This document shows positions 1-37,188 of a stretch of 37,188 nucleotides of DNA, in pieces. Source of the DNA: Chloroflexota bacterium (GTDB lineage Bacteria; Chloroflexota; Anaerolineae; Aggregatilineales; UBA3940); assembly GCA_010092885.1 (NCBI GenBank), contig JAADYX010000018.1, positions 1 to 37,188 on the forward strand, given 5' to 3'. Below the pieces are notes generated by a model that did not search any database, was not told where the DNA came from, and saw only the letters and a program-made list of their open reading frames with translations. Every line of letters begins with the position of its first letter. Position 1 is the first letter of the stretch. A program made the position numbers and the translations under genes.

Positions 1-205
1 AGCTGATATAGTCCATGCCTGTCCCACCATACGCCTCCGGGATCGGCCCGGCCAAAAAGCCGAGCTCGCCCATGCGTCTGACAAGATGAAGGGGGAATTC
101 GCCGGTGGCATCGGCTTCCCGCGCGATGGGGGCCACCTCCTCGTCGGCAAAACGGCGCGCGCGCGCTTCGACAGCCTGCTGCTCTAGGGTGAGCGCGAAG
201 TTCAT
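1..205 (-). CDS. Acyl-CoA dehydrogenase, N-terminal fragment (cut by window edge)
   Basis: The first 68 residues of a protein on the minus strand are visible; the rest lies beyond position 1. The N-terminus (MNFALTLEQQAV, then a segment with RRFADEEVAPIARE) and the later LGFLAGPIPEAYGG match the alpha-helical N-terminal domain of FAD-dependent acyl-CoA dehydrogenases. These enzymes oxidise acyl-CoA to enoyl-CoA and pass electrons to ETF. The ATG at 203-205 overlaps the stop codon of the Rid-family gene (ATGA), which fixes the start and makes it the last visible gene of the operon. In context it would oxidise an alicyclic or ring-cleaved acyl-CoA from the aromatic pathway, but the catalytic residues are outside the window. 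The family call is firm; the substrate is inference. Confidence 0.85.
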   Translation of the reverse strand, partial: MNFALTLEQQAVEARARRFADEEVAPIAREADATGEFPLHLVRRMGELGFLAGPIPEAYGGTGMDYIS

Positions 206-600
206 AGGACGGCTACCCCTTCCATTTCCACCAGTGCCCCATCCTGAAAAAGGCTGCTGACCTCAAACAGGGCCATGGCCGGATAGTAGTCACCGAAGTA
301 GGTCTTCATCAGGCTGCCAAGAGGCTTTAGGTGCTCACGGTAGAGTGCCCGGTCCGTAGTGTAGATGTTCAGCTTGACGATGTCGGTCATCTGGCCGCCT
401 GCGGCCTGCACCACGGCCTGCAGATTCTTGAGGACCTGTTCGTATTGGGCGAGCAGGTCGCCGTGCCCGATGATCCGGCCATCGGCGTCGCTGGCATCCT
501 GACCGGCCAGCCACAGGATGCGCCCGCCCTGTGTCACGATGCCATGGTTGAAGCCGCGCGGCTGCGGCAGTTGTGGCGGGGTGATGATGCTCTTTTCCAT
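202..600 (-). CDS. Rid-family (RidA/YjgF/YER057c) protein lacking the usual catalytic Arg
   Basis: A 132-residue protein of typical Rid-family length. RidA enzymes are trimers that hydrolyse reactive enamine/imine intermediates to ketones. The C-terminal signature is recognisable (YPAMALFEV, then VEMEGVAV). In RidA the equivalent stretch reads PARSxVEV, where the Arg binds the substrate carboxylate; here that position is Met. The protein therefore belongs to a Rid subgroup without that Arg, and imine deaminase activity cannot be assumed. I chose the ATG at 598-600, one base after the stop of the upstream hydratase gene; a TTG 15 bases earlier would add five residues. It overlaps the acyl-CoA dehydrogenase start. 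A Rid protein in an operon for an amino-aromatic CoA ester could remove an imine, but the substrate is unproven. Confidence 0.85.
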   Translation of the reverse strand: MEKSIITPPQLPQPRGFNHGIVTQGGRILWLAGQDASDADGRIIGHGDLLAQYEQVLKNLQAVVQAAGGQMTDIVKLNIYTTDRALYREHLKPLGSLMKTYFGDYYPAMALFEVSSLFQDGALVEMEGVAVL

Positions 601-601
601 A

Positions 602-1393
602 TCAGCGGCCCACAAACTTCGGTTTGGCCTTCTCTTTGAAGGCTTCGTAGAACAGCCGGTGATCCTCGCCCATCAGCATGAGGGCCTGCGCCTGCGCCTC
701 CGATTCAAGCGCGGATACGAGGTCCATGTTCCACTCGTTGTTGACCATGCGCTTGGTCATGGAAAGGGCGAGAGTCGGGCCGGCGGCAAGGCGCGCCGCC
801 CATTCCTGTGCGGCAGTGAGTAGATCCGCATGGGGTACAACTTTGTTCACCAGCCCGTAGCGCTCGGCGGTTTCCGCCTCGATGGTGCTGCCAAACATCA
901 ACAGCTCGAACGCGCGGCCCATACCCACAATGCGGGGCAGCAGATAGGCTGCGCTCATATCCGCGCCCGTCAGCCCGACTTTGGTGAACAGAAACGCGAA
1001 CTTGGCCTGCTCCGAAGCCACACGCAGATCCGCGGCCAGTGCGATCACTGATCCGGCCCCGGCAGCCATGCCATTCACCGCGGCGATAATGGGCTTATCC
1101 AGCTGGCGCATGTTGTGTACCACTGCACCCGTCATACGGGTGAAGGCTAGGTGCCCCTTGATGTCCTCATCCAACAGCGGTTCGATGATCTCAAACACAT
1201 CCCCGCCGGAGCAGAACGAGTCGCCCGCACCGGTGACGACTATCACCCGCACCGACTCATCGTAGCGCAGGTCTTCCAGCAGATCGCGGTACTGCGCGTA
1301 GATATCAAACGTCAGTGCGTTGAGCACCTCAGGCCGGTTGAAGGTCAGCGTTGCCACGCCCTCGGCCACATCGTAGTCAAAATCGTAGGTCAT
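602..1393 (-). CDS. Enoyl-CoA hydratase/isomerase (crotonase) family protein
   Basis: 263 residues, the normal size for a crotonase-fold enzyme. The oxyanion-hole region is present (SFCSGGDVFEI) and so is the second half of the active site (AAVNGMAAGAGSVIALAAD). The LPRIVGMGRAFELL segment is typical of the family. In the stretch between them (FLFTKVGLTGADMS) the usual PExxxG glutamate is not evident. The chemistry may thus be hydrolysis, ring opening or isomerisation rather than simple hydration. The ATG is preceded by AAGGAG at good spacing. It sits 15 bases after the SDR gene and ends one base before the Rid gene. Related enzymes occur in salicylyl-CoA, 2-aminobenzoyl-CoA and cyclohexane-carboxyl-CoA routes. 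The family is certain; the step is inferred. Confidence 0.88.
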   Translation of the reverse strand: MTYDFDYDVAEGVATLTFNRPEVLNALTFDIYAQYRDLLEDLRYDESVRVIVVTGAGDSFCSGGDVFEIIEPLLDEDIKGHLAFTRMTGAVVHNMRQLDKPIIAAVNGMAAGAGSVIALAADLRVASEQAKFAFLFTKVGLTGADMSAAYLLPRIVGMGRAFELLMFGSTIEAETAERYGLVNKVVPHADLLTAAQEWAARLAAGPTLALSMTKRMVNNEWNMDLVSALESEAQAQALMLMGEDHRLFYEAFKEKAKPKFVGR

Positions 1394-1408
1394 TGCGGCT
1401 CCTTGTTT

Positions 1409-2185
1409 TCAATACATGATCGCGCCGCCATCGACGTTGATGGCCTGCCCTGTGATGCCGCGCGCGCCATGCCCGGCCAGCATCACCGCGACGGCGGCCA
1501 CTTCATCCGGCTCGATCAGGCGGTTCTGCGGGTTGCTTTTTTCCAGCGCGTGGCGGGCCTGCTGGCTGGTGCGGCCCGTCTTCTCCACGATGTTCTCAAT
1601 GGTGGCATCCGTCATGGAAGTGTCAACATATCCAGGGCAGATCGCGTTAACCGTGACATGCGGCGCGAATTCCACCGCGAGAGCACGTGTCAGGCCGAGC
1701 AGACCATGCTTGGCAGCCGTATATGCCGCGACGTACTTGCCGCCCGCCTTGCTCGCCAACGACGCGATATTGATGATCCGGCCATATTCCTGATCCAACA
1801 TGGCGGGTGCAAAAGCCTTGGTTATGTAGTAGGCGCTGTCCAGATTGATAGCGATCATCTGGTGCCACAGCGCGTCCGGGTGGCTGCGGAAGGGCGCACT
1901 CTTGCCGCTGCCTGCATTGTTGACCAGGATATCGAGGCCGCCCCACGCTGTCTCGATCTGTTCGTGCAGGGCGGCGATCTGGTCGGTATCGGTTACGTCA
2001 CAGGTGATGGCCATGCCATGGCCGCCTGCCGCCTCGATCTGCGCCAACGCGGCATCCAGATCGGGTTGGCGGCGCGCCGAGATCGCGACCCGTACGCCCT
2101 GTTCGGCCAGTGCCTGCGCGATGCTCAGGCCGATGCCTCGGCTGGCCCCTGTGACCAGTGCACGTTTGCCCACAAGTGATGTCAC
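1409..2185 (-). CDS. Short-chain dehydrogenase/reductase (SDR)
   Basis: 258 residues, a classical SDR. It has the N-terminal cofactor motif TGASRGIG, the NNAG motif, the catalytic Ser (NIASLASK) and the YxxxK pair (YTAAK). The C-terminal GQAINVDGG segment is the usual SDR ending. It would reduce a keto group or oxidise a hydroxyl group with NAD(P)(H), most likely a beta-hydroxyacyl/ketoacyl-CoA or cyclic ketone of the aromatic acyl-CoA pathway. The start is a GTG at 2183-2185, three bases after the stop of the monooxygenase gene, with GGAGC upstream in the end of that gene. The tight packing shows operon membership. The substrate cannot be read from sequence. Confidence 0.88.
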   Translation of the reverse strand: MTSLVGKRALVTGASRGIGLSIAQALAEQGVRVAISARRQPDLDAALAQIEAAGGHGMAITCDVTDTDQIAALHEQIETAWGGLDILVNNAGSGKSAPFRSHPDALWHQMIAINLDSAYYITKAFAPAMLDQEYGRIINIASLASKAGGKYVAAYTAAKHGLLGLTRALAVEFAPHVTVNAICPGYVDTSMTDATIENIVEKTGRTSQQARHALEKSNPQNRLIEPDEVAAVAVMLAGHGARGITGQAINVDGGAIMY

Positions 2186-2188
2186 CGG

Positions 2189-4303
2189 TTACAGCTCCAT
2201 CCGGCACAGGTCGGCGCGCCCGGCAGCCACCAGCGTGTTGACCTCACCACTGGTCCTTAGAAAGCCGCCCACCATCACAGGGATATCAACATCATGGCGC
2301 AGGATATCGGCGTAGGGTGTCAGGAAGCCCGGCCCAAACGCCGGATAGCCGCGCGGGGTGGTCTGCCCGACCAGCGGCTCGATGATGTCACAGCCACGTT
2401 CCTTAAGCGCCTGTCCTACTGCAACGGCTTCTTCCGCAGTGAGGCCGTTGTTCTGGCAGTCATCCATATTGAGCAGCACCCCGAGAGGTTTGTCCTGCGG
2501 CCAGGCCGCACGCACCGCCGCAAAGACCCCCAGTGGCCAGCGCATGCGGTTGGGCAGGTCCCCGCCGAACTCGTCCGTGCGATGGTTGCTCAGTGGGGAA
2601 AGGAAGCTCGCCAATAGATAGCCGTGTGCCATATGCAGGTGCAGCATATCGATCCCCGCTTCATCGGCCAGCTGTGCCGCACGCACAAACGCCGCCGTGA
2701 TCCGCTCGAAGTCGGCTGCTTCCATAGCCCGGGGGACGCTGCTGCGGGCATGGTACGGCAGGGCGGAGGGTGCGGTCAGTTCCCAGCCCCCATCCAGCAG
2801 GGGACGATCCAGCCCGGCGGCGCGCGGCTGCACCGCCCCGCGCCGTCCGGCGTGGTTCAGCACCAGCGCGAGTTTGCCTCCGGCCGTGTGCACCTGTTCA
2901 GCAGTTTGCGCCCACTGCTCGATATCCGCCTCATCGGTCAACGTCGGATCGTCTGGGGTGATGCGTCCCTCCGGCAGTACGGCGGTCGGCGCGCTGATCA
3001 GCAGGGCGGCCCCGGTCTGTTCGGCCTGATCAGCGAGCGTGACGGCAGCCCGGTTGTGCAGGTCCATACCGCGCAGCCGGAAGGCAGAGAACATCGGTGG
3101 GGGGGCCAGGGGCCCCCCAACATCCTGATTGCCAAACCACCGGTCGATGCGGTCCACATAATAGGGATCGCGCGTGCGCAGGTTGTCGTAATGGATGCGT
3201 CCGCTGCGTGTCAGCAGCTGGAATGTGAACTGCTGTGGCTCAAGGTGCGTATAGCGACTGGTGTTCTCAAAGTAGATCCGGCTGACCTGCGCCGCCTGCT
3301 GCAGGATATCCACGCGCGGACGGCGGTCGAGTTCATAGAGGTTTAGCGCAGTTTCCAAATCGTCAGCACTCTCGAAGGCCTGCGCCAGCGCAATGGCACC
3401 GTCCATGGCCAGCTTCGTGCCTGATCCGATGGAGAAATGGGCTGTGTGCGCTGCATCGCCGAGCAGCACAATATTCTGGTGCCGCCACGACCGGTTACGC
3501 ACCCGCAGGAAATTCCCCCACAGGGAGCGGTTGCTCAGGAGGCAGGCTCCGCCCAGGTAATCGGCAAACAGCGCCTCACAGTAGGCCAGGCTTTCTTCCT
3601 CTGTGGCCTGATCCAGGCCTGCTCGCCGCCAAACTTCTTCAGCTGTTTCCACAATGAAGGTGCTCATCGTGCCATCAAAGGGGTAGGCATGCACCTGGAA
3701 GAGGCCGTGCTCGTTCTCCTGAAAGATAAAGGTGAAAGCGTCCATCACCTTATCCGTGCCGAACCACACAAACTTCGCCTGTCCCTTTGTCAGCGAGGGC
3801 TTGAAGTGCGGTGCGAGCATTGTGCGGATACGACTGTTGACGCCATCGGCGGCAACCACCAGATCGTAGTCCGCCGGGTTCAAGTAGGTGATCGAGTCGA
3901 AGCCGGAGAGGTCAAGCTCGGCGGCAGCGCCCATATCCAGCACGATCTCATGCTCAAACTCAATCGGAATGCCCAACTCCCGGCAGCGCTCCTGCAGGAT
4001 GATCAGCAGCCGCTTGCGCGACATCCCCGCGAAATCGTGCCCATCGGCGCGGATGACCTCGCCGCGGTAGTAGGTATCGATGGCGGTCCAGTGTACGAAC
4101 TCGTCGGAGATGCGTTCGTATGTAGGAAAGTCGGCTTCCCGGAATGTGCTGATGGTTCGGTCAGAGAAGACCACACCCCAGCCGTAGGTTGCACCATCCG
4201 GGTTGCGCTCGTAGATCGCGATGTCCCAGTCGGGGTGGGCCTTCTTGAGCAGTATGGCTGTGTACAGCCCGCCGGGCCCGCCGCCGACGATCAGAATCTT
4301 CAT
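2189..4303 (-). CDS. Salicylyl-CoA 5-hydroxylase / 2-aminobenzoyl-CoA monooxygenase-type fusion with a reduced OYE-like domain
   Basis: 704 residues in two parts. Residues 1 to about 395 are an FAD-dependent aromatic hydroxylase: dinucleotide motif GGGPGG near residue 7, YGWGVVFSD near 40, the DG motif (VAADGVNSRI) and the GD motif (VLLGDAAHTAHF). Residues about 404-704 resemble the Old Yellow Enzyme (OYE) reductase half of 2-aminobenzoyl-CoA monooxygenase/reductase (HMAHGYLLASFLSP, then DEFGG). This half looks degenerate. The SPMAQYS-type segment after the first strand is missing, the usual Arg-Ile-Ser strand reads LLNM, and the chain stops at RADLCRMEL, where family members run on for several dozen residues. 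Hydroxylation of an aromatic CoA ester at C5 is likely; ring reduction by the second half is doubtful. The ATG at 4301-4303 has AGGA upstream and starts the FAD fold; a longer upstream reading would overlap the previous gene. Confidence 0.85.
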   Translation of the reverse strand: MKILIVGGGPGGLYTAILLKKAHPDWDIAIYERNPDGATYGWGVVFSDRTISTFREADFPTYERISDEFVHWTAIDTYYRGEVIRADGHDFAGMSRKRLLIILQERCRELGIPIEFEHEIVLDMGAAAELDLSGFDSITYLNPADYDLVVAADGVNSRIRTMLAPHFKPSLTKGQAKFVWFGTDKVMDAFTFIFQENEHGLFQVHAYPFDGTMSTFIVETAEEVWRRAGLDQATEEESLAYCEALFADYLGGACLLSNRSLWGNFLRVRNRSWRHQNIVLLGDAAHTAHFSIGSGTKLAMDGAIALAQAFESADDLETALNLYELDRRPRVDILQQAAQVSRIYFENTSRYTHLEPQQFTFQLLTRSGRIHYDNLRTRDPYYVDRIDRWFGNQDVGGPLAPPPMFSAFRLRGMDLHNRAAVTLADQAEQTGAALLISAPTAVLPEGRITPDDPTLTDEADIEQWAQTAEQVHTAGGKLALVLNHAGRRGAVQPRAAGLDRPLLDGGWELTAPSALPYHARSSVPRAMEAADFERITAAFVRAAQLADEAGIDMLHLHMAHGYLLASFLSPLSNHRTDEFGGDLPNRMRWPLGVFAAVRAAWPQDKPLGVLLNMDDCQNNGLTAEEAVAVGQALKERGCDIIEPLVGQTTPRGYPAFGPGFLTPYADILRHDVDIPVMVGGFLRTSGEVNTLVAAGRADLCRMEL

Positions 4304-4314
4304 TGCGGTGTCCT

Positions 4315-5160
4315 TTATCCTAGCACGTCGGCCAGACGTTCGAGCTGAGTGATATCCGATGAGGTCGGGAATAGAATCAACTGGTCGCAGCCCGCATCGC
4401 GATACCCGCGTATGAACTGTGTGATCGCCTGGGGTGTGGTCAGCAAGCCTGCCGCGATGCGCTCGGCAAAAGGCCCGGTGAAGTCGTAATAGTCCAGCAG
4501 GTACTGCGTCCCGGCATCCTGCACGGCCTGATCGCCCAGTGCGAAGTACCCCATGCCCCACAGCTGCGGCTCCCCGGGGCGACCCGCATCACGCCACGCC
4601 GACCGGGCCTGATCTGCCATGCGCTCGAAGATGCGCGGTGGCCCGCCGTTGTGCATGTAGCCATCGCCGAAGCGGGCAACACGCGCGAACGAAACGGTGC
4701 TCAACCCACCGATGAGCAGCTGCGGCCCCTGCGTACGCGGGGTAACTGGGCCCAGATGAGCACTCTCCCAGTGATCGCGCAGATCGGCAAGCTGCTGCGT
4801 CAGCCGCTTGCCGCGGATATGGTAATCGCTCTGCGTGATGTCGTAGTCGTCTTTGCGGGCCCCGACCGCCACACCGAGCGTGAACCGCCCGCCCGAGATC
4901 GAGTCAATGGTGGCGGCCGTTTTGCCCAGGATGGCCGTGTTGCGCAGCGGCGCGATCACGATCATCGTGGCCAGGTGGATGCGCTCCGTCACAGCGGCGG
5001 CAGCCGCCAACGTTGCCAGTGGATCAAAGCTGTCGTACAGTACCCGATCCAGCACGGCGGCAGTAGAAAAGGGACCCTTATCCGCGTGGGTGATCCATTG
5101 GAGCATCGTGGCCCCATCCAGCCCGGCGATGGTATTTGGTAGCCCAACCCCGATGTTCAT
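4315..5160 (-). CDS. LLM-class (luciferase-like) flavin-dependent oxidoreductase
   Basis: 281 residues with the luciferase-like TIM-barrel pattern. The N-terminal strand reads [10 protein letters not shown]. Further on come [12 protein letters not shown], then [15 protein letters not shown], which is the flavin/F420-binding segment of this class, and GPQLLIGG. Members use FMN or F420 for hydride transfer or monooxygenation. The ATG at 5158-5160 is preceded by AAGGAG and overlaps the stop of the CoA-transferase gene; its TAA is 11 bases before the monooxygenase start. Its position next to a monooxygenase with a degraded reductase half makes it a candidate for the missing reduction step, but this is inference. 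The cofactor cannot be decided from sequence. Confidence 0.85.
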
Positions 5161-6503
5161 GTGTGCACTCCTTCAGTAAACGGCGCTGCGGTCTTCGCCC
5201 GGACTTCGTCCAGGGTGGCGCCGGGCATCAGTTCGGTGAGGGTGAGCTGCCCACCGATGAACTCAAAGACCGCCAGCTCCGTGATGATCATATCCACAAC
5301 GCCCGTTGCGGTGAGCGGCAGGGTACATTCCGGTACGATCTTCGGGTCGCCGCGGCGGCTGGTATGTGTCATCGTAATGAGCAGCCGTTTGGCTCCCACC
5401 GCCAGATCCATCGCACCGCCGACGCCCAACAGCGGTTTGCCCGGCACCGCCCAGTTGGCCAGATTGGCGTGACTGTCAACCTGCAAACCGCCCATCACGG
5501 CGACATCCACGTGCCCGCCCCGGATCATGGCGAACGAGTCTGTGCTGTCGAAGTAGCTGCTGCCCGGCAGCGCTGTCACCGGGATCTTGCCCGCATTGAC
5601 CGGATAGTCCATGGCGCCGCCATCCTGTGGCGAGGGGCCGAAGCCCAGCATGCCGTTTTCCGTATGCAGGATGATGCCATGGTCCGGCGTGATCAGGTCG
5701 GCGATCAGGGTTGGGATGCCGATGCCAAGGTTTACCAGATCGCCAGGGTGCAGTTCCTGCAAAGCGCGCCGTGCAATGCCCAGCCTTATGCCGCTCGCAT
5801 CCGTGGGTGGGCTCACTGAGGCCGACGACCCGAGATCGTCAAGGGTCGTGTGAGCCTGCACCAGGTAGTCGACATAGATGCCCGGCGTATGGATGTGATC
5901 CGGGTCCAGGTCGCCGAGGGGCACAATGGTCTCCACTTCCGCGATCACCAGATCGGCGGCCAGTGCCATGGCCTTGTTGAAGTTTTGTTCGGTGCGCTGG
6001 TAAACCAGATTGCCTGCCGTGTCAGCCTGCCGGGCACGGATAAAGGCCACATCGGCGCGCAGGGCAGGGATGAAGACGTGTGGCTGTCCGTCAATCTCGC
6101 GGATCTCCGAGCCTTCGGCGATGACCGTGCCTGCCGCTGTGGGCGTGTAGAACCCGCCTATCCCTGCGCCACCCGCCCGGATCGCCTCCGCGAAGGAGCC
6201 CTGCGGCATCAGCTGGACATCCAGGTTGCCGTCAAGAGCGGCCTGTGCCGCTTCCGGATTGGAGGTGAAGTACGACCCGATCGCCTTTTTGATCTGCCCA
6301 TTGCGCAGCAGCCTTCCACCGCCCAAACCCGGTTCCCCGACATTGTTGCCGATGTAGGTCAGGCCGCCGGTTTGGGTTTGTGCCAGAGCGTGCAGCAGAT
6401 GTACCGGGTTGCCGGTCATACCGAAGCCACCGGCCATTAGGACGGCACCTTCGGGTACCAGCTGCGCTGCTTGTTCAGGACTTATCTGTGGAACGCGTTT
6501 CAT
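5157..6503 (-). CDS. Fused alpha-beta CoA-transferase (3-oxoacid/3-oxoadipate CoA-transferase type)
   Basis: 448 residues carrying both halves of a family I CoA-transferase in one chain. The alpha-like half (about 1-225) has the [15 protein letters not shown] start and the [16 protein letters not shown] loop. The beta-like half (about 240-448) has [11 protein letters not shown] and the catalytic Glu in [10 protein letters not shown]. Bacterial enzymes of this type are usually two subunits, so fusion is notable. It would move CoA between an acyl-CoA and a carboxylic acid through a glutamyl-CoA thioester. As first gene of the operon it may activate the aromatic acid or act on a ring-cleavage product. 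I chose the ATG at 6501-6503, where family similarity begins. An in-frame ATG at 6546-6548 would add 15 residues but lies inside the operator. Confidence 0.87.
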
Positions 6504-6545
6504 CACATCTATCTGTTGGTGGAGGATGTTCGGCGGGTATGCATA

Positions 6546-6597
6546 CATACCGACCGGTAGGTATGTTCATGATACACACAAAAAGATGGCTTGTCAA
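6546..6597 (-). promoter_or_regulatory. Promoter with overlapping repressor-type operator, aromatic operon
   Basis: On the minus strand TTGACA (6592-6597) and TATCAT (6569-6574) are separated by 17 bases, a near-consensus housekeeping promoter. At the expected start of transcription lies a 20-base near-palindrome (6546-6565, core TACCGACCGGTAGGTA) with 9 of 10 base pairs matching. ACCGACCGGT-type dyads are common operators of TetR-family repressors of acyl-CoA catabolism. The location would block transcription, so induction by a pathway CoA ester is likely. No regulator gene is in the window. Confidence 0.75.
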
Positions 6598-6618
6598 CCG
6601 CGTTCCACAGAGGCCTGT

Positions 6619-7500
6619 CTACGTCCAGGTACGTGTCTCCCAGCGCCACTTTTCCTGCTCGGAGAAGACCTGCATCGAGCGTGCGGGCCGTCCCAACAGC
6701 CGTTCCAACTCGGCGCTTTCCTGCGCGTTGCTCCCCTGCTGCGTCAGCGTATAAACGATGGTCATGAACGCGATCACATCCATTGCCACACCCCGGCGCA
6801 TCAGCCGCCACCAGAACTTGATGAAGCTCGGGTTAGTGTAGCGGATCTCGCGGTCCAGCGCTTCACTAAGGATCTCGGCCACACCGTGCATATCCAGATT
6901 GTCCGGCCCGCTGAGCGTGTAGCCCTTATTCTTATGCGGTTCGGGATCCTCAAAGATTTTGAGCACGACCTCAGCCACGTCGCGCGAGTCGATGATCGTC
7001 ATGCGGCCATCGCCCGCCGGTATGAACAGCTCCTGGTGTTCGACGATATCCACGCCGTGGGTCGAAATGCCGCGGCACAGGTTCTGCATGAAGTAGGTGC
7101 AGCGTAAAAACGTGTGCGGAATACCGACTTCCTCAATGTGCCGTTCAACCTGGTAGTGCGGCACGATCTTAACATGATCTGAGCCGGGCACATCGACAAA
7201 TACCAAATGCTTGATATCCCGCGTGGCCAGCTCATTGACGAAGGGTTTCATCCAGGTGTGTACTTTGATCGGCTGCGGATAGGGGAAGATCAAGAAAACC
7301 TGATCAACGCCTTCCAACGCAGGCCCCCATGTGCTGCGATCTTTATAGTCAAAGGGTACGATGTCCACATCATCACCGTGCAGCTTGCGGACTCGCTCCG
7401 GGGTGTGGGCAGCCAACCGGAAGGGAAAAGGTCGCCTTTCGACCAGCAGCTTGGCCACCTCATTGCCAACGTTGCCAGTCGGTGCAGTGACAAGAAGCAT
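6619..7500 (-). CDS. NmrA-like NAD(P)-binding protein (atypical SDR)
   Basis: 293 residues. The N-terminus (MLLVTAPTGNVGNEVAK) gives the TGxxGxxG dinucleotide motif of atypical SDR/NmrA-like proteins. Typical features follow: the strand FPFRLAAHTPERV, then GVDQVFLIFPYP and the IDSRDVAEVV segment. There is no classical YxxxK in the standard place, so it may be a redox sensor or a reductase such as a quinone or azo reductase. I prefer the ATG at 7498-7500, which has GAGG eight bases upstream, over one 18 bases earlier. It is transcribed from its own promoter, whose spacer contains the same operator core as the aromatic operon downstream, so the two are probably co-regulated. Its substrate is unknown. 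Confidence 0.8.
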   Translation of the reverse strand: MLLVTAPTGNVGNEVAKLLVERRPFPFRLAAHTPERVRKLHGDDVDIVPFDYKDRSTWGPALEGVDQVFLIFPYPQPIKVHTWMKPFVNELATRDIKHLVFVDVPGSDHVKIVPHYQVERHIEEVGIPHTFLRCTYFMQNLCRGISTHGVDIVEHQELFIPAGDGRMTIIDSRDVAEVVLKIFEDPEPHKNKGYTLSGPDNLDMHGVAEILSEALDREIRYTNPSFIKFWWRLMRRGVAMDVIAFMTIVYTLTQQGSNAQESAELERLLGRPARSMQVFSEQEKWRWETRTWT

Positions 7501-7539
7501 GATAGTTACCTCACGCATGGAATGGATACTTTCACCCAG

Positions 7540-7566
7540 ATTATACCGACCGGTCTAAAAAGTCAA
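7540..7566 (-). promoter_or_regulatory. Promoter with operator core in the spacer, NmrA-like gene
   Basis: On the minus strand TTGACT (7561-7566) and a perfect TATAAT (7540-7545) are 15 bases apart, slightly short. The spacer holds GACCGGTC, and the 12 bases at 7543-7554 (plus strand ATACCGACCGGT) are identical to those at 6547-6558 in the next promoter. Binding here would occlude RNA polymerase. The shared core indicates one regulator for both units. Confidence 0.68.
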
Positions 7567-7587
7567 CTGGCTCGTCCTTCTATCCGT

Positions 7588-7616
7588 TTGAGGGACCATG
7601 ATGACTTTGCTATTCT
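7588..7616 (+). promoter_or_regulatory. Possible promoter for the small gene at 7651
   Basis: TTGAGG (7588-7593) and TATTCT (7611-7616) are separated by 17 bases, 35 bases before the start codon at 7651. The match is moderate, with four of six bases in each box. It is divergent from the operator-bearing promoter 22 bases away, so the same repressor could influence it. Confidence 0.35.
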
Positions 7617-7650
7617 GGTTACAGTGTCAGACAAACCCGAAGGAACAACA

Positions 7651-7887
7651 ATGGCAAAACGAAAGAATCGTCTCGGGCCGATTGACCATGAAGTGCGACA
7701 GCTAGAGAATCTAAAGGGCCTTGAACCCATCAAGACGCCTGCCGAGTACCTCGATCTGTCCAATGCACTTATCGACCTCTGTCTGCTAGCGCTTGAGGAA
7801 GTTCGCAGCCTGGAGGCTGGCGATCCCGCAAATCAAGAGCGGCTTGACACGCTTGCCCAACGCGCCAACGCCTTAAAGGACCTGTAG
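7651..7887 (+). CDS. Small hypothetical protein, 78 residues, helical
   Basis: I do not recognise this family. The protein starts MAKRKNRLGPIDHEVRQLE and is rich in Leu, Glu, Asp and Lys. It looks almost wholly alpha-helical (ALIDLCLLALEEVRSLEAG, then ERLDTLAQRANALKDL), with leucine spacing that would suit a short helical bundle or coiled coil. No signal peptide or membrane segment is seen. The ATG has AGGAAC nine bases upstream, and the frame upstream lacks a good alternative start. It is divergent from the NmrA-like gene and stands alone, about 180 bases before the next gene. Codon use looks normal for the region, which supports it being real. Confidence 0.6.
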   Translation: MAKRKNRLGPIDHEVRQLENLKGLEPIKTPAEYLDLSNALIDLCLLALEEVRSLEAGDPANQERLDTLAQRANALKDL

Positions 7888-7978
7888 ATCAAACCGGGCT
7901 CATTGCGATCTACGTTTTTGGCGGTACCTGCTGCCAACAGATTGCCTCAACAAGCCGACTTCCTGTAGGATGTAAGCA

Positions 7979-7996
7979 ACACATGCCTGCATGTGT
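7979..7996. repeat. 18-base inverted repeat (operator-like dyad)
   Basis: ACACATGC and GCATGTGT flank a two-base centre, a perfect 8-base dyad. The loop is too short for a good RNA hairpin, so a protein-binding site is more likely. It lies 71 bases upstream of the membrane-protein start at 8067. The rest of 7888-8066 shows no gene; a weak CATAAT at 8043-8048 could be a -10 box. Confidence 0.45.
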
Positions 7997-8066
7997 AGTG
8001 CTGCTACGGCCTGCGCTGCACTGCCTCAGTATGGATTTCTGCCATAATACCTTGGGGACTCAAACG

Positions 8067-8693
8067 ATGAGAAGCGCATCAAGAATCACCACAGCCGTCC
8101 TGAGTGTGTACGCTGGCCTGCTTGGTGCAGCCCACGGCGTCTACGAGATACAGCAGGGCAGCATCGCCCCCGATGGCCTAGTGTTCAATGCGATTGGACC
8201 GCCGTGCCAGCCGGAAACTCAATCCTATGCCTGTTTACCGGCCATGTCCATCATCCCCAACCTACAGGTGACCGGCTTTCTGGCCATCGCAGTCTCACTC
8301 GCGGTTTTGGTCTGGGGTGCAGCTTTCGTCACACGCAAACGGGGCAGCCTGGTGCTGCTCGGCCTGTCCATTGCGATGCTCCTGGTGGGTGGTGGCTTTC
8401 TGGCACCGTTCTACGGGATCGTCGCATCAGCAGTCAGCACCCGTATTGCGCCACAGAGGCGGCCTGCTGGGAATGCTGTAACACGCGGTTTGGCTGTGCT
8501 GTGGCCCTGGCTGCTGATCGTCTACTTTGCATGGATAGGCATTCAGCTGGCCTTCGCGCAGGCTCTCAACGCCTTCTTACTCGGTCTTGGTGGCGGGTCG
8601 CTGCTCATCGAGATCGCTGCCCTGCTCATTGCGGCTGCCTCTGGGGTCGCCTACGATACACACCGGGAGAAAGCAGCACAGCCAACCCTCTGA
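8067..8693 (+). CDS. Hypothetical integral membrane protein, about five transmembrane segments
   Basis: 208 residues, family not recognised. Hydrophobic stretches occur near residues 10-30, 70-92, 97-125, 147-170 and 175-198, so about five membrane spans are likely. The loop after the first span contains two Cys in a Pro-rich stretch (PPCQPETQSYACLP), which could form a disulfide outside the membrane. Charged residues follow the second span (TRKRG) and close the protein (THREKAAQ), as expected for cytoplasmic sides. The ATG at 8067 has GGGGA upstream; an upstream in-frame ATG at 7983 would add 28 residues without membrane logic and overlap the dyad. It is convergent with the lipoprotein gene, 32 bases apart, with no clear terminator between them. 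Confidence 0.65.
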   Translation: MRSASRITTAVLSVYAGLLGAAHGVYEIQQGSIAPDGLVFNAIGPPCQPETQSYACLPAMSIIPNLQVTGFLAIAVSLAVLVWGAAFVTRKRGSLVLLGLSIAMLLVGGGFLAPFYGIVASAVSTRIAPQRRPAGNAVTRGLAVLWPWLLIVYFAWIGIQLAFAQALNAFLLGLGGGSLLIEIAALLIAAASGVAYDTHREKAAQPTL

Positions 8694-8725
8694 TCGCCGG
8701 GATGGCTGTGTTGCAAGGCGCATGT

Positions 8726-9094
8726 TTAGCTGCTTGTGCTGATGTAATAGTCCGATGAGGGGCAAATAGATACTTCGCTGCTCGACCGGACGATCCCGAA
8801 GACCGCGATCGTATCTCCGATTTGAATGCCATCCTCAAAGCTGCCTTCACAGCGAAGCATGCCTTCGGCCCAAATCGCATCGACCCGACCCTGCTCCGTT
8901 TCGATGACGAGGGCACAGATACCGTCAAATGCACAGTCGTCGATGGTACCCACCACCTCACCCCTAAGGGTGACTTCTTCGCCAGCCGTCAGCCCGGCGG
9001 AACCATTGCCGCCTGCGTTGGCCGCGCTGCTGCACGCAGCGAGGATAAGGCTAAGCACCGCAAACCCTACCAGAATCATCTTTGAGTTCATCAT
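8726..9094 (-). CDS. Hypothetical lipoprotein, 122 residues
   Basis: The N-terminus (MMNSKMILVGFAVLSLILAACSS) is a lipoprotein signal peptide with lipobox L-A-A-C, so the mature protein should be lipid-anchored outside the membrane. A Gly/Ser/Asn linker follows, then a small beta-rich domain (EEVTLRGEVVGTIDDCAF, later GIQIGDTIAVFGIVR). The pattern resembles an OB-fold-like barrel of the kind seen in small exported proteins. Four further Cys could form two disulfides. The ATG at 9092-9094 has GGAG five bases upstream; a second ATG follows at once. No partner gene is evident. Function unknown; the export call is firm. Confidence 0.7.
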   Translation of the reverse strand: MMNSKMILVGFAVLSLILAACSSAANAGGNGSAGLTAGEEVTLRGEVVGTIDDCAFDGICALVIETEQGRVDAIWAEGMLRCEGSFEDGIQIGDTIAVFGIVRSSSEVSICPSSDYYISTSS

Positions 9095-9220
9095 AGCATC
9101 TCCATGTTTGTGATAGTTCGCACCAGTGACGCCCTGACTCCGTCTTTGGTTCCAGGACTTTCTTATCAAACCCCGATTTCGTCGCCCCCGGCGGCTGAGT
9201 GCCAGCCCCATCCCGCTGCC

Positions 9221-9249
9221 ACAGGCCATCCCGTGATGGGATGGCCTGT
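9221..9249. repeat. Strong 12-bp hairpin in a divergent intergenic region
   Basis: ACAGGCCATCCC (9221-9232) and GGGATGGCCTGT (9238-9249) pair perfectly around a five-base loop. Only two T follow on the plus strand, so it is not a classic terminator. It lies in the 270-base gap (9095-9364) between two divergent genes, where a terminator is not expected. I see no ORF of quality in this gap. It could be part of a small RNA, a protein-binding dyad or an attenuator. Confidence 0.6.
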
Positions 9250-9364
9250 TCGGTTCGCACAAAATCCATGCATTTATCATGGAAAAGATCTGCCACCTGA
9301 CACATCACAAGCGCCGGATCTTGTGCTACGGTGAATCTGAATCTATTAGGAAGGAGGGAATCGG

Positions 9365-9850
9365 ATGGTAGACACTCAGATCCAGCAGCGGTTCGTATGG
9401 AGACAGCCGAAAGTTACAGAGCGGCACTTCGACCTGTTTGACGGCAGTACGCAAATCGGCACGATTGAATGGAACAACGGCCAGGCCACGGCGCAGATGC
9501 CCACGGGCGCGTGGAATTTCAAACGGTGGGGATTGATCAAGCAGTACGTCGAGATCACCGATCATCCCACCAACAAGACAGTCGGCACCTTGAGCTGTAC
9601 GGGCACAGCCGAGGGCAAACTGATCCTCCAGGGTGGGGCGATCTATTTTTGGCGGCGCCCGAAAGTCCTGCGGAATGTATGGACCATGCTCGACGCTGAG
9701 GGTGCAGTCGTCTATGAATGCCAGCTGCACCCGTCGATTCTTGGTACCGGTGCAGAGATTACGGTTTACCAGCAAGATATCGCGCAGCTTGAGCTGCTGC
9801 TCAGTCTTGGCTGGTACCTCACCTACATGCACATCTTGGACACCGATTAG
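9365..9850 (+). CDS. Hypothetical protein, 161 residues, beta-rich
   Basis: I do not recognise the family with confidence. The protein alternates short beta-type segments rich in Trp, Tyr and Thr (FVWRQPKVTERHFDLFDG, then IGTIEWNN, KQYVEITDH, VVYECQLHP) and ends with one hydrophobic stretch (LELLLSLGWYLTYMHIL), possibly a helix. The pattern resembles the closed beta-barrel of tubby-C/LURP-one-like proteins, in which a barrel encloses a hydrophobic helix, but this is a weak analogy. The ATG has a strong AGGAGG ribosome site about eight bases upstream, good support that it is translated. It stands alone and is followed by a hairpin shared with the convergent MFS gene. Confidence 0.65.
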   Translation: MVDTQIQQRFVWRQPKVTERHFDLFDGSTQIGTIEWNNGQATAQMPTGAWNFKRWGLIKQYVEITDHPTNKTVGTLSCTGTAEGKLILQGGAIYFWRRPKVLRNVWTMLDAEGAVVYECQLHPSILGTGAEITVYQQDIAQLELLLSLGWYLTYMHILDTD

Positions 9851-9859
9851 ACAGCCCGC

Positions 9860-9885
9860 AAGCCCCTGTCATCCGGCAGGGGCTT
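9860..9885. terminator. Hairpin between convergent genes
   Basis: AAGCCCCTG and CAGGGGCTT form a perfect 9-bp GC-rich stem with an eight-base loop. It begins nine bases after the stop of the plus-strand gene and touches the stop codon of the MFS gene. There is no T-tract on the plus strand. It probably ends transcription from both sides, though possibly not alone. Confidence 0.6.
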
Positions 9886-11242
9886 ATGCTGCCGGGGCCT
9901 CCGCGACCTCACCTGCACCGGGCGGATCGTGTTGGGCACAGGGTTTGGCATCTACGGCGGTTACAGCGGGCAGGCCCTGTGCGGCAAGCCCCCCTGTATG
10001 ACCCGGCTCACGCACAATGAAGTCCGCTTCACCGTTCATACCGCGCAGTGCGGCCAGCAGCGGCAGCCCCAATGCAGTAAGTCCGCCCCCGATGATATAG
10101 CCTGGCCCGATGCCGATATTCAGTGCAACCTGACACAGACCGCTTTGCAGCAAAATACCACCTCCGCTGGCGAACATGCTGTCCACGGACAGCACAGAGG
10201 CGCGCTGCTCGGCAGGGATGACGTGATGAATATAGCTCTGCCGGACCGGGCCCATCGCGCCCGCTGCCGCCATCCCGAGCAGCAGCAGCCCCACCGCCAG
10301 CAGGAAGCTGTTCGCCAGACCGACCCCCACCATCGCCATGATGAAGACAGCAAGTGCCCCGATCATGAAGGTGGTGCGCCGCCCATCGTGGCGTGTGTAC
10401 CAATCCACGAAGACATTGCCCACAATCGTTGAGAGGGACAGGCCCGCTGTCACCAGACCCGCAATCCAGACGGCATCCGGATCGCCAAACAGTTCCAGAA
10501 AGTACGGCTGCCAGGCGTAGAACGCCCATCCCATGAAGCCGTATTGGATGAACGCAACCAACATCAACATACGCAGCTGTGGCTGTGTCCACCCGAAGCG
10601 CACGCTGTCAGCAGCCAGACGCCGCATTTCCACCGGGATCTTCTGGAGGGTCAGCGGTTTGGGTTCGTACCCGATGTCATGCATCATGTGGAACGCGACC
10701 ACAAACACCATGGCCAACATCGCAGCACGAGCCGCAAACGGGATCACGATATTGATGGTGCCAATCAGGCCGCCGCCGACCGACCCGATCAACATGGCCG
10801 CACCGGTGATCTGTGCGCTGCGCGCGAACACGTTGTCCAGCTCGCCTTCATAGCCCGTCGCATCCAATGCATCGACCAGCCATGCTTCGACAGCACCTGA
10901 GTAAAACGTAAAGCCCAACCCCAGGAAAACGGAAAACACCATGAACCACAGCAGCCCCGCATCGATCAGCGAGCCTGCCACATAGCCCAATGTAGCCACG
11001 ACCAGCACTGCTGCACTCAAAAGGAAGGACACCCGCCGCCCCAGTGTATCCGCTACGACCCCCGTTGGGATTTCAAAAAGAACGGTACCGACCGTGTAGA
11101 AGGCATTGGCGATAAACACCTGCCCAATATTGAGCCCGGCATCCAACAGAAACAACGTGTTGACACCCCAGATCAGTGAGGCGGAAAGCGTATACAGTCC
11201 GGCGATCCAATAGTAGCTGCGTGTGATCTCCCGCGGGGTCAC
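9884..11242 (-). CDS. MFS transporter
   Basis: 452 residues with about twelve hydrophobic segments, the usual size for the major facilitator superfamily. The loop between segments 2 and 3 carries the family signature (FEIPTGVVADTLGRR). The second half repeats the pattern weakly (VDWYTRHDGRRTT). It has a soluble tail rich in Ala, Pro and Gly. The family exports or imports small molecules with protons. The start is a GTG at 11240-11242 preceded by AAGGA, 17 bases after bchD stops. It is thus the last gene of the magnesium-chelatase transcript and might move a porphyrin, metal ion or drug. It lacks features of the PucC branch of MFS proteins linked to light-harvesting complexes. The cargo is unknown. 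Confidence 0.82.
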   Translation of the reverse strand: MTPREITRSYYWIAGLYTLSASLIWGVNTLFLLDAGLNIGQVFIANAFYTVGTVLFEIPTGVVADTLGRRVSFLLSAAVLVVATLGYVAGSLIDAGLLWFMVFSVFLGLGFTFYSGAVEAWLVDALDATGYEGELDNVFARSAQITGAAMLIGSVGGGLIGTINIVIPFAARAAMLAMVFVVAFHMMHDIGYEPKPLTLQKIPVEMRRLAADSVRFGWTQPQLRMLMLVAFIQYGFMGWAFYAWQPYFLELFGDPDAVWIAGLVTAGLSLSTIVGNVFVDWYTRHDGRRTTFMIGALAVFIMAMVGVGLANSFLLAVGLLLLGMAAAGAMGPVRQSYIHHVIPAEQRASVLSVDSMFASGGGILLQSGLCQVALNIGIGPGYIIGGGLTALGLPLLAALRGMNGEADFIVREPGHTGGLAAQGLPAVTAVDAKPCAQHDPPGAGEVAEAPAA

Positions 11243-11259
11243 AGGCCTGTCCTTTGAAC

Positions 11260-13044
11260 TCACTCGGTCGCTTGCACCGCTGCCGCAGCGATCGCCTCGC
11301 CGGTTGCAGCAGGCAGGTAAGCATAAACTCCACCGAGCCAATCGGCAAGCTGCCGGGCCTCCCCCTTGCTCAGATAGCTGCGTTTTGTGTCCACGATCAT
11401 CGGGCGAATGCCCGCCTCACGAACGGTCTGGCCCAATGTCCGCAGTTCCTCCTGTGGATCAGAGCCCGGACGCAGCGGCACATTGCCACGCCCATCCGTA
11501 AGCACGACCAGCACTGTTTGCAGGATGCCCCTGCGCCGGGCCTGCTGCGCGATCTCGTAGCCCAACAGCAGTGCTGAAGCCAAAGGCGTGCCGCCGCCTG
11601 TCGGCAGGAAGTCCAGCGCGCGGCGGGCCAGTTCAACGCTCTGCGAGGGGGGCATCAGCAGCTCAGCCTGCTCACCCCGGAAGGCCATCAATGCGACCCG
11701 GTCACGGTTCACATAGGCACGTTCAAGCAGCGCATGCACCGCACCTTTGGCCTGACGCATGCGGTGCAGCGCCATGCTGCCGCTGGCATCCACCGCAAAA
11801 CAGAACAGCACGCCTGCCTTGCTGCGGTACTGCTTGATTCGAATATCGGATGTGCCCAGTACATAACGGCGGCCCGGTTTGGCCTCACGCAGGGGCTGCC
11901 AGGGAGCCGCTGCCCGCAGCGTCCCCGCGATATCGATTCGCCCCCGGTTGGGGTCGCCGGGAATGCTGCGAATGTGCCGCCCGCGCTTTCCGGTTGTTGC
12001 CCCGCGTGACCCGGTCTGCCCGCGCCGCATCGCCTCAAAGCTGAGATCAGCGATCGCGTCCGGCAGGTCGCTGGCCAACGCCTCAAGGATCTGCTCAGGC
12101 TGCGGCCCAATTGTCTCAGGCAGTTCAGCAGGGTCCTCCTCTGCGTCTTCTGAGTCAACCTGCTCTGGCTCCGGGGTCGGTGGTTCTTCGGCAGGCGGGG
12201 GCGGCGGCGGCTGCGGAATGCGTGTTGCCCGCGGCAGGATCACCAACCGCGCTGCGATCTCGCAGTCTTCACCGTTCACCTCTTCGCGCAGATCGATGGC
12301 CGCAGCCGCACATGCGGCACGCACCGCAAACAGGTCGGCGCGGTGCCCTTCCACACCGTATGCCACCGCTGCCGCCGCCAGCTGCTCGATGTACGCTTCG
12401 CCAATCCGGACATCTGGCAGCTGGTCGCGCGCCGTCAGAATGATTCCGCGCAGCAGGGCACTGTCCTCGCTCCACTGACCTGGCCTCCCAAGCAGATTGT
12501 TGCGCAGCACAGCCTCACGCTGCTCAGTATCCGCCTGTCCGGGGAGCGGCACGATCAGCCCCAACCGGTCGATCAGATGGCGGCGCGGCTGCCCCTCTGC
12601 CGGATCGTAAGAACCGATCAGACTGAAGCGGGCCGGATAGCGCAGGCTCACGCCTTCCCGCTCAAGGCGAACCTCACCCTCATCCAACACGGAGAGCAGC
12701 ACATTGATCCGCGAGTCGGTCAGCAGGTTGATGCCATCCACATACGCCAAGCCGCCGTGTGCTTTGGCCAACACACCTGGCTTCATTACGAGGCTGCCCG
12801 TGCGCAGAGTCGCCTCGATATCCAGCCCGCCCAGCAGATTCTCGACATCCACGCTGGCCGGGACTTCCACGAAGGGCGTTTCCTCTCCGAGAACGGCGCG
12901 CAGGCCGCGCACCAGGCTGGATTTGCCCGTTCCGGCGGGCGCGGCGAGCACCACACCCCCCAGCCGGGGATCCACGGCCAACATCAGCAGCGCCTGTTGG
13001 GCCAGCTCCAGCCCAACAAGCGCCGCAAACGGAAGGCTGCTCAT
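11260..13044 (-). CDS. bchD: Magnesium chelatase subunit D
   Basis: 594 residues. The N-terminal AAA+ domain has a Walker A (AAPAGTGKSS, near residue 35-43). The Walker B region reads YVDGINLL, without the Glu found in BchI (IDEVNLL), as expected for the subunit that is often catalytically inactive. A Pro-rich then acidic hinge follows (about 285-325). The C-terminal VWA/integrin-I domain (about 410-594) has the MIDAS motif DASGSM near residue 419 and TDGRG near 516. BchD pairs with BchI rings to drive Mg2+ insertion into protoporphyrin IX by BchH. The start overlaps the end of bchH by four bases (ATGA). Cobalt chelatases can use similar subunits, but the BchH partner here favours magnesium. 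Confidence 0.93.
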   Translation of the reverse strand: MSSLPFAALVGLELAQQALLMLAVDPRLGGVVLAAPAGTGKSSLVRGLRAVLGEETPFVEVPASVDVENLLGGLDIEATLRTGSLVMKPGVLAKAHGGLAYVDGINLLTDSRINVLLSVLDEGEVRLEREGVSLRYPARFSLIGSYDPAEGQPRRHLIDRLGLIVPLPGQADTEQREAVLRNNLLGRPGQWSEDSALLRGIILTARDQLPDVRIGEAYIEQLAAAAVAYGVEGHRADLFAVRAACAAAAIDLREEVNGEDCEIAARLVILPRATRIPQPPPPPPAEEPPTPEPEQVDSEDAEEDPAELPETIGPQPEQILEALASDLPDAIADLSFEAMRRGQTGSRGATTGKRGRHIRSIPGDPNRGRIDIAGTLRAAAPWQPLREAKPGRRYVLGTSDIRIKQYRSKAGVLFCFAVDASGSMALHRMRQAKGAVHALLERAYVNRDRVALMAFRGEQAELLMPPSQSVELARRALDFLPTGGGTPLASALLLGYEIAQQARRRGILQTVLVVLTDGRGNVPLRPGSDPQEELRTLGQTVREAGIRPMIVDTKRSYLSKGEARQLADWLGGVYAYLPAATGEAIAAAAVQATE

Positions 13045-16000
13045 CCTATGCCTTCCATCCGATCCTCCAGATTGCCATAGATATCGCGCAGCCGGTCGAT
13101 GGTCTCGTCATCGGCATCCCAGAAACCGCGGCTTTCGGCCTCCAACAGGCGACGGGTGATCGCCGCGGTGGCATGGGCGTTGGCTGCTGCCATGCGGGCG
13201 CGCATCGTCTCATCCAGGATGAAGGTTTCGGCCACATCATCGTAGACCCAACCTTCCACAGCATCCGCTGTGGCGCTCCAGCCGTAAGTGTTGCCAACCC
13301 GTAGCTCGATCTCACGGACCCCCTCATAGCCATGATCCAGCATGGATTCGTACCACTTGGGGTTCAGCAGTTTGGCGCGAGATTCCAGCCGAACCATCTG
13401 CTCCAGTGAGGAGAGCCGGTCATCCAGCGCAATGGCGTCAGCGACCATTACCGGGGGCCGCTTCCCACCCAACTTCTCGACGCTCTTGGCCACACCACCC
13501 AGATATTCATAGTAGTGGTCCACATCGCTGATGCCCAGTTCAAAGCTGTCGATATTCTGGAAGGCTGCCTCCACAGTGGCCAGGCTGCTTTCCATAACCC
13601 CTCGGGCCGCCTGCCACTGCCCGCCGGGCGTATAGGCATAGGATTTGCGATTCAGGAACATATCGCTGAGCTGATCGTCAGTCTCCCAGGCGCTGCTTTC
13701 CACCATATGGTTCACGTTCGCGCCGTAGGCTCCGGGCGCATTGCAGTAGACACGGCTGGCCGCCTCATCCAGCGACACATCCAGCCGGGCAGCATGGGCC
13801 AGCGTGTGCTTGCGGATGTAGTTGCACTCCGGGGGTTCGTCGGCCTGTGCCGCCAGCCGGATCGCCTTGTCCAGCAGTCCTGATTGATGGTGGAACAGAT
13901 CCCGGAAGATGCCGCTGATTGTCATCACCACGTCGATGCGCGGCCGTCCGAGTTCCTCCAGCGGCAGCAGCCGGACATCGGCGATATTGCCGAGTTCATC
14001 CTCAACCGGCGCGGCGCCGATCAGGTGCAGGCACTGTGCGATGCCCTCGCCGTCACTCTTGAGGTTATCCGTGCCCCACAAGACCATGGCCACCGTTTCC
14101 GGCAGCGAGCCCTCTTGTGCGACCAGCCGGCTCAACATCTGCTCCACGATCTCACCGGCGGCGGCTGTCGCCCCGGCAGAGGGTACGCGGTAGGGGTCCA
14201 GCGCGTGGATGTTGCGCCCTGTCGGCACAATGGCATCGTTGCGCATTACATCGTTGCCGGGCGAGGGACGGATGTAGCCACCGTTCAGGCTGTGCAGCAG
14301 ACCGGCTATCTCCTCATCATGGATGATGCGGTCCATTACATCGTCCAGCCAGGGCCACAGGTTCGCCAACAGCCCGGCCGGGATGCCGCCATTCTGGTGC
14401 AGATAAGCATCCACTTCCGCCGTGTCCAGGTAGGGTGTGCGTGGCGCCCTCACAAACAGACCGACGGCTTCATGCAGAACGGTATCGATCCGCTCCCAGG
14501 TTTCCTGTGCTGCTGGATCCGCTTTGATCGCCTTCTGCAGCTCTTGGTAGTCCCAACCCAGCCCGTGCGCGATCAGCACGGGGAGGGTCGGCAGGCGCTC
14601 CTGCCCGTTCGGATGCATCGCCGGGTTGAAGGCTGCCACCAGCGCCAGCATGTCAATCAGCTCTGCCTCGTTGGGGGGAGTACCCAACACATGCAACCCC
14701 AATGGTATCATGCGCTGTTCAACACGGATGAGTTCATGGCGCAGTGCCGGGATGTAGTCCGGTGCTTCAACTACAATGCCGAGTTTTTCCGCCTGAGTGC
14801 GGATGTCAGCCAACAGTTCCGGGGTGGGGCGCTTCTGGTAAGCCTCGATGCTGTCCTTCAGACGACGCAAACCCTTATACAGCCCGGCCTGCTGGAGCGG
14901 TGGCACCATATAGCTGACCAAGGTTGCCGCGCCGCGCCGCTTTGCGATGGCCCCCTCGCTCGGATTGTTCACACAGTAGTAGTAGAAGTTCGGCAGGGCA
15001 CCCAACAGACGTGAAGGCCAGCAGTCCGCGCTGATGCCGGTCTGCTTGCCGGGCATGAATTCCAGCGCGCCGTGCGTGCCGAAATGCACGACCGCATCCG
15101 CATCATAGACCTGATCCAGCCACGTGTAGAACGCCGCAAATCCGTGATGCGGCGAGGCATCCTTGCCCATCAGCAGGCTCATCGGGTCACGCTCATATCC
15201 GAAGCTTGGCTGCAGGCCAACGAATACATTCCCGAAGTGCGCGCCCATGATGTGGAAGTTCTCGCCGTCCGTCAGCAGCTCACCGGGAGCGTAGCCCCAG
15301 TACGTCTCAATCTCCGGATACCACGCGAACCGCTGCCGGTAGTCTTCCACATGCAGGTGATCGGCCACATTGCCCACAGTGCCGTAGTGAGTGGCATTGC
15401 CCTCTACTATGCGACAGCGGAGTGTCTCCACATCCGGCGGCACATCGACGGCGTAGCCAGCCTCTTTCATCTCAGCCAACAGCCGGTACAGACTGTTGAA
15501 TACATCCAGGAAGGCCGCCGTACCCGCATTGCCCAGGTTCGGCGGGAAGTTGAACAGCACCACGGCGATCTTCTTCTCGGCGTTGGTATGCTGCTGCAGC
15601 CGGATCCGGCGGGCGATACGCCGTGCCGCATGATCGGCTTCCTGCTCCAACGGAATAAACGACTCGCTCGTCAGTGAGGGGCCGCCAAAGATGACGGGTT
15701 CCACGCTGCCATCCAGCTCAGGCAGGGCGATGTTCATTGCGACTTGCATCGGGTTCAGGCCGACATCGTCTGTTTGCCAGTCCTCCACCCGTTGGAAGCC
15801 CAGCGGGATCATATCGAAGTAGCCAACATCCAACGCACTGAGTACCTCGACCGCCTGATCCGGACGGCTGCCTGCTGGCCCACCCACCAGCGGAAAGCCC
15901 ATGCTGTTGAGCACGACATCGGCGGCGGGCAGACCCTCACCAGCGAAGAACTGCTGCATCGCCGGGCGGAAGTCGAGCAGCGCACTGTAGGCGGTGCGTG

Positions 16001-16823
16001 CCTCAAGACCCTGCGCCTCAATGCGCCGGATCAGGGTGTCGAGGTGGGCCGTGTTGCCGCTTAGGATGATGGCGCGCATGGTCAGCACACCGACGACACC
16101 CACATCATCTCCAACAGGCTTACCCTGCTGCTGACGCCAGCGCTGGTAGCTGTCACTATCGGGGAAGGGGGCCTCAGCGTCCGGATGGTAGAGAGCGGCA
16201 TCCGGATATTCAATCGGGTCCTCAACGGGCAGCAGGCCCTCATAACCGGGCACATACCGGTCGATCAGCAGGCACATCATGCGTTCGAGGTTCTCCGGCG
16301 AGCTGTGCAGCCAGTAGTCATGCGCACTGACGAACGTATGCAGGTCGCGCATTTTGCCGGGCACGTACTTCATCAGCTTCATCAGGTTCTTGATGAGGTT
16401 CGTCTGCCGGTGCCCCTCGGAGCGGCCGCTTTTCTTAGGGCGCAGTTTCTGCATCCACCCGCTGAGGAAACCCTGCTCCTCATCAGGATCAGGCTGCTTG
16501 AGCGACAGCTTGCCAATGCGTGTCTCGTAGATCAGGGCCGGGTTGCTGGTGATAAAGCACACCGGCGCTTCGTTCTCCGCAAGGAGCGCCTGCAGAGGGC
16601 GGACATGCTCCTCGCCGAAGATCATGCAGCCGAAGATGAAATCGGCACGGCCCATATCATGGTGCAGGCGCTCCCAGTCGGCGGGGCCATGCAGCGTGGC
16701 GGCACTGTGCAGGCTGAGGTTCATGCGGACATTGTGGTCTCGTTCCAGCAGGCGGGCAGCCTCACGCAGAGCGGCATTATGGCCCCCGTCCATCGTCAGG
16801 TAGACAAAATTCAGCGATTCCAT
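13041..16823 (-). CDS. bchH: Magnesium chelatase subunit H, porphyrin-binding
   Basis: About 1,260 residues, the expected length. The N-terminal domain (LNFVYLTMDGGHN) is the one found in BchH/ChlH but not in CobN. The core motif VHFGTHGALEFMPGKQTG, the following NFYYYCVNNPSEG and AIAKRRGAATLVSYMVPP, then QQAGLYKGL separate this protein from cobalt chelatase CobN, which has a different sequence there. BchH binds protoporphyrin IX and Mg2+ and is the catalytic subunit; insertion needs ATP hydrolysis by BchI/BchD. The ATG at 16821-16823 has AGGAG ten bases upstream. An ATG nine bases earlier (16830-16832) overlaps the bchI stop but sits too close to that ribosome site. It lies between bchI and bchD with overlaps. 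Confidence 0.94.
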   Translation of the reverse strand: MESLNFVYLTMDGGHNAALREAARLLERDHNVRMNLSLHSAATLHGPADWERLHHDMGRADFIFGCMIFGEEHVRPLQALLAENEAPVCFITSNPALIYETRIGKLSLKQPDPDEEQGFLSGWMQKLRPKKSGRSEGHRQTNLIKNLMKLMKYVPGKMRDLHTFVSAHDYWLHSSPENLERMMCLLIDRYVPGYEGLLPVEDPIEYPDAALYHPDAEAPFPDSDSYQRWRQQQGKPVGDDVGVVGVLTMRAIILSGNTAHLDTLIRRIEAQGLEARTAYSALLDFRPAMQQFFAGEGLPAADVVLNSMGFPLVGGPAGSRPDQAVEVLSALDVGYFDMIPLGFQRVEDWQTDDVGLNPMQVAMNIALPELDGSVEPVIFGGPSLTSESFIPLEQEADHAARRIARRIRLQQHTNAEKKIAVVLFNFPPNLGNAGTAAFLDVFNSLYRLLAEMKEAGYAVDVPPDVETLRCRIVEGNATHYGTVGNVADHLHVEDYRQRFAWYPEIETYWGYAPGELLTDGENFHIMGAHFGNVFVGLQPSFGYERDPMSLLMGKDASPHHGFAAFYTWLDQVYDADAVVHFGTHGALEFMPGKQTGISADCWPSRLLGALPNFYYYCVNNPSEGAIAKRRGAATLVSYMVPPLQQAGLYKGLRRLKDSIEAYQKRPTPELLADIRTQAEKLGIVVEAPDYIPALRHELIRVEQRMIPLGLHVLGTPPNEAELIDMLALVAAFNPAMHPNGQERLPTLPVLIAHGLGWDYQELQKAIKADPAAQETWERIDTVLHEAVGLFVRAPRTPYLDTAEVDAYLHQNGGIPAGLLANLWPWLDDVMDRIIHDEEIAGLLHSLNGGYIRPSPGNDVMRNDAIVPTGRNIHALDPYRVPSAGATAAAGEIVEQMLSRLVAQEGSLPETVAMVLWGTDNLKSDGEGIAQCLHLIGAAPVEDELGNIADVRLLPLEELGRPRIDVVMTISGIFRDLFHHQSGLLDKAIRLAAQADEPPECNYIRKHTLAHAARLDVSLDEAASRVYCNAPGAYGANVNHMVESSAWETDDQLSDMFLNRKSYAYTPGGQWQAARGVMESSLATVEAAFQNIDSFELGISDVDHYYEYLGGVAKSVEKLGGKRPPVMVADAIALDDRLSSLEQMVRLESRAKLLNPKWYESMLDHGYEGVREIELRVGNTYGWSATADAVEGWVYDDVAETFILDETMRARMAAANAHATAAITRRLLEAESRGFWDADDETIDRLRDIYGNLEDRMEGIG

Positions 16824-16828
16824 AGGCG

Positions 16829-17896
16829 TCATTCTCCTATCATCTCTGCGACAGCACGCCGCACACGGGCATCATCATCGATTGTTTCCAGCGGGTCCTT
16901 ACGCAGCCGGTGCTGAAGGGCCAATGCTGCCACTCGCCCGATATCAGCGGCTGCAACCGCCTCGCGACCTTCAAACGCGGCCAGAGCAGTCGCTGCCCGG
17001 CACAACGTCAGTTCGCCGCGGTGGCCGTCAACTGCCAGTTCAACGCACAACCTCGCCGCCGCCCTGACTGCTTCATCGGTCAGCTCGACGGTGTGCAGGT
17101 TTTCTACGGCAGCAGCCAACTGCTCGCGCAGGCGTTCCTGCTCCGGTTCCCAATCTTCAGCGAACCGCACGGGGTCGGCGTCAAAAGCGCGCCGCCGCCG
17201 AACGATCTCCACCCGCTCGTCGATATCCGCAATGGTGCGGATGCGGGCGTGCAGCCCGAACCGGTCGAGCAGCTGCGGGCGCAGATCGCCTTCTTCCGGG
17301 TTGCCGCTGCCAACCAGCACAAACCGCGCCGGGTGCCGGATGCTGATCCCCTCGCGCTCCACCACGTTTACGCCGCTGGCCGCCACATCAAGCAGCAGAT
17401 CCACCAGGTGATCCTCCAGCAGGTTGACCTCATCAATGTAGAGAAACCCCCGATTGGCGCGCGCCAGCAGGCCCGGGGCAAAGACCTGCACCCCATCGAC
17501 CAGGGCACGCTCAACATCCAGCGAGCCAACCACCCGGTCCTCCGTGGCTCCCAGCGGCAGATCAACCACCGGCACCGGGCCGATCTCTGATTCGCCGGCA
17601 TCATGTGTGGTGCAGTAGGGGCAAACCGGCGAAGGCGCAGCCGGATCGCAGTTATAGGGACAGTGCGCGACCTTTTCCACTGGAGGAAGAAGCGCAGCCA
17701 GCGCACGCACGGCGGTACTCTTGCCCGTGCCGCGATGGCCCATGACCATCACACCGCCGATGCTGGGATCGATCACGCACAGCAGCAGCGAGAGCTTAAG
17801 ATCGGCCTGGCCGACAATCGCCGTGAAGGGAAAAACCGTGGCCTGGCCCCCTGCGGATCGCGTCGCAGGGGCAGAACCATTTGGAAAGGCTGTCAT
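16829..17896 (-). CDS. bchI: Magnesium chelatase ATPase subunit I
   Basis: 355 residues, typical of BchI. Walker A is GHRGTGKST (near 53-61) and Walker B is FLYIDEVNLLEDH. The sensor strand FVLVGSGNPEEGDLRPQLLDRFG is complete, so this is an active AAA+ ATPase. An insert after Walker A has four Cys (C79, C83, C92, C95; CPYNCDP then CPYC), which could bind a metal or form a redox switch. BchI forms hexamers that work with BchD to power BchH. The ATG at 17894-17896 has AAGGA six bases upstream; an upstream ATG at 17923 lacks one. As the first gene of the unit it faces the divergent hyp operon across 192 bases containing a CRP/FNR-like dyad. Confidence 0.93.
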   Translation of the reverse strand: MTAFPNGSAPATRSAGGQATVFPFTAIVGQADLKLSLLLCVIDPSIGGVMVMGHRGTGKSTAVRALAALLPPVEKVAHCPYNCDPAAPSPVCPYCTTHDAGESEIGPVPVVDLPLGATEDRVVGSLDVERALVDGVQVFAPGLLARANRGFLYIDEVNLLEDHLVDLLLDVAASGVNVVEREGISIRHPARFVLVGSGNPEEGDLRPQLLDRFGLHARIRTIADIDERVEIVRRRRAFDADPVRFAEDWEPEQERLREQLAAAVENLHTVELTDEAVRAAARLCVELAVDGHRGELTLCRAATALAAFEGREAVAAADIGRVAALALQHRLRKDPLETIDDDARVRRAVAEMIGE

Positions 17897-18011
17897 GTAA
17901 TGTCCTTCTAAATTGATGTACACAGCATGCCATTATGAGACGGGCAGGGCCTCACAGGCTTACCCTATGACAGAATCGGAATCGACACGCATAACAGACA
18001 GCACCTTTTTC

Positions 18012-18055
18012 TATGAAAAATGTCATATGTAGCCGATCCGGTACGCTGCTACAAT
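18012..18055 (+). promoter_or_regulatory. CRP/FNR-like dyad and promoter upstream of the hyp operon
   Basis: TATGA-N6-TCATA lies at 18012-18027, a perfect 5-base dyad with the spacing of CRP/FNR-family sites. An extended -10 box (TGCTACAAT, TACAAT at 18050-18055) follows; the -35 region is poor. If transcription starts near 18061, the dyad centre is about 42 bases upstream, the classic place for an activator that replaces a -35 box. It may also affect the divergent bchI. Which regulator binds is unknown. Confidence 0.55.
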
Positions 18056-18088
18056 GGGATACACCCCACGTAAGCAAAGGAACCAGGC

Positions 18089-19408
18089 ATGGAACGCATC
18101 CTCATCATGGGGGCCGCAGGCCGTGACTTCCACAACTTCAATACAGTTTTTCGTGACAACAACACGTATCAGGTTGTAGCATTCACCGCCACGCAGATCC
18201 CCAACATCGAAGGCCGCGCCTATCCGGCAGAACTCGCCGGTGTCAATTATCCGGATGGCATCCCGATCTATCCGGAGGAGCAGCTCACCGAACTGATCCG
18301 GGAGCACGATATCGACCAGGTGGTCTTCTCGTACAGCGATATCAAGCACGAGTACGTGATGCACCGCGCATCCGAAGTGATCGCCGCCGGCGCGGACTTC
18401 CGCCTGGTCGGTCTGAAGCACACCCGGCTGGCTTCAACCAAACCAGTCATCTCTGTGGGTGCCGTTCGCACCGGTTCGGGTAAAAGCCAGACCACACGCC
18501 GCATCTCGCTGATCCTGCGTGACATGGGCTACCAGGTCGCCGTGATCCGCCACCCGATGCCCTATGGTGATCTGGCCAAACAGGCGGTGCAGCGCTTTGC
18601 CGACTACGATGACCTCGACAGGCACAAGACCACCATCGAGGAACGCGAGGAATACGAGCCCCACCTCGACAATGGCATGATCGTCTTCGCCGGGGTGGAC
18701 TATGAGCGCATCCTGCGGCAGGCCGAAGAAGATGCCGACATCATCCTGTGGGATGGCGGCAACAACGACCTGCCTTTCTATCAGTCCGATCTGCATGTTG
18801 TGATCGCGGACCCACACCGGCCCGGCCATGAGAATACGTATCATCCCGGCGAGGCTAACGCCCGCATCGCCGATGTGTTCGTGATCAATAAGGTGGATAC
18901 TGCCGATCCGGATGCGGTTATCGGCCTGCACGAATCGCTGCACAACCTCAACCCGGACGCCGTTGTGATCGAAGCCGCTTCGCCTTTGTTTGTCGATGAC
19001 CCGGCGGCCATCCGTGGGAAACGGGTGCTCGCTATTGAGGACGGGCCGACCCTCACCCACGGCGAGATGGCTTATGGGGCGGCATGGATCGCTGCCCGCC
19101 GCTTCGGCGCAGCCGAGATCGTCGATCCACGCCCATACGCTGTGGGCACAATCAAAGACACGTTCGCGAAATACCCGACCACCGGCAACGTGCTGCCCGC
19201 CATGGGCTACGGCAGCGAGCAGATCCGCGAGTTGGAACAGACAATCAACGATGCCGATGTTGATCTGGTCATTGTGGGCACCCCCATTGACCTGACACGC
19301 ATCCTGCATATCGATAAGCCCAAACAGCGTGTCCGCTACGAACTTCAGGAGATCGGGCAGCCCACCCTGCAAGAGCTCCTGCAGGAAAAACTACAGCCCG
19401 TAGGTTGA
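18089..19408 (+). CDS. Cyclic 2,3-diphosphoglycerate synthase-like P-loop GTPase
   Basis: 439 residues. Residues 1-105 form a Rossmann-like domain (MERILIMGAAGRDFHNFN). From about 118 a SIMIBI-type P-loop domain follows, with Walker A GAVRTGSGKSQ (124-134), a Walker B-like WDGGNND (222-228) and an NKVD motif (267-270) that predicts GTP specificity. The whole chain resembles the cyclic 2,3-diphosphoglycerate synthetase of thermophilic methanogens, for which bacterial homologues have no proven role. It is the first gene of the hyp operon, with one base between its stop and hypF. HypB, the GTPase that inserts nickel, belongs to the same broad SIMIBI class and is absent here, so a role in hydrogenase metal-centre assembly is a reasonable but unproven inference. 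The ribosome site is AAGGAACC. Confidence 0.8.
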   Translation: MERILIMGAAGRDFHNFNTVFRDNNTYQVVAFTATQIPNIEGRAYPAELAGVNYPDGIPIYPEEQLTELIREHDIDQVVFSYSDIKHEYVMHRASEVIAAGADFRLVGLKHTRLASTKPVISVGAVRTGSGKSQTTRRISLILRDMGYQVAVIRHPMPYGDLAKQAVQRFADYDDLDRHKTTIEEREEYEPHLDNGMIVFAGVDYERILRQAEEDADIILWDGGNNDLPFYQSDLHVVIADPHRPGHENTYHPGEANARIADVFVINKVDTADPDAVIGLHESLHNLNPDAVVIEAASPLFVDDPAAIRGKRVLAIEDGPTLTHGEMAYGAAWIAARRFGAAEIVDPRPYAVGTIKDTFAKYPTTGNVLPAMGYGSEQIRELEQTINDADVDLVIVGTPIDLTRILHIDKPKQRVRYELQEIGQPTLQELLQEKLQPVG

Positions 19409-19409
19409 T

Positions 19410-21653
19410 ATGACTACGCGGCCAGGCAGAAGGCAGCGCATCCGGGTAACGGGTGTCGTACAGGGGGTCGGATTCCGCCCATTTGTATATGGCATCGCGC
19501 TGCGCTTCGGGCTGGCTGGCCACGTCGGTAATGACAGCGGCGGGGTCTTCATCGAAGTCGAAGGCCCCGCCGACAACCTCAATTCCTTTGTCGAGGCGCT
19601 GCGCTCTGAGCCGCCCCCGTTGGCCCATGTTGAGCGGATCACCGTTGAAGAGATGCAAACACGCGGCGATGATGATTTTGTCATTGTGCACAGTGAGGCA
19701 CACCCGCAGCGCGCCACCCTGATCTCACCTGACCTGTGCACATGCGACGACTGCCTGCGTGAACTCACTGATCCGGCTGACCGGCGCTACCGCTATGCGT
19801 TTATCAACTGCACCAACTGCGGTCCGCGCTACACGATCATCCAGGACATCCCCTATGATCGCCCGCTGACGACCATGGCCGCCTTCCCAATGTGCCCGAC
19901 CTGCCAGGCCGAATATGACGATCCGTTGGACCGCCGCTTCCACGCTCAGCCGAACGCTTGCCCTGACTGCGGGCCGCAGATCTGGCTGGAAGAGGCCGGG
20001 GTCCGGCTGGCAGGCGATGCCATCGCAGCAGCCCAGCGCATCATCGCCGACGGGGGGATCGTGGCCATCAAGGGATTGGGCGGATTCCATCTGGCCTGTG
20101 ATGCTGCCAATGATAATGCAGTGGCCCGGCTGCGCGAACGCAAGCACCGACCGGCCAAACCGTTCGCCCTGATGGCCCCAAGCGTGCAACAGGTCCGCAC
20201 TTTCGCCCACCTAGATCCGGCGGAAGAAGCAGCCCTGACGAGCCGCGAGCGCCCAATACTGCTGCTGCGCAAACACGAACCAAACACGCTCTCAGCTCGC
20301 ATCGCCCCTGGGAATGCAACCATCGGGGTGATGCTGCCCTACACACCGCTGCACTTTTTGCTCGTCACAGACAGGCCCTTCGTGATGACCTCCGGCAATA
20401 TCTCCGGCGAGCCTATCGTCACGGACAATGACGACGCGCGCCTTAAACTGGGTGGTCTGGCGGATGCCTTCCTGATGCACAACCGCGCTATTCACACACC
20501 CTGCGACGACAGCGTCATCCGCCGGTTCCAAGGCGTGGATCTGCCCGTGCGCCGGTCGCGCGGGTACGCTCCCTTCCCGATCCGGCTGCCGCTGGCCGCA
20601 CCGCCCCTGTTGGCCACCGGCGGCGAACTCAAGGCGACGTTCTGCCTGGCAGAAGGCGAAAAGGCTTTCATGAGCCAGCATATTGGGGATATGGCCAACC
20701 TCAGCACGTTGGATGCCTTCACTCACGCAGCGGACCATATGGCCCGATTGTTCCGCATCGAACCCGAAGCGATCATCACCGACAGCCATCCGGGGTATCT
20801 CTCCAACCGGTGGGCCCACGAGCAGAGCACCTCCTTGGTTGAAGTGCAGCATCATCACGCCCACATCGCTGCCGTGATGGCCGAACACAGCCACCCAAAC
20901 GAACCGGTGATCGGCTTCGCTTTTGATGGCACGGGCTATGGTACCGACGGCACCATCTGGGGTGGCGAGGTCCTTATCGCGGACTACGGCACGTTTGAGC
21001 GTGCCGCATACCTCAAACCGGTGCCGCTGGCCGGGGGTGATGTCTCGGTGCAACGGCCATACCGGCTGGCGATGTCCCATCTATACGCCGCGGGGTTGGA
21101 TTGGGACATCCCCACGCTCGCCATCTGCCCGCCTGAAGAGCGCCAGATCCTCGAACGCCAGTTCACGATTGGCCTGAACACAGTCCCAACCAGCAGCATG
21201 GGCCGCCTGTTTGATGCGGTTTCCGCCCTGGCCGGAGTCTGCCAGCACGCCACCTATGAGGCACAGGCCGCCATTGAACTGGAGTCAATCGCGGCGCACG
21301 ACGTGCATAAGGGCTACTCCTTCGCGTTGGATGGCGCCGTTATCGATCCCGCCCCCGTGATTGCTGCCATAGTCACGGATTTGAACGCGGGCGCGCCCGC
21401 GCCGGTGATCGCCGCGAAGTTCCATAATGCGGTCGCCGCGATGATCGCGCGGGTGGCCGCGCACCTACGCGATATTCACGGAGTGCACACTGTTGCCTTC
21501 AGCGGCGGCGTCTTCCAGAACACCCTGCTGTTGGAAAAAACACGCCCTCATCTCACCGATTTCAACGTACTCACGCATCGCCTGGTGCCACCCAACGACG
21601 GCGGGCTTGCCCTCGGGCAGGCAGCCATCGGGTCGCACCGGCTGACCCGCTAA
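19410..21653 (+). CDS. hypF: Hydrogenase maturation carbamoyltransferase HypF
   Basis: 747 residues, full length. The acylphosphatase domain is at the N-terminus (VVQGVGFRPFVYG, then GHVGNDSGG) with its Arg and Asn. Two zinc-finger pairs follow (CTCDDCL, CTNCGPRY, CPTCQAEY, CPDCGPQ). A YrdC-like domain then covers about 200-380 and a Kae1-like domain covers the rest (HHHAHIAAVMAEH, GFAFDGTGYG). HypF makes carbamoyl-AMP from carbamoyl phosphate and ATP and transfers the carbamoyl group to the C-terminal Cys of HypE, the first step in making the cyanide ligands of the NiFe centre. It starts one base after the GTPase gene and is followed by hypC after 12 bases. Confidence 0.95.
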   Translation: MTTRPGRRQRIRVTGVVQGVGFRPFVYGIALRFGLAGHVGNDSGGVFIEVEGPADNLNSFVEALRSEPPPLAHVERITVEEMQTRGDDDFVIVHSEAHPQRATLISPDLCTCDDCLRELTDPADRRYRYAFINCTNCGPRYTIIQDIPYDRPLTTMAAFPMCPTCQAEYDDPLDRRFHAQPNACPDCGPQIWLEEAGVRLAGDAIAAAQRIIADGGIVAIKGLGGFHLACDAANDNAVARLRERKHRPAKPFALMAPSVQQVRTFAHLDPAEEAALTSRERPILLLRKHEPNTLSARIAPGNATIGVMLPYTPLHFLLVTDRPFVMTSGNISGEPIVTDNDDARLKLGGLADAFLMHNRAIHTPCDDSVIRRFQGVDLPVRRSRGYAPFPIRLPLAAPPLLATGGELKATFCLAEGEKAFMSQHIGDMANLSTLDAFTHAADHMARLFRIEPEAIITDSHPGYLSNRWAHEQSTSLVEVQHHHAHIAAVMAEHSHPNEPVIGFAFDGTGYGTDGTIWGGEVLIADYGTFERAAYLKPVPLAGGDVSVQRPYRLAMSHLYAAGLDWDIPTLAICPPEERQILERQFTIGLNTVPTSSMGRLFDAVSALAGVCQHATYEAQAAIELESIAAHDVHKGYSFALDGAVIDPAPVIAAIVTDLNAGAPAPVIAAKFHNAVAAMIARVAAHLRDIHGVHTVAFSGGVFQNTLLLEKTRPHLTDFNVLTHRLVPPNDGGLALGQAAIGSHRLTR

Positions 21654-21665
21654 TGGAGGTTCATT

Positions 21666-21929
21666 ATGTGCCTGGGCATACCCGGAAAAGTTACCGAGAT
21701 CTACGAACAACAGGGCATCACCATGGGCAAGGTCGATTTTGGCGGCATCCAAAAGGAGATCTGCCTGGCTTATGTACCTGAGATCGAAGTTGGCGAATAC
21801 ACCATCGTGCACGTGGGGTTCGCCATCACCCGTCTGGATGAAGAGTCCGCCATGGAAACGCTCGCCCTGATTGATGAGCTGGGCATATTGGAAGAGGAAT
21901 TGGGTGTCCCCGATGAAGTATCTGACTGA
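21666..21929 (+). CDS. hypC: Hydrogenase assembly chaperone HypC
   Basis: 87 residues. The N-terminus MCLGIPGKV carries the essential Cys2 that holds the Fe(CN)2CO unit, and the protein has the small OB-like fold of HypC/HupF. HypC forms a complex with HypD and later with the large-subunit precursor to deliver the iron centre. The tail is longer and more acidic than the minimal HypC ([17 protein letters not shown]). The ATG follows a GGAGG site; the gene overlaps hypD by 17 bases, so translation is coupled. Only one HypC copy is seen, consistent with serving one hydrogenase. Confidence 0.93.
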
Positions 21930-23016
21930 GTTCCGTGACCCGGAGAAAGCCCGCATCCTGTTCGATGAGATCGCCAACATCACAACCCGTCCGTGGGCCA
22001 TCATGGAAACCTGCGGCGGCCAGACGCACTCCATAATCCGCAACGGGATCGACCAGCTGCTCCCCGATAAGATCGAGCTGATCCACGGGCCCGGCTGCCC
22101 GGTCTGCGTCACCTCCCTGGAAATGATCGACCGGGCGCTGGCCATCGCCGCCGAACCGGGCGTGATCTTCTGCTCCTTCGGCGATATGCTGCGCGTGCCC
22201 GGCAGCGGCAAGGATCTGTTCACGATCAAGAGCGAAGGCGGCGATGTCCGCATCGTCTACTCTCCGCTGGATGCTGTCCGCATGGCACAGCAAAACCCGG
22301 ACCGGCAGGTGGTGTTCTTTGGCATTGGGTTTGAGACAACCGCCCCGGCCAATGCGATGGCGGTCCACCAGGCCAAACAGCTTGGTCTGGCAAACTTCTC
22401 CATGTTGGTCTCGCATGTGCTGGTTCCACCTGCTATTGAGGCGATCATGCAGTCGCCAACCAACCGTGTGCAGGGCTTTCTGGCGGCGGGGCATGTGTGC
22501 AGCGTGATGGGCACCTGGCAGTACGAACCCCTCGCTGAACGCTACAATGTGCCCATCGTGATCACCGGCTTTGAGCCGCTTGACATCCTCGATGGCATCC
22601 GCCGGTGTGTGATTCAGCTGGAGGCGGGCCGCACTGAAGTCGACAATGCGTATGCTCGCGCCGTGCAGGAGAAAGGCAATTTGCCCGCGCAGCAGCTGCT
22701 GGCAGAGGTTTTCGTGCCGGCAGACCGCAAATGGCGCGGCATCGGCCAGATCCCGCAGAGCGGGTGGCGGCTCTCCGATGCCTACGCCGAGTTCGATGCG
22801 GAACGCCGCTTCGATGTCGGCGGCATTGTCACACAGGAGTCCGCGGTGTGCCGCAGTGGTGATGTGCTGCGCGGTCAGATCAAGCCACACGAGTGCCCGG
22901 CCTTTGGCAAGGAATGCACACCGCGCAGCCCGTTGGGTGCAACGATGGTCTCCAGCGAGGGAGCCTGCGCCGCCTACTACCAGTACGGACGTTTTGCCAC
23001 GCTGGAGCAGGCATGA
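21913..23016 (+). CDS. hypD: Hydrogenase maturation scaffold HypD
   Basis: 367 residues, typical length. Key motifs are METCGGQTH, with the Cys that helps hold iron, GPGCPVCVT with a redox pair, GFETTAP, and a C-terminal set of Cys that binds a [4Fe-4S] cluster ([27 protein letters not shown]). HypD with HypC receives the iron and its CN and CO ligands. The start is the ATG at 21913 inside hypC; an ATG 42 bases upstream would add residues with no family similarity. The stop TGA overlaps the hypE start. Confidence 0.95.
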
Positions 23017-24068
23017 GCGATCTCGACTTTGAGGGATGGACCTGCCCGCTGCCGCTGCGCGACCATCCGAACATCATCCTTGGGCACGGGGGCGGAGGCA
23101 AACTCTCCGCTGAACTGGTTGAGCATCTCTTCCTGCCCGCCTTCCAAAACGAGCACCTTGCCAGCCTCGGCGACTCCACCGTGCTCGATCTCGGCGGGCA
23201 GCGGCTGGCCTTCTCGACCGACTCCTTTGTGGTGCAGCCGCTGTTCTTCCCGGGGGGCAGCATCGGCGATCTGGCCGTGCATGGCACCGTCAATGATGTG
23301 GCAATGAGCGGTGCACAGCCTCTCTACCTGAGCGCGGGCTTCATCGTGGAAGAGGGGCTGCCCCTCGCAACCCTCGGCGGGATTGTCACCCGGATGGGGG
23401 AGGCCGCGCGTGCGGCAGGGGTGATGCTCGTCACGGGGGATACCAAAGTCGTCGACCGGGGCCATGGTGATGGTGTCTACATCAACACCAGCGGACTCGG
23501 CCTCATCCCGGAAGGGGTGCATGTTGCCGCCCACCGCGCAAGCCCGGGCGATGCCGTCTTGGTGAGTGGCACCCTCGGCGATCATGGCATGGCGGTGATG
23601 AGTGTCCGTGAAGGGCTGGAATTCGAAACGGTGATCGAGTCGGACTCGGCACCGCTCAACGGCCTTGTCGCCGATCTGCTGGCCGCCGTGCCCGATGTGC
23701 ACACCCTGCGCGACCCAACACGCGGCGGCGTGGCCTCCGCCCTCAATGAGATCGCACGGGCGGCGGGTGTTGGCATTCTGCTGGAAGAACGGCATCTCCC
23801 CGTCAAACCGGCGGTGCAGGCCGCCTGTGAACTGCTCGGCATGGATCCGCTGTACGTAGCCAATGAGGGCAAACTCATCGCGATTCTGCCCGGCGAGCAC
23901 GCCGATGCAGCCTTGGCCGCCATGCAAGCACACCCCCTCGGTTCAGACGCCAGGTTGATCGGTCATGTCACCGAAGCGCACCCCGGCATTCTGGCCGTGC
24001 GTACTGCCTTCGGTGCGACGCGCGTCGTTGATATGCAGGTCGGTGAACAGCTGCCCCGGATCTGCTAG
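23013..24068 (+). CDS. hypE: Hydrogenase maturation protein HypE
   Basis: 351 residues of the PurM-like ATP-binding fold. The ATP-binding Gly-rich stretch (LGHGGGGK near 23-30), [13 protein letters not shown] and GDTKVV are present. The chain ends in PRIC, and the terminal Cys is the one carbamoylated by HypF and dehydrated to thiocyanate, the donor of the cyanide ligands. The ATG at 23013 overlaps the hypD stop (ATGA). It is the last gene of the plus-strand unit and meets the protease gene tail to tail; the two stop codons share the palindrome CTAG. Confidence 0.95.
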
Positions 24069-24499
24069 CCCTCCACCAGACGGGTGATATGCGCCAGCAG
24101 ATCAGGAAGGGCGGCTTCAACACGTGCGGAGAGAGGTGCACCCAGGTCAAAGTGGGTGGTTAGCAGACCCGTCAACATCACAGCCGGATAATGCTGATAC
24201 AGCTCCTGCGTGACGGCCAGCAGCAGCCCCGGCGTCAGATGGTGCAGCAAGGGCGGCATGGTCCGTGTGGGCTGCACCTGCTGCGTGTAGATCTGCCCTG
24301 CAGGGGAGCCGTCGCGGGCATCAACCAGCACTACACGATTGTAGCCCACCAGGCGAAGTGCCAGATCCGGCGTGAGCTGGTGGAAGCACCACAGATCGGC
24401 TGCTAAAGCACGCTGAGTGAGGTGATCAATAACCACCTCACCCAGCCGGTCGTCACCGCGTATGGGGTTGCCATACCCGATGATCAGTGTCTCAGCCAC
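24065..24499 (-). CDS. [NiFe]-hydrogenase maturation endopeptidase (HyaD/HycI type)
   Basis: 144 residues. The N-terminus (LIIGYGNPIRGDDRLG) matches the GxGNxxxGDDxxG signature in which Glu/Asp residues bind the nickel of the immature large subunit. LVDARDG follows in the right place, and a His within LLTTHFDLGA is a candidate third ligand. The enzyme removes the C-terminal tail of HoxH after nickel is inserted. It starts with GTG at 24497-24499, overlapping the end of hoxH by eight bases, with GAGG upstream. It is the last gene of the hox operon, which makes HoxH its natural substrate. Confidence 0.9.
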   Translation of the reverse strand: MAETLIIGYGNPIRGDDRLGEVVIDHLTQRALAADLWCFHQLTPDLALRLVGYNRVVLVDARDGSPAGQIYTQQVQPTRTMPPLLHHLTPGLLLAVTQELYQHYPAVMLTGLLTTHFDLGAPLSARVEAALPDLLAHITRLVEG

Positions 24500-25910
24500 G
24501 CAGCGCCTCTTCGATCACAGCACCTGCCGGATCGAGCAGCTGCACCCGCAGCGGGATCTGCGCGCTGGCATGGGTTGAGCAGCTCAGGCAGGGGTCAAAC
24601 GTACGGATGACCGCCTCCACCCGGTTGAGCATACCCTCAGAGAGGTTTTCCCCATCGATGTAGCGGCGCGCGACTTGCAGCACACCGCGGTTCATGGCCA
24701 GGTTGTTATGCGTCGTTGCGACTACAAGGTTGCCGCCGGTAACTACCCCCTGCTCATCGACCTCATAGTGATGGATCAGGGTGCCGCGCGGCGCTTCTGT
24801 CACACCGATGCCCTCGCTGACATTCGCCGATGCGTGTGCTCTGACGCGCGGATTGAGGATGCTCGGCTTGTCCAGCAGGTCCTCGATGCGCTCCACCGCG
24901 TGCAGGCACTCAATGAGCCGCGCATAGTGGAAGTAGAAGGAGCTCAGATGGTTCAGGCCGCGGTATTCGGCCAGTTCTTGATCGGCTTCCGGTGTGCCCA
25001 TTTTACCGATCACGTTAAGCCGGGCCAAGGGACCCACACGGTAGATCCCATCCGGATAGCCCATCGGTTTATAGTATGGTGACTTGAGATAGCTGTCCGG
25101 TTCAACCGCCTCCCCGATGTAGTCTTGATACTCGGTGCGATGGAAATCCGCCAGGATCTCGCGGCGTGTCGAGTCGACAACACGCAGCCGCCCACGGTAC
25201 AGTTCCAGCACATCCTCACGCTCGTCGACCAACGTCATGAACAGCGTGGGGAAGTTGGCAAACACACGCGCCTCTTCGTGATAGTCCGCCATGGCGCGCT
25301 TGAACCAGTCCAGCGAACGGCGCACCAGCGCTTTGATCTCCGGCAGTTCTGCCAGGATTGTCTCACGGACACCCGCGTCAAGCGGTTCGCTGACACCGCC
25401 TGCCACGATCCATGTCGGGTGAATGCGCCGCCCTGCCATGCGTTCGATGATCTTCTGCCCGAAGCTGCGCAGCCGCACACCATCACGCACGATCTCGGGG
25501 TGCGTTTCCAACAGGCCGAAGATGCTGCGCTTGGCCACATCGGACTCCATCCCGAGCAGAAAATCCGGGGAGGAGAGGTAGAAGAAGCTCAACGCATGGG
25601 ATTGGAGCAGCGAGGCATAGTTCACAATCCGGCGTAGATCGGCGGCAGTACCCTCCACACGCACGGACATGATCGCCTCGCACGCCTGCGCGGCGGCCAA
25701 CTCATGGCTGATCGTGCAGATGCCACAGATACGCCCCATGATGCCGGGCAGTTCGTAGAACGGACGTCCCTCGATAAACTTCTCAAAACCACGATATTGG
25801 GTCACGTGGAAGCGGGCATCCGCCACACTGCCATCCTCACCCAGTTGAATGGTGATTTTGGAATGGCCTTCGATGCGGGTGACCGGATCGATGGTAATCG
25901 TTTGAGTCAT
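24492..25910 (-). CDS. hoxH: NAD-linked [NiFe]-hydrogenase large subunit HoxH
   Basis: 472 residues. The first nickel motif is RICGIC (60-65) and the second is DPCLSCSTH (439-447), giving the four Cys that hold the NiFe site. The 25 residues after His447 are the tail that the maturation protease removes. The sequence TIDPVTRIEGHSKI at the N-terminus and the overall length fit group 3 hydrogenases of the bidirectional HoxH type. The partner is HoxY, 13 bases upstream, and electrons flow to NAD through HoxE/F/U. The ATG at 25908-25910 has GGAGG eight bases upstream. All metal ligands are present, so an active enzyme is expected. Confidence 0.93.
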   Translation of the reverse strand: MTQTITIDPVTRIEGHSKITIQLGEDGSVADARFHVTQYRGFEKFIEGRPFYELPGIMGRICGICTISHELAAAQACEAIMSVRVEGTAADLRRIVNYASLLQSHALSFFYLSSPDFLLGMESDVAKRSIFGLLETHPEIVRDGVRLRSFGQKIIERMAGRRIHPTWIVAGGVSEPLDAGVRETILAELPEIKALVRRSLDWFKRAMADYHEEARVFANFPTLFMTLVDEREDVLELYRGRLRVVDSTRREILADFHRTEYQDYIGEAVEPDSYLKSPYYKPMGYPDGIYRVGPLARLNVIGKMGTPEADQELAEYRGLNHLSSFYFHYARLIECLHAVERIEDLLDKPSILNPRVRAHASANVSEGIGVTEAPRGTLIHHYEVDEQGVVTGGNLVVATTHNNLAMNRGVLQVARRYIDGENLSEGMLNRVEAVIRTFDPCLSCSTHASAQIPLRVQLLDPAGAVIEEALRG

Positions 25911-25923
25911 GGGTTCTGCCTCC

Positions 25924-26460
25924 TCAAGCACCGGGGCGTGTTTTGTCGTTGAGCTTGGGTTTGCGACCGGCCAGCAGCTCGGTGATCACGAAGTAGATGA
26001 CATCGGCTGAAGGTGGGCACCCCTGCATAAAGATATCCACCGGCACGATCTCATGGATCGGGCGTACCACCGGCAGCAGCCTCGGTATGATAGAGTCCGG
26101 CACCTGCTGCCCGGCTGTGGCCGTCTCGATGTAGCCCGTCTCAAGGATCGCGTCCGTGCCAAATGGATTGCGCATCGTCGGGATGTTGCCTGCTACCGCA
26201 CAGTCGCCCAGCGCGATCAGCGTAGTGGTGTGCTCGCGGATCTTGCGGATCTTGTTGAGGTCATCCTCACTGCTCACGGCCCCTTCAACAAGTGCGATAT
26301 CCACATGCTCGGGATAGTCCTTGCGATCGACCAGCGGCGTGTAGACAAATTCCACATGCTCGGCCAGCTCGATCAGGCGTTCATCCATATCAAAGATGGA
26401 CATGTGACAGCCTGAGCAGCCGTCCAACCAAACAGTGGCCACGCTTACTTTCTCACTCAT
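25924..26460 (-). CDS. hoxY: Hydrogenase small subunit HoxY
   Basis: 178 residues, the short type of small subunit found in HoxY and in F420-linked enzymes. Cys ligands for the single proximal [4Fe-4S] cluster are visible in DGCSGCHMS (near 14-19), LGDCAVAG and QGCPPSAD. The larger subunits of uptake hydrogenases have extra cluster motifs that are missing here, as expected. It passes electrons between HoxH and the HoxU module. Its start overlaps the end of hoxU by eight bases, so translation is coupled. No twin-arginine signal is present, so the enzyme is cytoplasmic. Confidence 0.92.
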
Positions 26461-27178
26461 TGTTGTTAACCCCTCGCATCTTCGTCAGGTACCCGAGGAA
26501 TTCCCGCCGCTTGATCATCTCACCAGCAGGCTTTCCTTTTTCCACTATGGCACCTGTCGGGCATACGTTCATGCACTTGCCGCAGCTTGTGCACGTTCGT
26601 GAATCACCCCAGGGTATATCCAGGTCGGTGATCAGGTGTGATTTATAGCCGCGTCCTTCCACATCCCAGGTGTGCGCGCCTTCGATCTCGTCACAGACGC
26701 GGACACACCGTGTACACAGGATGCACCGGTTGTGGTCCATCACGAACCGCTCATGGGACATATCCACTGTGCGGTCCGGGTTCAGATACGGATAGCGAAC
26801 GTAGTCCATGCCCAGTTTGGTCGCCAAATACTGCAACGAACAATTGCCGTTGGAAACGCACACTGAGCAAACATGGTTGCCCTCGGCAAACAGCATCTCT
26901 ATGATCATGCGTCGGTAGTTCTGCAGCCGCTCGGAATTTGTGACGACCTCCATGCCTTCTTCAACATACGTTGCACAGGCAGGCACCAATTTGTTCCACC
27001 CAACGACTTCCACCAGACACAGGCGGCAGGCCCCTATGATTGACAGGCCATCCAACTGGCACAGTGTCGGAATGTCGATATCGTTCTGACGGGCAATCTC
27101 CAGGATAGTCTCCGACTCGTGGCCGCTGACGTCCTGTCCGTCCATCGTGAATGTCTTTACCCTTGATCGGACTGGCAT
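26453..27178 (-). CDS. hoxU: Hydrogenase diaphorase iron-sulfur subunit HoxU
   Basis: 241 residues, equal to the N-terminal part of NuoG. The [2Fe-2S] ferredoxin domain has Cys at LCQLDG, GACRLC and VPACAT. Next comes the His-Cys cluster region ([13 protein letters not shown]), then two [4Fe-4S] motifs ([13 protein letters not shown] and [12 protein letters not shown]). It carries electrons between HoxF and HoxY. The ATG at 27176-27178 follows GGAGG. The gene lies 11 bases after hoxF. All cluster Cys are intact. Confidence 0.93.
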
Positions 27179-27189
27179 ATCATCTCCTC

Positions 27190-28809
27190 CTAGTCAGCTG
27201 CCGCTTCGACATCAGTCAGCAGAGACAGGTACTCGTCTTCAAAGAAGTGCAGTGTGCTCAGCACCGGGTTCGGGGCCGATTGGCCCAGGCCACACAGGCT
27301 GGTGTGTTGGGTCACATCGCACAGTTCGCGCAGCAGCTGCAGATCCCGGTAGGTGCCCACACCGCTTTCGATGCGTCCCAGCAGATCGTACATCTGCTTG
27401 GTACCCACCCGGCAGGGGATGCACTTGCCGCACGACTCAGTCATGGAGAATTCCATGAAGAACCGCGCGACCTCGAGCATGGAGGCGGTGTCGTCCATCA
27501 CGATCATGCCGCCGGATCCCATCATGGAACCGACCTCACGCAGCGATTCGAAGTCTACCGGCAGGTCAAGCATATGCTCTGGAATGCAGCCACCTGAGGG
27601 GCCGCCGGTTTGCACAGCTTTGACGGCCCGGCCATCCGGTGCGCCGCCGCCGATATCATAGACGATCTCGCGCAGCGTAATGCCCATCGGCACCTCAATC
27701 AGGCCAGTGTTGTTGACCTGTCCGGTCAGCGCGAAAACCTTTGTTCCCTTGCTGCTCTCCGTTCCGAAGCTGGCATACCAGTCACTGCCATTGCGAATGA
27801 TAGGCGCGATGTTGGCCAGCGTTTCAACGTTGTTGATGAGGGTGGGTTCACCCCACAGGCCGTAGTCAGCCGGGTAGGGCGGGCGAGGACGCGGCTGGCC
27901 GCGCTTCCCTTCAATCGAAGCGATCAGGGCGGTTTCCTCACCACAGACAAACGCACCCGCACCCAGCCGGATCTCGATGCTGAAGTTGAACGGCGTGCCG
28001 AGGATTTCATTGCCCAGTAGATTTTCACGCTTGGCCCGCCGGATAGCTTTGTTCAACCGGTCAATAGCCAGCGGGTATTCAGCGCGCACATAGATGTGAC
28101 CCTTGCTCGCCCCCACAGCGAAAGCAGCGATGGTCATGCCTTCCAGGATGCGATACGGGTCGCTTTCCAGCACACTGCGATCCATAAATGCCCCGGGGTC
28201 GCCCTCGTCGGCATTGCAGATCACATACTTGGTATCGCTCTCAGCTTTGGCCACTGTGGACCACTTCAACCCGGTGGGGTAACCTCCACCACCGCGCCCA
28301 CGTAAGCCACTGTTTGTTATCTCTTGGATGATCTCATCAGGAGACATTTCAGTGAGGGCGATGTTCAGCGCTTTGTACCCATCGTGCACCAGGTAATCCT
28401 CCAGGCTTTCGGGGTCAACCGAGCCCGCATTCTCCAAAACGATGCGCGTCTGCCGGTCGAAGAATTGGCTGTACTCGGGCTCATACAGCGGTTCATAGGG
28501 TTCCCCAGTCTTGGCCGCTTCGACCAATGCCTCAGCATCCTCCGGTCTGACTTCGCTGTAGTGCTGACCAGCGGGCTTAACCGTAACATGCGGGCCAGTG
28601 GCACAAAGGCCCATACAGCCCACGCACTTCACATTGACCTTTTCTTCGAGTTCCTGCTCCTTGACCAGATCGGCCAGGCGGTCGGCGAGCTGGTCGGCAT
28701 TCTGGGACGCACAGCCAGAAGCAAGACAGACCCACATCTCGTTCTCAAACTGGGCCTGGCGATCGTGCTCTGTCTCAGCCATCCCCTGAAGTGTGTCGTA
28801 GATCGTCAT
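27190..28809 (-). CDS. hoxF: Hydrogenase NADH-binding diaphorase subunit HoxF
   Basis: 539 residues. The N-terminal thioredoxin-like domain has [2Fe-2S] Cys (CLASGCAS, then CVGCMGLC). The FMN/NADH domain follows with [13 protein letters not shown] and [14 protein letters not shown], matching NuoF. The C-terminal [4Fe-4S] ligands are CGKCIPC and the Cys in [10 protein letters not shown]. It exchanges electrons with NAD+/NADH, which makes the enzyme a soluble bidirectional hydrogenase. Its ATG overlaps the hoxE stop (ATGA); an alternative ATG nine codons later lacks this coupling. Confidence 0.94.
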
Positions 28810-29315
28810 AGCGCAGCTTCCTCCTCTGCAAGGACGGCATTCAGACGCTCGCTGAGCATCTCGGTTGTCAGGCGACCGGCCACTTCACCGTCGATTACCA
28901 CAGCAGGTGCCAGCCCACAGGCCCCGATACAGCGCACCGTTGTCATCGAAAGCCTACCGTCCGGAGTCGTCTCGTCCGGCTCAACGTTGTATTCTTCCCT
29001 TAGATGGGTTAACAGCTCCCGCCCGCCTTTGATGTAACAGGCCGTGCCCGTGCACACTGAACACACGTGGTCACCGGCAGGCTTCAGTTGGAAGAAATGG
29101 TAGAAGGTTGCTACCCCGTATACCTGGCTCGGCGCGACATTGAGCGCATCCGAAACGAACAGCAGCGCCTCCTCATCCAAGAAGCCAAATGACTCCTGCA
29201 CAGTGTGCAGCGTTTCGATAAGCGCATCCGGGCGGAACCCGTTACGACGCATGGTCCCCTGCACAATCCGCCAGCGCTTGTCGTCCGATGGTAAGGGAAC
29301 AGAGTATTTGCTCAT
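28806..29315 (-). CDS. hoxE: Hydrogenase diaphorase subunit HoxE
   Basis: 169 residues, homologous to NuoE. The four Cys of its [2Fe-2S] cluster are in CTGTAC and CIGAC. The [15 protein letters not shown] segment is the usual NuoE/HoxE stretch before the first pair. HoxE is part of the five-subunit HoxEFUYH enzyme, which separates this from simpler four-subunit forms. I chose the ATG at 29313-29315, preceded by GAGGAG, over one 63 bases earlier. It is the first gene of the hox operon and is preceded by a CRP/FNR-type site. Confidence 0.92.
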
Positions 29316-29366
29316 GATCTCCTCGTTTATGCGGCTTACGTTGCCCTGCTCTATCTCTATACCCGA

Positions 29367-29432
29367 ATAGTAGGTCATCTACAGCTTGGTCAACAGTCTC
29401 TTCACTCCATGATCTATGTGATATTTGTCACA
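29367..29432 (-). promoter_or_regulatory. CRP-type site and promoter of the hox operon
   Basis: TGTGA-N6-TCACA at 29417-29432 is a perfect consensus CRP-type dyad. On the minus strand TTGACC (29388-29393) and TACTAT (29367-29372) form a moderate promoter, with a 15-base spacer that is short. If transcription starts near 29360, the dyad centre is about 64 bases upstream, a usual activator position. It could also act on the divergent gene at 29561. ATTTGTC is repeated 20 bases apart at 29423 and 29443. Confidence 0.6.
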
Positions 29433-29560
29433 AACAAAGAACATTTGTCCAACTGGCCCATGCCATATCTTTAGGCGCCTATCAGGACTTTTTTAGGCGT
29501 TAAGTGGCACACTAGGAATCGAATGTCAACTTGCCTCAGGCACAAGACGAAAGGGAGAAC

Positions 29561-30127
29561 ATGACTACTGTAGTTATAGGCGCATATGAGGATATCTCAG
29601 ACGCAACGGACGCCATCAACGCACTCACCGAAGAAGACGACGTTACCCCCGTATCGGTCAGCGTGGCCGTTAAGGACGAAGAAGGCTACTACGCCGATTA
29701 CCTTGAAGAGAATGCTGACACGGATTTTCAGATGGACACTGTTGACGACCCGGATGCGGGTGAAGGTGCCGCAATCGGTGCGCTGGCCGGTATTGTCACC
29801 GGTCTGGGTGTAACCCTTGGCGCGATTGCACTGCCCGGTGTAGGTGGCATCATTGGTGCCGGCCCGCTGGTTGCCGGTCTGACGGGCGGCAGCGTAGGCG
29901 CTGTTGCCGGTGCTGCCACAGGCGGAATTGTTGCCGGTCTGATGGACATGGGCATAGACGAAGAGAACGCCCGCACATATGCCAAGACCCTTGAAGAGGG
30001 CGGCGTGCTTGTGGCCGCCGAAGTCGCCGATGCCGATGTTGATACCGCTATTGCCTGCATGCGGACCGGTGATCAGGTTGCCGTTGAAGAAGCGTCTGAT
30101 ATCAAGTGGCAGCAGACCAACCAGTAG
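29561..30127 (+). CDS. General-stress-protein-like protein with Gly-rich membrane segment
   Basis: 188 residues. The first 40 residues (TTVVIGAYEDISDATDAINAL) resemble the N-terminal alpha/beta domain of YflT/GSP17M-type stress proteins. A long Gly/Ala-rich hydrophobic region (about 66-132) has glycine-zipper spacing and would form two membrane-inserting helices. The final part (MDMGIDEENARTYAKTLEEGGVLVA) repeats the pattern seen in DUF1269-like stress proteins. The protein is strongly acidic. The ATG at 29561 is preceded by AAGGGAG. It is followed after 59 bases by a GlsB-type gene, so the pair may serve the cell envelope in stress. The exact role is unknown. Confidence 0.7.
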   Translation: MTTVVIGAYEDISDATDAINALTEEDDVTPVSVSVAVKDEEGYYADYLEENADTDFQMDTVDDPDAGEGAAIGALAGIVTGLGVTLGAIALPGVGGIIGAGPLVAGLTGGSVGAVAGAATGGIVAGLMDMGIDEENARTYAKTLEEGGVLVAAEVADADVDTAIACMRTGDQVAVEEASDIKWQQTNQ

Positions 30128-30186
30128 TCGCTGGCTTGTCAGACACCACACCACCCCAGTATTACGCTTAGCGTAGGAGATAGATA

Positions 30187-30456
30187 ATGATTTGGAATTT
30201 ACTCGCTTTTCTGCTTGTTGGTCTGATCGCAGGCTGGCTCGCGAGCATCGTGATGGGAACCAACGAAACGCAGGGCATGCTGATGGACATCGTCATAGGC
30301 GTTGTAGGTGCCTACATCGGTGGCCTGCTGACCGCTCTGCTTGGCGGACCTGATGTGAGCGGCTTCAATCTGCCCTCAATTCTGGTCGCCTTTCTGGGTT
30401 CTGTTGTCCTGCTGGCTATTGTCAAGCTCATCCGGCGCGAAACGTCAGTCGCTTAG
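30187..30456 (+). CDS. GlsB/YeaQ/YmgE-family stress response membrane protein
   Basis: 89 residues with three hydrophobic segments. The N-terminal LLVGLIAGWLASIVMG, the central MDIVIGVVGAYIGG and the final segment match the transglycosylase-associated (YeaQ/GlsB) family, small inner-membrane proteins induced by stress. The family name suggests cell-wall links, but no enzyme activity has been shown. The ATG follows GGAG. A short TACGC-TTA-GCGTA dyad lies just before the ribosome site. A strong terminator follows 20 bases after the stop. Confidence 0.85.
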   Translation: MIWNLLAFLLVGLIAGWLASIVMGTNETQGMLMDIVIGVVGAYIGGLLTALLGGPDVSGFNLPSILVAFLGSVVLLAIVKLIRRETSVA

Positions 30457-30475
30457 CATCACGCACTAACCACAC

Positions 30476-30520
30476 ATCGAGTGAGCGGGCGCACCACACC
30501 CGCTCACTCGATTTCTTTTT
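30476..30520 (+). terminator. Strong rho-independent terminator
   Basis: ATCGAGTGAGCGGG (30476-30489) and CCCGCTCACTCGAT (30499-30512) form a perfect 14-bp stem around a nine-base loop, followed by TTCTTTTT. It ends the two-gene stress unit on the plus strand. The ABC exporter gene ends three bases beyond on the other strand, so the stem may also slow transcription from that side, where no T-tract exists. Confidence 0.92.
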
Positions 30521-30522
30521 CC

Positions 30523-32358
30523 TCAGGCGATCAACTCGTCAATGACAGCAGCCGGATTTTCAAACTGCCGTTGGTACAGACTGGCATAAACACCACCGGC
30601 AGCGAGCAGCTCATCATGAGAGCCATCCTCGATGATCTGGCCCTGGCGCATCACCAAAATGCGATCCGCATCGCGGACGGTACTCAACCGGTGCGCGATA
30701 ATGACGCTGGTGCGTTCAGCGAGCACCCGCTCAAGACCCTGCTGGATCAGCGCTTCCGTCTCTGTATCGATGCTGCTGGTGGCTTCATCCAACACCAAAA
30801 TGCTCTCCGGACTGTGGATCAGGGCCCGAGTGAGCGCCAACAGCTGCCGCTGCCCCTGCGAGAGGTTCGCGCCACCCGGCAGCAGCTCAAAATCATAGCC
30901 ACCCGGCAGCCGGTCAATAAAGCGATCCGCACAGGTGATGGCCGCTGCTTCACGCATTTGCTCGCCAGTCACATCCTCCACGAACAGGCGCAGGTTGTCG
31001 GCAATTGTCCCGTTGAAGCAGTAGGGATCCTGTGGCACGACACTTACATACCGGCGCAGATCCGCTGTCGCCAGGTCGCGCACATCCACACCGCCAACCC
31101 GAATCGCTCCCTCTACCACATCGTAGTAGCGGGCCAACAACTTGACCAGTGTTGTCTTCCCAGCGCCTGTTGCCCCGACAACCGCAACCCGCTGGCCCGG
31201 CTCGATGTGGAGGTTGATTTCGCGCAGCACCGGGCTGTCCGGCTTGTAACTGAACGATACGCTGTCGAAGTCTATCGACTGGTCGAAGTCCTCGATAGAC
31301 GTGGGCTCTGCCGGGGGCCTTACGGTTGGCTGCACGCTCAACATACGCGCGATGCGCTCCCCAGCGCTGAAGGCCGTTTGGATCTGCGCGTACTGCATTG
31401 AGAGTTCTTGGATCGGTGTGAAGCTGCGTCGCACGTAGTCGATAAAGGCGATCAGGGTACCCAATGTCGCCCATCCGGCCAGCGCACCGCGCCCACCACC
31501 CCACAGCACAAGTGCCATTCCGATCGTCATCAGGATCTGCAAGACGGCGCTGTAGACCATCCACATGTCGCGCAGGCCCAGGTGCGCGTTGTAATAGTCG
31601 TCCAGAATGGTCTGGAAGTTATCGCGGACGCGCCGCTGCTGGCCAAACAACTGCACGACCAACATGCCGTTGAAGTGCTCATTGAGGAAGGCCTGATAGG
31701 CCGCGATAATGCGGTGGAACTGGCTGGCCACACCACGAATGTGCACACGGAAAAACAGGCTTGCGCCCAACATCACGGGGATGATCGCGAGGCTGACCAT
31801 AGCCAGCCGCCAGTTGAGCAGAAACATCACAATGACAATACCGCCCAGCGTGATCAAGTTGCTGATCACCATGATGATGCTGGTGGACATCAGTTCGGTC
31901 AGGGCTTCGATGTCGTTGGACATGCGTGCCACGATCTTGCCTACCGGTGTCTGGTGGAAGTAGGCCAGATCCTGCCGGATGATATGCTCAAACAGATCCT
32001 GCCGGATGTTTACCAGCGCGTTCTGGCCGATGGTCTGCAGCCAGTAGACGTACCCGAACTGCAAACCAAAAATACCGAAGATGGCCAGCACATATACCAC
32101 ACCCAACGGCAGCAGCCCACTGAGGTCGCCGGAGGTGATCGGCCCATCCACCGCCTGGCGGATCAGATAGGGCAGCAGCAAAGTCAGGCCGCTGGCTGCA
32201 AACATCAGAGCCAACACGCCCAGGATCTGCCAGCGATATGGCTTGAGGAAGCGCCACAGCATCTGGGTCAGATAACTGTCTGTGATGCTCAGATCGGTGT
32301 GGTCGGCTTCCGCTGGTCGCGTGTAGCGCTCTGTGATCGCACTGGCTTCAGTCGCCAT
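30523..32358 (-). CDS. ABC exporter, fused membrane and ATPase domains, consensus-Walker-B half
   Basis: 611 residues: about six transmembrane segments (45-340), then an ATPase domain. Walker A is GATGAGKTT (395-403), the Q-loop Gln is 443, and Walker B ends in LDEATSS with the catalytic Glu at 525. The signature is LSQGQ (499-503) in place of LSGGQ. In heterodimeric exporters of the TM287/288 or LmrCD type, one half has the intact Walker B and a changed signature, and this is that half. It pairs with the next gene upstream. The ATG at 32356-32358 overlaps the end of that gene by 11 bases and has GAGG upstream. The substrate cannot be predicted; drugs or lipids are typical. Confidence 0.88.
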   Translation of the reverse strand: MATEASAITERYTRPAEADHTDLSITDSYLTQMLWRFLKPYRWQILGVLALMFAASGLTLLLPYLIRQAVDGPITSGDLSGLLPLGVVYVLAIFGIFGLQFGYVYWLQTIGQNALVNIRQDLFEHIIRQDLAYFHQTPVGKIVARMSNDIEALTELMSTSIIMVISNLITLGGIVIVMFLLNWRLAMVSLAIIPVMLGASLFFRVHIRGVASQFHRIIAAYQAFLNEHFNGMLVVQLFGQQRRVRDNFQTILDDYYNAHLGLRDMWMVYSAVLQILMTIGMALVLWGGGRGALAGWATLGTLIAFIDYVRRSFTPIQELSMQYAQIQTAFSAGERIARMLSVQPTVRPPAEPTSIEDFDQSIDFDSVSFSYKPDSPVLREINLHIEPGQRVAVVGATGAGKTTLVKLLARYYDVVEGAIRVGGVDVRDLATADLRRYVSVVPQDPYCFNGTIADNLRLFVEDVTGEQMREAAAITCADRFIDRLPGGYDFELLPGGANLSQGQRQLLALTRALIHSPESILVLDEATSSIDTETEALIQQGLERVLAERTSVIIAHRLSTVRDADRILVMRQGQIIEDGSHDELLAAGGVYASLYQRQFENPAAVIDELIA

Positions 32359-34108
32359 AGATGATCGCCTCTTCATTCAACTCGCGTTCAACCATGCTGG
32401 CATAGAGTCCGCCAGCCTCAGCCAGGTCGTCGTGGGTACCCTGTTCCACAATCTGGCCGTCTTCCATCACAATGACATAATCGGCATCCTTCACCGTTGC
32501 GATGCGATGCGCAATGATGATGCTGGTGCGGGTCTTGAGCACATCACGCAGTTCCTGCAGGATCTGCGCGGCGGTGTTGGTGTCCACACTGCTGAGGGCA
32601 TCGTCAAGCACAAGAATATCGGGATCGTGGGCCACCGCCCGCGCGATAGCTACCCGCTGCTTCTGCCCGCCGGAAAGCATCACACCCTTCTCGCCAACAA
32701 GCGTATCGAGCCCATCCGGCATCTGCGCCAGGTCTTTGCCTAACCGGCTGATGCGTACAGCGGCCGCCAGTTCTGGCTCGCTCAGCTCGGGCTTGCCCAT
32801 GCGGACATTCTCATGCAGCGGTTGGCTGAACAGGAATGTGGTGTGGGGCACATACGCCACCGATCGTCTGAGATCAGCCAGCTTCAGAGCGCGGATATCC
32901 CTGCCGCCAATCAGGATGCGCCCTTCGTCCACGTCGGTCACGCGGGCAATCAGGTTAACCAGAGTCGTCTTGCCGGAGCCGGTTGGGCCAACCAGCGCAA
33001 CCACGCTCCCGCCGGGAATGATCAGGTCGATATTCCGCAGGATCCACCGGTCATCGGCCTTGAGCCCTGCATTCTCAAAGACGATATCACCCCGGGCCTC
33101 TGGCAGTGGGCGCGGCTCCTCCCGGTCAGCGATGGCAGTTGGCTGCAGCAGAGGGGTCAACCGGCGCAGCGCGCCGCGTGTTTGCATGTAGCGCTGGTAG
33201 GTGGTGCCCAGGCGCAGCAGCACCAGGTTGATCAAGGTGAGATAGAGCAGAAACTGCGTGAAGTTCCCCAGCGTGATCTGGTTGTTGAGCGTGAGCACAC
33301 CGCCCACAATCACGATCACGCCGGCCGTCAGGTGGATGACCATCTGCGGCAGCATGCCAACCGGCTCATTGCGACGCTTGAAATACAGCCACCGCCTGCG
33401 GAACTCCAGGTTTTCCTCCTTGAAGGCCGCGTTGAGCTCACGCTCACGGCCAAAGCTCTTGACCGTCTGAATACCCGATACGGCGTCCTGCACCAGGGCA
33501 GAGAGATTGCCTTCCTGGTCCTGTACGCGCTCCAAGAGCTCGGTGAGCACAAGTCCCGCCCGAATCTGAAAGGCCGTGCCGACAGCGATCACGACAAACA
33601 CCACCAGCGTAAGCGCCGGGCTGATTGTGCCGAGAATGATCACCGTCAGGACCAGGCCAGCCAGTGCACCGCCCGCCCGGTTGAAGGCTAACGCCAGCAG
33701 CCGCCAAACCCAATTCGTATCGCTGAACATCCGGCTGATCAGATCACCGGTTGGATAGTGCTCGTAGAAATCATTGTCAAGCGTCACCATATTGGCGAAC
33801 AGCCGCGCCCGAATATCGCGCAGCACACCGTAGGCCACCATGCCGCTGAAGCGCCACTGCCCTAGAGTGGCCCCCGCGGTGATCACAACCAGGCCCAGCA
33901 GGATCCCAATATCGCGGATGATCACCCCCATGTCCACGCCCTGGCTGATGTTGTCCACGATCAGCCCGATGATGTATGGTTCCAGCGCGACAGTGGCACC
34001 GGCCAGCATTCCGAAGAACAATGCCGCCGCCGCCTGCCAGCGGTACGGGCTCATGAAGTCTAACATCCAGCGGAGATTTGCCTTGGGCGCTGCGCTTTCA
34101 GCGGTCAT
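32348..34108 (-). CDS. ABC exporter, fused membrane and ATPase domains, degenerate-Walker-B half
   Basis: 586 residues with six predicted transmembrane segments and a C-terminal ATPase domain. Walker A is GPTGSGKTT (374-382) and the signature LSGGQ (478-482) is intact. The Walker B Glu is replaced by Asp (LVLDDALSS, Asp503), and the Q-loop position holds His422 (VPHTTF) instead of Gln. With the altered signature of its partner, this makes one non-hydrolysing ATP site and one active site, the normal design of heterodimeric exporters. The ATG at 34106-34108 follows AGGAG. It is the first of the two genes and diverges from a methyltransferase gene. Confidence 0.88.
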   Translation of the reverse strand: MTAESAAPKANLRWMLDFMSPYRWQAAAALFFGMLAGATVALEPYIIGLIVDNISQGVDMGVIIRDIGILLGLVVITAGATLGQWRFSGMVAYGVLRDIRARLFANMVTLDNDFYEHYPTGDLISRMFSDTNWVWRLLALAFNRAGGALAGLVLTVIILGTISPALTLVVFVVIAVGTAFQIRAGLVLTELLERVQDQEGNLSALVQDAVSGIQTVKSFGRERELNAAFKEENLEFRRRWLYFKRRNEPVGMLPQMVIHLTAGVIVIVGGVLTLNNQITLGNFTQFLLYLTLINLVLLRLGTTYQRYMQTRGALRRLTPLLQPTAIADREEPRPLPEARGDIVFENAGLKADDRWILRNIDLIIPGGSVVALVGPTGSGKTTLVNLIARVTDVDEGRILIGGRDIRALKLADLRRSVAYVPHTTFLFSQPLHENVRMGKPELSEPELAAAVRISRLGKDLAQMPDGLDTLVGEKGVMLSGGQKQRVAIARAVAHDPDILVLDDALSSVDTNTAAQILQELRDVLKTRTSIIIAHRIATVKDADYVIVMEDGQIVEQGTHDDLAEAGGLYASMVERELNEEAIIYGD

Positions 34109-34182
34109 ACGGCTCCTGTGGTGATTAGATAAATACCGAACAATCGTGTCCTGTAACACTACCCGGCTGGTGCACAACTTTC

Positions 34183-34199
34183 AAATGCCGCAGGCATTT
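34183..34199. repeat. Short inverted repeat in the divergent promoter region
   Basis: AAATGCC and GGCATTT pair perfectly around three bases. The dyad lies 37 bases before the methyltransferase start, between a poor TTTCAA box and a TACACT box (34202-34207). It might be an operator for the divergent methyltransferase and ABC exporter genes, or chance. Confidence 0.35.
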
Positions 34200-34235
34200 T
34201 GTACACTTGCCCCACGAACCTGCAACAGGATTGAA

Positions 34236-35045
34236 ATGCTTATGGAAGCAGCGATCAGCCTGCTGGACCGCTCACCGGTTCTGCGCCGCACCATCAACCG
34301 GATTTTCTACCAGTATCTGGCTTTCCTGGACAAACAGGGTGAAGTCCACCTGATGAATTACGGCTACGCGGACGGTTCCCCACTAATGCGCCTGGAGTCT
34401 GCCGACGAGCCAGATCGTCTGTGCCTTCAGCTTTATCACCGGGTAGCGAGTGCCACCGATCTACATGGGAAAGATGTACTGGAAGTCGGTTCAGGGCGGG
34501 GTGGTGGTGCCTCGTATGTGCATCGCTATCTTGGTCCGAAAAGAACCACCGGGGTCGACTACGCGCAGCGATCCGTGGTGTTCTGCCAGCGCACACATCG
34601 CGTGCCAGGGCTGGTATTCCACCATGGCGATGCTGAAGATCTGCCCTTCGGTGCCAGCCAGTTTGATGCTGTGCTTAACGTCGAGTCCTCGCACTGCTAC
34701 GGATCGATGGCGCGTTTCCTGGATGAGGTCGTGCGGGTGCTGAAACCTGGAGGGCACTTTCTATGGGCGGATTTTCGTCCAGCTGGGGAGGTGGCCGCTC
34801 TGCTGGAGACTGTCACGGACTCCGGTTTGGCGATCAAGGAACAGGAAACCATCACGGACAACATCCTCGCTGCCCTTGACGGCCTTTCCGCGCGCAACCG
34901 TGCCCTGATCGACCGGGCTGTGCCGCGGCCGCTGCGCCCGTTGTTCTACCGCTTTGCCGCCGTGGACGGCACTACCCTGCGCGACCGGTTCACATCAGGC
35001 GAACTCACCTACCTGCGGATCGCGGCGGTCACGCCGGCAGGTTGA
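34236..35045 (+). CDS. SAM-dependent class I methyltransferase
   Basis: 269 residues. The SAM-binding motif I is VLEVGSGRGGGAS, motif II is GVDYAQRSV with its acidic residue, and FDAVLNVESSHCY and VLKPGGHFLWADF are the later motifs. The N-terminal segment with VHLMNYGY resembles the mycobacterial phthiotriol/phenolphthiotriol methyltransferase group, which acts on long-chain lipids. The ATG at 34236 has CAGGA five bases upstream; a second ATG follows two codons later. The gene diverges from an ABC exporter and its end overlaps a P450 gene by 17 bases in convergent orientation. A role in modifying a lipid or secondary metabolite is plausible, but no substrate is known. Confidence 0.82.
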   Translation: MLMEAAISLLDRSPVLRRTINRIFYQYLAFLDKQGEVHLMNYGYADGSPLMRLESADEPDRLCLQLYHRVASATDLHGKDVLEVGSGRGGGASYVHRYLGPKRTTGVDYAQRSVVFCQRTHRVPGLVFHHGDAEDLPFGASQFDAVLNVESSHCYGSMARFLDEVVRVLKPGGHFLWADFRPAGEVAALLETVTDSGLAIKEQETITDNILAALDGLSARNRALIDRAVPRPLRPLFYRFAAVDGTTLRDRFTSGELTYLRIAAVTPAG

Positions 35046-36432
35046 CCATCTCGCGTACATCACCAGTGACCGGCACAACCGGCGGGATGTGCTCCGTTGT
35101 GGGCACCATACGCAGTCCATCACGCACCGCCGCTGTGATGGTCACCTTACGGTCGGCCCGTGTGCCCGGCAGGATTCCCAGCCGGAAGCGCTGGAGCAGG
35201 CACGCCAGCACGACCTTTAGCTCCATGGTGGCATATGCAGCCCCAATGCACATGCGTGGCCCCGCACTGAACGGATTGTAGGCAAAAGGATCCGGCTTTA
35301 GCGTTTCCCAGCGCATGGGGGTGAAATCCTCTGGATTGGCGAAGAGGTCCGGCATATGGTGCGTGTGGTAGATACTCGCGATCACCTGTTCGCCAGGTTC
35401 AATGGTAACATCACCAATTTCAGTTGGCTGAGCAGCCGTGCGCGCATTCATTGGCACCGGTGGAATCACGCGCATACTCTCCTTGATCACATGATCCAGG
35501 AAGGTCAACCGTTCCAGATCAGCCAGCGTTGGCGGTGAACCGCGCAGGACGGAGGCCAGCTCATCCATCAGATCGGCCAGCACAGCCGGATGCTGCGCCA
35601 ACAGAAGCAACGTCCAGGTGAGAGCTGCCGCACTCGTTTCATGCCCGGCCCCGAAGATCACCTCTGCATGCCCGATCACATCGTTGTCCGTGAGACCGGT
35701 GCCGTCTTCGTCCTGCGCCCGGATCAACATTGAGAGCATGTCAACGCCGTGGGCACCGCTGCGCCGCCGTTCGGCGATCATTGTGCGGATCGCCGAGTCG
35801 ACCTGGTTGATCCGGGTGAGGAAGCGATGAAACGGCACACCTGGCACATCAACCGGCAGCACGATCGTGAAAGGACGCAGCACCAATACCATGGCATCTT
35901 GCAGGGCGTGCCCAACCGCAGTCTGGTCACTCAGCGCTTCTTCGCCAAAAAGGGTTTTCAGCGCGATGCGCATGGTCAACTGCCGCATTTCCTCCTGTAC
36001 ATCAACCGGCTGCCCCACCTGCCATTCATCCAGCATTTCCAGCGTCAGACGAACCATATCGTCATGGTACGCGGCGATATGCTGCTTGTGGAAGGCCGGC
36101 ATCAGCAGGCGTCGGTGGCGCCGGTGCTCGTCCCCATTCACATGGAACAGGCCGCCCATGAACCGCCCCAAGGGTTCACGGCGCCCGTTGTGCCAGGGCG
36201 GGAAGAGCGTCTCCGCTAACGGCAGCTTGTGAAAGACATCATGCTGTGTGATCAGCTGCCGGTTGTATTCGGGGCCATACAGAAACGTGATCCGGAAGCC
36301 GCTGAGCGGTGAGTACGATGGTGCACGTGCCATGGGCGCGATCAGACCGTACCGGCCGAACTGCTCGCCCATCAGCCGGATGGGGTCGTTCAGAAAAGCG
36401 ATTCCACTGCGCACCATATCAAAGGGCGGCAT
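35029..36432 (-). CDS. Cytochrome P450
   Basis: 467 residues. The I-helix oxygen-activation motif is FGAGHETS, the ExxR motif is KESMR, and the heme-binding loop FSAGPRMCIG contains the Cys ligand at residue 395. The C-helix contact HRRHRRLL also fits. No N-terminal membrane anchor is seen, so it is a soluble bacterial type that needs separate redox partners; none is in the window. P450s insert oxygen into C-H bonds of fatty acids, terpenes or other hydrophobic compounds. The ATG follows AAGGAGG. It lies 63 bases downstream of the MaoC-like gene on the same strand and may share its transcript. Confidence 0.94.
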   Translation of the reverse strand: MPPFDMVRSGIAFLNDPIRLMGEQFGRYGLIAPMARAPSYSPLSGFRITFLYGPEYNRQLITQHDVFHKLPLAETLFPPWHNGRREPLGRFMGGLFHVNGDEHRRHRRLLMPAFHKQHIAAYHDDMVRLTLEMLDEWQVGQPVDVQEEMRQLTMRIALKTLFGEEALSDQTAVGHALQDAMVLVLRPFTIVLPVDVPGVPFHRFLTRINQVDSAIRTMIAERRRSGAHGVDMLSMLIRAQDEDGTGLTDNDVIGHAEVIFGAGHETSAAALTWTLLLLAQHPAVLADLMDELASVLRGSPPTLADLERLTFLDHVIKESMRVIPPVPMNARTAAQPTEIGDVTIEPGEQVIASIYHTHHMPDLFANPEDFTPMRWETLKPDPFAYNPFSAGPRMCIGAAYATMELKVVLACLLQRFRLGILPGTRADRKVTITAAVRDGLRMVPTTEHIPPVVPVTGDVREMVNLPA

Positions 36433-36495
36433 AGGCTTCCTCCTTGCTCAGGGGGAATCCTAGTCATCTGTGCATCATGGTGCAAACCGCCTTGC

Positions 36496-37188
36496 TTAAC
36501 CTGGGTGGTAATCTTTGGCCAGCAGCAGCGACCGCCCCACACAAACCCGTTCCCCCGCCGCGTTGAAGCACTCCGCACGCAGATCAACCAGCTGCTTTTC
36601 AGCACGGATGCCGGTGATCGTCATGCGGGCCGTCAGTGCCTCGCCGGGATAAGCGGGTGCCAGAAAATGCAGGGTCTGCTTGAGGTAGTTGACGCCGAAC
36701 CCGGGCAGTTTGGTGCCCATCAGGTAAGAAAACATGCCACCGATCAGCCCGTTGGGCAGCAGAGAATTGGCCAAACCCAATCGCGCCGCGTAGGCCGGAT
36801 CGGTGTAGAGTGGATTGTAATCTTCAGCAAGATCGGCGTAGGCAGCCACATCCTCTGTGCTGAATGTCCGCGTCTGCTGCGCTGTCTGACCGACGGCCAA
36901 CCCCTTCAGTGGAACATCCTCGCCCCGGGGCGCGATATCACCGGGCTCATCCCAAGCCAGCCCCTCATCGCAGATGCGCGCCTCCCCGGCAAGACCCGTC
37001 ACATTGCCTGAGTGTGTTACCGTTGTTGCCAGGTCGAGCAGGCTGCCGTTGACGCCCGTCACCTCAGCGCGAAACAGGACCTCATCTCCGGCAAAGGTCG
37101 GGTTGGGGAACGTCAGCACCTGTCGGATAAGCTGTACGCCGGGCCGCCACTCTCCGATCAGGCCGCAGACCATACTGTAGAGCATCAT
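36496..37188 (-). CDS. Tandem hotdog MaoC-like dehydratase/hydratase (5' end cut by window edge)
   Basis: 230 residues are visible. The first hotdog domain lacks its beginning: the visible chain opens in a helix (MMLYSMVCGLIGEW) that normally follows the first active-site loop, so the true start is probably beyond 37188. The second domain (about 100-230) has FSTEDVAAYADLAEDYNPLY. In MaoC hydratases the matching stretch reads DxNPxH with a catalytic Asp-His pair; here the His position holds Tyr, so catalysis by this half is in doubt. The following NSLLPNGLIGGMFSYLMG helix and KQTLHFLAPAYPGE are typical. It would hydrate or dehydrate an acyl-CoA, or serve as a thioester-binding protein. It lies upstream of the P450. 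Confidence 0.78.
   Translation of the reverse strand: MMLYSMVCGLIGEWRPGVQLIRQVLTFPNPTFAGDEVLFRAEVTGVNGSLLDLATTVTHSGNVTGLAGEARICDEGLAWDEPGDIAPRGEDVPLKGLAVGQTAQQTRTFSTEDVAAYADLAEDYNPLYTDPAYAARLGLANSLLPNGLIGGMFSYLMGTKLPGFGVNYLKQTLHFLAPAYPGEALTARMTITGIRAEKQLVDLRAECFNAAGERVCVGRSLLLAKDYHPG

Follow-up and report, generated by a model that had tools for sequence, protein, structure and literature searches.

The closest described counterparts of the protein analysed here are the 2-aminobenzoyl-CoA monooxygenase/reductases (ACMR) of Azoarcus evansii and, as a relative, of Arthrobacter pAL1 (locus L122), which share with it the fused layout, the FAD half and a neighbourhood of CoA-ester genes. The FMN half of the intact enzyme reduces 5-hydroxyanthraniloyl-CoA to 2-amino-5-oxocyclohex-1-ene-1-carbonyl-CoA (PMC3534580, PMC4539516). 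Parts of the locus resemble other known proteins as well. The reductase half has the barrel fold and the HGY motif of the YqjM-like Old Yellow Enzymes (OYEs) but is devoid of their FMN contacts, helix alpha1 and C-terminal segment. The F420-dependent luciferase-like hydride transferases (FGD, Adf, Mer, Fht) have the fold of the LLM-class oxidoreductase that is encoded next to the hydroxylase. Among solved structures, VioD, the violacein FAD hydroxylase, is nearest to the FAD half in both sequence and fold, but it differs from the protein studied here in being a stand-alone enzyme whose substrate is no CoA ester.

The window, i.e. the whole stretch of DNA that was analysed, comprises 37,188 nucleotides of contig JAADYX010000018.1 from a Chloroflexota bacterium (assembly GCA_010092885.1). 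Judged by its sequence, the protein encoded at 2189-4303 is a relative of ACMR, a likeness that is based on the pAL1 relative (43.9% identity over 100% of the query) and not on the Azoarcus sequence. Unlike ACMR, however, its reductase half has no FMN contacts, its C-terminus is truncated and an LLM gene lies beside it. We consider it likely that this enzyme acts as a monooxygenase on 2-aminobenzoyl-CoA (anthraniloyl-CoA), that its OYE reductase has become a folded but non-catalytic pseudo-domain, and that the ring is reduced by the adjacent LLM protein. In the open-licence PMC literature, judged by titles and the beginnings of abstracts, we found no description of such a pseudo-OYE plus LLM architecture, no paper that linked 2-aminobenzoyl-CoA with F420 and none that linked the old yellow enzyme with a pseudoenzyme.

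Domain organization of the hydroxylase

The hydroxylase gene begins with an ATG at 4303 and its stop codon ends at 2189. The mechanically derived open reading frame opens earlier, with a GTG at 4561, and homologues align from the ATG. FAD_binding_3 (PF01494) was matched by residues 2-331 of the 704-aa protein and Oxidored_FMN (PF00724) by residues 426-700, the latter with 135.9 bits, above the gathering cut-off of 27. The PF00724 match was restricted to positions 44-319 of the 342 in the profile, so that the OYE domain is incomplete at either end. The best curated family of the protein was NF006101 (bifunctional salicylyl-CoA 5-hydroxylase/oxidoreductase), but the score of 805.8 bits was below the cut-off of 1078 and the match covered positions 1-716 of 768, so that about 50 positions at the end of the profile were missing. 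The original prediction had described the FAD half as intact, and the PF01494 match, the similarity to VioD (3c4a, E 1.3e-53) and the presence of all invariant residues and FAD motifs bear this out. The features of the locus are listed in Table 1.

Table 1. Features of the hydroxylase locus, in window coordinates.
Feature	Position	Strand	Extent or basis
FAD monooxygenase fused to a putatively FMN-less pseudo-OYE	2189..4303	-	704 aa
Intact FAD hydroxylase half, VioD-like	3194..4303	-	about residues 1-370; PF01494, VioD 3c4a, invariant residues, fold search
Pseudo-OYE half, predicted barrel kept, FMN contacts lost	2192..3106	-	about residues 400-704
Site at which the first FMN strand and helix alpha1 have been lost	3014..3040	-	about residues 422-430; alignments, model
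VLLNM in place of VRISA (FMN Arg lost)	2465..2479	-	alignment, contact scoring
C-terminal truncation point GRADLCRMEL, common to the clade	2189..2221	-	alignments
LLM-class oxidoreductase, candidate for the missing reductase	4315..5160	-	281 aa; PF00296; 11 bases upstream of the hydroxylase gene
SDR family dehydrogenase	1409..2185	-	Pfam/curated families; conserved neighbour
Enoyl-CoA hydratase (ECH) family protein	602..1393	-	NF006107, above cut-off
RidA-family protein	202..600	-	PF01042
First part of an acyl-CoA dehydrogenase gene that runs off the contig	1..205	-	PF02771
Fused A/B subunits of a 3-oxoacid-type CoA-transferase	5157..6548	-	Pfam/curated families

Loss of the FMN site in the OYE half

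The original prediction had pointed to three lesions in the OYE half, namely the absence of the first cofactor-contact segment, LLNM in place of the Arg-Ile-Ser strand and an early stop at RADLCRMEL, and alignment to intact relatives confirmed each of them. The SPMxxYS strand that contacts FMN in intact relatives was replaced and the helix following it was gone, so that the stretch from NR to GA(A/G)L measured about 12 residues in the window protein as compared to 30 in intact relatives (counted by eye). VRISAHDW of the intact relatives was changed to VLLNMDDC, and the chain ended with GRADLCRMEL, without the (A/G)R-PHL-DPYW segment that provides the last FMN contacts. In addition, we uncovered a change that had been missed before: the FMN-contacting Gln (LQLGHAG in intact forms) was replaced by Val (LVLNHAG). 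None of the four scored FMN contacts was present in the window protein, whereas the substrate motif HxxHGYLL was retained.

The AlphaFold2 model of the protein (pLDDT 90.9) contained all eight predicted barrel strands, and a Foldseek search matched its OYE half with OYE structures at an rmsd of about 2. At the same time, strands 1 and 2 of the model (residues 419-422 and 434-441) were joined without a helix, and nothing followed strand 8. Contact scoring, the residue table and the model support the proposal, made earlier as a likelihood, that canonical FMN binding has been lost from the OYE half, and they indicate that a folded barrel remains.

Distribution of the degenerate OYE half

Relatives were gathered from the phylum of the window (400 genomes, 55 of them with a match), from its class (298 genomes, 22 with a match), a GTDB contig set (11 loci added), haloarchaeal and other plasmids (the best 40 of 161 matching records, 11 of which were inspected) and 398 genomes of Pseudomonadota (77 with a match, best 30 places taken). 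The four FMN contacts scored were the first-strand Met, the Gln, the Arg of VRIS and the C-terminal Arg. Before counting, we dropped L049-L051, which come from genomes identical to those of L003-L005, and the cut or frameshifted L013.2, L066.2, L064, L098, L037 and L057, three of which (L037, L057 and L064) have an adjacent LLM gene. Among the resulting 118 aligned rows, 105 had an OYE half; 69 of these kept all four contacts, 36 kept at most two and none kept three. The remaining rows carried another C-terminal domain (7) or were counted as FAD halves alone (6). L075 was placed among the latter for its in-frame stop; an OYE-like frame of 324 aa follows this stop and an LLM gene precedes the gene. 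The degenerate form was found at none of the 29 Pseudomonadota loci, the best places among the 77 matching genomes, all of which were intact (the thirtieth, L147, is the same place as L008 and was counted there, as intact).

The tree of the FAD halves (112 rows, quick method, SH-aLRT) placed 26 degenerate rows together with L075 in one main group (support 94), within which an inner group of 22, including the window protein, had a support of 99. A second degenerate group of six (L078, L080, L095-L097 and L100) was likewise supported at 99, and a single clade for both groups was rejected (p-AU 4.6e-70 under the stated model, with long branches present). The main group spans Chloroflexota, including Ktedonobacter, and haloarchaea, with a common end point of the chain; it has thus crossed the domains of life. 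L080, L095, L096, L097 and L100 carry further shrunken OYE remnants (about 100-220 aligned positions) behind the same FAD half and have no adjacent LLM gene.

In the 23 aligned rows of the main degenerate clade the strand-5 Arg was kept in 2 and the Gln in 9, while HGY of the substrate motif was kept in 22-23. The HAGRRG stretch and many other positions persisted in these rows despite the wholesale loss of the FMN contacts. It is the retention of HGY, along with the barrel predicted to be intact, that would speak for an OYE half which binds FMN in an altered way and is still a reductase, leaving some other task to the LLM protein. However, given the near disappearance of Arg, the scarcity of Gln and the complete lack of scored contacts in the window protein, we regard this as very unlikely.

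A recent pseudogene or frameshift in one genome was rejected as the cause of the degeneration by the clade-wide pattern and by dN/dS values well below 1. Nothing points to a frameshift: the stop codon ends 3 bases before the SDR start codon (2185), and the truncation recurs across the clade. The assembly is fragmented (431 contigs), which might raise the suspicion of an assembly error, but the identical truncation at many other loci, including those on haloarchaeal plasmids, together with the low dN/dS values, leaves either kind of artefact practically no probability. The term "degraded" in the original prediction therefore describes the missing FMN contacts correctly, but what it describes is a conserved trait of a clade and not the decay of one copy.

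Association with an adjacent LLM gene

The 281-aa protein encoded immediately upstream of the hydroxylase matched PF00296 with 103.4 bits, and its model (pLDDT 93.7) had a luciferase-like barrel fold. It had been proposed as a possibility that the window protein is a hydroxylase with a structural remnant and that the reduction has moved to this neighbour. We counted LLM genes, detected with an HMM of LLM proteins, that lay within 300 bases and on the same strand; a locus entered the count if 400 or more bases were available upstream. An LLM gene was adjacent at 25 of 32 degenerate loci but at only 1 of 63 intact loci, at none of the 7 with the fused F420-type domain described below and at 1 of the 6 "alone" loci. 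Close relatives with this arrangement range from soil-dwelling bacteria to haloarchaea. With fewer than 400 bases upstream, the degenerate L058, L059, L065 and L128 and the intact L076, L083, L085, L094, L142 and L170 were outside the 32 and 63. Without haloarchaea the counts were 22 of 28 degenerate loci versus 1 of 25 intact loci of the phylum. Fisher's test gave p 1.4e-15 (2.3e-8 within the phylum), values that ignore relatedness and are descriptive only. The counts are non-independent events. Within the main clade both traits largely go back to a single origin, and a test on independent pairs found 2 pairs only and had no power.

The LLM gene was also directly upstream in the best 7 haloarchaeal plasmid matches, that is, in 7 of the 8 haloarchaeal records when Halostagnicola (L121), with no adjacent LLM gene at its hydroxylase locus, is included. 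L078, a member of the second degenerate group, has an LLM gene directly downstream, which represents a separate pairing. The degenerate loci at which no adjacent LLM gene was found were L066 (a broken gene), L080, L095, L096, L097, L100 and L121; at L097 one lies 5.6 kb away on the opposite strand. When the search was reversed, LLM proteins of at least 53% identity, a line drawn after viewing the list, occurred at 24 places in the 400 genomes of the phylum (source genome excluded), and 21 of these were directly beside a hydroxylase gene. The other three were on contigs without a listed hydroxylase (G314 and G199) or 12 kb from a shrunken form (G254). The counts of adjacency, the haloarchaeal records and the separate pairing in L078 all support the proposed takeover, and the LLM partner probably performs the lost reductase job. 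The system would offer a clear case of a bifunctional flavoenzyme in which one catalytic domain has become inactive while keeping its fold, its place apparently being taken by an unrelated enzyme from the adjacent gene. Why the two activities are fused is a question that the paired genes open to direct reconstitution.

L067, the one intact locus with an adjacent LLM gene, has an intact OYE form with a divergent LLM gene directly upstream, and groups with L056 near the degenerate branch. It is a possible intermediate.

Replacement of the OYE half by an F420-type domain

In seven genomes of the window's class (L134 and L136-L141) the FAD half was followed, in place of the OYE half, by a fused domain of some 134 aa. 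The two copies scanned passed TIGR03618 (F420-dependent PPOX class; FDOR) with 92.4 and 87.9 against a cut-off of 79.05. SDR, ECH and RidA genes were mostly nearby at these loci, and LLM genes at none. No separate FDOR gene was found near the stand-alone FAD halves. A like pathway context was therefore seen with a fused FMN reductase, with a separate LLM protein and with a fused F420-type reductase, so these alternative architectures of the FAD hydroxylase are still extant in nature. This comparison provides the strongest argument for our reading, in which the pathway requires a reductive step and the LLM protein carries it out.

Cofactor of the LLM protein

TIGR03619, an F420-type family, was the best curated family of all five LLM proteins scanned. 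However, the LLM protein of the window scored below its cut-off (123.9 versus 166.9 bits), as it did for every curated family; the LLM proteins of L118, L003 and L078 were also below the TIGR03619 cut-off and that of L067 was above. In the fold search FMN monooxygenases (luciferase, MsuD, RutA) tied with F420 enzymes, with a VIA Z of 29.6 for luciferase 8cbb and 29.5 for FGD1 3c8n (rmsd 2.6 for both, with 280 and 276 aligned, respectively). In the source genome, CofD and CofE were above cut-off and close together on a single contig (G000:C322:14939-17263), whereas CofG and CofH were not found in this assembly (92.8% complete, 431 contigs). CofE was above cut-off in 28 of 31 main-degenerate genomes, 6 of 7 FDOR genomes and 32 of the 36 other genomes, grouped by hand and with five genomes with shrunken forms (L080, L095-L097, L100) among the 36. 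As a discriminator of architectures CofE was rejected, being also common in Chloroflexota with the intact form. Outside the phylum, eight genomes with the intact form gave one match above cut-off, one partial match and none in six. In one haloarchaeal cluster npdG and cofH are near the hydroxylase gene.

The division of labour could be the same with reduced FMN instead of F420H2 in the LLM protein. The tie in the fold search, the score below the F420 subfamily cut-off and the failure to find CofG and CofH would fit this. We nevertheless regard it as rather unlikely, considering that TIGR03619 was the best family throughout and was passed by L067, that the OYE half has given way to a fused F420-type PPOX domain in another branch, that CofE is present in most main-degenerate genomes and that npdG and cofH accompany the gene in a haloarchaeon. 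F420 is a plausible, if weakly supported, cofactor of the LLM protein. A review lists a precedent, in which the picrate reductase Fht transfers hydride from F420H2 to a nitroaromatic ring (PMC8498797). If the cofactor assignment is true, an F420 catabolic route would be added in bacteria and haloarchaea, and the annotation "bifunctional oxidoreductase" of the degenerate proteins would be wrong about half of the molecule. We tentatively suggest, and hold it as somewhat short of an even chance, that anthranilate catabolism exchanged FMN/NADH for F420H2 in ring reduction on more than one occasion (through LLM proteins in the main clade and in L078, and through the fused PPOX domain), with the pseudo-OYE half serving as a platform on which the LLM protein docks and receives hydroxyanthraniloyl-CoA.

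Selection on the pseudo-OYE half

Twelve close pairs from the main clade gave dN/dS values of 0.095-0.335 for the pseudo-OYE half. That of the FAD half, computable in 11 pairs, was 0.037-0.164 and below the OYE half every time. By comparison, the OYE half of five computable intact pairs had 0.071-0.159, about level with the FAD half; four intact Pseudomonadota pairs were non-computable and left out, and three other single values were saturated. These values indicate that the pseudo-OYE half is constrained, yet less than an intact OYE half. Purifying selection on the remnant implies that it probably still has a non-catalytic role, which may lie in keeping a dimer together, in orienting the FAD half or in passing on the product.

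Gene neighbourhood and proposed pathway

The hydroxylase gene of the window is clustered with RidA, ECH, SDR and acyl-CoA dehydrogenase genes, and a RidA gene was present in 18 of the 25 LLM-adjacent loci (hand count). The RidA-family protein is expected to hydrolyse enamines or imines. Kynureninase, whose product can be anthranilate, was encoded near 4 of the 7 FDOR-fused loci, the degenerate L119 and the intact L131 and L155. The RidA, ECH and SDR genes together with kynureninase at some loci thus point to anthranilate. No anthranilate-CoA ligase was seen among the window ORFs scanned, the contig ending at base 1, and the best match in the source genome to a haloarchaeal benzoate-CoA ligase had 36% identity and was on another contig.

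Alternatively, the protein could simply be a hydroxylase like salicylyl-CoA 5-hydroxylase, with no ring reduction and with the LLM protein as a monooxygenase of a later step such as ring opening. The name of the best NCBIfam model would agree with this, though the score is below cut-off, as would the frequency of monooxygenases among the solved LLM relatives and the occurrence of FAD halves on their own and of strongly shrunken forms that lack an LLM gene. However, the frequent RidA genes and occasional kynureninase argue for an amino substrate, and the alternative fused partner belongs to a reductase-type PPOX family that is no oxygenase, which makes a purely oxygenative route improbable.

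For the preferred reading, a 2-aminobenzoyl-CoA monooxygenase with an LLM reductase, we infer a scheme that concerns the substrate and product as well as the activity and cofactor of the LLM protein. The FAD half would hydroxylate the ring of 2-aminobenzoyl-CoA with NAD(P)H and O2, expectedly at C5, and the upstream LLM protein, which by the same inference may dock on the pseudo-domain, would deliver a hydride to 5-hydroxyanthraniloyl-CoA, probably from F420H2. RidA could then hydrolyse the enamine, and SDR, ECH, acyl-CoA dehydrogenase and CoA-transferase would complete a breakdown resembling beta-oxidation.

Some further genes were observed. In the haloarchaeal clusters of L118, L119 and L178 a trpB-like gene lies near RidA, SDR and ECH, and next to several intact Chloroflexota loci there is a weaker match of the trpB type. 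Elsewhere in the window, positions 19410-28809 probably hold a [NiFe]-hydrogenase cluster together with a maturation gene: HypF is encoded at 19410-21653, the large subunit of a nickel-dependent hydrogenase at 24492-25931 and a flavoprotein of the Nuo51 type at 27190-28809. A cytochrome P450 (PF00067, 240 bits) is encoded at 35029-36432.
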